64,000 bases of DNA from Acholoe squamosa. Taxonomy: Eukaryota > Annelida > Polychaeta > Phyllodocida > Polynoidae. Location: assembly GCA_949317995.1 (NCBI GenBank), contig OX439040.1:57632089-57696088 (forward strand). Reading direction: 5' to 3'. Below, in pieces: positions 1 through 64,000 of this stretch. Position 1 is the first letter of the stretch. Each line of letters begins with the position of its first letter. The position numbers and the translations under genes are program-made. The notes beneath the pieces were generated by a model, which saw nothing but the letters and a program-made list of their open reading frames with translations, did no database searches and was not told the DNA's origin.

Positions 1-1247
1 CCTTACTAACCTAGAATTGCCCATTTTCATCCTTGGTAGCCAAATTTATACCAGTGCAAACTGTGAAACCACCAGATTTAACATAAAATATGATTTATTT
101 ATCTTAGATTGTCATTTCCACACCAATATCTGATGAATTTCATATCCTTTGGCTTCATAATCTGTAGTAAAAGCAGTAAAATAAGCTTAAAATGTTAGTG
201 AATCGACACTTGTTTGGGACTGTTTTGCACATCTCTTGTACATAAAGTTGGGCTCCTCTCAAATCAGATCCAATCAGTAACCTGCTAGCAGAGATGGTAA
301 CCCCTATCTTTGGTAGCATTTTTCCATCTTTGAGATGCCCTATAGGAATCTCCCCATGTTCATCACTCACTAAGCCACAATTTTTTGGAAGAATGCAAAG
401 TTGGATGCAGAAAGTGGATCTTTATAGACATGATGCATTCAGTTTCTGATATGTGTACCTACATACTCTACAAAGTCCTCAGCCCTGTCGTTTTCCAGGA
501 ATTCTGTTATGACTGCTTTGAGGGCAAGCCTTGGCTTGCTTTTACTAGATAGCCTATTTTTGCTTATGATATCAAATTTTCTTCACTGTACTCATATGAT
601 TATGGATAATCATGATGTCTAGATGCAACCATACCCACCATAAATCATATTTGGTTGCTCCTAATGATCCAAAGGCCAGTGTTTACAGGAAACTGACATC
701 AAATTTGGCTGCCTTTTTAAGAATGATTGCCCTTGCATCAGAATGAAGCAATATCACCCAGAAACCACTGTTTATAACATAATGTAGGCCCACTTAAAAA
801 GGTTATTGGTGTGGAAATGTGTATCCTGACCCCTAGTGGCATTATCTAAATTAGTCTCTTGCTTGCGGACGACCCAAACTGATATGACTGTACTTATGGA
901 GTGTACAAAGGCCAAATACATAACATTTAATAAAACTGGTTATGACAGAGGGAGAAATACAGAACTAGGAGCCATCTTTGGGTGAAATATGATTTGCAGC
1001 TTTGTCAAAGCTATCAATATTACCCAGCTAAATGTCAGGAATGACATGAGGACGTTGTTGTACAGGTTTGGACTACACTTCATAGGTAAAGAGAGTGAAA
1101 TATCATTGCCCTCGGGGGAATTTCAACATATATATGGCACCCTATGAATATCTCAAAACTGATAGCCAATAGGCATTTTTCATTTCTCATTTTCAGATTA
1201 ATCAGCCTGAAATGCTTGGTCTCCGTTTTTTACGGCGTGGCACAGTG
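1..1247. mobile_element. TIR DNA transposon, family D, copy D1 (cut by window edge)
   Basis: An inverted, diverged copy of D2 (25473-28188). Shared stretches include the segment around 790-860 (also near 25880-25930) and 1130-1195 (also near 25540-25610). The right end reads ...GGCACAGTG and mirrors the D2 left terminus CACAGCACAAC; it is followed by TTA, compatible with a three-base TWA target duplication. No transposase ORF is visible, so this is probably a non-autonomous member. It lacks both inserts that D2 carries, so it acts as an empty-site reference: near 45-65 for the TRIM and near 400-480 for the piggyBac-like insert. The Harbinger-like assignment is inference from the duplication length only. 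Confidence 0.72.
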
Positions 1248-1256
1248 TTATTAAAC

Positions 1257-1379
1257 AAGTAATCAATAGATAATTCATGACGAGTGTGTGTTAGTGAAGG
1301 CTAATGACATGAGGCTGTAGGCTGAGTGTTATTAGCCTTTGCTAACACACACAAGTCATGAATTATCCATTGACTACTT
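1257..1379. repeat. Terminal palindrome of B1
   Basis: Two arms of about 49 nt (from AAGTAATCAATAG; mirrored to ...CCATTGACTACTT) around a 25-nt centre, with about seven mismatches. The equivalent B2 palindrome has different arm sequence but the same layout. Confidence 0.85.
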
Positions 1380-1559
1380 ATTTTATTCCACGAAACCAAT
1401 AAATAATCAATAGAAGACCAATAAATTCAAGTTGAAAACAAAAATTATTCCCCCTCCCCGGGACTCGCTGCCAGCCATTGTGTGTACATGATCGGTACAT
1501 ACACCTCGGCACCCTGCAGCAGACAGCGACAGCCCCGGTCTCGGCTTGGCTTGCTTTGA

Positions 1560-1720
1560 ATGCGTCTCGCGGTTATGTTTGTGTATAATACACCTCCTCA
1601 CCCGGCAGCGGACAGTGATAGCGCACAAGGCGAAAAAAAGATGTGTCTCGCTGTTATGTTTGTGTTTAGGACAGCTGAAGCTTTGAATGCGTCTCGCGGT
1701 TATGTTACAGCGCACACGGC
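1560..1720. repeat. GC-rich repeat units of about 85 bp in B1
   Basis: Two to three units beginning GCGTCTCGCGGTTATGTTTG and running through a CGGCAGCGGACAG-like stretch. B2 has about four to five units at 40568-40885, so the number varies between copies. Confidence 0.75.
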
Positions 1721-1731
1721 GGAAAAAAGAT

Positions 1732-1808
1732 GCGCCCGAACCGGGAATCAATCCGCGGACCTCTGACGGCTGAGCGCAATGCGCTAACCGCTAGACCACC
1801 GCGTCTCC
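1732..1808 (-). other. tRNA-like module (A/B-box) in B1
   Basis: The minus strand reads an A-box-like GGTGGTCTAGCGGTTAGCGC, then after about 30 nt a B-box-like GGATTGATTCCC. This resembles a decayed tRNA or Pol III promoter of the SINE type. It is repeated in B2 at about 40668-40730. No full cloverleaf could be drawn, so it is not called a tRNA gene. Confidence 0.55.
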
Positions 1809-1941
1809 TCCTTCAGCAGCCGTGTCGGCTTGGCTATGTTTGAATGCATCCCGCGGTTATGGTAGCAGACAGCCCGCAGTCGTCACCTTGCCAGGCTTTG
1901 TATCATATCCAGACGTGGTTCGAACCAGGCATTTCTTGTCA

Positions 1942-2015
1942 GTCCCTGTGGCGCAGTGCATAGGGAGTTGGATTTGGGATGGGAGACTGCAGGTTCGATC
2001 CCTACCCTGGCCTGG
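1942..2015 (+). other. Second tRNA-like module in B1, opposite orientation
   Basis: Plus strand: A-box-like TGGCGCAGTGCATAGGG and a good B-box GGTTCGATCCC, about 45 nt apart. It is conserved in B2 at 40931-41003. The two modules face each other, which is unusual for a simple SINE. Confidence 0.6.
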
Positions 2016-2882
2016 AATATTTTTTGAAATGTAACATATGACATGGAGGGACATGGATAACCCGCATGGGGCACAGCTTATCCATAGATAACCCACACGG
2101 GGCACAGGTTATCCATGGATAACCGCACGCCTTACAAAATTGATGTTACAGCCTACAGAGTGTGCAATATCGACAGATATGTGGATGGGAATAGCCACCA
2201 AAAAAGCACCCAGTAACCCAGAAATCGTGGAATAATGGCTTATATGTGCCATGGCTCTATGATACAGTTGTGTAGGAAAACACTTTCATTTCAGGGCAAA
2301 TACGAAGACCTGGACCTAGAGGTTTCAGACTTGCTATGTCGTTACTTATGACAACCAGATATTGGATTGTAGGGGGTCTAGGGGTACATTCCTATTTACA
2401 ATTTACATTAATTCACTTTGGTCATCGCGTTAAATCTCTTAAAGGTAAACAGAAGCCTTTTTTCGTTATAAGCATTATCAAATAAAAGATTCTTATATAG
2501 TTATTGAAATATTTGACACGATAGAGAAGATCAGCATGTTTGTTTTATTATATGGCTAATATCGATGACACTATAGATTAGTACTACTTACTCCGTATTC
2601 AATGAGGGGGGTGGAATACGATCCTCGCATATTCGGCAGCGCCATTTTGAAATTTATACAGAGCTAACTAGTTTCGTATTTAGGTATGGTTATTAGAAGT
2701 TTTACGGTAAAACAATGATTGAACTAGTTAAATAATATGTTATGAATTGTTTAAGGTATATTTAGGTATAAACGCCATGTTAAAAATAGAAGATATATGC
2801 CTGCGCAAGGAACATTTATATCGAAACTAAAAGCAGCGGCTAGCTCCGTATCATGTGACCTACTTCCATCGAACAAGCTGTC

Positions 2883-2928
2883 ATGGCGGATCAAAACAAA
2901 CCGAGACGACTCAGCGTCTTCAAAATAA
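2883..2928 (+). pseudogene. Possible first coding exon remnant in family C
   Basis: A short frame starting ATGGCGGATC encodes MADQNKPRRLSVFKI and meets a donor-like A|GTAAAT; it would stop four codons later if unspliced. It points toward the terminal palindrome, as does the recombinase gene in A2. It could be the leftover start of a deleted transposase gene, or chance. No downstream exon is visible. Confidence 0.25.
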
Positions 2929-2989
2929 GTAAATATTGTTGAAATCCCTTATTTAAAAGCAATTTAAACCCGTGGGCCATATAATAAAT

Positions 2990-3142
2990 GCAAATGTCAA
3001 CTCACAGTGAATAATTTAGCATCGTATTCCCCTCGGTGTAGCTGTCCCGCATTCAACTCGGCCTATAAGGCCTCGTTGAATACGGGACAGCTACACCTTG
3101 GGGAATACGATGCTAAATTATTCACTGATCGTTGACATTTGC
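2990..3142. repeat. 153-bp near-perfect palindrome (family C)
   Basis: Arms of about 74 nt, starting GCAAATGTCAAC and ending GTTGACATTTGC, around the centre TATAA. I count about six mismatches per arm. It would fold into a long hairpin when single-stranded. Confidence 0.92.
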
Positions 3143-3737
3143 TTATGTATGTATGCACGTTTGGTTCCGTGACAATCCCAATCAAAGTATTAGGTGCATT
3201 ATGGTGTGATTACATAGGGTTATTTCAGAAAGTTTCATGAATTCACCACGAGAAGTGGTCGGATTTCCTTGTAACTATGCCACAATATTTTACACAAAGT
3301 TTTTTTTATCCAGGAAACATAGTATATGAACATATATGGTCCCAGGCATTTTTCTCAAGTTTTAGATGATTGAAATAAAACAGATAAGAAAATGGGGAGG
3401 CAATTAATACATCATTGAGTATGACCTTGCAGGCCCTCCACCAGATTCTATGGTACAATGGATGCATGTCTGCCTTGCATGTAGAAGGTCCCAGTTTCGA
3501 ATCCCACCCAAGTTCCTGACGTCTTTACTAGGCCTATATCATGGGGGTCACCCTGGTCTATAACCCATTATACCACGATTTCGGCACTTCCGGTGGTTTT
3601 ATATGCGATATATACGTGGTATATTCTGCATATTTTTGTGCATTTTTGAAATTTTTGGTAAATACTTTTTCGAGGTCAAGTTGGACTTGGAATATTTTTG
3701 CAGACGCTGGCGGACATAGAAATTTAGTCTCGCCATT

Positions 3738-3840
3738 GTTTCAATGTGAAAAATCGTCCCAACTCGTATAAGGATTGAACCCCGGCCGCAGTGGTGGTAG
3801 GCGAAGGCCTTAGCCATAGTGCCACACTGAACGGTGATGA
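3738..3840 (-). other. tRNA-like module in A1
   Basis: Minus strand: TGGCACTATGGCTAAGG (A-box-like), then GGGGTTCAATCC (B-box) about 40 nt later. The same module lies in A2, A3 and A4, so Pol III-type transcription of this family is possible. Confidence 0.6.
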
Positions 3841-4038
3841 AACCCAATGCGAAGGTAAATAAGTTCTAACCTGGAGTCCTAGTCGTATGTTTTCAATCAG
3901 TTTTCGTCCTGAATCCAACCTTTTCATGTTATAATATCGAAATCCCAAGAAGTTTTCGATCCATAGACGAGGAATGCGTGCTTATTTTCTCCATTTTCTT
4001 CGATATAAATAAGAATCCATTGATTTTTCCAACGTACG

Positions 4039-4573
4039 CCCGTGGCCGCTCTGCGCGAAGCCATTGTTTTTGTTCCTTGCCGGGACAGGTACCGCCGTGT
4101 TCATACTCACTTTTCGTATTGAATCCGTTCATGACAATTCTTCAAATTAAAACATACATATCCTTAGACATCCTAGATGAGTACTCCATGCTTGATATGT
4201 CCGATACATTCAAAATAAATAAGAATCCATTGATTTTCCAAAACGGTCCAAAATTTTCGGCGTCTTCCTCGTACAGCGAGCGGATGACCTATATCTACAT
4301 CCGGGCCACTGACACACTTTCGCCGAACAAGGAGGCTGGTGGGAATGGCCGGACCGCGACTCGCGTAAGTTGGGAAAATCAATGGATTCTCCTTTATTTT
4401 GAATATATTGGACATATCAAGCATGGAGTACTCATCTAGAATGTCTAAGGATATGTATGTTTTAATTTGAAAACTTGTCATGGTTGGATTCCATACGAAA
4501 AGTGACTGTATACACAGCGGTACCTCTCCCGGCAAGGAACAAAAACAATGGCTTTGCGCAGAGCGGACACGGG
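4039..4573. repeat. Internal fold-back of A1 (two ~200-bp arms)
   Basis: Arms 4039-4239 and 4373-4573 are inverted copies around a 133-bp spacer. The arm centre (CATCCTAGATGAGTACTCC) does not occur in the arms of A3, which carry a different sequence on both sides. The spacer is shared with A3 (52709-52827), and part of it lies just upstream of the A2 gene. Confidence 0.85.
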
Positions 4574-4670
4574 CCGTGTCGCTTGCACTTACAAAATGTC
4601 TTCTCCTGGCTATATTCTTCGGATTTGAGGTAAGAAATTGATACAAAATGGAGGAAATGGTGGTATAAAC

Positions 4671-4752
4671 CTATTAGGTCATGGATATGGGGACCCACGG
4701 GCTGTATATGCTGTATATACAGCCCTAGGGCCCCATATTCATGATCTATTAG
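4671..4752. repeat. Terminal palindrome of A1
   Basis: Arms of about 38 nt from CTATTAGGTCATGGATATGG to its mirror, closed at CTGTATATGCTGTATATACAG. It lacks the 20-bp centre containing GCCGCGAAGCGGC seen in A2 and A3. Confidence 0.88.
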
Positions 4753-4993
4753 CTTAATAACACCCTTGTGTTTAAATCTGCACAGAAATATGTGCTGATG
4801 ACTTACCCGCCGTCCACCCTTAGTATTCACGCTAGAGATGATATCTTATAATTCCTTGGTTTATATGGCCATGCCTTCTGGGCGGCCATCTTTGATTAAC
4901 TCAATCTGAATGGCACTTGCAGGTAGGGCCATGCTGGCCTCTCACAACAAATCTAAATCAGGATTGATTCTTAGAATCACATATATTTGTTTA

Positions 4994-4995
<2 letters not shown>

Positions 4996-5044
<49 letters not shown>
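4996..5044. repeat. (TA)n microsatellite
   Basis: About 49 bp of uninterrupted TA. Confidence 0.97.
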
Positions 5045-5047
<3 letters not shown>

Positions 5048-5699
5048 TAGCCCGGGAGTTTAGCCCACATTCACGAATATTGCATTGTCTTGCATTTGTA
5101 TAACCAGGGGGGGTCCCGGGGGTCAAGACCCCCCTTTTGGTCCACCTATAACATGTCAAAATAGGGGTCCCCTATCTTTCTTAGATACAGTTTTTATTGT
5201 TTGCAAATTGTACAATTTATGACTGTACAGTATCTAGAACATATAAAAATTTCTCAAAATTTTCTAACATGAGCCAATCCAGAAAAAGAGGCGCCGTCAT
5301 ATCATACATATTGATAATGCTTAGCTTAGACATATAAAATGCATAGCTTATACCTTAAACCCATCCCAGGTGAGCCTTATAGATTGAGTTTGAGTGGTAT
5401 AGGCTGTGGTATTTGATCTAGCAGGATACATTATTCAGTGTCTACCAGACTTCTTAGGTTGCAATACATAACACCTAGTACCCATCATGCTGACTCTTAT
5501 TAGTGCTTAACTTGCAAGGTACGAGCTTAAGCGGGGGTCACCCCACTAAGGATCCCGCTAACTAGAAATAGGAATCGGTCAGGAATGTAGGGTATAATTA
5601 CATTAGATTAGGGGTAACCTTGCCTATACCAAAATATTTTGAATATAACTTTCATGATTCTGTTATAAGATTTTCTTTGGGCATGAAACAAAACTTCCT

Positions 5700-6375
5700 T
5701 AATCACCAGTGCATAAACATACTCCTGAGGGTATACCAAGATGCCTTAAACTTCAAGGTTTGACATCAATTCTTCAAAAAGTTTCCCAGTGGTGGGGGCA
5801 GGCCCCTACACCCCCTTGGACAATAATATTTAAAATACTATATTCAAGTCTGAGGCTAATTGGATCCCTTGAACACACACTAGAAAGTTTGACGTCTATA
5901 TTTTTTTTCTTTAGGGACCAGCCCCCAACACCTCACAAAGAACAAAGAATTACAGCATAAGATTTGCATCCCCTCTATGTATAACCTACCCACTCCAGGT
6001 TTACACCAAAATGCTTTAAAATTTGGAGTTTGATGTTTATATTTCTGAAATCTTTTAGGGGACATGCCCCTAAGCCTCACTCAAACACCATTGTGTAATC
6101 AAAATTTAATAAGACTTTCATTCCCTGTTCTCATAATCATGGGTTTACTGTTGATGGTACACCAAAATGCTTTACTGGATTGGGGTCTTGAAATGCATCA
6201 GAATGCACCATTTGATGTTAAGATTTCAAAATTTTCTTAGGGGGGCATGCCCCCAAACCCCCCTACATATGTGGCGTCACTCCACTTGCGACCTAGTGTC
6301 ACTGCAATTGCGACCACTTGTGCACTACACTTGCCCCACCCCTAGGGGAAAAATCCTGGATCCGCCCCTGATAAC
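5700..6375. repeat. Degenerate tandem repeats ending in GC-rich tail
   Basis: Four loosely similar units at about 5725, 5880, 6000 and 6165 share ACCAAAATGCTTTA-like and GTTTGATGT-like blocks followed by a G-rich/C-rich inverted motif such as GGGGGCATGCCCCC. The tail reads ATCCTGGATCCGCCCCTG. Such units look like the end of an old transposable element; the class is not identifiable by eye. Confidence 0.5.
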
Positions 6376-6869
6376 GATGGTTACAAACGATTTCTAGAGC
6401 AAACCCCTCGCCCTTCTCTCAGAGAAGGGTAGTCACGGTGCAAACTGAGATCCTTTTATTTTTGGGAGGAGGGGCGCTGAAATATTTTTATTTGGATTGC
6501 TTTGGCAGGTGATGATAAGAAAGGCACAATAACAACATTAGAAGTGCAAATGGATGCAGTAACATATGAATTAGTGGACTTCCCAATGTGTGGATTTTCT
6601 TCTTTTTCTTTTTCTTTCTTGGTGTGTGTGTGTGTAAAATAATAAGGTTGGGCTATCACAGGCAGAGGGGAATGAGGGGCTCGGCGTTCTAAAGTTGGGG
6701 TTTTGGGTTCTCTAAAGGAAACTATAATGCAATCCAACTCGGGTTTCCACCAGTTATGTTTTACCTCAATCCAATCTCCACTCGCTGTTTAATACTGTAT
6801 ATTAGCGGAATGTTCTCAGGCTAGCGTCAAGTAGTAGAACCATTTTTAAATCCCACGGCCCATTTGGAA

Positions 6870-8150
6870 AGAAAACACAATTCAGTAATTCATCTCCAAG
6901 GGTTTTTATTGAATATATATGTATGCCAATCCAAGGTCGAATACAATTCAGACTCCAGCGTTGATTTCACATTTCAGTTTGGTACTCATTATCACACACC
7001 TTAAAACAGGAAGAATTTCAATAATTTAGATCCAATCAATTTTCACCCAATGATGCCAATATTCTGAATCACAAATAATAATAATACCACATTTCATCAA
7101 TGACATCATATAAATAACCGTGAGCATGAGTAATCTCCATCGTTGTTGACTATACTTAAATCCACACAATTATAAAAACCTCTACAAATTTCATCATCAT
7201 TAAAGACTCCTTCAAACACGAATAAATTCCATAACGCGGACGTATCTCCAAAACACAGACTCTCAAATGTCGTCAAATTTCATCACATAATCACAAATAG
7301 TTACCACAATACACAATCACAAACTGTTGATGTCTTCCAATTCCATCATGGCATAACTCCAAGTTAAATCAATAATTCCATAGTGAGAAGTTTAAGTGAG
7401 CATTGAGAATATAATAATGGCTAGTGAGAGACCAAGTGAAAGCTAATCAAATCTAAGTCCTTCTGATGTATGGTTCCTCTATGTAATAATCAGATCCTCT
7501 AGTATATGTCTAGGCCTCCAATTGAATGAAGTCAAGACTTTAGAAAACACTCTAGACAGTGGCCAAAGCTCCAGTAAATACTATTCAGAATTTCAATCGA
7601 TTCCTACTTGTGGACTGCCGAATACAAATCTCTTCCCCTCTAATTCCAGGACAAACTGTGGATCCCTGAAGTTCTGAGCATAATCCACGCCCAGTCCCTT
7701 CAGTTCCAGCCTTATATACCCCCAGGCAACCGGTGGTTTTGATCTTTTGCCATCCGACACCTTTTAGACTTTAAGCCTGGTGGTATTCTAACAGATCATC
7801 CATAGAGGACACACCCATCCACTGCTGCCACCGGGACCCCCAAGACCTACATGCACAAAGTCCAATACACTGACTCAGCCTTCACAGCCGTGCCTGGCAT
7901 CCTATAGTGCCATAACATGCCGCACCCACTCTAGGCTTCATCGGGTCTAAGGACTTATAGTGAAATTCTTTAACTGTTCCCAGTGACATATCACATTCAG
8001 AAGTTCTCTTTCTTTATAACATATACTTTATAACTATCATTCATGTATTCTATTGGGATATACTCACAGACACTTAGAATGGAGGAACCCTGTGTCTTTA
8101 TATTATTTTCAGAATTGCTATTGCAAATCCTCAAACAATAGCGACCAAAT
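6870..8150 (-). repeat. Possible LTR (minus), weakly supported
   Basis: The minus strand has GGTATATAAGGC near 7710, AATAAA near 6905, and a purine tract AAGAGGGG near 8155 that could be a PPT. The promoter core resembles the TATATAAGG of the two better LTRs here (46248, 58804-58812). Neither terminus nor a target duplication could be fixed. Confidence 0.25.
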
Positions 8151-8873
8151 TGTCGCCCCTCTTAATTCCCTATAACTCAAGGTGAAGGCGAAGCCCTAGC
8201 CAGCATTCTAGTATGTGTAGACATGTATGGCATATAGTTGTCTTTTGCACAGATGGTTAAGATAACTTCAGAAGGTAAAAAAAAAATTTCTGTGTCATTT
8301 CAAATGATGACACAGAAATATTGTACATCATTCATATTCAGCAGTGCTCGGGTTATACTACAGAGACAGCCTGGGAACACATACCGAACTCATAAAAAGC
8401 CAACTAACACGTTATCCCACTCACACCAGGCCCAACAGAGGTGAAAGCCACCCAGATAGTAGAGTAGAGAAAAGTTGACATCAACTGAGGTACCCGGCGA
8501 AGCATACAAGTATTTGCTGTATATACAAAATACATTTTATTGACGCACAAGAAAGTTTTGTTCTAAACTTAATTAACCAAGTTTCGGCGCGGGGGGGGGG
8601 GCAATTTTAAACAATAAACATTATCTAACTTCCACTATCAGTCTCCCGTCTGGAAAGAAAATACAATTTAGTGTGAGTTAAATTTCAAAGGCATAGGGAG
8701 GAAATCCACATCAGGGGGCCCATGCAGGGGCCCTCCCCAAGCAATATCAATCATCGGCTGGTGCACGCAAACAGGAACATTCCCCTGAGAAGAAATCTAA
8801 AAAAAAAAAAAAAAAAAAAAAACAACAACAGGATATGATAATTATTTGAAATTAAAATTTGATAATGTTTGGC

Positions 8874-9624
8874 CAGGAGCTTAATTCAAAACATCCTGGG
8901 ATCCCAACCCCAGCGATCTTAGGGTAGGCACATATCATAAGACCTGGCTGGTCTACCCTATGTAATGCAGTGGTTGCAGGCCTGTCCTGAATAGCTAGTC
9001 CTGGGATAACTACACTATTCCATTTCCACCACTAAGATCAGTGCAATCTTAGTGAAAGAAATGCATAGTGGTTTCACCTGAGTACAAGAGCACTTACAGG
9101 GAACACTCCTGATCGAAAGAGTGAATAGCCTGCTGCATACATAAAGAGGGAAGAGAGGACGTTTGCTGAGTGTCCTTGAGACCTCTTAGGGCTCATGCAT
9201 TAAGTGCACTGTAAGGTAATTCTTCCCTTCTCTCTCCTTGTTCTGGGGGGAGGAGGGCACAATGCTTCTAATAGGCAAGCATAAATCATACATTCATGGG
9301 AACAACTCTTGAATACTGTACGGGGGTCAACTGCACCCTGTGCTCTTTTGTTAGCCCATATGGGGACGGGGAACGATGGTATAAGCACTCTTGTGAAGAA
9401 GAGTGACTCCACAGCTATTCCTTTATTTTGGGACTCTTACCCCTGTGCCTAGTCAGTTCTTCTTGGAATAGTGTAGGAGGGCTGAGGCTAAGATCGATGC
9501 GATCTTAGTGCTGGCTAGGATATGTGAACCCAGTCAACTCTTAAGATCGCTTAATAGGATAAGGCTGATTTATTCCTAAGATCGCTGGGGTTGTGATCCC
9601 AGGATGTTTCGAATTAAGCTCCTG
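8874..9624. mobile_element. TIR DNA transposon with 50-bp inverted ends
   Basis: Both ends start CAGGAGCTTAATTC; the first 50 bp match inverted with two mismatches, through CCCCAGCGATCTTAGG. Inside there are further GATCTTAG palindromes near 9025 and 9490. No transposase ORF. No matching target duplication seen next to the ends, so the superfamily is left open. Confidence 0.8.
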
Positions 9625-11182
9625 ATGAATAAACCACCCAAACTGCGTTGGTCCACCCTGCCCAGTTAATTCCCATCTGTGGCCTAGCTATCTTCCTTCT
9701 ATCGAAATACAGACTATGTAATTTGAAACATATTTGCGCCTTTTTCATTGTGTAGCCTCCTCTTGAATTTATAGTGTTATTATGTCTACATGACGCAGGT
9801 ACCACCAATAGGACGTATCCAGGTTCACTGATTAAATGTTATTCCATGATTGCCAATTAATTAACTGTCAGTAAGGACAGCAGGATATGTATATTTGCCA
9901 TGTAATTCAGCGTGGCTGTGGAGTATAGGATTTATTAGTAGTAATCAGTATAATCAAGTCGTAAGGCTCTATCTAATTAAGGGTGGTCGCCCTAGAGCTA
10001 CTGCAGACTATAGGTTTTATCTCTGTCAGACCAGATTCATCATATTCCACCTCAATAAGGGGAATAGGAGAGCAATAAGCTGCACTGCGAACGTATATGA
10101 GAGAAGCAGGTATTCATAAAGCCATAGAAGGAAGAGTCTTTATGGCATCAATAGAGCTAAGGGAAAGTGGATGCAAATGTCAAAAGGATCAATAGAGTTC
10201 CCAGGGTATTCTTTACTCCCTTCCTGTAGTTCTTTTGTAACCTCCAATTGTATCTGCTGCTAGAATAGGGTAAAGTGTGTCGTTATAGGCGATAGGTGTC
10301 CAGGTCATAATAAAGTAGTCATGTCAATCCATCACTCCAGTGTCCAGGAGGGCAATTCTAAAAAAATATATAAACTAAAAAAAAAACTGACGATCCTTTT
10401 GTGGTCATATAATGCATTTAGAAACAATCATTTTAGAAACAAAAGATAGCCATATTCTTAAATGATATATAAATGCATTTCCAGTCTTACTGATTTGATG
10501 ACCTTTGTGTCCTGACGGAAATTGTAATTCTATATCGTGAGTTTTTAAGAATCACCCTCCAGATGCAATAACAATTAAAACAAAGGGCACTGGTACTGTT
10601 TCAGATTCAAAATTAATTTGAGGTTTTAAAGGGATGTCCTAGCTGTCCTTCTCAGCTCTTTACTAAAAGGACAGACAATTTCAATGGGAAGGGCCCGGGA
10701 AAATCAGCAGTCATGCAATCTTGATGTTCACGAACACTTGTCAGTATGCTGAAATCAGATTACCACTTTTCTGTCAAGCAAAAGGCAATATGATTGAGTG
10801 TGTTGTTCGAATCTGGATGTAGCATCACAACATCTGTAGGAAACTGGATGTCACAAGCAATGAAGCGATGAGGAAGCTGATATAGTATGCGTACTATTAA
10901 TCGAACGTATTCTAGGTAATCCACTATAACCTAATGATTGCAGATACAATTTATATAATTTCCCTTTTTCATGTAATTTGACACTGCACTACGATTTACA
11001 TGTACAGGACCTGATTTCTAATATATATGTTAGTGGAAAGATCAGCTTCCAAACTGACCAATAGACATCGGAGTTTCAATCACCTAATTCTCACATAAAG
11101 GGTTTAGACAACGTCAAAATCATGAATTTATAGTTAGTTATAACAACACATGATATGATTCAGCTGATACAAGTTTTATCTG
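9625..11182. other. Gene-free stretch, no recognised feature
   Basis: AT-rich single-copy-looking sequence with short frames only. No splice-site-bounded exon, RNA gene or internal repeat was recognised. Confidence 0.5.
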
Positions 11183-11454
11183 CTGGAGGGCATTTCTCAA
11201 GATGGTACGACTAGACACAACCAGTATGACTTGAAACCCTCAATACCAGAGTGGGTGATCGTAGGTAACACACTGCTACTTCTCTGTACGATAAGCACTT
11301 AAGGCAGTAATTACATAGGGTTTGGTGAAGCAGTCATACCAGTGCAATTATCTGTGACCACTAGATGCAGGGCTGTAATGGCATTTAACTGAGGGATCTC
11401 ACTACGACTTGAAGGGGTTCTAGTCATACCATCTTGAAAAATGCCATCCTGGAG
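11183..11454. mobile_element. MITE, family F, copy F1 (intact)
   Basis: A 272-bp element with inverted ends of about 35 bp; one end reads CAAGATGGTACGACTAGA and the other mirrors CAAGATGGTATGACTAGA. It matches F2 (25369-28354) on the opposite strand once the 2.7-kb D2 insertion there is removed, so it serves as the uninterrupted reference. Confidence 0.8.
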
Positions 11455-12437
11455 TTAATGCTGATACAACACCTGCAATAATTGTACTCTCATCATACCG
11501 CCATTCTCAGGTTATTGGTATTTAATGTTGGAGTCCACATAGACAGATTTTTGCAGTAGAGACTCTAGGCATATGAACAAAAATATATTTTGTTTGGATA
11601 ATACATGTTGTTATATGCACTATTCCCTCGATGAGTGACGTCGTAAGACTGTATGTGACAACCTATCAATTGACACCTTTCATTATCATTCATCAGGAGG
11701 GTATCTATCAATCATATCGATTAGTATCATCACGAAATGCCCCCAAGCCATGTTTACTTGGTTTCCTTTCTTTTCCATTTTATATTTTCAGCAGCTGCAT
11801 TTTCTGGTAACTGCGCAGACTATATAAGGCATGATTCACTACCACAGGAGACTTGGAAGGAGAGAAGCAAGGATATATAGGGAAAGGGGCAGGGGCAGGG
11901 GCATGAAGATGAGCAGGGAGGATGGCAAGGAGTTAAGGACGGATGGGGATGTAGGGGTATGGGGAGGCAGGGGCAGGTGATTAGGGAGGTTGAATCAGAA
12001 AGACATGGAGATATGGAGAGATAGGAGGTTGAAGATCTAGAGGGATGAGGAAGAGAAGGGAGGGAAGAAGTAAAATGTACGAACCGGCCTGTGACAAGCA
12101 GTGTGCCCTGACCATCTCTTGCTCAGATGCAGCAGTTTGATTGGGTAATGCAGGTCACGTGGCTGGCCGTGTCTGTGGAATGTCTAAGCTGGTAGTCGGC
12201 ATGTTGTCGTGCTGTAATTATCATTTACAGAACAAAGCAACCAGCAACATGTGTGTCACCGCACAGAAATTATGCCTGACTATAGGGGTGGGTATATGAC
12301 GGTACATTGTATATGGATCCTTTTCCGGGATGGTAGGTATTTGGTGATAGGGGGTAGGTCTTGAGGAGGACAGCAGATCACAAGGTATTTCAAAACAGAC
12401 TAACATCACACCCCGTCCTGCATATACCATATTTCTA

Positions 12438-12549
12438 AAATGAGCAAGTTTAATCCGTATGGTTACTTTGGAGACTATGGAGACTATTTCACTTTGGCCT
12501 TAATTTAAATAGCCTCCAAAGTATACATTAGGATTAGGCTTGCCCATTT
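12438..12549. repeat. Short imperfect inverted repeat, MITE-like
   Basis: AAATGAGCAAGTTTAATCC at the left mirrors GGATTAGGCTTGCCCATTT at the right; both arms run to TACTTTGGAG. The spacer is about 35 bp. Confidence 0.55.
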
Positions 12550-12874
12550 AGGTAACAAGGTAGACGTGGTTACAAAGAAAGACGACGGCATAAGTTTGGA
12601 TGCCTAAATGTTCAAATTGCCTGAGTAGTCCACGGAGGTGGTCTTCTGATAGGGACTGTGTCTGAGGTGTGTACTTCAACGGTATTTCAACAGGCATCAG
12701 CTTATCTCTCTGGATGCAAACCTCTAAAATGGTTAGAAAATTATTTGACTAATCATTTTTTTTTGTTTTAAAGTTCTTTATTGCCAATAAAGTCTGTTAC
12801 TGATACAAAATGATACTTGCGTCTTTATATGATAGTCAAAATTTCTATAATAGTTACCATTATTTTTGATAGTA

Positions 12875-12876
<2 letters not shown>

Positions 12877-12931
<55 letters not shown>
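12877..12931. repeat. (TA)n microsatellite
   Basis: About 55 bp of TA followed by ACACACAG. Confidence 0.97.
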
Positions 12932-12937
<6 letters not shown>

Positions 12938-13189
12938 GTTGCAAAATAATAATATGACAAGCAGAAGCTTCATCAAGTCTTCTGATTGTGTTCATGTCGG
13001 ATTTGATAAGTAAAGAGAATTAATGAGATGTAATTTCATGTGGCAAAAAGAAAGCTTTGGACCTCATCCCCACTAAGTAAGTGTTATGGGTTGATCCTTC
13101 TGGTCCTAGCTATTTGGTCGTTTTACTAAAGTAGGAAACTAGACACAAGATGAAGATATATTAGAAATTAAGTAGGGTCAGGGAGAGAA

Positions 13190-15585
13190 TCAAAGGAAAA
13201 AAAAGTAGAAGTATAGTAGTCTGTTATATGTGTAGGGTAAAAGGGTTTTAAGGTATATTCTAGTATCCTTTTTGAATTTTTCCAAAGTTTCCGCGTTCCT
13301 TCTACCACATGATAAAGCATTCCATGTTATGGCACCATGAAACTCCACACTTCTAAAGTAGGAAAGACAGTTTGGAGTAATTGTTTTACATAAGGGAGCA
13401 TCATGTCTGGTTTGGAGCCTTTGTATAATTTTATAATCTATATCTCGAGCGGCTATACATATAATTTATAGTATGAGCAAATTTTCTATCCAATAATTTA
13501 TTACAACCAGTAATATTATGTATAAAGTTTGTATTCGTAATATGAGGTACTTTCAGACATATTTTCAGACATCTGTTTTGGGCATATTGTAGTGGATCCA
13601 AATATTTACCATAAGTTGTTGAAAAACAGATATCTGCATAGTCCATATAAGGAAGTATCGTAGTTTTATAAATTTTCACTGATAGTTTTACACCTAGATA
13701 TTTTCTTAGTAAACACAGTTTGTAGGTTTTATATGCAATAGTCTTGGTCTGGTTTTTTAGATGATATTTGTAAGAGAGAAGAGGGTCAAGCGTCACACCG
13801 AGATACTTATAACTTGGGACAATTTGCAATAATTGGTTATTCATAGAGATATTTGCTTCGAGGGTTTTTAGTTTCTGGTTGGAAGAAGTAAATAACATAA
13901 TTTTTGTTTTCGTAATGTTAATCGATAGTTTGTTTTGTATACACCAGGTATAGTAATTTTCTAGGTCACATTGTAATTCTGTTTTAGCTTGATTGAAGCT
14001 GTTGTGCGATGAATAAATCACTGTGTCATCTGCATAAAGTCTAATATTACATGTCATAATACATTTGGTTACATCATTTACATATAATAAAAATAATAAA
14101 GGACCCAGTATAGAACCTTGAGGTACTCCACAAGTTATATTTTGCAGATCAGAACTCAAACCATTTGCATATACCAGTTGTTGTCTATTAGATAAGTAGT
14201 TTTTGAACCAGTGGTAGTTGTCCGAACGGATTCCATAATGATGTAGTTTAATTAAAAGAACCGAATGGTCTACTGTATCAAAAGCCTTTCTGAGATCTAT
14301 AAAGACAGAAATAGTAGAATTCCCAACATTTAATTCCCTTTTAATATCATCAGTAAATTTAGAGAGTGTATCAACAGTGCTGAAACCTGCACGAAAACCA
14401 CCCTGTTTAGGGGTTAGGATATTTTCTTTAACCAAGAAACCATAGACTCTATTATGTATAATTTTCTCCAGTAGTTTACATGGTAACAGTAGTAGGGAAA
14501 TAGGTCTATAATTATTTACCAGTTTTGTATCACCTGATTTGGGGATGGGAGTTACTTTGGATAGTTTCCATGAGTCTGGTACAGTATTAGTCTTAAAAGA
14601 CAGATTAAAGATTTTTACAAGTCTTTCAGGTGAATGTTTGAACACAGTTTTTAAGACCTTGGTTGAAATATTATCAATTGCTGAGGATTTTATTGTATTT
14701 ATATCATGAATCAGCTTGAAAACTTCTTGTAGGTTAGTGGTAAATGGTTCAATTGAAATTAGACAGGTATTATCGTAAGGTTTCCAGGGGATATAGAGAT
14801 CTTTTGCAAGTAAAGGACCAATCTGTGTGAAATAATTGTTTATGAAATTTGGAACTTGGTCTGGAGGGATGGGGGTATTATTATTTTCATGATCTACTAG
14901 GTTAATCATTTGTCTTGTTTTTGGGTGTCCCGGTATAAGGTTATTAATAGTCCGCCAAAATTTTCTATGATCATTCTTGTATTCTTCAATTTGCTCTCTG
15001 AAGAAATTTTTTCTAGCTTTATTAATTATTTTGTTTGTCTTATTTCTGCAAGTTGAGGCTTGGATCCATTTGCGTTCATCTAGGGATTTTCGGGCAGACC
15101 AGAGTAATTTGTTTTTGTCTCTTATACATTCATATACATGTTGATTCATCCAGGGATCTCTATATTTTTTTACAAGGAATTTGTGAAGAGGACAATATCT
15201 GTCGAGTATATTTCTTATTGCATTTTCCATTTCGTTCCAAGCAGTGTTTACATTTTGGGTATTATCAAAGACTGACCAGTCGTATACATCGAATTCATTT
15301 AGTAATAACTCATCAGGTAATTTTTTATAAGATCTACCTTCAATGTAGGTAAGTTCTTTGTTGGGTTTCCATTTTTTTCTTATGAGAAAGATAGGGAGAT
15401 GGTCTGAGATGAAATTATTTGTAATTCCCGTGGTTACGAAATTTGGACGTATGTTGGTGAAAATGAGATCCAAGGTTGCATTTTTCCTTGTAGGATTATT
15501 AATTTTTTGCTCAAGACCAAACCCTTTTAGTCTATTTAGAAGATTATTAACCATGTCGGAATCCTCACGTACAATGTACATTAGC
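13190..15585 (-). pseudogene. APE-type LINE: end of endonuclease plus reverse transcriptase (5'-truncated, frameshifted)
   Basis: A 716-codon frame (15581 to 13431) starts inside the endonuclease domain (DLIFTNI, then ISDHLPIFL) and covers the linker and a full reverse transcriptase: YRPISLL, FIDLRKAFDTVDH, GVPQGSILGP and the catalytic YADDT. The protein tail continues in another frame beyond the stop (…QRLQTRHDAPLCK…, then EKFKKDTRIYL) to a stop at 13190, so one indel lies near 13460. The endonuclease N-terminus is missing. The catalytic box is intact but truncation and frameshift make the copy dead. It belongs to the CR1/Jockey-like APE group; the exact clade was not assigned. Confidence 0.9.
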
Positions 15586-15599
15586 TAATAGAGTGACAT

Positions 15600-15843
15600 C
15601 AACATATAGAGATATATCATGTGGAGTGCCCCAGGGATCTACATTAGGTCCTCTTCTTTTTCTGCTTTAGAAATCTAAACACAAGAATGTTTGATGCGCC
15701 TATACTAAAATATCATACTCCAAATCCTGCTTCGCATACTCGCAGTCCTGGGTTTTTAGTCTCTCAAAATTGGAATGTCCTTGATCCTGAGGATAGGAAC
15801 ATTAAAACTCTCGACAAATTCAAAATTGAAGAGAAATGATTTT
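15600..15843 (+). pseudogene. Plus-strand LINE relic with internal deletion
   Basis: The plus strand encodes ISCGVPQGSTLGPLLFLL, the reverse transcriptase motif before the YADD box, then a stop. About 20 codons later a tail typical of LINE C-termini (NWNVLDPEDRNIKTLDKF) ends at TGA near 15840. The catalytic YADD region and thumb are absent. It lies tail to tail with the minus-strand LINE but duplicates a motif found there, so it is a separate insertion. Confidence 0.65.
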
Positions 15844-17007
15844 TGAAAACAAACATGCCAGCTTAAAACACTCCCTTGATCCTGACATGTTTCCTTTAAT
15901 GCTAACCAAAATTTAACAGTTTCGATATGTATTATTAAAACAGCAGCAACTCTTTTAGCATACCCTCTTCACTGTATCTTGGGTTAATAAGACACTGTCT
16001 ATGTATATACTATATTTCAAGGTCACTACTACATAATCTTTATTTGTACATATTTTTCTATTTGTAGCCACTGTTCCGTATTCACAACCAGGTTAATTTA
16101 ACTAGAGTAAGGCTGCAGATATTAAGCAGCCCTTCTTGTATTGCGGACCGTGGGACTTTAAGTAGTATTAATTTATCATCTGTAGTATATGATATTAGTG
16201 TTAAGTATTATTTGTGTATGACTAATACTATTGTGCATACAGACATCAGTTATGAACAATTGATGTTGTATGCACATTATAAGGTATTACAAGCGTTGAT
16301 ATGAACCTGAAATAGCTGTTCTTCTATCTTAAAACACAGGATATGTGTAAAGTGAATAATATTTACTTGTTAGATTGTTAAACGATCTACTCACAATATA
16401 TGTGTGCCTTTAAATTTGAGCAGCTACTCTCCAAAGATACACAGGAAGTGTGCACTGATGATTTGTATTTATTTTCTTATATTTTCCGCCTCAAGTTGTT
16501 TAAAAAAAAATATTCATGCATTATGTTGATACCATAGGGTCGGTGATGTTCCAGTATATTGGTGCTCCATGAAGACATGTAATTGCACATGAGCATATAC
16601 ATGGCCCTTTGCATCGTTAACTACAAGACATATGACCAATAGCCATGAATCATCATCAACTAGGTTGTCTTTGCCTCCCTTTCAATACATTCTTCAAAAT
16701 GGTAGATGTAGTTGTGTTAAACATGTATTCTGGTCATCAAGGCTTAAGGCTTGAAGGGGAACCATCGTTTTGCCTATCTGTGAAGCTTAATTAGAGATCT
16801 ACAGGGGTCAGAACAGCCAAAAAGGGTCATTTTTGAGGTAAAAAAGAGGGACCTAATTTTTCCCCTTGTTAACAAATGCATAAACAAAGGGCCAAATCCT
16901 TATCCATTACACCTGGTATATTTCCCCCAGGGGAGAGACTTTTTTAGTAACAGTTGGAGATCCATGGATAATCTTTTGTGGTGAATGGGTGCATAAAACA
17001 TTTTGTG
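15844..17007. other. Gene-free stretch
   Basis: AT-rich; may include the 3' region of the preceding LINE relic. No gene or repeat recognised. Confidence 0.5.
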
Positions 17008-17760
17008 TAATTTATGAATGGTCACATCTACGACCCTTTTCAGGTTCCCTTACACTAAGAAAGACAGTGTATATGGAATAATAAAATATACCATGCAGAG
17101 CCCTTACATGTACCTATGTAGCACACACACAAAATTGGACCTACCTGTAGAACTGTATGACCCAGAGGCTATGATCTCATTTTGGGGTAGTTTACCCGTG
17201 GTCATGTCTATGACCATACATGCAGCCATGCTGCTAATTATTTCATATTCAATTATCCTTACTATGTGTCCCTTATACCTTAATATGACAGCAATATGCC
17301 TTGTAAGTTTGGTTATTATATTCCGCATACTATCAGAGATATCATAAGAAAAGTATATGTGTGGTCACATCTACGACTGTGGTCACATCTACGACCTTGG
17401 ACATGTCTTCAGTTTTCTTGCAAGGTACATGATACTTGGGTATCAGTATCATGTGTTAATTATACCTCATTATAAAAGCAACAATGAGGGTTAATGAGAT
17501 TATTCTATCTTATTCCAACTCTGTGCTATGACATTGAATACAAATGCGTGGTCACATCTACGACTGTGGTCACGTCTACGACCTTATATGCAGTCATACT
17601 GCAAAGGTGCTTGATATTTAAGTATAACCAATATATGTTAGATGTTCCTTGATATGAAAGGAACATTGCATATTAGTTAGGATATTCTGCCTAACTGCAA
17701 CTCTGAGCTATGGCTTTGAATAGAAAGTGTGTGGTCACATCTCAACCATGTAATAAAGCA
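17008..17760. repeat. Degenerate tandem repeat, ~185-bp unit
   Basis: The motif GGTCACATCTACGAC recurs at about 17021, 17361, 17378, 17551 and 17568, with diverged forms near 17197 and 17735. The intervening sequence is partly shared. In two units the motif is doubled at 17-bp spacing. Confidence 0.7.
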
Positions 17761-19129
17761 TTGTACTGTAGTCACCCTAATATGTATATTTAACCTTCCC
17801 TCATATATGGGCACCATGGCCCAATATATGTACCTTATGCACACAAAAGGATTTAACCATACTGCAAAATTTATTTTGGACCCCTCTGACCAGCTACTTG
17901 ACGATGATCCGTGGTTATTGGTCATATGGTGATCATAATATGTAGAAGTCACGTGAGATGCTTTGCAACAGTTGAATATTGGGAAGACGAAAATCATTTT
18001 GACTCAGAAATTGCTTATAAACACAATAAAAGAGTAAGGATATTGTGAAGAAAGAGGTAGGCATTATATTCCATGATGACAGATTGAACAAATTGTTACT
18101 GTTTGCAGAACATGTAGAAAATATAGGGCTCACCCGGGATACATTATTAACCAATGAGAAAACTCCCTCCATTCACTGCAGGATTTTTTTGGGTACATTA
18201 TGTAACACCAGGTACCCATCATGCGGGCTGTTATCAGTGTTTATCTGACCAGGCCCCAGATCAAGCAATGGCGGACCTACCAGGCCTCCATCCTGAGCCC
18301 TATATAACAAATTGTTATCCATCATGCTATGTTCTCTCCTGTACATAGGCACCTGCAGAAATCCGCAGTGGTGGAGTGATATTCGGATTGTGGTGTGTAT
18401 GGGGGTGTCTTTGTTTTGTAGAGCATCGTGTTGAGTATTGATTCCAAGAATGAGTATTCTTTTTCTTCACAGACGATGTCGACTTGTGTCACATTAGATG
18501 ATGAGTGTTGATTCCAGGGATCAAGTTTTGAGGGATAACTCATTTATTACAACTGGAGGTGCCCTCGTTCATACCATTGGGCCGAGTTAATGTCAATGTT
18601 AGACTGCTTTTAATTCACGATCTGCTTTGAACTGAAATGATGGGTACAAATTAAATACACCTCATGTGAAGAATATTGTATCTAGATAAAGTATTGTCAG
18701 GACACCACTTTCTCTCCCAGCAATAAGGAAAGTGAATCATTTAAATGTATTGGTATAGCTAGCTTTTCACGAATCCAACATGATAGGGTCAGATTATAAT
18801 ATTGATGTAGTTTATTACCTATAATAGCTTTGCCAGTTGTTCCAACCTGACCTTGAATAACGCGACCCCAGCTGTATTTTAACAATGGAGACTGGCTGTG
18901 TGAGGGGGCCCTCAACAATAAAAGGCACAGTCATAATAGCTTGTCAATCAATCAATACATCGCCATGTATGTTAACAAAATAGAAAGCTGTGAAGTGATT
19001 TCTAAAAGGTCATTAGCTGTTTTTATATCCATGTATACCTCGCCGGCTCGCTATTTATTTATAATTAGTGTCACTGCCTGATTATCTGCCTCACTCTCTG
19101 CCTGTGTCATTTTAAATTCTAAAAGGACA
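17761..19129. other. Gene-free stretch
   Basis: Short frames only; none has recognisable domains or exon borders. Confidence 0.5.
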
Positions 19130-19753
19130 AAAATAATCAATTGTTGCATTGTATTCATTTCTTAATCGTAAATGAAGTGGTGTCGATAACAGCCATATCT
19201 TATCCAAATAGATATCGGTAACTTGAAAAGGAGTTGTCATTTTCTGTGATGCATTAAAGGGCAACCCTCCAAGGAGCTAAAATCTGACATGGTACCAAAA
19301 TGATGATGGATCATACACACATAATTTCCAATATTCTGATTATATTTTACAACAACTGCTCCTATCCGAAAGATAAGCCATGCATTGTTTCTATTACAAC
19401 ATGACATTGTTTCCTGTGTGCCAGTACATGTAAATGCATGCAGGCAAATCAGATTTGAAAGGTCTCAGGATTGGAGGGAATATGGATATAATATATATAG
19501 CACAAATGAGACCAAATACCACTAAATGACAACAAATGGAAGGTTTTAGTAACCATGGTTACCAGACCTGACCAGTAATGTCACATCCTTAACTGAAAGT
19601 CTTCACTGAGTTATGAGAATTAAGAAAATGTAATGCCCAGCCCTTATCAAGGAAGAAGATCGAAATTACACATGGTCTTATCAACAAAATAATACAATCA
19701 TGGAATAATGTGAAATAATGGAAAATCTTCAAATAATTCTGGGCACAAAAAGG
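19130..19753. mobile_element. piggyBac-like non-autonomous element, copy E1
   Basis: The right end reads GGGCACAAAAAGG followed by TTAA (19754-19757), mirroring the left end of E2. About 480 bp align inverted with 26292-26760, including GTAACCATGGTTACC-like and GACAACAAATGG blocks. The left end is eroded and not fixed. No transposase ORF. Confidence 0.65.
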
Positions 19754-19757
19754 TTAA

Positions 19758-21197
19758 AGTACATTAAAAACCAAGCCTCTATAATGCAGGGTTGGAAATG
19801 CCACTTATATTTTGATGAGATCTACAATATCCATGGCTATAAAATTGCCTTTAATTTCTATTCTAATTGAGTCACTATAAAAACATACATTTTCTTATGA
19901 TGCAATAGTTTTAATTATGCCATTTTACTGCATATCTATAGAAGACACTTATTCTTTTTTCAAATGATAGTTTAATGAACAAAGCGCCATTAAAAGAGTA
20001 GTTATCAAGTGGTCAGCTCAAGGTGCAAGGTGGTCATCTCAAGGTGAAAATAGACTAACTGAGATGGTCTAAGAAATGATGAAAAACAATAGATAAACTT
20101 TACACTTGGATTTGCGAAAGGTAATCGGTCCAAAAGCCCAAATAATTGTCTTTCACCTAGTACCTTGGGGGACCCTAAGGACCTATTAGACTCAAAGATA
20201 TTAGCTACTACATTTCCCTTATTAAAAACCTGCACAGGAACGGTCATCTTTAGGTTAATCTACATCCTGCATGGCTGTCTGCCTCACTGCCGGCAGCTCA
20301 CTACCTGGCTATCTGGCTCACTACCTGCCAATCCTGCATGGTTGTCTGCTTCACCTTCTGTCTGTCTGTCTTACTCATTGATTGTCAGCCTTCTCATTCA
20401 TAGATTACCTTCCTTCTTGCATCCATTCCTCCCTTTCCTTCCTTGCACTCTCCCCAACTCTACATGCCTGTCTCCCTCCCCAACTCTCCATCCCAATACC
20501 CACGCCATACCCCTTTCCCGCCCACCCTTGACCCAGCCCTGCTGCACCTGAAAGTGTGATATGCCCTCAGGTAAAGTACCCCGCAGAGCTGTCTGGAGAG
20601 GGAGATGGATGCAGTTCCAGTGGACACTGATGTTAGGTTGACACTGCTATCCACGGGGCCTCTTAGACCTGAATGTACTAAATGTAACCTTACCTACTCT
20701 TAGAGCCAACATGAGACATCTTGTAACATGGTGAATACTGTGTCCTAGTATAGTCTTAATGTGAGCGTGAATAGAGGATGGGGTGTAATTGTGTGTTGGG
20801 TAGAGAGGGTATCTGTGTGCAGACCTGCTACCTATACATACAGGAGTAATGGAGGCTAGTCAGAGCTAGTCTGAATAGGGATGGGAGGAGGCAGCGAGAT
20901 AGAAATGTTAGTCAGGGTGAGGGAAGGAAGGAAAGTGAGGAAGGAAGAAATGGAGTCTAAGGTAGGGGGAATAGGGAAGTATGTCTAATGGGCGAAGCGA
21001 GGGGTGAAGGAGGAAGGGATGCAGGTTAAAGGAGGTAACTGTTTCTCGCTCACAATTGGCCGATAACCTTACTTTATTGAATTTGAATTCTCACCCATTT
21101 TCAGGCAATATGGAGCTGATATGGACATTATCTGATTATTTCCCTGGCCAATTGTGAGTGAGATCAGCTTATGGGATTTGAGCCAAGTTTCATCCTT
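19758..21197. other. Gene-free stretch with low-complexity tracts
   Basis: 20270-20540 is pyrimidine-rich (CTGCCT/CTGTCT-like). 20880-21010 is purine-rich. No gene seen. Confidence 0.5.
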
Positions 21198-22090
21198 GAT
21201 CAATTCCCTCGAATTGATGCAAAATATAAGCAGGCATAAGACAGTTAGTCCAAACGGTGCCACCAGAAGTCTTGGGCTGATTGCCCGGTTTACAATTGTA
21301 ATGGTCCTGTTTTCTGGGGAACACTTACTATGATGAGTACCATGAGCATTTACTCAGGTGAATAGATACGTCCTACTCTATAGTATAACACTGTTAATCA
21401 ATGAGACCTAATACAATGTGACACGATTCCCTCAAGGTATTCTTAATATAATGGGACATCAAGAAATTTATACCAGTGGACAGAAGAATGCTTTTCCGTC
21501 AAGTCATATAGTAAACATAACAAGCATCCTCTGAATCAACAAGAACGTTTTCTTCTACAACTAAGGCATGGTCATCTATTGTTTATAGGGTGAGGCATTG
21601 GTGATGAGCTTATTCTTGTCTCACCGCACATTGTTTAAAAATTAAAATTGTTTAAATGAATTGCTTGTTTGAATGCTTGATCAATTCCCCCGAATTGATG
21701 CAAAACATAAGCAGTAATTGGAAAGTTTGACCAAAGGTGCCACCAGAAGTCTTGGGCTGATTGCCTAGTTTATTATCGTAATGAGCCAGTTTTCTGGAGA
21801 GCACCAACTATCGTAATAACCATGAGCATTTAATCAGGTGAATAGATACATCCTACTCAAAAGTATGACACTGTCATTAAATGAGTCCTAATATAATGTG
21901 AGCACAATTCCCTCGAGGTGTTCTTCATGTAGTGGGCAATCAGGACATATACCAGTGGAGAGAAGAATGCTTTCCTGTCAAGTCATATAGTAAACACGAC
22001 AAGCAGCCTCTGAATCAACAAGAATGTTTTCTTCTACAAATAAGGACTGGTCATCTATTATTTGTGGGGTGAGGCTTTGGTGGACGAGGT
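21198..22090. repeat. Tandem duplication, 481-bp unit, two diverged copies
   Basis: Copies start at 21198 and 21679, each with GATCAATTCCC followed by GAATTGATGC (an inverted pair), and stay alignable through CAAGTCATATAGTAAACA to the GGTCATCTATT segment. Divergence suggests an old duplication. Confidence 0.85.
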
Positions 22091-23261
22091 GATTCTTGTT
22101 TCACTACGTGTCTTGTCTCGCTATTAAAATGTGACTTGTTTAATTGTATTGCAAGTAGTGAAATCTGATTTTGAATTTCAAATTGTCTTATGTTGGCAAC
22201 CCTACATGAATTGCGGAAAGGTGGCCACTAGCATTGGGCGGGTTTTGGGTGGGGCTTTTGAGACCTTAACTAGAATTCTAGGGGGTCCCAACACCAGGTA
22301 ACACTATCAATCTGTCATAATGTTATATTGAACGCCCCCCTCTTCAATACTGATGATAACCCACGCTGATAATTCTAATAATCTCCCACCAACCAAGCGC
22401 CCTTTCCAATTATCTCTTTTTCACCGACCACTTTTCTGTAAAATTCCTTGTTCTCCCAATTATGCGGAAAACGCCAGCTTTAGCACAGCCCCTCCCAATT
22501 TTGTGCAAAATGACTAGTCCCTAACAGAGGACCACATGTTGTGTGTTAGTGCTGAGGGTTTTTAGATGAGGCTGATTGCTGGAGAGGAGACAAGAGGAGC
22601 ATGTGTACTACTGCAGCTCTGTCCGTGTACACAGACTGCAGCTTAAGGGGGTGGGGTGCTAGGGAAGTGGGCCTGGGGGGGGGCTACTGGAACTGAAAGA
22701 TATTCCTCCTCTTATAAAGGTTTATACAAGAAGCAAATGTTCAGTGGGGGCTACATTGGGTATTAATGCATACCTATAGTGCACAGTGAGGGCACAGTGA
22801 GTGCCTATTGATAGATAGGAGAGGGCACAGTGAGTATTTATTATTATTTGAATTTTTTTAATCAATCTAAAAACATTTTTATGGTCTTTGCTAGCATGAT
22901 ATTTATATTATTAGCGTTTCCATGGCAACCAGTGGAGTCTTAACACCAGTTCAACTTGATCCATAGGCTTATTGAAGACTGATGAAATGCTACTATATAT
23001 TTGTGTCTCAAAATTGATAATAAGGAAGACAAAGTGATTGACATCATTAAGGTGCATTAGACTGTTATTGACAATGCCTTTAGCAGAGCCTCTTAAAATA
23101 TCTTAGGAATGTAGAATGTTGCTAGGGAACCAACACTATTTTTGTGTTACCTGACAATTTCAACAGAAATGAAGGCTTTGTGATACATATTACATGATAA
23201 AATGAAAGAAAGTGTAGAAATACTCACTCGAAGACTTTAAAGGTTGCTTTTAAATTGCGAT
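22091..23261. other. Gene-free stretch
   Basis: No coding or RNA feature recognised. A GTGAGGGCACAGTGAG-like doublet lies near 22785. Confidence 0.5.
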
Positions 23262-23345
23262 TGCTAAGCAAAAACATGCTTTTGCTAAGCAAAATCATGT
23301 TGTTGCTAAGCAAAAACATGCTGTTGCTAAGCAAAACATGAAAAC
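23262..23345. repeat. Short tandem repeat of TTGCTAAGCAA units
   Basis: Four units of about 22 bp, each with the small palindrome TTGCTAAGCAA and ACATG. Decayed forms continue to about 23510. Confidence 0.85.
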
Positions 23346-23629
23346 TTCCTTGTTGCTAGGAAACATGAGTTTCTTAGCAACAAGCCATCGGCATAAATAG
23401 AATCTCTGACCTGGATTTAGGGGAGGTAGGAATGATTACCTTCTTTATTTGTGCATGTTTTATCCCCTTTGTCATGCTATTTTGTTGATTTAAGTGGTTG
23501 CTAAGCAACCATGAATAACAAAAAATGCTCAATGTTACCAGGCCGGCAACAGGCAGATTCTGAATCGCCATACCCTAATTGTCCAAAATCAATCAAAAAA
23601 GAGTGTCTAGAATGCGAGAGGACAAAGTA

Positions 23630-24060
23630 AGTCCCTGGTGAAGGATGAGGGAGGACACATTAAGTCACTGGTGAGGGATGGGAGAGGACACAGTGACTGC
23701 CTGGTAAGGGATGGGAGAGGACAGAGTGACTGCCTGGTGAGGGATTGGAGAGGACACAGTTAGTCCCTGGTGAGGAATGGGGGAGGACACGGTAAGTCCC
23801 TGGTGAGGGATGGGGGAGGACACAGTGACTGCCTGGTGAGGGATGGGGGAGGACACAGTGACTGCCTGGTAAGGGACGGGAGACGACACAGTGGTTGCCT
23901 GGTGAGGGATGGGAGAGGAGACAGTGACTGCCTGGTAAGGGATGAGAGAGGACACAGTGATTGCCTGGTGAGGGATGGGGGAGGACACAGTTAGTCCCTG
24001 GTGAGAAATGGCAGAGGGCAGTGATTGATTGAATGGTGAATGGCATGGTGAGAACCTGGT
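23630..24060. repeat. 33-bp minisatellite
   Basis: About 11 units of GGTGAGGGATGGGGGAGGAC plus CACAGTGACTGCCT. Because 33 is a multiple of three, all frames stay open through the array; the resulting repetitive frames are not genes. Confidence 0.92.
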
Positions 24061-25368
24061 AAGGGCATACTATGGGGAGAGGCGGAAAATGGTTTGGTGA
24101 GTGCATATGTGACAGAGGGCAGGTTATTATAATGAGGACGTTGTTAGGATATGGTGAGCACCTGGTAAGATCATGGTGATGGACTCCATCAATCTAATGG
24201 ATGAAGTGGGAGACTGTAAACAGCTAAGAAACACCCACGACTTGCAGTGGTGAGGCCGCAGGGCACTAACCTCCTCCATTCTGACAGGCCCATAATTTTG
24301 ATGTCTGTTTGAGTCAACATAAAAGCTTTAGTGTCATATTTCCATCTAAACCTATGCCATACATTGCCGCTCCTCTAGTGCCTTCCAACCTTTTGTACCT
24401 GCGTTCTGTGATTTTATGTAGAGTTCATGTGGACACTGCCAGAATGTGGAACTGCCATTTCCCCATAGGTTGTTTAACCCCTGGAGGCAAATAAAAGAAG
24501 GGCCGTGAAGTGCATTTACATATTCTCCTTTGTCGCCGTGCATCTTGCAGGATGGAAACAAAAGGTCTGCATAAGACCCTAATGCAGTGATTGTGATTTT
24601 CTTAATAGTCTGGAAATAAATGTTCTGTTGTCACTTTGGACTAATAGAAATTTCTGTAACGGGGATTAGAAACCTTATGAGCAATATTATCCATATGAGC
24701 AATATTAAATTGTTTTATTTTGGGGGCATCCATATATGACGTCATGCAAAATTTGACCATTTTTGACCCTCCTCGTCACGTTCTTTTTTTGCCATATTTG
24801 CAATGCTAAAGGTATATGGAAAATTAATTTTGTCACGTGAGCCCGAACCCCCTGCCCCCACCTCCAGCGTGACGTCATTTGTGGATGGCCCCTTTATATG
24901 GCATCCCAAGAGGAGACTACCCCTCCACATTCTACGGTGTACAGTTATTTGCTACTAGCATTGGTTATTAAGGCATAATGATGCTTCACATTCTAGTTAT
25001 TACCCTTTTAACAGTCTGCCAATGTAATCTCAGATTTGCGCCAGCCTACATTTTGGGGAGAGATTAGGAAAATATCAACTCCTCCTGGATTCTTAGTAGT
25101 TAACTCTCATCCACGCAATCCCTTACTTGTTATAGTGTTTGACGGCCCCCCAAACGCCCCCCTCTCCGTCCCTATATGTATACGTCTTTCTCACCCTATA
25201 TCAGGACTGCATCTCCAAATTTCCCAATTCCTGTTCCTTTCACCCTCACTATATCCCACCATCCCTCCCCCTTTCACCATAGGGATGGTGAAAGGGGGGG
25301 CAATATAGGGCTATATTTCCCCCCCCCCTCCCCTACACACACACCTCCATTTGCCCTCATCATTCTCT
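24061..25368. other. Gene-free stretch
   Basis: Includes an inverted pair around 24735-24895 (GACGTCATGCAAAATTTGAC-like versus TGACGTCATTTG), possibly a small decayed element. C-rich near 25250-25350. No gene seen. Confidence 0.45.
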
Positions 25369-26291
25369 CAGGAAGACATTTGTCAGGGTGGTACGACTAG
25401 ACCCCCTTCAAGTCGTAGTGAGATCCCTCAGTTAAATGCCATTACAGCCCTGCGTCTAGTGGTCGCTAATAACACAGCACAACGGGCAAAAAAGAGGAGA
25501 CGAAACATACCAATTATACCTAATTTGTGGCTGCTAAGTCTGAAAATGAGATTAGAAAATGCCTATTGGCTCTCAATTTTGAGATATTCATAGGGTGCCA
25601 TATATGCTAAAAGTCCCCCTAAGGGCAATGATTTCACTATGTTCACCTACGTTGTGTAGCCCAAACTTGTACAACCACTTTCTTATGTCAATCCTGGCAT
25701 TTGTCTAGGCATTATCAATAGCTCTGACACTGCCGCAAATCAAATTTCACCAAAAAGTGGCTCCTACGCCTCTATTATTCCGGACATCAGAACCAGTTTA
25801 ATAAAATATTATGTGTTTGGTGTTAGCTCGCTCCATATGCATAGGTCTAGCAGATTTGGTGGTCCATAAGCAAGATTCCACTTTGGATCATGCCACTAGG
25901 GGTCAAGATGTATGTATTTCCACACTAAATAGCCTCGATTTATGTACATAGCATTATAACCCGTGTTTCGGGGATATATTGCTTCATTTTGGTACAAGGG
26001 GAGTCATGTTAAAAAGACAGCCAAATTTCCATGTCAACTTCCTTCAAACACCGACTTCTGTATCATTTAGAGCAACCAGCCATGATTTATGTCGAGTAAG
26101 GTTGTATTTTAACATCAGAATTATCCATGATCATGTGATTAAAGCAATGGTAATTTGACATTATAACAAAAATAGGCTACATAGTAAATAGAAGTCATGG
26201 CTTGCCCTCAGAGCAGTCATAACAGGATTATGTAGAGAGTGTGGATACACTGCTGGCACATACCAGAACCTAATATGCATGACATCCTTAA

Positions 26292-26994
26292 CCTTTTTGT
26301 GCCCAGAATTATTTGAAGAATTTTACATTATTTCATGATTGAATCATTTTGTTGATAAGACCTTGTGTTATTTCAATCTTCTTCTTTGATATGGGCTTGG
26401 CATTACATATTCTTAATAATCATAACCCAGTGAAGACTTTCAGCTAAGGACATGTCATTTCTGGTCAGGTCTGGTAACCATAGTTACCAAAACATTCCAT
26501 TTGTTGTCATTTATTGGTATTTGGTCCCTCTTGTGCTATATACACCCACATTCCCTGCAATCCTAAGAGCTTACATAACTTTCAAACCTGATTCTTTCTG
26601 CATCTGTTCTATTACACAGGAAACTTAAAATGTTATAATAGTAACAATGCATGGCTTATCTTTATGGATATTAACAGTTATTGTAAAATATAATTGGAGT
26701 ATGGAAAACTGTGTGTGTGTGATCCATCATCATTTTAGCTTCTTGGACGGTTGCCCAATAATGAATCACATAAAATGACTGCTCATTTTCAAGTTTTGAC
26801 TCACTCTGCCTGTTATAATAGAGATAAAGCCAAATGAATGGTTATATCGTAATTGGGGGGTCATAAGCATTCCAAAGAGGGTCTAACTTTGCAGATTGGA
26901 CCAGGAGAAGTATCTGAATGGATATTTCTTTCAGTATACATGCATGCATTTAAGCCCAAAACCGCGCTTTAATGCGCGCTTGGGCACCTAAGGG
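26292..26994. mobile_element. piggyBac-like non-autonomous element, copy E2
   Basis: Bounded by TTAA at 26288-26291 and 26995-26998. Inverted ends CCTTTTTGTGCCC and, mirrored, CCCTTAGGTGCCC. D1 lacks the insert at the equivalent point (near 400-480). TTAA duplication and CCY-start TIRs are hallmarks of piggyBac elements. No transposase ORF. Confidence 0.8.
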
Positions 26995-27370
26995 TTAATG
27001 ATCCACCTCCTGCGTCTGACCCCTCCTTCTTCCCCAAACAAACTGTGGTTTTGTTAGTGGCATACATGGGGATAGGTTCCAACAGGAACTCATAGAGATG
27101 GAAAAATGCTACCAAAGATAGTGGTTACCTTCTCTTCTAGCAGGCTAGTAATGGGGTCTGAAGTGGGTAAGCCTAACATTGCGTACAAGAGGCTGGTAAA
27201 ACAGTCGCTAACAAGTGCCGACTGGCTAACATTTTGAGCTTATTTACTACTTTTTACTGCATATTACAGAGTCAAAGGATGAGCAATTCATTAGATATGG
27301 GTTTGGACATGGTAATCAAAGACAAATAGATCAGATTTGATGTAAAATCTGATGTTTGCACAGTACACAC

Positions 27371-27577
27371 TGTAGGGGTCGGTGAAAACGTTTAGGGAAA
27401 CCGGGAGTTGAACCTGGGACCTCTCAGCCTTTAGACGATTGCTCTACCACTGAGCTACTTCCCGTACAACGTTTTCTACCTTCCACCCCTGGACTGGGGT
27501 GACACAGAGAGGGGACATGTGATGACCGGCCCCTGAGAGTCAGCTCATCGCACATGGGGAAATCACATTCCCCTACA
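27371..27577 (-). repeat. TRIM LTR (3' LTR on minus strand)
   Basis: Contains a minus-strand tRNA-like module at 27393-27464 with A-box TAGCTCAGTGGTAGAGC, B-box GGTTCAACTCC, and GGGAAG paired with TTTCCC. This copy keeps the full module. Confidence 0.82.
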
Positions 27578-27779
27578 CAGCCCCCAACCAGCTTCAACCA
27601 CCGCTGATCAGCAACCCGGCTCTCTTCCCAACCAGACAATTGGGCTTGATCAAGCAGTGCAAGGCATTCCCGATTCCCTGGTCAACTGCCGGTACAAGTA
27701 CCGGGCGGTCGAAGCGCCTGCCGTGCCACACCAGCCCAGGTACTGAGTTCCGTAGCCCCCCTCACGCGGGTCAGGACCA

Positions 27780-27795
27780 CTCGGTTTCCCTACCA
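27780..27795 (-). promoter_or_regulatory. Putative TRIM primer-binding site
   Basis: Minus-strand TGGTAGGGAAACCGAG. Its complement, CTCGGTTTCCCTACCA, shares the 11 bases CGGTTTCCCTA with the 3' end of the tRNA-like module in the 27371-27577 LTR, followed by the CCA expected on a mature tRNA. Confidence 0.6.
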
Positions 27796-27796
27796 T

Positions 27797-28008
27797 TGTA
27801 GGGGTCGGCGAAAACATTTAGGGAGTTGAACCCGGGGCCTCTCAGCCTTCATATGATTGCTCTACTACTGAGCTACTTCCCGGTACAACGTTTTCTACCT
27901 TCCACCCATGCCTGGACTGGGGTAACACAGAGAAGGGACATGTGATAACACGACGACCGGCCCCTGAGAGTCAGCACATCGCGCGCGGGGAAATCACATT
28001 CCCCTACA
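27797..28008 (-). repeat. TRIM LTR (5' LTR on minus strand)
   Basis: Same repeat as 27371-27577 with substitutions. A small deletion (GGAAACC-like) removes the acceptor-side end of the tRNA-like module (27820-27882). Divergence shows the copy is not young. Confidence 0.8.
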
Positions 28009-28354
28009 GCACTAATATCGATTTAGCTACCGAGGACGAAAATTTTAGGGTAGTATGTATATCTCAAAACTGAGAGCTGCCAGCTAAAAATGGATGTTAT
28101 TTTTGAATTTTCCAGGTCAAAATACATAGGAATTAATTAGTTTCAGCTCCGTTTTTTTTTTCGAAAAGTGAAAATGTGTTGTACAGTGTAATTGCACTGG
28201 TACGACTGCACAACCAAACCCTATGTAATTACTGCCTTAAGTGCTGATCATACAGAGTAGTCGTAATGTGTTACCTATGATCATCCACTCTGATATTGAG
28301 GATTTCAAGTCGTACTGGTTGTGTCTAGTCGTACCATCATTAGAAATGCCCTCC

Positions 28355-31300
28355 AGACCTCCCTTTTCCACGCCCATCCCCTTCCCTCTAACGGCCCCCG
28401 TTGTCCACCTTACCCCTAATCCATCTGTCTCCCCAATCCATTCCATCACACCTCGTCCAGCCTGTTCCTGCTTCCTTGTGTACACGCAGAGCCCCGATTC
28501 AGCAGTCTATGCGCTGACATTGAAACACTGAAACTACAACAAAACGGCAGACAAGTCATCTTATCAGTGCACTAACCTAAAATGTTAAAGTAGTCTCATT
28601 ATAAATCTTTATCTTTTCATCCCCAGCACCGGCCTGGCAAGGCAGGTTGGACCCGTCATACAATATGAGGGAGGAAAAAATGGGACGAAGGCAGTCGACT
28701 TGACATTTACAGCTGACGATCGTTTTAGAGTGTGGAGAGAAATGTCTGTTTCTTTCCATTCGAGTCTAAACTTTCTTCACTTTCTGCTTTTTATTCCTCG
28801 GAGAGGAGATACTATTTTAAGGCGGCGTCCGAACAGTCACGGGCAATAATCTGAGCATATGACAAGAAGGTTGCAATGGTCTCTAATTCTGGAATAAGGT
28901 AAAACATTTCTTGACCAGTCTATAATAATTACAGTAATTTATCCAGGAGCCAAAACAAACATCCCAGCCAAGTCCTTACCTCTCAACACATGCTTCTAAC
29001 CCGTCGCCGACCATCCTGATTAGTAGTTATATTTTAGGCTGCACCCCCTCCCCACCACCAACTTTCTTTGCAATTTCTTCGGAATCAAAATGACAGGGAA
29101 TATTACTGTGATAAAATCTAGATGTAAAGGGCAATGGCTAACAATCACCCAAACAGGTTGAACGTTTGTAAGCGTTACCAAAGCTACAAAGACGAAGGAT
29201 AGGGACTGAGTCTACTCGGCTATCACCAATTAAGATAATGATTGGTCGCAACTAATCACAGAAATAAAAAGGACATAGGAGCTAGCTCTTCTGCTCCAAT
29301 CTCATTTGATTTGATGTGTAAAAATATGATGGGAAACAAGAATATTAGGTACACTGCAAGAGTAGTGGCATGTCCCTGCAGGATATTGTTGGACTATGCA
29401 ATTAGATGACATTCTCATAAATTTTGAGGCAAAGGAGAGCAAAATTTATTTGACAAAAATGTGAAATATGAAGAATATTTATGTATTATGTATAGGCATA
29501 GACTATTGTTTATATACCTTTTCAATTTTGATGCCATCAATTTCTATTCGGATTACAAAAAGTTCGTTTAGCCCCAAAATCTGCATCGCCCTATTTTATA
29601 TCATCTATAGTTGTCGCCGAAGCTCTTAATTTTTTACCTCAAACGAGAGATAACGACCCTAGTTTCTCAAATTATAAACCATTAACTTTTGAAAATAATG
29701 GATCCATGAGTTTCCATGGGAAGTCAGTGTGTGATGATGGTAAGAGTCATACTCACCAAAAACATGCCTCTCCACCTGTTCATAATTTGGTTCAGTGAGA
29801 TTTCAGTGTCCTCAAACTAAACACTGTCTAATGTATCGCGGAATTAAACGTCAATAATGTACGTGTCTTTTCTAGAAAAGCCACCAAAAATAGATTTCCC
29901 CGGTAATTACAGAATTTTTCTATTATTCTCTCTTTGCACTCGAGACACGATGACGGCACCTGGCGAGCTCCGAGTCATTAAGTTTATTTTTGTCCCTGGG
30001 TGAGAAGCTGGTATGTTTAATATGAGATGCTCAGATGCTGAGCTGTGTAGGTTTGCTCCAAAGAAGGCTGGGCATAGACCTGCATTGTTAGACTGGAAAT
30101 GATGCTATCATTTAGGTTTGGGGCCCCATCAAGTAGGCTTGTTTGTGACTGTTTTGCTAGTAGTAGTAAGTATAGGAGGTAATTGCTATTTTATAAAACA
30201 TAAGGTTGGTGATTGCCCTCTAGGCAAAATCCACATTCTTATTTGCGAGAAAGATGTGAAACATTCTCAGACTTCATTATATATAAACAATTTTGTACAG
30301 GTTTATGTGTCGAAAAAGCCTTATATAATTATGATCATCTTTCCCACGAAAATTATTTTGAGTCATGGTCCTAATTCGAGGATTTGGGAACCGAGATATG
30401 GTAAATACTGTGACAATGTAAACCACTGATTATGAAATGTATACCACTTCTCACTTTTCAGAGCAATTTTCCTACACAATTAACCAGGCGATGCTGATGG
30501 ATAAATGAATGTGCTCCTCCACTGAATAAAACAGGTGTTATTGTTTTATTCTGTTCTGGAAGCTTCATGTGTTAGAACGTTATATTCATTATGAATAATA
30601 AAAGAAATAATCAATTTGAAAAAAAAAATAATTCGTATTTACAACTAGGCCTATCCATCTTCAAAATCGGGCATACTGGCTAGTAAGGGGGGACTCAAAA
30701 AATCACAAATAAAGGTGTCTTTAGGTCGAATAAGGTCGGAGCCTGATAGGTAAGCCATATTGCAATTACCTGGTGCTTATGATCATCTATAACGGTGTGA
30801 ACAATTTCTATGTTATGACAAAATATTATATCAATGGCCTAACCGGTACCATACTGGGCTGGCGGCTGTCACCGATTCTCAGTGACCTGACAAAAAGTTT
30901 CTGTACACACCTATGCATATTGTGGGTGCTTTTATTGCATGTTAGATAGCACCGAATAATAGATTTGAAATATTCTACACTAGATGTCGACCCACTTTTG
31001 CATTTAAAACATATTTCATAGCCTGCAGCAGGAAACCCCGTTGAAATTGAAATTGAGTTAGAATGGGTTTCAGGGGCGGATCCCAGGTGGGGGATGGGGC
31101 GCAGGGATTTACGACCTTTTATTATTAATGAAAAAGAGAGATCCTCTTAAATCATTTCAATCCACGATGAACCGGAACAGAGCACTTTTCTATAATTTGT
31201 TGTTTAGTGCACGTGCCTTTCCATATTCTATGAGCTACGCCTGGCAGTTAGGCTGAGCTATACAGGTTTGAAATTTGCAGGAGGTGTGGGTGACCAGATT

Positions 31301-31829
31301 TAAAACGCATGAACCTATAGATATCACTCTATGTGCTCCGATGGTATTGAATGATATTATGCAGTTTGCATCGTCTAGGTTACCATACTGACTGATAAAA
31401 CCACATAATTAGAGTAATATATAATAAACCTACAGTATGCCCACATTGCCAAAGCCCAAGTCTGGGAATAAACTGATAATGTATGCTCCATTTCCCGGCA
31501 TATGTATATTCTGCACAGCCACTGATAGGCAGTTCCACCAGACAGGAATGACGGAGACTTTATACATTCTGAATATTTTTTGAATCACTTATTAAACATC
31601 TCTGTCCCACATCTATATTAATACATCACGGTAATACCTTTTCCAAATACATTGGCACCTCATCTGTTGCAACTCGACTTCCTCTAAGGTATAGGGGTGG
31701 AGCAGCTCACCTTACTGTGGCAGAGATCTGTGACCTAGAAGGGAACTTGTACATACTGCAGTACCATGACAGCAGTACCTTTGAAGGAGAATAGCAGTAC
31801 AACAAAGCCTTGGCAGAAGGAGTCACAGA
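28355..31829. other. Long gene-free stretch
   Basis: Frames up to 103 codons (30118-30429, plus) show no domain, codon bias or exon border I can support. No repeat recognised by eye. Confidence 0.45.
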
Positions 31830-32300
31830 GAAGGGGCAACTACAGCGCCATGGTGGCATTCACTGTGACAGGACCTGATAAAGTGCCATTATGGCAGTAG
31901 CTATGGCAGAGAGCTGTGCCATAGAAGGGGCCTGATGCAGTGCCATAGTGGCTGTAGCTGTGACAGAGAAGTGATCTGATACAGTACCATGGTGGCTGTA
32001 GCTGTGACAGAGAAGTGGTCTGATACAGTACCATGGTGGCTGTAGCTGTGACAGAGTAGGGATCTGATACAGTACCATGGTGGCTGTAGCTGTGACATAG
32101 TAGGGATCTGATACAGTACCATGGTGGCTGTAGCTGTGACAGAGTAGGGACCTGATACAGTACCATGGTGGCTGTAGCTGTGACAGAGTAGGGACCTGAT
32201 GAAGTACCATGGTGGCTGTAGCTGTGACAGAGAAGTGATCTGATACAGTACCATGGTGGCTATGTAAGAGAAGGAACCTGATGCCATGATATCAGTATCT
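31830..32300. repeat. 44-bp minisatellite
   Basis: About eight units containing CAGTACCATGGTGGCTGTAG and CTGTGACAGAG. The first and last units are decayed. Open frames through it (108-128 codons, minus) are artefacts of repetition. Confidence 0.9.
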
Positions 32301-32818
32301 GTGACACAGAAGGCACCTACAGCAGCGCCATGAAGAAGGAGAAATTGCAGAGAAGGGAGCCGCCCATAGTGAGAGTATCAGTGGCAAAGAAGAGACCTAA
32401 AGCAGAGCCTTGATGGCAATTGTGTCTTGCTACATGTACATGAATGTAATAATGGCAAGTAGTTCACTAGTACAGCATCCATCATTCATGTTGGTCCTAC
32501 GTGGTTGAAAAAGCCATATGACACTTTATCTAATGCATCACGGCAATAAGGACAACAGGGCATACTTTGTTTTGGAAGGAGGGAGGGGGTTAGAGACAAG
32601 ATGGTGCTGCGCAGAAGATCACTAGTGATAGCTCTATAACACCAGTACCATCCATCATCCAGACAGGAACTCTCACATATCTGTCACTCTGTTCAATATC
32701 AGGCACTCTTATCATTTTTAAACCAGCATATTTGGATGATAGGCCCTCATGTATTCCATATATGTAGTACTGACTTCAAGAATGGTTGATTGGTAATGTT
32801 GAAATCATTATGGTATAT
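32301..32818. other. Gene-free stretch
   Basis: Decayed edge of the minisatellite (to about 32420), then unique-looking sequence up to the A2 left end. Confidence 0.5.
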
Positions 32819-32822
32819 TAAG

Positions 32823-32944
32823 CTAATAGATGATGCATATCGGGGCCCTAGGGCTGTATATGGTGTATATACCTGAGCCGCGAAGCGGCGAGGGTATATA
32901 CACCATATACAGCCCGTGGGGCCCCGATATGCATCACCTAATAG
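32823..32944. repeat. Terminal palindrome of A2
   Basis: Arms of about 52 nt (CTAATAGATGATGCATATCG and its mirror) around a 20-nt centre holding GCCGCGAAGCGGC. Compared with A3, GCATAT is replaced by GGCTGT and a G by a C, and the opposite arm changes to match. Confidence 0.93.
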
Positions 32945-33348
32945 GTTTATACCACCATTTTCTCCATTTTGTATCAATTTCTTACCTTTAAAAGCATTTA
33001 AAGTCCCGAAATAGACAAATTTCTTCTCTCGATTCGACAGAAATGAAACGCCATTTTGTTTTCCACTTTGCGTTAATTGGACCGGAAGTCGCTAAGGTGA
33101 CCTAGTTGCAAGGTATGGGGGAGCATATATTATTTTTTACGTGTATAACGCGTTTCCCGCCTGTAATTTCTAAATGCTATAGCAATAGTACAAAGAGACA
33201 AAAGGTAGGAAAACAGAACAATTTTATTTAAATAGAAATAAATATAACAATATTTTTGTAAATGTTCAATCTCAAAGCATACATGTCATTGTACATATAC
33301 ATGAAAGGACATGTCCAATACATTTACATGTCACATAAGACAACTCAT

Positions 33349-35129
33349 TTATTTCATATTGATATGAACAGTGCAGTTGGTGAAGTTTACATGGCTGAAT
33401 ACTGTGGTTTTATCTTGTACCTCAGAGATTTGGATGTCAGCCATTTTTACATCATTCTTGGTAGAAGATATGATATTGGTGGCACTTGGCACAGAAGCTG
33501 TGGAGGTTGTGGCACAAGGTTTAGAGGCTGTGGCACAAGCTTTGGTGGTTGTGGCAGACTTCTCATGCCTTGAGGCATTGTCACCTGCCAAGGTCAGGGA
33601 CATGACATGCCTCAGGGCATCTGGAGTCTTGGAATAATAATCGATAGATTGTTCACTCTTGTGCCCTGTTACAGATTTTATATCACGGGCAGCAAGACCC
33701 TTTTCTCTGAGTGTGGTTATACATGTAGCACGAATGCAATGGTTTGTATATATTTTACTGAGACAGGCAGCATAAGATATACGATTCATGATTTTTCCTA
33801 TGGTATTTACACCCATGGGAGTCACAGTATACCAAGTGGTACTCAACTTGTAATTTTTTTTCTTGTAGGTTTGCAAGAAAGCTGTACAATTTGGGTTCAA
33901 TTTTGACAGATATATCTTCAGGGATTTCACAGGGCATGAGGCAGTGCCTGTGGAGTACATCCTCTGCTCATGCTCTCGGGCATCCTGGGTCATGCCCTGA
34001 TGATTTTTTTCAGTGGAATTAAACCTGAGAGAAGCAAATTCATGCCCATCTGCATCTAATTTGAACACAAAATCTTCCTTTTTCAAATCGTGTAGACCCT
34101 CTCTGGCCCTGCGACCAAAATGTAACACCATCTCAAAGAAAACCTTATTCTGTAAAGAGAAAGGGCTGTCATTTGAAAGAACACCTGAAGAGTACATTTT
34201 TTTTTTGTCTTCTTCAGTGATAGGTTCGTAATGCTTAGATACATCTAGACCACTTTTTTTGTTCATTTTTATTTTTCCCTTCAACATATTGTTACATTGA
34301 ACAAAGAGAGGATCTGTCATTATGTTGAAATTTCTATTGAATGGGGGAGAAGTTATATGACGTTGAATGGCACCTCTTATGGACATCAAAGATCTCTTGT
34401 TGTATTCCTGACCATCTTTTGTCCTAACTTCTCCGTAGAAACGTCTCAATAGGGGAGCCAGAGCTTCTTTGGAGAATTCTTCAAAGTCACTTTGTTCGTC
34501 ATTTTCCACCAGCCAAGCTGTAAAAAAAAATTAAACAATTTGAGAAAAAATTGAATGTTTAATAAAGTATTTACAAAAAAAAATAGCTGATCTTCTACTT
34601 CAAGTTTTACAATGAACGTTCATATGTACCAAGTAACGACGAAAAAATTAATATATGCTCCCTGCGCACTCATCATGCGTATTCATGGTCCGGTCGCGGC
34701 CCGCCATAAGGCCCTGCATAATGTATATGAAAGTTTTTTCGACTTGTCAAACTAGAATTCACATTATAAATTCTTACCTTTGAAAATATCCACACCCCAT
34801 TTGGTAGCCTTGTGCGTGTTCTTCGATTTAGAGGCCATTTCTATGGTATTTAGATGTTCATTTGGCAAAGAAACAAATCTTTTCGGCTCGTCTTTGATAC
34901 CGGTAGGAGGTTTATATTCGGGTGCAGTCTCATCGCTCATATCCACTGGAGTTTCTCGCATTTGTCTGGCCATTTCTTTAACATACGAGCCGTCTGTAAA
35001 AAGTCGCACCTCGTATTCATAGTAGCCTTTGTGTACGACATTGGTTACTATCCCACATATCCATTCTTCATCCTTATTTACCTCCACAAACTGTCCAATT
35101 TTGAACCGTGACAACCACGTAGAAGCCAT
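33349..35129 (-). CDS. Crypton-like tyrosine recombinase, two exons
   Basis: Exon 1 is 35129-34778 and exon 2 is 34517-33349; the intron (34777-34518) has a GTAAG donor and a T-rich TTTACAG acceptor, and the frame is kept across it (506 residues). The ATG at 35129 is chosen because the upstream open frame is element repeat. N-terminus (about 8-60): Tudor/Agenet-like segment (FKIGQFVEV, WICGIV, VRLFTDGSYV). Residues about 110-170 match the DNA-binding segment of KIAA1958/DUF3504-type proteins (WGVDIFK, AIQRHI). Catalytic region: GRRAREGL (about 252-259), NHCIR (about 376-380), TGHKS (His about 403), tyrosine at 411/412 in IDYYSK. The tail is Thr/Ala-rich and ends FTNCTVHINM. All expected YR residues are present; probably an active or recently active transposase, though a domesticated host gene is not excluded. 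Confidence 0.85.
34518..34777 (-). other. Intron of the recombinase gene
   Basis: 260 nt, donor GTAAGAAT, acceptor after a long T run then ACAG. Phase 1. Removing it restores the family-conserved junction FKAWL. Confidence 0.8.
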
Positions 35130-35451
35130 GTTGACAGAAAGAAATCTTCCAGAGTGGAGGTAGAATAGAAATAGGTCACTTCCGGCAAGGACGCTGTAGA
35201 TATAGGTCAAGTGATCGTCGTACGAGGAACACGCCGAAAATATGGGACCGGTTTGGAAAACCAATGGATTCTTATTTATTTCGAACAAAATGGAGAAAAT
35301 TAGCACGCATTCCTCTTCTATGGATCGAAAACTTCTTGGGATTTCAATATTATTACCTGACATGCTTGGAATCAAGACGAAATCTTACTGCAAAATTACC
35401 ACTAGGACCTCAGGTTAGAACTTATTTATTTTCGCACTGTGTTTCATCACC

Positions 35452-35540
35452 GTTCAGTGTGGCGCTATGGCTAGAGCCTTCGCCTACCACCACTGCGGCC
35501 GGGGTTCGATCCTCATACGAGTTGGGACGATTTTTCACCA
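35452..35540 (+). other. tRNA-like module in A2
   Basis: TGGCGCTATGGCTAGAG as A-box, GGGGTTCGATCC as B-box. It lies upstream of the recombinase gene and points away from it. Confidence 0.6.
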
Positions 35541-35721
35541 TGGAAAATGGCCAGATTGACATTGTATATCTGCCACACAGTTCCAAAAATATTCTAAGTC
35601 CAACGTGACCTCGAAAAAGTATATACCAAAAATTTCAAAAATGCACAAGGGTGGTATATGCAGAATAATGCACGGCTAAACTGCATATAAACCCACCGGA
35701 AGTCCCGAAATCGTGGTATAA

Positions 35722-36411
35722 TATATAATAATCTAACAGAACGATATGTCAGGCTTGATTCGCTTAATCCTTTATGAATGATGGCATGATGCCTGACGCT
35801 TCATTTTCCCTGATTCCAGTATTGTGCACCAGTGCTATGCCTCAGGTGAGGTGCTGGTGAGTTACTCACCAAAACTCTATTGGTGTACCATGACCACTAG
35901 AGTACAGGAGCAGTATAACCTGGAGACACCATGCAGCCCTTTATATATACATAGAGGGTTAAATGTCGACTTGTTAATGTCTATTGATTTAATTGTAAGA
36001 GAATATTTTAAAAATAAAAAAAGATCTCCCATTGAATCAATGGCGTGGTGTGTGTGGAAAGCTTGAGGACTGAAGCCAGTCTAGGTTAAATGCACGTACT
36101 TCACCAGCGAATGGTTAAGCAGGTAGTGATGTATTTATTTGGAGTAGGGTCAAGGTAGTGGTCGTACAGAGGCAGGGGGAGCCTCACAGGGTTTATTTTG
36201 CCAGCTTTCTATAGTCTCAGGTTTGTTGTGAGAATGTAATCACTGGCTTAGTGTGACGATAGCCTTTAACCTGCGTCTAACGGAGGAGGTTTGTGATGGG
36301 GTTTATACATTGAACTCCTGTGATATTGGTCAGTATCTTTAGTACCTATCTAAATTATTTTCAATGTAGCGATATGTAGTTAATACTATATATTCTGTAT
36401 GTTGTCAATTA
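35722..36411. other. Gene-free stretch
   Basis: Short frames only. A CACCAGTGCTATG/GGTGCTGGTGAG inverted motif lies near 35828-35865. Confidence 0.5.
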
Positions 36412-36414
36412 CTT

Positions 36415-36511
36415 GATAATTAGCGTTTAATTTGTTATGGGAAAGCATGAGTGGATTATCAACCCGTAAATCCACGAGTGCTTTCCCATAACATACATTA
36501 AGGCGTTTATC
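36415..36511. repeat. Terminal palindrome of A4
   Basis: Arms share GTTATGGGAAAGCA and GTGGATT in inverted order, with some mismatches in the outer part. Confidence 0.8.
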
Positions 36512-37065
36512 GAACATATTTCTCCATTTTGTATCAATTTCTTACCTTATAACCCCAGAATTAATCCAGGAGAAGACATTTTGTAAGTGCATACGATCCG
36601 CTCGGTTTGCCAAGCCAGCGTGGCCATGTTGTCGTTCTACCTGACATACCTCAACCTTTACACACATTTTTCGGGTATAATCCTAGCGTGTCAAGTCCTG
36701 TATTTCTAGCACCACCAAATATACGATCTCTAGTTGGTGTTCGCATACATTTTGTCTCCATTTTCTTCGAAATAAATAAGAATCCATTGATTTTCCATAA
36801 CGATCCAATGCACACGGCCAGGTACACGGCCATTTCGTCTTGTTTATGAAGCTGGTAGGTGCCCGGATGTACCTGACCTACTTTCGGGTCAGCAAGCTGC
36901 AATGGCGGGTGCCGAGACGTATCGCTATGGAAAATCATTGGATTCTTATTTATTTCGAACAAAATGGAGAAATTAGGCATGGCATGTTCATATAGGATAT
37001 GTAAGGATGTTTCTCTGTTAATAACTCCACCTGGCACCATGCTCCGTGGGCATTGGCTTCTATCA

Positions 37066-37135
37066 CTGGTCGGCTTAGTATAGTGGACAGCGAGCTCGCC
37101 TCCTGCCACAGCGGCCGGGGATCGATTCCCCGTTG
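37066..37135 (+). other. tRNA-like module in A4
   Basis: TTAGTATAGTGGACAGCGAG (A-box region) and GGGGATCGATTCCCC (B-box region). The most tRNA-like of the family A modules. Confidence 0.55.
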
Positions 37136-37329
37136 AACCTAAACAGTTTTAACAGGAAACGTATGGAGGAGTTGACATTGTATATTCCCCCAATTTATTA
37201 ACATGTCCGGATTGAAACCAGCAGCTTCTTGAAGATGAAGAAAAGGTCTCAGAGTGCGTTATGGCTGGATAAGGAACTGGGGTTATGAGCAAAAAAGCAC
37301 TGTCCAGGCCCAAATAGCTAGATAATACA

Positions 37330-39644
37330 CTGTATCATGTACTACTTTATGACCAGAGTTGCCACTCACTGGCCAACAAAAACCAGAAAAAACTGAACTT
37401 TTGGACACTTTTTCCCAGGAATTTAATGATTTAATAAAGGTAATTTAATGATTTAATAAAGGTATCTTGAAATGAAAACCGGGAAATCCTGGTAAACCAG
37501 GAAAAGTGGCATCTCTGTATGACCAATAAAGCTCAGAATTTGTTCGGAAAAAAAAAATACTACATACCGCTCAAATGAACATGAATACACTGGACTCCCG
37601 CGGTGCAGTACTGTACTGCTGATGCAGGAAAACCGATCAACGTTCTAGACCCAAGACGGAATGCTAAGGTAGTCCAAGGCCATCTCCCGAAACACAGTGG
37701 GGTCCAGAGGGTATCTATAGGGAAGGAATAGGTGAGTCAGGCCACGAAACGTGACAATGCAGCACACCCCTTTCTTTAAATCGATAGGCCCTACGAGCTT
37801 TTCTTCAAATCGGCTTTTCGTCAAAACAGCATAGCAAGTTGGCACATAAAAAAGCCATGAAAAGATAAATTGAAAAATAAGACAGTGTTATGAGGCTGGG
37901 GCTTTTTTTTTACAATTTATGGGCAACATCGGAACAAGAAATAAGGTGAACAACTTTGCAGGATTGTCTTGGGATTGACATGGGGAATTCCCTGTAAAAT
38001 GCCACTGGTACCCATGTGTTCTTTCCACAGCCGAGCCGCATATGATTTAAACACGTTGCTGTTTAGTCTAACCATGAGTCTGCAGCCTGATACCCCCCTC
38101 CCCCACCTTTCCCTTCACAGGCAGCACATTTATCATAGTGAGGGGGTCAGGGGTGCTTGACCTCTCCGACCTTTTTGACCTCTGTAATGAGTCTGAGGCT
38201 GGAGGATTGGGCCTCTTTATAAAGTCCCTGTAAACAAGTCTGCCGCCAGGGGAGCCACTGGGGCATGTGAACAATGCATTGCATGATACTTGAGGTTTAC
38301 ATTATGAATTTCACCGCTTGATAAAATCTTTGCAAAGTTGACACAGATTTGGGATGCAAACCCAACAAGATAGTTGATTAATTAAACAACGATGTAAATG
38401 GCATTAAGATTTTAATTATGTAAATTCAGAATATCATAAACTGTCACGCCACACTAGATACTTCAGAAGGAAAACGACCGACTGATTACAAATTAACATT
38501 TTAATTTCACAAACAGCATACATGTTGCATTGCTACCAGAGTATCTGCATTTGTAGGTGCTACATTCAGAGTAATGTACTATGAGTACAAGTTGTAAATG
38601 ATATGTTAAAATGGTATGACTAATTTCTAGTAACAGAAAAAAATTACCAATTTCACCAGATGAGTTGAATGTAGGAAATATTATTACATTTCAATTGGTG
38701 ACACTTGTCAAAGTTTCCCCAACTATATAAATGAGTCCTTGGAACAATACTGAATATATTTGTTATATTGGTGTATCAATCTAAAACAACCATACTGTAT
38801 AAGCCTTTGAAATGGGGGCTCGGTAATATTACATGAAAATATAATAAATTACCTAGTATCTTTTTGCAAAACCTTCCTCAAGAAACAGAAAGGGTAGGAG
38901 GTAATGTATTACGAGATCTCATATTTAGGTATGGTACATTCACAGGTGGTTGTCAACAGTCATAACAATTCTCCTTGGAAGCTATTTCACACTCATATCT
39001 TATTAGGGAAAATTAGTTTCACAAATATGATATTAGGAAAAATGCAGTTTCATAATGTTCACATCGCAATTCAAAATTGAAACATGATCTGGGATAATTC
39101 GAAATAGCAATTTTTTTTAATATACTGTAGCATACCTCTCAATATAGTGAATAAAATTAGCATTGTCACTCCTAAATAATCAATCCCAATGATAAATTTG
39201 CCGCAGTCTCACCCAATTCACTCAGTTTCTCATTCACCCACTCCTCCAAACATTCACTTTCTCCCTTGCACCTAACTCGGCATGTCCCATAAAACAACCC
39301 CTCACTCACCAACTCATTTCTTCATTCACCCATTCTATAACACATCACTCCCCTCATTCACTTCATCATAAAATTGATCCACCAACATCACTCAAGATTC
39401 TGACTCATGTACTCACTCTCTCACTCGCCCATGCACTTATAATTTTCCTCACGCATCCACTCCCCCACCCAGTATTTCCCCCAATCCCCCTCTTATTCTA
39501 ACTTACTCTTTCACTTATCAATTTGGATGCAACTCCCTATCTCTCTCCATCATGTCAAATATAGATCTGCTTCATTCAATTTTACTACCTCACACTTCCC
39601 ACTGCATCTCATTCAATCATTTATTCCTTGGATAATTAAGTCTC
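37330..39644. other. Gene-free stretch downstream of the SPATA20-type exon
   Basis: Holds a 22-bp direct repeat near 37425-37465 (TTTAATGATTTAATAAAGGT) and a CACTCA-rich simple tract (39200-39480). On the minus strand this is where the SPATA20-type 3' UTR would lie; AATAAA (plus-strand TTTATT) occurs at 39620-39625, 20 nt after the stop. Confidence 0.5.
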
Positions 39645-39896
39645 TCAGTCCTTGAGTAGTTCCTCCAGTTCGCTCACAGAGTTGACAGGCAGGGAACAAG
39701 AGAAGTTTTCACACATGTAGGCTGTAGCCTTCCCCTCCAGACGTTCCAGCGTGGAGAGGACACTAAGTCTGCCGTGGAGGAATCCTCCAGGGTCTCCATC
39801 TGCCAGGAGGAGGACCTTGTTAGGCAGAAAGTGGGAGTGGACGCACCTCACCAGGGCACGGGTGTCTTCAGCGTCACGATCTCCGGCTATGATGAT
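39645..39896 (-). CDS. SPATA20: Last exon of a SPATA20-type (thioredoxin-like) protein
   Basis: Encodes 83 residues from IIIAGDRDAEDTRALVRC to ELEELLKD and a TGA stop. The pattern of PNKVLLLADGDP and TAYMCENFSCSLPV matches the C-terminus of SPATA20 (spermatogenesis-associated protein 20, an N-terminal thioredoxin-like and C-terminal glycosidase-fold family). The exon begins after a good acceptor (TTTTTCATTGCAG) in phase 0. Being on the minus strand, the rest of the gene should lie to the right, but no upstream exon was recognised up to 64000. So either the preceding intron is very long and full of transposons, or this is an isolated duplicate. The reading frame is intact. Confidence 0.82.
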   Translation of the reverse strand: MIIAGDRDAEDTRALVRCVHSHFLPNKVLLLADGDPGGFLHGRLSVLSTLERLEGKATAYMCENFSCSLPVNSVSELEELLKD

Positions 39897-39902
39897 CTGC
39901 AA

Positions 39903-40259
39903 TGAAAAATGTGGCGTGAGCTTAATGTAATTTGAAATGTGATCACTATGATATCTGTATGTTAAATTCCTAATAGATTCACCATTTTAAAAAAAACAAC
40001 ATCACTGTGCCAGATCAGTATCGAGAAAGCATATAGGCAGATAACGTCACGATCAATGCCACATTAAAATTTACACTATCATGATAAAATGATTTTGTAC
40101 ATGCCGGAATACACGAAAAGACAGGATTAAGGTAACCATATCCAAACACCGAACATAGTGAGCTATTTCAATAGCACTTTATTGTACGGTATTTGCATCA
40201 TAAGGAGTCCGTAGCACTTCAAAACATTATGATCACCCCCTCCCCTACTGTCGGCAGTA
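39903..40259 (-). other. Intron sequence upstream of the SPATA20-type exon
   Basis: No exon or repeat seen before element B2 begins at 40260. Presumed intronic if the gene is intact. Confidence 0.5.
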
Positions 40260-40266
40260 TTGAACA

Positions 40267-40386
40267 AGTAACCAATGGATAACTGATGACGAGTGGGGGT
40301 TATCGACGGATAATAACACGAGGCCTATGGCCTCGTGTTATTATCGTCGATAACCTCCACAAGTCATCAGTTATCCATTGACTACT
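40267..40386. repeat. Terminal palindrome of B2
   Basis: 120 bp; arms of 58 nt (AGTAACCAATGGATAACTGA and its mirror) around TAT, with about six differences. Inner half (TTATCGACG, AATAACACGAGGCC) has no counterpart in B1, yet is mirrored precisely. Confidence 0.93.
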
Positions 40387-40567
40387 CATTTTATACCACG
40401 AAACCAATAAATAATCAATATTATACCAATAAATTCAAGTTGAAAACAAAAATTATTCCCCCTTCCCGGGACTCGAAGCCAGCCATGACAGTGTGTGTAC
40501 ACAGGTACATACACCTCGGCGCCCGGCAGCGGACAGCGGCAGCGCACACGGCGAAAAAAGATTTCAA

Positions 40568-40885
40568 TGCGTCTCGCTGTTATGTTTGTGTATAAAATAC
40601 ACCTCTTCGCCCGGCAGCGGACAGCGACAGCGCACACGGCAAAAAAGATGCGCCCGGACCGGGGCCCGATCCATGTACCTCTCACGGCTGAGCGCAAAGT
40701 GCTAACCGCTAGGCCACCGCGCCTTCTCCGTTCACTGCGTCTCGCGGTTATGTTTGTGTATAATACACCTCCTCGCCCGGCAGCGGACAGCTACAGCGCA
40801 CACGGCGAAAAAGCTTCTCGCGGTTATGTTTGTGTATAATACACCTCCTCGCCCGGCAGCAGACAGCTACAGCGCACACGGCTTT
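40568..40885. repeat. ~85-bp repeat array in B2
   Basis: Four to five units sharing TCTCGCGGTTATGTTTGTGT and a GCCCGGCAGCGGACAGC block; lengths vary. Confidence 0.85.
40668..40730 (-). other. tRNA-like module in B2
   Basis: Minus-strand GGTGGCCTAGCGGTTAGCAC with a diverged B-box. Counterpart of the B1 module at 1732-1808. Confidence 0.5.
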
Positions 40886-40930
40886 GTATCATATCCAGAC
40901 TTGGTTCTAACCAAGCTTCTCTCGTCAGTC

Positions 40931-41003
40931 CCTGTAGCGCAATGCATAGGGAGTTGGATTAGGGATCTGAGACTGTAGGTTCGAGCCCTGCCCTGGCCTT
41001 GAA
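40931..41003 (+). other. Second tRNA-like module in B2
   Basis: TAGCGCAATGCATAGGG and GGTTCGAGCCC. Counterpart of 1942-2015 in B1. Confidence 0.55.
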
Positions 41004-41044
41004 AATTTCGTGGGTTTTAACATGTAACATATGACATGTAAGGA

Positions 41045-41135
41045 CATGAGGTTATCAATGTAAGGCGTGCGGTTATCCAGGATAACCGCACGCCTTACAT
41101 GGATAACCGCATGCCTTACATTGATAACCGCACGC
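41045..41135. repeat. GGATAACCGCACGCC repeats with small hairpin
   Basis: Four direct or inverted occurrences of a GGTTATCC/GGATAACC unit, including GGCGTGCGGTTATCC facing GGATAACCGCACGCC across one base. B1 has diverged units at 2050-2130. Confidence 0.8.
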
Positions 41136-41239
41136 CTTCCAAAATTGATGTTACAGCCTATAGGGTGTGCAATATCGACAGATATGTGGATGGGAATAGA
41201 CCCCAAAAAGCACTGTGTAAGCCAGAAATCGTGGTATAA

Positions 41240-43775
41240 AATGGTATAATGGCTACATTTTGCTTTCTATCTCTTATAATGGGATTTCTCAATCCTTTTG
41301 TGATTCCTACTGTATACAACAGACCTCCTGTTTGGGTCTTTGTTGAACACTGTCATAGCCATAGCTGTAATATTTCCTGAGATTTTTGATAAATCTAATA
41401 TCATATACATGTGTATATTTTAGGTATCCCTGCCTGATGTGTAGCCTCTCGATGGGGGCAGGGGAGTATTAGCAGTTATACTACAACCCACCTCTCCTAT
41501 AGGGGGAGTAGGTCATGTAGGTCCAGAACAATTTTGATTTTATCTCATTCATTTGCAGTTCCATTATTTACCTTACATAACAGAAATTAGGTGCAGTGCT
41601 TATCCTTGGTTTTATCATGAGCCTGAGGATACCCCTGGGCATCCAAGACGGCGCTCGCATTCATTCGTCATGCCAGAGAGAACGTGTATATAAAAGGATT
41701 GTAATCTGATAATATCACCAGCAAATGGTGGCGTGATTTATTAGCAAAACGCTAACTAGTACGTTACTCACCAGCGGTGCATTAATCTATTGTGAAATTA
41801 AACGAACGTGAAGCATTGAGGTATCCTGCATCCCTTATAAAGGGTAAACTATTTAAGAACCTCATGGTGACTTGTCCCTTTAACACTGTGATGCACTGGG
41901 ATAATGCAGTGCTGGCGAGCCTACTCACCAGCACTGCAAGCCTTAACGTACCAAATTTGTAAATCTGGTCAGATGCATTAATTAAGCAGTTACATATTAC
42001 TTGAGGATGCTACATTAATCAGTCCGTCCTAATGAGCCGTAAAGCAGCACACGGCCCTTAAAGGGTTAAGGCACCTGGAGGAGTGGTCCCCCCTATCTGT
42101 AGTAGAGACCCAGGTATGCCTCCTGAGCTTCCTGTCTTAGTGGGGTGCGTGTGTACCCCAGGGACGTAAGCATAAACATCACAAGAAAACATGGAATACA
42201 AGACACATTGAGAGCACGCAACCAATCTAACGCACCTTAACATCGCACATAGGGAGATAACATTCCACAACTCACAAAAAGTCTGGTAGGGGAGGAATGA
42301 GGGACAAGAGGGAGGGCATGATGGGGCTGGGGCGGCGAGTGGGAGAAGGGAGGAGCGTGGAAAGAATGGTGCGAGTACAACGTTATGAAGGAGATAAAGG
42401 ATAACGGGAGGAAGAATTGAAGAAAAGGAGGTAGAGAAAACAGAAGGCAGGGGCGAAGACATTTTGACTCCAAGGCAGAGACAGATTGACGTGCCACTCA
42501 AAAGTAAGCTTTTAACTAGGCCCACATCAACCCCCTTTATGGGGGCTATACACTCTAGAAGTAAACAAAATAATTCCTCTTAAGGTACAAAGACTGCAGG
42601 AACAGGTACATGGTAAAATGAAAGTAATAAATCCCCTTTTACAATGTACTACGCATGTATCCCTTTCGGCTATTGGCACATGCACTTCTACCCTAATGGC
42701 TCGTTTAAACGCCGGTCATTTGGTGGATCTCTTTGAGCGAAAGTCATGGTAAAGTAATGGGAGTACCTAGACAGAAATTCTAAGAGTCATAAGCCCTCAA
42801 ACCCCGGCAAAACTCATGGTACTGCCGTGGACATATATGTTTAGTCCATCTGTATTCAGAGCATGTTTATTATCTGAGTGTGGTAGCGGAGAATCAAACT
42901 CGTCTCTCCAATAGGTCATTGTATCGTTTAGAAAAACAAGTAAAAATTTAGGAGAATAAAAAAATTACCATTATGCAATTTATTCATGATACCATGTGGA
43001 TATGTAGATACGCTTTATACAATGTAACTGCACTCCACTGGTGAAAAACAACTGGTGACCAAACCCTTCTATATACATGCACATGATATCAAACCCCTAT
43101 GGTCTTTTGCAGAGCATCTCTGCTTCTTTCATGGGTCCAGGTTGGTGGTGTGGTAAAGCCTAAATGGATGTTTGTGGAAGATAATATTATCCTCAAGATA
43201 ACCCCATTGAGAGTTACTTTCAAATGCATTTAATATCTGATCTTACACGGGACATAATTAGGGTGTGGTCATTATTTATCAACAGGAGGGGGATGGTGCA
43301 TTTTTACGCCCGCCCCCCTCAACGGCGGAGCGTGGCGAATTTTCACGCCCCTAATCTTTAGTAGTGTGCTGGCTTTTTTGCTAAAAATAGGGTAAATTTT
43401 TTACGCCCTCCTCAAACCCACCACCCTACCCCATTGATAAATAATCTCCACTCTCTTAGTGGGATAGTAATATACTGATAATTTGATGTAGTGTCTGAAT
43501 TCACACAAAACCGAAGTGAATGATTACATCTAAATCTCTGACACACTGACATTTCACTGCTTATATCCCCAGAGGCAGGACATATATGAATTACGATGAG
43601 AATGCCTTTATAGAATACCTGCAGCTTACAGATTGGCCTATAATAGAACACTCAGACGACCCACTGAATGCTGGGATTATTTTATAGGCCGGTTCAGAAG
43701 TTTCCTCGATCTACACTGCCCTATAAAAAACATGAAAATTAAGAAAAAAAAAGGTATGAGTGGGTAACTCATGAT
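41240..43775. other. Gene-free stretch
   Basis: Longest frame (155 codons, minus, 42058-42525) is low-complexity Pro/Ser/Leu with no domain. 43478-43575 is a diverged paralogue of 46573-46670, the right flank of the solo LTR. Confidence 0.5.
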
Positions 43776-44040
43776 ATGTTAGAGCGCATTATTGAGAAGG
43801 ACAGGTTAAGAAAGCATGCAAAGAAAAATAGGACCCCTGAAGATTCGAAACGGTCTACAAGACAGGATAAACATACTACTATCAGTCTTAACAATACAGT
43901 TTTATTACAAGTACCAAATCATAAATATCTTGGTATTATTTTGGACAAGGGACTAAATTATACAGCACATATCAACAATTTGATTAAAAATATTGCGTTC
44001 AGATCCTACCAGCTTAGACAAACAGTAGACTTTCTCCACC
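43776..44040 (+). pseudogene. LINE fragment: reverse transcriptase thumb
   Basis: ISLNNTVLLQVPNHKYLGI through IAFRSYQLRQTVDFLHQDVL matches the region just after the YADD box in the other two LINEs (compare YLGIDLDPELKF in the 51.7-55.8 kb LINE). Bounded by a head-on junction with the next fragment. Confidence 0.75.
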
Positions 44041-44330
44041 AGGATGTTCTCAATTCCAGAGGTTTTATTCACATTAATCTCATCTACTAGAATTTTCACT
44101 AGTTCCTTATCAATTTTGATGGGACCAAACACTGCGTCCATTGGTTCCATAAGATTAACCCGTAGTGGCACACCTGCGTTGCTTATATCATTTGATAACT
44201 TGTTACCTATGTTAGAAAAGGAGGACTTAAGGAAATCAACTGATTTTTTCTTTGTCTTTAGGAAATTATCCTCCCTATCAACACTGGCAGTTCTACACCC
44301 ATTTAGGCTTTTATCACATTGTCGATGACC
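44041..44330 (-). pseudogene. LINE fragment: endonuclease-RT linker, opposite strand
   Basis: Minus-strand frame with NIGNKLSND, AVFGPIKIDKELVKILVDE and INVNKTSGIENIL, the conserved linker before the first RT block. It meets the preceding fragment head-on at about 44040, so the locus is an inverted, broken LINE. Confidence 0.65.
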
Positions 44331-46107
44331 CTCTAGAACTTTAATGGGTCATCCTTGTGCTCATTAGAGCATTTGTAACAATGTTTGATTTGGCGTACTC
44401 AATTGCTCTACTAATCTTACATTGAAGTGTTTTAGCCCTCGTTAGGTTATGCCACATGTATATGTTCAGTTCCACTCATATTTTACTTCATCATCAATAG
44501 CTTGCAAACCAAATGTAAGAGATGTGATGCCGCTATCAAATATGTGTTGATTCAAGGGTAGGGCTTTCATGCCTTCAACTACCTCTCATCTGTTAATCAT
44601 ACATGTACACGGATTGGGCTGGAAGGACTGACTACGCCTATATGACTTTGCAAAATATCCCCCCTGCCCACTTTTCAATGATCTATTGCACAGTAAACAG
44701 TTGATTATGATTTTTTTCTATCATTAGAACCAAAAATGACGCTGCAAAGTATCTCGCCCCCCCCCCACCACCACCCACTTTCCAACGGTCTATTGCGCAA
44801 CAAACAGATAATTTTGGATATCTTTATTTATCCATTGACAGAAAAATCTATGAACATCTAAATCCCATAAGTCTTCAAACATTTTCCATGTCTTAAAGAA
44901 CGTCAACTTAGTCGTTCTAGATATGGTGTAGGTATCTTTTTATGCTTACAAACACATCTAGAGACATAGACAATACCCCCCCCCACCCCCATACGGCTTG
45001 TGTGCCTAATTTACTATCCTAAATAGCTTTACTCTCTAATCCACATGCATGATGACCTGTGCGTTTCGTAGTTTACAGTTAGATAGGCATTAGATAGCAA
45101 ATACACCTTTGGCGTTTTCCTCTTTTTTATGTCATGCCCTAGTAGGTCCAAATAAGATGGTAAATAACCATATTCATGTAGGTATTACTTATAACGCCTC
45201 AGGCATAAGACAAACACATGTGGCACGCACTTATATAGGATAATACAAAATAACAATAATTATACATGAAAAAAATATAAATTGAGTATGTACATAGGAA
45301 ACTGACATGAAATAACTAGGGTGGCACATTACCCTGTGGTGTTAGTGTTTAATAGTAATATGAGCCTGTTTGATAAGTGGCTGATGATTAAGGGGTGGTA
45401 ATACTTCACCTAGCACTTTATCCATAATAGTTACACACGATAGAGTCTTTAGGCAAGGTTCAACAAACCCCAAGGGTTAATCGATGGAATGTGATGCATC
45501 CTTCTGCGTTACAGATTTATGAGTGTTAACTATTTTGTCAAGGACAACTTGTGAATGTGAAGCATTCAGTCATAGCACTGTCAATGTTATGATTTAATGC
45601 TTCATATTCGTTGCTGCCATGATGCCCCCACTGTACTGGCAAATAACTCATTAGCAATGCATCAGCGCATCATAGCAACACCGCCAGAAATAGGCATTTC
45701 CATAGGTCCATCCTGATGCATTAATGAAGGTACTCAGCATGGTTGCATTGTGTATCATGCATGATGGAAACGTGGCATGATTATCAATATCAAATTAAAT
45801 GAAGTGCCCAACTGGTTATTCTTCTTTTATGTATACTGGCTGTTTTCCTTTTTGAATTTTCTAGTCTAATAAACAAGTACAATAAGTGTGGTGTGTATAA
45901 GTCAGATATATTCTCACAAACTTATCACAACAAGAGTGATTCATCTGCTAGTTTGAGGAAAACTTAGCAGCAAATCAACAGGAATGGTTCTAGAAAAAAC
46001 TAGTACATATATGTGAGGGATGTAGCCATCCATCAAGATAAATGTCTTGCACGGGATATAATTAGTTGGATAATAGTGTTCATAATTATGTATCATGTGT
46101 ATTGATG
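44331..46107. other. Gene-free stretch
   Basis: Includes a diverged ~95-bp doublet (44640-44700 and 44740-44815, each with a C-rich run and TCTATTGCRCA). No gene seen. Confidence 0.5.
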
Positions 46108-46575
46108 TGTGGTGGTCCCGCGTCGTCTTCGAGGTACCTTCGTGGTCCTCGTGGGCGACGTCGAGAGCACCTCTATTGCCTGACGCCTGGGGGCGCTGGA
46201 GTCCAGCGCCACATCACCACTTGGTCACGTGGCCCTCGACTCCGGTGTATATAAGGCCGTTGTACGGCCTTCCTCAGGGTCAGTCCAGCCCCGACTGACC
46301 ATCGTGAGCGATGGTTGGCGGCTGCCCGGCTACCATGTTCTGATACTTCTCTGTGCTGCTGCACAGAGAAGGTACATGTAGAATATTAACCGCAGACACT
46401 AGAAGGTCTAGTGTCGAACGTGCTATAGAGTTCAAACTCTGCCACCTGTAACTGTGATCGAGAACGGCTGATGCCTATGCGTTATTAGACAATAAAGTTT
46501 TAACTGGAACCTGAATAGTTGTTCTTCGTTGTTTATCGAAAGATTTTATTGAACATCGAGGGGTAGAACACTACA
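46108..46575 (+). mobile_element. Solo LTR
   Basis: A 468-bp GC-rich block TGTGGTGG...CACTACA flanked by GATG on both sides (46104-46107 and 46576-46579). It has TATATAAGG at 46248-46256 and AATAAA at 46491-46496, i.e. U3-R-U5 order on the plus strand. The sequence after it is paralogous to 43478-43575, which has no LTR. No internal region remains, so it is probably the product of LTR-LTR recombination. Confidence 0.85.
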
Positions 46576-47061
46576 GATGATTAGGTGTGGTGTCTGCATT
46601 CTCACAAAACTGAAGTGAATGATTACATCTCAATTTCTGACAGACTGGCATTACCATGCTTATATCACCCACTCCTAGTTTTAGAAAAACTCAGCAGCAA
46701 AAAAACAACAACAAACAAACACAAACATATCTAAAAAAGAACAAAACAACTGTGTTATTATGTTGATTGTATTGCCAGCCATCAAGATATATGTCTTGGC
46801 CTCAAGGGCATATGTGATCTGTCGTTTATATACATATCTACGCGAGTGGTTCTTTGCATATACATATCCCAATAGGTCGTCTTGCTCCAGACCAGGGTTG
46901 CCATGATCAATTCATCAGACCACCCGAAAAAAAAAGAAAGATATGTGTTTCCTGTCAAGAGGGGGGGGGGGATTTTCAGACCAATGAGAAGGGAGACCCT
47001 TTAAAAAAACATGCTGGCTTAACATCAAGATACCCAATCACATTACTCTGTTTAGGCATCC
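46576..47061. other. Gene-free stretch
   Basis: Starts with the 43478-43575 paralogue; rest unrecognised. Confidence 0.5.
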
Positions 47062-47655
47062 CAGAGACCTATTTCACAAGCACCATGTACGGGTAAGATT
47101 GGTGTACGAGCAAGATCACTCTTATGGTCATTCTAAGATTGATCTTAGGCTTCTCAGGCTAAGGGGAAGTGTTTCAAAAGTAAATGGGGAGTGAAACTTA
47201 CTAGTAAAGGGTCAATGTAAGAGTGACTTACGACCAATATAAAGTAGCTGATTTATGGGGAAGGTTGAGGGTACACATAAATTTGAAAAATCCTATCAAC
47301 AAATGGAATCCCACAACATTTTCTAATGCATGAAGTCAGGTATATATCAAATGGAAATTCCCCCTTTTAATACCATTTTCTATCATGGAATTATGAAGTA
47401 AAGCCATATTCTGCACCTAGGTAATCAATCTTACTAGCTGGATAATTGGCCTATGAGTGACCTTACAACTGATCTTGATTACTGCCCCTAAGTCTAATTG
47501 ACAGCTGTTTCTAAAGGACCAGTCTTAAGTTCCAATATGAGTAATAGCTTGTTCTGAAACACTTGTAGTCATTCCCAACTGACTGATCTTAGGTGGTCAC
47601 TCATAGAGTGGAAAGATCGATCTTAAATAAAGAATGCTTATGAAACAGGTCTCAG
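47062..47655. mobile_element. TIR DNA transposon or MITE, hAT-like ends
   Basis: CAGAGACCTATTTCACAAGC at the left mirrors CTGAGACCTGTTTCATAAGC at the right; weaker similarity continues about 90 bp, with GATCTTAG motifs. No ORF and no eight-base duplication seen, so the hAT-like label rests on the terminal motif only. Confidence 0.65.
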
Positions 47656-48469
47656 TAGTCCGAATTGCCAAGTGCACAATTCGAGGCCTAAACATGATCT
47701 GGTTGAAGTACAAATAGTAAAGACATTTGCACTCGAGAAGATACCAAAAGTGTTTCATCCTCTGTTCACTACAGATCTCTATGTTCTTTTAGGGAAATGC
47801 AAAGAAGGTAGAGTCCTGACTACGGGTCTTTCCCTCTAAGCTTCCAATAGTATAGAGATCAAGCTATTTTCAATGTCAAAACATAGGTGAACAAAGGGTA
47901 TTATTTCTTAGGTTTGTGTCAACAGACTGAGCTCATTTGTTACCTAAAATTTGAGGCTTCTTTTTTTCGCGCTCACTGTTGAGGGGAATGCTCGGTAAAA
48001 TATCAAAAATAGGATATGATCAGTGGGCTTTGACCGTCTTGGTTTTGTAAAAAAGACCACAGTACACTGGACAAAGGTCAACTGCCTAACTAGAAAAACT
48101 ACGCAATTTTCTGTCTGGTGAAACGGTCCCCAGGCAGCCATGCTTTGACGTACCTGTCCCAATCCAATCAACGCCTGATAGCAATCTGAGAGTATCAGAA
48201 CATCCCGAGACGGCAGTATCTATTCTACAAGCCTTAAACCTTTAAGGGCTACATCCTGCCTCCAGGAATGAGGTGTAGGCTCCTCTGTCATCAGGTTGAA
48301 CCAATCCCATGTTACGAGTAACTTGCCTGTACTGCATCCAAGCATCATCCTTTGTGGATGCATTAACACTGGCACTATAGTTAATTACTCGCCTAGACTA
48401 CATTAAATTAATGCATCAAAATGATAAACGGCTATAATGCATCAGAGTACAATGTGACCCCCTAATAGG

Positions 48470-48537
<68 letters not shown>

Positions 48538-50286
48538 ACCATATAATCATATATATCTGTACTTCAGGCCTTACCAAGAAGCATGTCCTTGTGAGGAGTC
48601 AGAGAAAAGGATGTTTTGTGCACGGGCGCAGATCATCAGTTTTCTTGACTGCACAACTTCTTGGAAATTAAAAATGGCTTTTGATAAAATGTTCTATTTT
48701 GGGCGGAAATGTTCCAAATCTGGCATGTAAAAAGAAGGTTTTTGGGCATAAATAAGCATTTTTGTTGATTTATGTTGCCATGAAAACATGATTTTCATTC
48801 TAAATGGGGAAACCAATGTTCCCATTTGAAGGAATGTCTCACAAGGTTTACTATGGTGAAAACAGAATGAAAATACCATTTCTAGATCAAAAGTTGTGGG
48901 TGAAAGAATAAAAATATATGCTAATTTAGCTAATTAGCATAAATTATGCTAATTACTTATGTACCTTATGACCAATTAGACATAGAGCTTATTTACATTC
49001 AGGAAATGGTCATACCCACCCATATTTAGCAAGCCATTCCTCTGAAACTAACAGGAGTATCTCCTCATGCAATGTATCACTGAAAAGCTAGTGATCTGAA
49101 TTTTAAAGTTGACTTTTAGCACAGACCACCCTTTCTCCTTGCCTCTACACATATTTTCACATCAAGACCCATCAATTACCCATTAGATTAAACATTGATT
49201 TTTGTAATCACTGGTGGCGCGCAAAAAGTCGACCCCATTATGTGATGAAAGGGCCAAAATAAAAGGCTGGGACTAGTTTTTCTACAGGGGTTTGGCCTCT
49301 TCTACATTCTAATAAATCTTAGAATCTCTAGATAGCAATGGAAACACTTTCTTGTGAATTGTTAAGAAAAGATGGTGCACTTTACGAGATTGTTCACGTG
49401 ATCTCACATGAATTTACCGTAGATTTCATGTTAATTTCGCTTGAATTTCTTGCGATAGAAATTCAGATCTACTGTATGTTTCTGAATGTTTTAATAAAAT
49501 TAATGGCTATCGTTTACTTATATGTTAGAGGTACAATATTACATCAAGTGATAAATTTTAAAAAGTGAGCCTAAAATTACAGTGACGGCGCCTTGGACCC
49601 GCACAAAAGCCAGGCCAACAACTTTCTAGTATAATGTAATCGGGATATATCACTCGTTCTATTCTAGTAGATAGAGGTAGAAACAGACACATCTGTTTTG
49701 CTTAAAAATGTGTGTTTTTTGTTGTTGTTTTTTTCACCTAAAGACGGACAAGGAGGGAAAGAAGAATCATATTAGCTGCATTATAGTTTGGTTAGCTTTG
49801 ACTTCTCAGGCCTGCCATACGGCCCTGTCAGTATGTCTCTATTAGCATCAATATCTCAGAGGGCGGTAGGGGATGGTCATCCCTCCACTGGCTGCCCCTA
49901 GCACACCCGGGGGAGGCCTAAAGGGGGATTTATAGGTGCTGCCATAGCCCTAACTAGGTGATACACTGCAGTCAAGGGCAGGCAGGGGCTGACGGGTGGA
50001 TGCTTCCTCATCATATGCCACTTAAATACGACTCACTCAAAAGGGCCAATAAGGGTTGAGCGCTATGGCAGTAAAAGGACTACAACTCCCCTGGATTAGC
50101 TCCTAGAAGTGGTTTGGAGCGTGGAGGAGGACATATATGACATGGGCATGATTCTAATGAGAATATCAATACTTCAATATCAGTATATATATGAGTATAA
50201 AGCACCAGGGCCTTTTCACCGTGATTCATGCATGGCTGCAGTACCTGTAGTTGCCAGTGTTAATACATCCCCTGTGTGTTGCAGAA
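47656..50286. other. Gene-free stretch with TA run
   Basis: TA microsatellite at 48470-48535; an AT-rich palindromic patch of GCTAAT/ATTAGC near 48920-48955. Nothing else recognised. Confidence 0.5.
48470..48535. repeat. (TA)n microsatellite
   Basis: About 65 bp, the longest of three TA runs in the window. Confidence 0.97.
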
Positions 50287-51652
50287 TTGCCATTGCACCA
50301 GGTCACACCCTACACCTACATGTGTACCTGACCACACCCTACACTTACAGGTGTACCAGGTCACACCCTACACCTACAGGTGTACCTGGTCACACCCTAC
50401 ACCTACAGGTGTACCTGGTCACAGATTACACCTACAGGTGTACCTGGTCACACCCTACACCTACAGCTGTACCTGGTAACATCCTACACCTACAGCTGTA
50501 CCTGGTCACATCCCCTTAAGATGTGCCTGGTCACACCTTACACCTACAGGTGTACCAGGTCACACCCTACACCTACATGTGTACTTGGTCACACACCTAC
50601 AGGTGTACCTGGTCACACCACACCTACAGGTGTACCTGGTCACACCCTAGATCTTCAGGGTGTGGCCTCGTATTTACATGGTCAGATCTTCAGATGTGCC
50701 GGGCCTATTACTCAGTCACCTACAGGTGTACCTGGTCACACCACACCTACAGGTGTACCTGGTCACATCACACACCTTCAGATGTACCTGACCACACCCT
50801 ACACCTACAGGTGTACCTGGTCACACCCTACATCTTCAGATGTGCCTGGCCACACCCTACACCTACAGGTGTACCAGGTAACACCCTACACCTACAGGTG
50901 TACCTGGTCACACCACACACCTACAGGTGTACCTGATCACACCCTACACTTACAGGTGTACCAGGTCACACCCTACACCTACAGGTGTACCTGGTCACAC
51001 CCTACACCTACAGGTGTACCTGGTCACAGCTTACACCTACAGGTGTACCTGGTCACACCCTACACCTACAGCTGTACCTGGTAACATCCTACACCTACAG
51101 CTGTACCTGGTCACATCCCCTTAAGATGTGCCTGGTCACACCTTACACCTACAGGTGTACCAGGTCACACCCTACACCTACATGTGTACTTGGTCACACA
51201 CCTACAGGTGTACCTGGTCACACCACACCTACAGGTGTACCTGGTCACACCCTAGATCTTCAGGGTGTGGCCTCGTATTTACATGGTCAGATCTTCAGAT
51301 GTGCCGGGCCTATTACTCAGTCACCTACAGGTGTACCTGGTCACACCACACCTACAGGTGTACCTGGTCACATCACACACCTTCAGATGTACCTGACCAC
51401 ACCCTACACCTACAGGTGTACCTGGTCACACCCTACATCTTCAGATGTGCCTGGCCACACCCTACACCTACAGGTGTACCAGGTAACACCCTACACCTAC
51501 AGGTGTACCTGGTCACACCACACACCTACAGGTGTACCTGATCACATCCCCTTATGATGTACCTGGTCACACCTTACACCTACAGGTGTACCAGGTCACA
51601 TCCTACACCTACATGTGTACTTGGTCACACCCTACACCTACAGGTGTAGCGG
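50287..51652. repeat. 29-bp minisatellite, left part, with 605-bp higher-order repeat
   Basis: Basic unit GGTCACACCCTACACCTACA plus GGTGTACCT. The block 50321-50940 is repeated at 50926-51545 with period 605 bp and almost no differences (for instance AGATTAC versus AGCTTAC). Frames through it are artefacts. Confidence 0.95.
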
Positions 51653-51952
51653 GCCTCCCTAGCCCACTTTTTTTTTTAAGTTGTTTATTGGGAAATTTAC
51701 ATTTACAGAGTAAGTGCAAATGAACCTGGTGCCCACGCATTGTGGTAATTATACCAGCCCCCCTTCACATTTCAGTTCTGAGAAATATCAATCTAAGGGT
51801 ACAATCAATCAGTAATGGCCTCGTATTTGCAAATTGACATCAACAGTATGTCATTAATACCGTATCATTAATTTAAAAAATACATCAGCGATCAAAAAAA
51901 TGATGGGATGAGATGAGGATGAAATCTGAAATTTATAATTACACATAGATTA

Positions 51953-52285
51953 TCACATGTAGCAATTCGGGTAGTCTTTCTTAATAGAATTTTTAAATTC
52001 AGATAGGGTCTCTAAAGTTGTGTATTTTGCTTTTAGCTGATTCCACCTGGCACAGGCTCTGTATAGAGCGCTTCGGATTACAATAGGTCTAAGGCTATGT
52101 GGTAGTAATAATCTTTTTCCCTGATGAAAACGGGTAGGAATATTTCTATTGTCTATCAGGTTTTCACATTTTGACAGGTAAAAGGCATAAAAAAAAAGAT
52201 GTTGATCTCTTCTCTCAGCAAGTTCCAGACATTTACTAGCATTTTTAATTTGTTTGGTTGTCATGGTTGGATTTTCTTCCAATTT
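51953..52285 (-). pseudogene. LINE C-terminal segment, downstream of the A3 insertion
   Basis: KLEENPTMTTKQIKNASK through RRDQHLFFYAFYLSK and KYTTLETLSEFKNSI, ending CYM-stop. It rejoins the RT segment (53293-54373) in frame when A3 is removed. Confidence 0.8.
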
Positions 52286-52289
52286 TAAG

Positions 52290-52410
52290 CTAATAGATGA
52301 TGGCTGTCGGGGCCCTAGGGCTGTATATGCTGTATATACCTGAGCCGCGAAGCGGCGAGGGTATATACAGCATATACAGCCCGTGGGCCCCGACAGCCAT
52401 CAACTAATAG
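52290..52410. repeat. Terminal palindrome of A3
   Basis: Arms of about 52 nt (CTAATAGATGATGGCTGTCG and its mirror) around TGAGCCGCGAAGCGGCGAGG. Confidence 0.93.
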
Positions 52411-53021
52411 GTTTATACCACGATTTCCTCCATTTTGTATCAATTTCTTACCTCAAATCCAAAGAATATAGCCAGGAGAAGACATTTTGTAAGTGCCAGC
52501 GACACGGCCCGTGTCCGCTCTGCGCGAAGCCATTGTTTTTGTTCCTTGCCGGGACAGGTACCGCCGTGTTTACAGTCACTTTTCGTATGGAATCCAGCCA
52601 TGACATGTTATAATATTAAAATCCCAAGAAGTATTCGATCCATAGACGAGGAATGCGTGCTAATTTTCTCCATTTTCTTCGATATAAATAAGAATCCATT
52701 GATTTTCCCAAAGTACGCGAGTCGCGGTCCGGCCATTCCCACCCGAAAGTGTGTCAGTGTCCCGGATGTAGATATAGGTCAACTGCTCGTCGTACAAGAA
52801 AGACGCCGAAAATTTCGGACCGTTTTGAAAAATCAATGGATTCTTATTTATATCGAAGAAAATGGAGAAAATTAGCACGCATTACTCGTCTATGGATCAA
52901 ATACTTCTTGGGATTTTAATATTATAACATATCATGGTTGGATTCCATACGAAAAGTGAGTGTGAACATTCCGTATCTCTCCGGTCAAGGCCTTATTTAT
53001 GTTCGCATTGGATTTCATCAC

Positions 53022-53100
53022 CGTTCAGTGTAGCGTAATGGCTAAGGCCTTCGCCTACCACCACTGCGGCCGGGGTTCAATCCTCATACGAGTTTGGACG
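53022..53100 (+). other. tRNA-like module in A3
   Basis: TAGCGTAATGGCTAAGG (A-box) and GGGGTTCAATCC (B-box), about 35 nt apart. Confidence 0.6.
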
Positions 53101-53292
53101 ATTTTTCACCTTAAAACAATGGCGAGGCTAAATTTCTATGTCCGCCAACGTCTCCAAAAATATTCTAAGTCCAGCTTGACCAAAAAAAAGTATATACCAA
53201 AAATTCTAAAAACGCACAAGAGTGGTATATGCAGAATATACCACGTATATATCGCATATAAAACCACCGGAAGTGCCAGAATAGTGGTATAA

Positions 53293-54373
53293 AACTTTAT
53301 ATACTACCCTTAATGCCCAATTTTGTAGTAATTGTAATTCTTTTGTTTCCCCTCGATAATCTCTATCCCACACAAAGTCACAATAGTCAAAAATTGGCAG
53401 CACCATAGACTTGAAAATGTCCAGAGCAGTAGAGTTATCAACAAATTTTCTAATTCTAGCAAGTTGGAAGATTTTATGCCTTATGTTCTGTGTACATTTT
53501 GTTCTGTGATTTATGAATTTAAGTTCCGGGTCAAGGTCTATACCCAAATACGTGAAATTATATACTCTCTCTAACACAGAATTATTTAATGTAAATACAC
53601 TATTTTCATTTTGGGCTCCATTATATAACATCCATTTGGTTTTCTTTTCATTTACAGTGAGTGAGTTATGTAGACACCAATTATACACAGCTTTTATGGC
53701 ATTTTCCATCTCCATCTCTGGAGTATTTACAGTTATAACAGCATCATCGGCATATAAAGTGGTTTCAAAAGGTCCAACACTGGGGAGGGAGTTAATATAC
53801 ACAGAAAAAAGCACAGGACCTAAAACGGATCCCTGCGGCACTCCATATTTAACATGTTTAGAGGAGGACAGTACATCGTTAGCTATAGTATTTTGTGTTC
53901 TGTTATTAAGATAATTTTCAAAGAATTTACAAGTAGGAATGTCTAAACCTAAAGCAGACATTTTTTCCAATAATTTAGAGTGTGAGACAGTATCAAAAGC
54001 CTTCTTGTAGTCTAAATATAGACAATATGAAGGTTTATTTAATATATTGATTATTGTGGATAGATGTTCAGTTATAGCAGTCTGAGTTGAGTGTCCAGCT
54101 CTGTATCCATGTTGCGTTGGGCATAGTAAATTACAGTTTTTCATGTAAGATTGGAGTCTACCACATACAATTTTTTCCAAAATTTTCCCTGGTATTTGTA
54201 GTAAGCTTATAGGCCTAAGGTCATTTACATCAAGGGAATTTGCCTTTTTATGTAGGGGGATCACTGTCCCAGCTTTCCATACAGTTGGAAATACTGAAGT
54301 GCGTTGGCATTGGTTGTATAGTACTAATATTACATCAGCAATGGCAAAAAAGGCGTCTTTAATTATGTATGAT
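53293..54373 (-). pseudogene. LINE reverse transcriptase segment
   Basis: RT blocks in order: VIPLHKK, DLRPISLLQIPGK, GYRAGHST, YLDYKKAFDTVSH, GVPQGSVLGPVLF and the catalytic YADDAV, then the thumb (YLGIDLDPELKF). Coding continues upstream in the same frame to about 54373 (SYIIKDAFFAIADV). The frame ends at the A3 insertion; the tail apparently encoded after VYKV is A3 sequence. Confidence 0.9.
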
Positions 54374-55771
54374 TTACAGTTCTTTATAGCAGATGGTTTT
54401 TTTTATATTAATCCCTTTTATCATCTTAATTAAGTCAATGTAAGAAATGTCAAACATGAGATTAGTGTTCAAAGTTGGTTGTCCATATGGTATATTAGGC
54501 ACTGGCTCCCCCTCACCAGGTGGGAGGGCTTTTGCTAAGTCTTCACCTATATTTACAAAAAAGCTGTTTATGTATTCAGCACATACCTCTGGTGGGAAAA
54601 TTAGATTAGTAGTCTGATTTCTCAGCTTAATGAGTGTACTACTGGTTTTATGTGGGAGAAGCTTATGTATAGCCTCCCAGAATTTTGCTGGGTCTGTCTT
54701 TCTAAACCTTAATAATATCTCAATTTTATGTTTTTGACTGAAAAAAAGTTCTCGTTTAACAATATGCTTATAATGCTTGGCTGCAGCCCAGTCACCATCA
54801 GATTTTGTAAACCTGGCTTTTCTATAGAGTTTGTCTCGTACCCTCATTAGCTCTAGTATCGGTTGTGTTAGCCATGGCGGTGTATAATCCGGTATATTCA
54901 TCCTTTTGATTGGGCACATATTATCAAGTTTAGCCAAAATAACATTTAGAGTCCTATTCCACATATCATTGACATCATTCAAATTTATGATATCAGTCCA
55001 GTCATGTTGTGTAAGCATATTTTTAAACGTTAGGAAATCATACCGTCTGTAGGACCGTGCATATACAGTTTTTTTCTTTAATTTCACTTTTTCACATTTT
55101 AAAGTTACGTATATGGGGGTGTGGTCTGAGATATGCACATCAACCAAACCAGAGAAGGCAATATTATGTACATTTGCATAAAAATGATCTAATATAGTCC
55201 CTGATACAGGCCTGGTGATGTCATTAATAACTTGGAACAATTTGTTACTGGTACAGAATTCATTCACAGTAGCATCTTCGACATCTTTTTTACATAACAA
55301 ATTAATATTGAAATCTCCCATTAATATAAGCTTTCTATTTTTCAAGAGGGAGGTTAGTTTATTATATATTGCACCCTTGTCTTTACTGTCTGGTGGTCGA
55401 TAACATACAAAAATCTTATATTTTATCACATTTATTTGAACATCTACACATAATATTTCGAAATCATTTTCTATAAAGGAGCAGGTAAGATCCGGCATAG
55501 CAATATAGTGATCCCTCAGATACAGCATAAGACCTCTGGCGTTTTTATCTCTGCTTGGAAACCTATCCAATCTTATGTATTGATATCCAGGGATATGTAA
55601 GTCGGCATCCAGTACAGAAGGTTTTAACCATGATTCTACAATACCAGTGAGATCTGAATATGAGATTAGCCTAAAAGTATCTGTTCTTTTTCCATATATA
55701 GAGCGAGTATTTGTGCAAAACACCTTTAGACCCTTTTGCGACTTAATGTTATCTAATACTACAATTTTGAT
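54374..55771 (-). pseudogene. LINE apurinic endonuclease domain and linker
   Basis: CTNTRSI, GIVESWLK, VCYRPP, LMGDFNINL and ISDHTPIYV are the APE endonuclease motifs; the linker has FWEAIHKLLP and FFVNIGEDLA. The frame ends early at an 8-A run near 54400; a one-base shift there restores PSAIKNCKSY and joins the RT. The frame is open from about 55771 but has no clear ATG and lacks the first strand of the domain, so it is 5'-incomplete. Confidence 0.88.
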
Positions 55772-55780
55772 AGTAGCTTA

Positions 55781-56547
55781 CAGTATTATTTATTAGATAT
55801 GAGTGATATGAATGATAAGTATGAGAGGTGATCACAGTAGAGGCATATTCAGGCTGTTTGACTGTCATTGAAAGGGGGTCTGGAGCGTGGACCGGGTTAA
55901 AAGATATATACAATATTAAGTGCATTGCTTTACTGGTTATGAGAACATAAAAGGCTAATAGATAATAACAAGATTATAATCATATGTGAATATGTAGGTA
56001 GCCTAGTGTGTATCAGCTGAGTATCTTTAACTCCTTGGCTGGAGGTCAGTGGGTCAAATCTGACATTTGTATATTTCAATGCTAAAACCATGCGCGTCCA
56101 ATGACCCGGAGACGCTGTAGGTTATGTATAGAAAACAGTTATTTTTGGACGCGGCCATACAGGGTAAGTAGTTCAGCCGAGTGTTTGTATGATTTTTTAG
56201 AGAGACCAAGCGTGCTCATTTGACTTGACCCAGACCAATGTGTTTAACATTTGTGGTGGACTACATAGATATAGTTATTTATTTTATTTGCAGGGTATTA
56301 ACAAAGCTCAAGATCAGTTATCAACTCGTAGAAGAAAACACATTCTCCTCTACACTACTACTTGAAAATCTTCATATGATCAATTAGAGATACATACACT
56401 TAAAAGGGTCTATTCCTTCTCTTTCCTATCCCCTCAGGATGTGTGTTGTGCACATATGCGCAGGCACTGACATATTCCTCTGTGAAATTGTGTAATATAG
56501 TTCTCGCCATGAATATGACCTTAGCTGTCAAAATGGCTTTAAACATC
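55781..56547 (-). other. Possible LINE 5' region
   Basis: No ORF1-like frame. It separates the endonuclease from the resumed minisatellite and so is either LINE 5' UTR or an independent insert. Confidence 0.4.
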
Positions 56548-57195
56548 TATTACTCACTCACCTACAGGTGTACCTGGTCACACCACACCTACAGGTGAAC
56601 CTGGTCACATCACACACCTTCAGATGTACCTGACCACACCCTACACCTACAGGTGTACCTGGTCACACCCTACACCTTCAGATGTGCCTGGCCACACCCT
56701 ACACCTACAGGTGTACCAGGTAACACCCTACACCTACAGGTGTACCAGGTAACATCCTACACCTACAGCTGTACCTGGTCACATCCCCTTAAGATGTACC
56801 TGGTCACACCTTACACCTACAGGTGTACCAGGTCACATCCTACACCTACAGGTGTACCTGGCCACACCCTACACCTACAGGTGTACCTGGTCACACCACA
56901 CACCTACAGGTGTACCTGGTTACATCCCCTTAAGATGTACCTGGTCACACCTTACACCTACATGTGTGCCAGGTCACATCCTACACCTACAGGTGTACCT
57001 GGTCACACCCTACACATGTGCATGGCCACACCTTACACCTACAGGTGTACCAGGTCACATCCTACACCTACAGGTGTACCTGGTCACACCCTACACATGT
57101 GCATGGCCACACCCTACACCTACAGCTGTGCCTGGTCACATCCTACACCTACAGGTGTACCTGGTCACACCCTATGTACATGTCTATAGGTGTAC
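56548..57195. repeat. 29-bp minisatellite, right part
   Basis: Same units as 50287-51652. The entry point (CTATTACTCACTCACCTACA) corresponds to 50706-50722 in the higher-order repeat, so the array was cut by the LINE. Near the right end units carry CACATGTGCATGGCCACACC variants. Confidence 0.93.
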
Positions 57196-58528
57196 CTATA
57201 TCTCTCGGCTCACTTTTATAAGTAAAACAGCTTTATACTGAGTTTGTAAAGTCAGTGTAAAAGCGCAAGGAGAGACAAACCAGAACTTGCCAGGAGGGAC
57301 TAGGTGTAACCCTACACGCCCACATACGGGGCCTATAGTGTGACAACATGCCCCTTGTTGTAACCATAGGTGAGGTAGACAAAGTACACTGCAGCACCTT
57401 GGGGGAGGCAGACACTGTGTTTTAACCAGGACTACATACTTGCGTGATCTGCTCCAATAGTGACTGGCAGTGAGACAACCAATCTAAAACTGTGCTTCTT
57501 CATTTGCATTTGTTGGTAGGTGGACACGTGGAGCGTCGCCACTATCTCATCTGTACAGGGCTATATCTACGCACTCACATGATATGTAAAATTCAACCAA
57601 CTAGAAAATCAATATGATGTAAAGAAAATACCATCTATCCAGATAGAAAGGATCCATGGAATACCGATATTGAACCATCATCTGTAGAAGTTTGAGCATT
57701 GACAGGGTACTCATTCCAGGGATATAGGCCGTGCCATATTTAAGGGTTAAATATTGCATATCTTTATGTAAAACCAATGCACCCTCCTTCCTCACACCCT
57801 TGTATTCATTCAGCCAAATATTTCAGATCCACCCCAGCCCCTCCAAAACACCACCTCCCTCCAATGCCCAGCATGCCCTTCCCTGAACTCGGCACCTTAT
57901 CTCCATGTCTGCCTCCTCTCCAGCTCCTCTGCCACCATTGAACCCCACTACACCCCTCCCTCCCACCCACCCTGCTGCAGGTATGGGGCCTGATGGGGCA
58001 TGTGCCGGGTGCAGACACGCATGCCATTTTATTCTCACAGATTTGGTTACACTTAGAGCAGCTCAAAAAGGGCACGGTAATCAAGAGCAGCTCACGAGTG
58101 AGGAGCTCACGATGTATTCACTTTGTCGGGTCTTGTTACATTATTGTGGTCACTAGCTAGAACATTAATGTCATGCTGTGTCTGGATGTGTGACTACTGT
58201 ATTTGCTGCATGAATGTATTAGTGTAATACTGGCTAACGGATAAACTATCAATGTCACATGCTACAATAGTGTGCGAGGGTGTTATATAACTATAACAAT
58301 CACTAGCAGTGTCATACTTGTGAGGATGTTTAACTATTGCAGTCAATAACACTGACATACTGTGTGAGGATGTGTGACTACTGGATTCAATAACAGTGTC
58401 ATACTGTGCAACATGGACAGCAAACTGGCTAGGACTCTGGTGGAGAATGAGTCGTGATCTATAAGTAGAATAAGGGTAGGTCACATGGTGCCATATTGCC
58501 TTCTTTCGGACTGCAATCCGTTGGATAT
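57196..58528. other. Gene-free stretch
   Basis: Frames up to 118 codons without domains; 57830-58020 is C-rich. Nothing else recognised. Confidence 0.5.
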
Positions 58529-58968
58529 TGTAATAAATAAGGATGAACACCGAGTTACGAGTTAACGACTTAAACGCTTTTATTCATGGGCCACATCCCG
58601 GCCCGCCCTGTGGGCTTAGGTACACCGATCCCGTATGGCGACGGCTCGTGCGGCGGCAGCTAACCCTCTCTAGCACTTCCGGCGGCGAACCCACTCTCAG
58701 TCGGATCCCGGCGTCTCGGCTACTACTGGCCCCCTGCTGCCTCACCGTGCGTCTTCCCGGCTTTCTTCCTAGTCAGTCCGACCCCGACTCCTCCCGAGCT
58801 CGCCCTTATATACCCCCCCGATGTTCCGGTGACGTCACACTACCAAATATGGTCTAACTCGCTAGCCGCAGCGCCACCCGGCGTCGGCCGCTGCAACTAA
58901 CGTCCGGCCACTCCGCCGAACTCGCCCGTTTCCTCCCCGCGTATTCCACCGGAGCCGACTCCATTACA
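58529..58968 (-). repeat. 3' LTR of the Gypsy element
   Basis: 440 bp, TGTAAT...ATTACA. On the minus strand TATATAAGG lies at 58804-58812 and AATAAA at 58579-58584. The target duplication cannot be tested without the other end. Confidence 0.88.
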
Positions 58969-58980
58969 CTCCTCCCACCT
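58969..58980 (-). other. Polypurine tract
   Basis: AGGTGGGAGGAG on the minus strand, directly before the LTR, as expected for plus-strand priming. Confidence 0.85.
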
Positions 58981-59845
58981 TAATCACAACCACCGGTGGA
59001 TCAATACGGAACGGGCGTATCCCGGGGTGCCGACCCTGATAACTTCTTACAGTAAACGTCATAACAGCCACATTATATAATACCGAATAATATCCTCCTG
59101 ATGTTCCGTTAGGTCCGTATCAGCCTTGTAACTTCTATTAACATCAGATAATATCTCACCGGTCCATCAGATCTATATCTACATCGCGACTCTATTAACA
59201 TCAGGTATACTCCATAACGCTTAACTTCTAAGCCGTCCCGCCCGGCGTCTGGGCATTCCTCTTACGACGGCGTTTCCACAACATCGCCCTCATCGGATTA
59301 ACGAACGGGTATGTTGTCATAGCACTTAACATCTCGATATTATCAGCATATATACCATCTTAATCCTTCGGATCACACGAACATGTATGTCTCAATAACA
59401 ATTAACGTTTGGATATTATTAACCGATATACAATCATCAACATATATACAATTTCAGTCTTCCTGCACTCTAGGTGCCACCCTGGGACAGGATCACTGCG
59501 GGCATCTGTAGGCAGCGGACGGATGTAGCCGTGTCCTTGCTAGCGGGGTTGCCTAACGCCGACCGTCCTGGCTCGCCTCCAGCCCTGGGGGTCCCCTGAT
59601 GGCCTGCCCGTCGGCGGCCGTCTCCCCTCCAACCGTTCCCTCCGGCGGGCCGTCCCGGCTCCGGCTCTCCTGCAACACAAGATACACCGTCAGACTAGGA
59701 CCCTAGGCCATCCTCCTTGTCTCCCCTCTTCTCCCGCTTCCTGAGGCCTTCCCGACGTTCCCCGCTCTTCGACTGCTACCCCCTCCTCCAGCCCGCTACC
59801 CTCATGTCTCCCACGTTCCCTGTTACTCGGATACCGCCACCTGCT
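58981..59845 (-). other. Non-coding region between extra ORF and PPT
   Basis: No long frame. The length (865 nt) is generous for a Gypsy 3' UTR. Confidence 0.6.
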
Positions 59846-62365
59846 CTACTCTGCCAACATACATTTGATCCGTTCGTCTACTGATAGCTGTTGTATCTGC
59901 TGGCCACTATACCTCTCTACCCGTTCTTGGTCTATCACAAGCGTACTCTTTGTGGTACTCACCCTCCGGCGGTAGACCGTCTGGTACAATTGGTTCACCT
60001 GAACCAGATCTCCCCCGAGCACGTCCTCCCACCGGTGGTGGCGCCCTGAAACCGGCACAGTGGGCCCCCACTCCTCGTTGGGCCTATTTCCCGTCCTCCA
60101 CCTCTCGGCCGCCGTTCCTCCCTCCTCTATCCACGGGATGGTCACCGGGCCCCTGGGGAACCCATCTCCCCACCCCGGGAATGGCCTAGGGAGCTGTCCT
60201 CCTATGTCCGGGCCCATTGGTAGGACCCCCGCCGCTGCAGCCGGCCCTCCCGGCGGTCTTGGCGCTGGCCCCCTGCCCCCGGCGTGGCGCGACCCGGCGT
60301 CGAGCTGGGACTCATCACTACTGGAGGGCCAGTATTCTTTCCCCTCCCTCTCTCTCTGTCTCTCCCTCTCCGCCCAACGCCTGTCTTCGTCCTCCTCTTT
60401 CCGCCTTTTTTCCTGGTCTTTCTCCCGGCGCTTCCTCTCCTCCTTCTCTCTTTCCAACCTCTTCTCTTCCCGGCGTTTCTTTTCCTCTCTTTCCTCCCTT
60501 CGTTTCTTCTCCTCTCTCTCCTCTGCTAATCTTTTCTCCTCTTTCCTCTTCTTACTCGCCTTTTCCTCTGCCAGTTTCTGTTCCTCCCTCTTCCTTTTCT
60601 CCTCTTTCTCCTCCGCTACCCTCCTGCTCTCTTGTTCCTGCCTTCTTTTGTTTTCCTCTGCTTCCCTCTTTCTCTTCTCTTCCTCCTCCTTCTTTCTCCT
60701 ACTGGCCTCAGCCACCCGCCTTTCCTCCTCTGCTTTCCTCTGTTCCTTCTTTGCCTTCTCGGCTTCCGCCGCCTTCCTTTTCTTATCCGCTTCGGCCGCC
60801 CGCTTCTCTTCTTCCGCCTTCTCCTGTTCCTTCCTCTTCCTGTCGGCTTCCGCCGCTCTTCTCTCTTCCTCCCTCTTTTTCTTCTCGGCTTCTGCCTTCT
60901 TCTCCTCCTCCCTCTTCTTCTTCTCGGCCTCCGCTACTCGTTTCTCGTCCATTTTCTGTCTCTCTCGTTCCTCCCGTGGCGCCTCAGGCCCCGCCACTTC
61001 CCCCGCCGACTGCTGGTCCGCCGACCGGTCGCCTCCTGTCCCGGCGGACGTCTGCCCATCCTCTGCCTCCCTGAAGGACTGTTCCAGGGCCACCAGGGGC
61101 CGGGCTTTCCTCCTCTCTACCGCTGACGTCGCCCCCTCTTCGTCGCCCCCCCCGGCCATCCTCCGCTGGTAGCTCTCTCTCTTGGCCTGGACTTCCTTAG
61201 CGAGGTCACCTCTCGCTCTGGGGGTCCTCGGGCGCGTGGGCTCCACCGGTGTCGTCTCCTCCGGCGTTGGGAGCACCGGGGCCTCTGCGGTGACCACCCT
61301 CCTGCGGTCCTCCCCGCCGATGAGGTTCGCGTCCAGCTCGCCTGCTGGGCCGACCGGACTGGTCTCCAGCTGCGGGGTGACCTGCTGGGAATCGGACCGG
61401 TGTACCGGCGAGGTAAACCGCCCCTGTAGCCGTGGCCGGGCCCCTGGCGGAGTCATCTCCTGGGGAGGCCGCGCGCCCGGAGCCACCGCCGGGGAGGGAG
61501 GTGAGACCATGGCTAGGATCGGGTGGTCCACCGGCAGGTGGTACATGGCCGCCAACCACTCCCGATGTTGCTGCTCCGTGGTGCCTCCAGACACCGCCGT
61601 TCCCCCACTTGTGGCCTCGGCCGGCACCTCCAGCACATCTGTCACCCCGCCCCCCAACATCTCGCTCAGGACTGCCTCGTCTATCGGTCCTCCTCCCCCC
61701 GCCGACGCGGCTGGGACCCCCGCGGCTTCGTCCCTCTTCGGCCTCTTTGGCGCTGCGGCCGTAGGCCCTCCGGAGCCCGATCCCTTCGGGGATGCGGCGA
61801 CTCTCGCCGTCAGAGGGAGGTCGTCGGCGTCACTGCCCTCCCCGATGTCGCAGACCGAGTCCTTCTCCCAGCTGCTTTCCCGCGATGTGGACGGGCCCCT
61901 CTTCTCTCCCCTGCTACGCTGGCCCACCTCCACCGATTTCCCAGGGGCCGGCACCACCACCTTACTCGCCACCGCCGGGCGGGGGGACCTGGAGCCATCG
62001 TCCTCATCCTCTTCCTCCCCCTCGGACTGGGTGGCCTCTGGTAGCTTCCGACGGTACTGAATCTCCGTCGGGTCCGGGATCTTTTCGTAGATGCTCCACG
62101 GGTGCGTTGGATATTTGGCGCACATGTGTTTCCAGAGCTTCTTGTGCCTCTTCCCCCTCACCTGCAACTCGCAGCCCTCCGCCGGGCAGTCCCATCCTGG
62201 TCCTGCCCCGGCGTGTAGGCTCAGATGCCTCTTCAGGGTGTCCAGCCGCCCTGTTGTGACCATACACCCCGGTTCCGGGCATGTATGCCGCTTCTTAGCT
62301 GGCGACTTTTTCTTGGGGGTCCTCGCCACCCCACTCCGTCCTCTTTCGCCCTTTTTAGGCCCCAT
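59846..62365 (-). CDS. Extra ORF downstream of pol: C2H2 zinc finger plus long charged helix
   Basis: 839 residues from the ATG at 62365 (the frame is open a little further upstream but only from GTG). N-terminus: basic, then a classical C2H2 finger (CPEPGC, then RHLSLH), then a second Cys pair (CPAEGC) with His at KRHKKLWKH, an atypical finger. The middle, about 110-450, is acidic and Pro/Ser/Thr-rich. About residues 450-680 is an almost pure Lys/Arg/Glu stretch (EKKKREEEKK-like), probably a single alpha-helix or coiled coil. Then a Gly/Pro linker and a globular-looking C-terminus (VNQLYQTVYRRRVSTTKSTL). It occupies the env position but has no signal peptide or membrane segment. A DNA-binding or targeting role is possible; function unknown. 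Confidence 0.75.
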   Translation of the reverse strand: MGPKKGERGRSGVARTPKKKSPAKKRHTCPEPGCMVTTGRLDTLKRHLSLHAGAGPGWDCPAEGCELQVRGKRHKKLWKHMCAKYPTHPWSIYEKIPDPTEIQYRRKLPEATQSEGEEEDEDDGSRSPRPAVASKVVVPAPGKSVEVGQRSRGEKRGPSTSRESSWEKDSVCDIGEGSDADDLPLTARVAASPKGSGSGGPTAAAPKRPKRDEAAGVPAASAGGGGPIDEAVLSEMLGGGVTDVLEVPAEATSGGTAVSGGTTEQQHREWLAAMYHLPVDHPILAMVSPPSPAVAPGARPPQEMTPPGARPRLQGRFTSPVHRSDSQQVTPQLETSPVGPAGELDANLIGGEDRRRVVTAEAPVLPTPEETTPVEPTRPRTPRARGDLAKEVQAKRESYQRRMAGGGDEEGATSAVERRKARPLVALEQSFREAEDGQTSAGTGGDRSADQQSAGEVAGPEAPREERERQKMDEKRVAEAEKKKREEEKKAEAEKKKREEERRAAEADRKRKEQEKAEEEKRAAEADKKRKAAEAEKAKKEQRKAEEERRVAEASRRKKEEEEKRKREAEENKRRQEQESRRVAEEKEEKRKREEQKLAEEKASKKRKEEKRLAEEREEKKRREEREEKKRREEKRLEREKEERKRREKDQEKRRKEEDEDRRWAERERQREREGKEYWPSSSDESQLDAGSRHAGGRGPAPRPPGGPAAAAGVLPMGPDIGGQLPRPFPGWGDGFPRGPVTIPWIEEGGTAAERWRTGNRPNEEWGPTVPVSGRHHRWEDVLGGDLVQVNQLYQTVYRRRVSTTKSTLVIDQERVERYSGQQIQQLSVDERIKCMLAE

Positions 62366-62463
62366 TTCCGTCGCAATGTCCGTATTGCTTTCGCTCCGCC
62401 GATCGTGCACCGTTGGCCGGTTTGAAAATGAAGATGGACGCGAGCCTCGTTCTGAGCGGTGAC

Positions 62464-64000
62464 CTACACCGCCCGCGGAAATAGGTCACGGCGCCAGACG
62501 TCCTCCCGATAGGGCTCCCGGCGGTCCCAGATGTGCCTACGGCGGTCCTCCTCCTCGTGGCGCCGCTTCTTTCCTAACACTATGTCTCTCACCCTCATAG
62601 ACATCGTGCGGGGGCTCTCCCCCTCCTTTCTCATATACCAATCCCCTCGCAACTGTGGCGGTCGTTCCACCGGAATCCACCGTACCACTTCCACCCCCCG
62701 GCACCTCGGCCTGAAACGAATCCACTCCTCGTCGCTCTCCTCCCACCTCTGCTCTACCAACCCCACCGGGACAGAAGTAGGGGTCCTGGCGTACCGGCCC
62801 ACTACCTGGCAACAATCCCCTCGTCCGCCTCTGGGGGCACCGTGTCCTTTTCCAACTTGGCACCAATCCTTCCGGCCGCCTCCGGGGGCCCCGCGCCCTT
62901 TTCCGACCCCTCTACTGTTCTGTCCCCTTCCCACACCGGGCACCACGGTAAGTCTGCTTTTCTCCCCTCCGGGCTCCACTCCTACCCCTCTGTTGCTGAC
63001 TTCTGGTACCCTTACTAATTCTCCTTTTTCTCTTTCCAGGAACCAGGGAATGTACGAGGCCCACAACCGCCGTCCTCGACCTGCTCGTACCCCGTCTGTC
63101 TCCGCCATCAGTGACGTCACCCCCCGCAGGACGGGAAAACGGTAAGTACCCGGATCTCCGCTTGTCCCCGGTGAGTCCGGGTAGGAACGCAGCACCCGAA
63201 CGACTTCCCGCGCAGGTTCCCGGCGTGGAACCTTCTTCAGTAGATCCCTATGTACCACTTTCGTTACCCGGCCGTCCCGGATCTCGAATACCGGCCCCCC
63301 CAGCGCCCTACTCACGGTCCACGGTCCGGTGTATGGGAGCAGGAGCTTAGACGACTTCCCAATCTCCCTCTTAGGTACCAAATAATAGACCTGATCGCCT
63401 ACCTCCAAAATCTCCCCCCTCACTCGGCCGGAGTATGAGCGCTCCTGGCGCCGTACGCTCGCCCCAGTCCGTTCCCGTGCATACTGATGGGCCTGAGCCA
63501 TCCTGAACTGCAACTCCGCCACAAAGTCCTGCGGATCCACTGGCCGGCCCGGGGCGCGGTCCGGGTACAATAAAGCCAAAGGCGCCTGAGTCTCCCTCCC
63601 CAACATCAGACAATTAGGCGTCTGGTTGGTAGAGGCCTGCACCGAGGACCGGTAGGCTGCCATCACAAAGGGGAGCTGCAGGTCCCAATCCTTATGGTTA
63701 CTGTCCACCGTCATCGCCAACATGGCCTCCAAGGTCCTGTTAAACCTCTCCACCAAGCCGTCTGACTTGGGGTTGTATGGGCATGTTCTAGTCTGGGCCG
63801 TCCCCAGCAGGACCTGTACCTCTCGAAATAGGGCGGATTGAAAATTCCTGCCCTGATCGGTGTGGATGACCGCCGGGGGGCCCAGGCGGCACACAAATTC
63901 GGTAACGAAGCCCCTGGCCACAGTAGCTGCCTCCTGGTCCGGCAAAGCCACGGCCTCCGCCCATCGGGTAAAATAGTCCATTATCACTAGAATGTGCCTG
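62464..64000 (-). CDS. Gypsy pol: integrase core and chromodomain-less C-terminal extension (partial)
   Basis: The frame is open to the window edge. The rve core shows the DDE triad: Asp in IMDYFTRW, Asp in IHTDQGRNF, Glu in GLVERFNRTL, with YNPKSDG before it. A GPY/F-type module follows (LLPYTGPWTVSRALGG, then VVHRDLLKKV). After it come about 240 residues unlike the usual short tail, including near-duplicate GRGAPGGGRKDWCQV and GHGAPRGGRGDCCQV, and a basic end (RHEEEDRRRHIW). No chromodomain is seen. The integrase joins element DNA to the host genome in the nucleus. The stop at 62464 lies 98 nt before the extra ORF's ATG. Confidence 0.92.
   Translation of the reverse strand, partial: RHILVIMDYFTRWAEAVALPDQEAATVARGFVTEFVCRLGPPAVIHTDQGRNFQSALFREVQVLLGTAQTRTCPYNPKSDGLVERFNRTLEAMLAMTVDSNHKDWDLQLPFVMAAYRSSVQASTNQTPNCLMLGRETQAPLALLYPDRAPGRPVDPQDFVAELQFRMAQAHQYARERTGASVRRQERSYSGRVRGEILEVGDQVYYLVPKREIGKSSKLLLPYTGPWTVSRALGGPVFEIRDGRVTKVVHRDLLKKVPRREPAREVVRVLRSYPDSPGTSGDPGTYRFPVLRGVTSLMAETDGVRAGRGRRLWASYIPWFLEREKGELVRVPEVSNRGVGVEPGGEKSRLTVVPGVGRGQNSRGVGKGRGAPGGGRKDWCQVGKGHGAPRGGRGDCCQVVGRYARTPTSVPVGLVEQRWEESDEEWIRFRPRCRGVEVVRWIPVERPPQLRGDWYMRKEGESPRTMSMRVRDIVLGKKRRHEEEDRRRHIWDRREPYREDVWRRDLFPRAV

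Follow-up and report, generated by a model that had tools for sequence, protein, structure and literature searches.

Terminal hairpins conserved in structure in Crypton-like elements of the annelid Acholoe squamosa and their possible recognition as folded single strands

Introduction

How can both arms of a terminal palindrome change from copy to copy and still match each other? This question is raised by a 64,000-nucleotide stretch of the Acholoe squamosa genome (assembly GCA_949317995.1, contig OX439040.1, positions 57,632,089 to 57,696,088; hereafter the window), which holds three members of a repeat family, A1, A2 and A3. The first-pass annotation had taken paired arm changes as a sign that structure is maintained, and had offered three routes: renewal of an arm from its partner, gene conversion within the hairpin, or selection for a folded single-strand site. 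It had also suggested a link to tyrosine recombinases. Recombination that depends on structure over sequence is carried out by such enzymes in bacteria and their phages; in the CTX phage, a folded single strand is the substrate of XerC/XerD.

Results

Across the 1.48 Gb genome, family A gave 2,278 junction matches spread over many contigs. Non-autonomous copies are apparently the commoner kind, since the 2,278 junctions compare with at least 111 recombinase matches, the most distant of them 48% identical. The unit represented by A2 recurs at four further loci (L031-L034) with 99.4-99.9% identity. As had been claimed, A2 and A3 start with palindromes, and the arm difference CATATCGGGG/CCCCGATATG versus GGCTGTCGGGG/CCCCGACAGCC is matched by exact complements on the opposite side. 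The further G/C difference, TATGGTGTA/TACACCATA versus TATGCTGTA/TACAGCATA, is likewise compensated. The claim of an exact complement in every copy holds for A2 and A3 and fails for A1, which is situated beyond the passage quoted with that claim (32,823 to 52,410). The A1 hairpin is shorter and tipless, and its computed fold is interrupted by an A.C mismatch and by one T left unpaired. Because A1 has uncompensated sites, compensation is not universal among copies. Additionally, a motif scan and the repeat list yielded three further hairpins. All features are collected in Table 1.

Table 1. Elements, hairpins and open frames, numbered from the first letter of the window
Feature	Position	Strand	Remarks
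Hairpin (b)	2990..3142 (edges hand-counted)	-	Similar architecture: AA/GA, stem of 23 bp, GA/GA, then a short stem; stem sequences unrelated
Element A1	3568..4756	-	Non-autonomous; decayed short hairpin 4660-4756
Element A2	32819..35721	+	2.9 kb; has tyrosine recombinase gene; ends set by comparing copies
A2 terminal hairpin	32819..32955	+	Closes with TTTATACCAC
Subterminal inverted repeat, inner copy TTTATACCAC in A2	32946..32955	+	Adjoins hairpin
Predicted tyrosine recombinase, main coding stretch (P0001, 390 residues)	33349..34521	-	In A2
Upstream open frame	34764..35375	-	HAS-barrel match below cut-off
A2 far terminus GTGGTATAA	35713..35721	+	Complementary to TTATACCAC beside hairpin
Element A4, L110/L111 family	36420..37336 (left edge approximate)	+	Unrelated terminal hairpin 36433-36493
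Hairpin (c)	40257..40396	+	Similar architecture, unrelated stems; then CATTTTATACCAC; tip is a perfect palindrome
Element A3	52286..53292	+	Non-autonomous; sits inside LINE-looking repeat
A3 terminal hairpin	52286..52421	+	Arm changes relative to A2 compensated
A3 far terminus GTGGTATAA	53284..53292	+	

From its base, the A2 hairpin consists of an outer stem (CTAATAG), a 17-bp stem, a TA/GT mismatch, a 24-bp stem and a tip made up of a tandem GA/GA mismatch, a GCCGC stem and a GAA loop. Folded as DNA, the A2 and A3 hairpins reach -55.8 to -60.6 kcal/mol on either strand, compared to shuffle means of about -17, and 0 of 200 shuffles folded equally well. With the ends joined, the top strand gave the more stable fold in all four cases (4/4), and the same was true of hairpins (b) and (c). 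Since A1 and the hairpin of locus L019 break this preference, the choice of folding strand is weak. ARAGORN called no tRNA within the elements.

To analyze how the arms vary, 42 full-length hairpins from a sample of contig-1, representing 21 distinct sequences, were aligned; the tallies count copies and not independent events. Despite 14 pair columns with two-sided changes, 98% of stem cells in the 42 hairpins were Watson-Crick paired. Among the 21 distinct sequences, 98.9% of cells were paired (91.2% in shuffles), two-sided cells numbered 78 versus 24.7 in shuffles, and the covariation score was 0.218 versus 0.079 (0/500 shuffles), with slid controls at or below 0.034. The palindromes are also constantly imperfect: copies with differing stems share identical short internal mismatches, and mismatch and loop positions are kept in 39-42 of the 42 copies. 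In the sampled hairpins the middle base of the tip loop can be any of the four letters, flanked by a conserved G and A, and among 44 tip loops printed from the whole genome 40 were GNA and 4 were ANA. GNA loops form exceptionally stable DNA hairpins, according to the available text of PMC4686876. No GNA loop is present in hairpin (b) or (c). A short hairpin without the tip is common to 9 of 73 sampled copies and has probably multiplied; the GA/GA mismatch and GNA tip are therefore probably not strictly required.

Counting compensatory against one-sided changes in the contig-1 sample separated shared from private variants. Variants present in several copies were two-sided in 15 of 16 cases, whereas those found in a single copy were one-sided in 16 of 18 (Fisher P 2e-6). 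This contrast indicates that resident hairpins decay unrepaired and that only paired ones multiply. The claim that paired changes reflect maintenance of structure is thus supported, and among the three routes proposed earlier the data agree best with a folded site under selection; selection on hairpin structure is well supported. In family A the hairpin did not, as a rule, evolve faster than the body: among the four commonest hairpins, stem distances were 0.058-0.183, compared to 0.065-0.109 for the adjacent 60 nt and 0.019-0.236 for the far end.

The main coding stretch of A2, P0001, matched the profiles DUF3504 (50.9 bits, cut-off 29.7) and Phage_integrase (27.6 bits, cut-off 27.1), while a QRICH1 match fell below cut-off. 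On these matches, A2 is predicted to encode a Crypton-type (DUF3504) tyrosine recombinase, and the upstream open frame is probably the first exon of its gene. A search of solved structures returned one weak match, the integrase 3nkh (E 0.38), against which HxxR, GH and Y line up; the first catalytic R of R-H-R-Y was placed by eye alone, in GRRAREGL. Structure prediction from the single sequence was uninformative (pLDDT 33.5).

Hairpin and recombinase gene are linked in three families. All six recombinase-bearing elements examined in family A carry the hairpin; these six, out of ten such elements examined in the three families, were found through their hairpins. Two divergent families, with recombinases 68% and 58% identical, have hairpins in the same place and of similar architecture, with unrelated sequence; here the elements were chosen by recombinase alone, and the hairpin was present in 4/4 (one shortened). 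Together with a target built like the core site of a tyrosine recombinase, this strengthens the suggested tyrosine-recombinase link.

The target was defined from 55 insertions, in which TA occurs at -3/-2 in 43 and at +8/+9 in 36, against a background of 0.08. Mirror symmetry of the flanks is maximal with a 6-base spacer, giving the preference TAT^N6-ATA (consensus TAN^N6-ATA), with half-sites six bases apart in a single polarity. Compared with uninterrupted copies of its target, A3 shows neither duplication nor loss, a result that covers A3 only; its target has TTT in place of the left half-site TA, while the right half-site is present. TAAG is fixed at the left edge of the 97 copies whose left end was recognised, although recognition by a motif allowing one mismatch is biased toward a constant left end; on the right, TATAA is followed by target bases. 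The single polarity of TAAG left and TATAA right is what inheritance of one strand would predict. Family A ends carry both the inverted repeat GTGGTATAA/TTATACCAC and the terminal hairpin. Far-end complementarity, predicted beforehand, was found in one of the divergent families and partly in the other; the 58%-identical family has an A.G mismatch at the far end.

Discussion

We lean toward the interpretation that these are Crypton-like transposons whose tyrosine recombinase recognises one element end as a folded single strand. Excision would yield either a circle or an end-joined single strand. The far terminus GTGGTATAA would then adjoin TAAGCTAATAG and pair with TTATACCAC across the hairpin, and a long imperfect hairpin would be complete. 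What the recombinase senses may be helix length together with the internal mismatches, GA/GA in the upper position and TA/GT or GA/GA in the lower one; the tip loop may add to this, whereas stem sequence would not be read. A single-strand cut, which we place between TATAA and TAAGC, would be followed by joining of the cut strand to a double-stranded target with inverted half-sites six bases apart; the junction would fall where the left half-site meets the spacer (TAT^NNNNNN-ATA). Replication would then finish the insertion, leaving no duplication.

An alternative that we judge unlikely, though not negligible, is that the recombinase uses GTGGTATAA/TTATACCAC as duplex sites and that the hairpin acts in some other single-strand step, such as priming of the second strand, protection of the end, or pausing of replication to keep a copy. 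Two duplex binding sites could come from the inverted repeats by themselves, the hairpin is positioned immediately within one end, and structural selection does not identify the protein that reads the fold. If duplexes were exchanged with 6-base overlaps that differ, both polarities would be expected, as in Tn916-type elements. Only one polarity is seen here, though the left-end motif favours that outcome, and the conserved asymmetric mismatches resemble recognition features.

We consider it quite unlikely that these are Helentron-like rolling-circle elements in which the palindrome is a terminator and the recombinase gene is captured cargo. The architecture does resemble the one given for Helentrons, HINE and DINE-1 in the available text of PMC4067079, where subterminal inverted repeats accompany a palindrome close to one terminus, the 3' end, and the lack of target duplication at A3 (the one copy so compared) is shared with Helentrons and Helitrons. 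However, the two scanned open frames of the 2.9-kb A2 gave no Rep or helicase match, and the hairpin occurs in three divergent recombinase families. The 52-pair hairpin also exceeds the 5-10 bp palindrome of Helentrons; the target is two-sided with 6-base spacing and not TT, and insertion at TAN^N6-ATA is unlike Helitron insertion between A and T.

Copying of one arm from the other, by gene conversion or fold-back synthesis with no selection on the fold, is very unlikely. Such copying would readily create two-sided changes, and events inside the palindrome do occur, as the interiors of L096 and L100 look inverted. Genome-wide, 45 tips have a right side that matches the left, but 985 retain GA/GA (only the left-type perfect form was counted). 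Arm copying would wipe out the conserved mismatches; the persistence of TA/GT, tandem GA/GA and the GNA loop while stems change is therefore evidence against it, and regeneration of an arm from its partner, as first proposed, is hard to reconcile with them. Similarly, gene conversion within the hairpin is contradicted for resident copies and ongoing arm-to-arm repair is rejected, because singleton changes are mostly one-sided and stay uncorrected. Also very unlikely is selection of the hairpin as RNA, in transcript shaping or in feeding or evading small-RNA silencing: long hairpins are natural sources of dsRNA and G.T pairs make up 7 of the 18 singleton states, but no Rfam family reached threshold in positions 32000-54000, GNA triloop stability is known in DNA, and the hairpin is terminal, adjoining the recombination ends.

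Recognition of a folded single strand has its closest parallels outside animals. The CTX phage differs in that a phage uses host recombinases at dif. Integrons, like the elements described here, divide the hairpin unevenly, with its bulk at one end and a short complementary stretch at the other. Similar to attC and IntI, the elements described here combine a tyrosine recombinase with an imperfect palindrome that has unpaired bases and is conserved in structure and not in sequence; the available text of PMC8946536 describes attC sites as sharing very limited sequence conservation, an imperfect palindrome, unpaired bases and a variable tip. Exchange of one strand would be a further likeness, suggested by the structure and the insertion polarity only. 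Unlike integron cassettes, which enter an attI platform next to the integrase gene, these elements reside in an animal genome, family A encodes its recombinase internally, and the targets are dispersed, AT-rich and of loose consensus. The Vibrio elements SE-6945 and SE-6283 likewise use tyrosine recombinases, a 6-base spacer and, as we propose here, exchange of one strand, whereas the attachment sites of the bacterial SE-6945 are described, in the available text, as having no detected imperfect inverted-repeat structure (PMC9345347).

As in Cryptons, DUF3504 and Phage_integrase matches lie above cut-off, the element is small and non-autonomous copies appear commoner. The available text of Kojima and Jurka (PMC3212892) reports that terminal repeats were not found in animal Cryptons, unlike the inverted repeats, terminal hairpin and 6-base-spaced target found here; that absence describes earlier Crypton families and does not define Cryptons. 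Among the literature matches listed, none describes hairpin-ended or single-strand Cryptons by title or abstract.

Evenly balanced, to our minds, is the broader proposal that animals harbor a class of transposons mobilised by tyrosine recombinases as folded single strands, with a shape-read site assembled only when the ends meet, as a eukaryotic counterpart of integron cassettes. The stems would be free to drift in sequence, with mismatches, lengths and loop preserved, and the class would have arisen within or alongside Cryptons. If true, structure-over-sequence recombination would extend to animal mobile DNA and would account for the movement of at least some animal Crypton-like elements, by a recombinase with a site defined by shape. 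The hundreds of natural copies in this one genome would then offer a ready mutational scan of how the enzyme reads it.

Family A hairpins in the window and across the genome

The first-pass annotation had claimed that the terminal palindromes of family A vary in sequence yet stay self-complementary, being maintained for structure. Both palindromes were found as it described in A2, the copy with a tyrosine recombinase gene, and in the non-autonomous A3, and on both strands their folds are far more stable than those of shuffled sequence. The non-autonomous A1 is related but shorter, and partly decayed. Because the window is part of a 1.48 Gb genome assembly (63 contigs), the annotation's own proposal to compare copies was feasible. 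A 34-letter pattern for the hairpin-body junction gave 2,278 genome matches with up to three mismatches (1,123 + 1,155), and the reversed pattern gave none. The sampling frame was 100 listed junction places on contig 1, all with zero mismatches, which biases the sample toward well-preserved copies; 70 of these and the three window copies made up a sample of 73. The hairpin was full-length (136 or 137 nt) in 42 copies, of other lengths in 26, and without a recognisable left end in 5, and pair counts exclude the latter two groups. Twelve of the 26 odd-length hairpins measure 97-99 nt, nine of them sharing one tipless form, and deletions within the palindrome account for many of the others. A further 30 loci, the top matches to the A2 hairpin, were excluded from the sample counts.

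Among the 42 full-length copies, ten with identical hairpins show a mean difference of 12.7% over the neighbouring 60 bases of the body; hairpins and bodies may, judging from the copies, have been exchanged between lineages. Near the far end lies a tRNA-like stretch containing the B-box-like GGTTCGATCC, where ARAGORN called no tRNA. Stretches related to the inverted repeat of A3 also occur in A1.

Features in the window
Feature	Position	Strand	Description
A1	3568-4756	-	family A, non-autonomous
A2	32819-35721	+	family A, with recombinase gene
A3	52286-53292	+	family A, non-autonomous
A4	36420-37336	+	member of the L110/L111 family
tRNA-like stretch	35440-35530		in A2; matching parts in A1 and A3
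Inverted repeat	52567-52712 / 52823-52968		in A3; 146 bases, 95% complementary
Frames of a LINE-like repeat	53206-55723	-	adjoins A3; reverse transcriptase and endonuclease frames
Palindromic repeat	41045-41132		arms GGTTATCC and GGATAACC
Further hairpin	2990-3142		from motif scan
Further hairpin	40257-40396		from repeat list

Stem pairs covary among copies

Across 52 pairs in 42 copies, 2,139 of 2,184 cells were Watson-Crick, 33 were G.T and 12 were mismatched. In the 21 distinct hairpins, standard pairs filled 98.9% of cells versus 91.2% in shuffles and two-sided changes occurred in 78 cells versus 24.7, while sliding the partner column by 1-3 abolished the covariation signal. Further pair types, a weaker measure, numbered 26 versus 23.3 in shuffles, with 37 of 500 shuffles equally high. 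Three pair columns each contain three different Watson-Crick pairs.

The count of compensatory against one-sided changes that the annotation called for, run on the 42 copies, bore out its claim: variants present in at least two copies were two-sided in 15 of 16 cases, whereas single-copy variants were one-sided in 16 of 18 (Fisher P 2e-6; one column in which both T.G and C.G are common is omitted), and as the copies are related, the tally is not one of independent events and its informative part is how shared variants differ from single ones. On this evidence, mutations in resting copies largely stay unrepaired, and the hairpins ancestral to several copies were paired ones. The data show that the fold was under selection when copies multiplied.

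The same mismatches recur in the hairpins

An A.A in the outer stem is unpaired in all 42 full-length copies. TA opposite GT is kept, position by position, in 39-42 of the 42, and tandem GA opposite GA, adjoining the tip, in 39-40. The tip loop is G-N-A with any base at N (G in 39/42, A in 40/42). This recurrence of the same unpaired positions disfavors copying of one arm onto the other, a process that should erase them. The hairpin interior does look inverted relative to the arms in two of the 42 copies (L096 and L100), so events inside the palindrome do happen. Across the genome, 985 matches were obtained for the family A tip carrying GA/GA, and a tip with the right side matching the left was found at 45 places, the latter pattern being one base shorter and palindromic, with each place counted on both strands. 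Among the 44 tips listed of the 985, the loop was GNA in 40 and ANA in 4.

Hairpins accompany divergent recombinases

Of 1,265 candidates in a genome search with the A2 recombinase, 106 were scored and yielded at least 111 matches, among them several families, pairs of near-identical copies and open frames. We read the hairpin-side ends of two divergent families, at 68% (L108, L109) and 58% (L110, L111) recombinase identity. In both, the terminal hairpin lies ∼400–510 bp from the recombinase match (∼400 bp in A2), and its stems are unrelated in sequence to those of family A. In L108, L109 and L110, GA/GA stands beside a 4-bp stem, the loop is GTTA or GAA, and another mismatch follows 25-26 bp below; the L111 hairpin is short and tipless. 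GNA and GNNA loops have been described as forming exceptionally stable DNA mini-hairpins (PMC4686876).

All ten recombinase-bearing elements examined have a hairpin; the hairpin or the junction led to A2, L031-L034 and L074, and L108-L111 were selected solely by their recombinase. A2 and L031-L034 are also the five best matches to the A2 recombinase. In three families, the hairpin fold is linked to a tyrosine recombinase. A motif scan of 363,322 bases added a hairpin in L019, with a GCA loop, and another in the window; a third, also in the window, came from the repeat list. These are known from the hairpin alone, with no recombinase linked to any; neither window hairpin has a GNA loop, and one of them has a perfect tip.

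Element ends and target sites

Family A elements have the layout TAAGCTAATAG-hairpin-CTAATAGG-TTTATACCAC ... GTGGTATAA. The far end was recognised in 98 rows, three of which repeat other rows (L035-L037); two far ends deviate (L016 and L085), and 11 of 103 copies have no recognised far end. For the other families, complementarity between the far end and the bases beside the hairpin was predicted beforehand. In the 68% family, read from a single copy with a provisional edge, GTGGTATAA lies opposite TTTATACCAC as predicted. In the 58% family, with the edge set where L112 and A4 cease matching, TTAGATAA lies opposite TTATCGAA with five terminal pairs, an A.G mismatch and then further pairs, so that the mismatch leaves the prediction borne out in part only. 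Joined ends form a single extended hairpin in 4/4 folds (A2, A3, 68% and 58% families), the strand with GA/GA and GNA being more stable by 1.7–4.4 kcal/mol. The opposite strand folds more stably in the hairpins of A1 and L019, which makes strand choice a weak point.

At L102, GTGGTATAA immediately precedes TAAGC, placing elements head to tail with zero bases between, and at L019 a family A far end likewise abuts the hairpin of another family. Both arrangements would be explained if a single cut site were used again.

Of 55 sampled insertions outside simple repeats, 43 have TA at -3/-2 and 36 have it at +8/+9 (background 0.08). Mirror symmetry of the flanks is maximal with a six-base spacer (0.541), followed by spacers of four and eight (0.395), and only 14 of the 55 insertions show the complete TAT...ATA. 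Tyrosine recombinase sites typically consist of inverted half-sites 6-8 bases apart (PMC3212892). By its base pattern, the insertion target here is tyrosine-recombinase-like.

Of 494 candidate places for the joined flanks of A3, 40 were scored and match at 90–98%, over all 200 bases in 35 and short by 1 or 18 end bases in five. Span equals matched length in 40/40, hence no duplication or loss at A3, a result resting on this one insertion, with which L053 agrees by eye. At L053 a family A element sits within a repeat resembling the window's palindromic repeat, at TAT^CCATGG-ATA.

Insertions have one polarity, with fixed bases left and the target spacer right. Duplex exchange between unlike spacers is expected to give both arrangements. 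A single inherited strand, as described for attI x attC (PMC8946536), gives one arrangement only.

A folded strand as the proposed recombination site

In the simplest account, the recombinase would take the folded strand as its recombination site; we infer that it would itself read the fold, and that single-stranded DNA and circle formation would be involved. The main rival on architecture is a Helentron-like route, against which no Rep/helicase was found in two scanned frames of A2. These elements are distinct from integron cassettes, as they use no platform and carry the recombinase within. Animal Cryptons, as described in 2011, were elements in which terminal repeats were not found (PMC3212892), whereas terminal repeats are present here. 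We found no description of an element of this kind in the literature searched. These elements are built around a Crypton-like recombinase and, if the folded-strand reading is right, work like integron cassettes.
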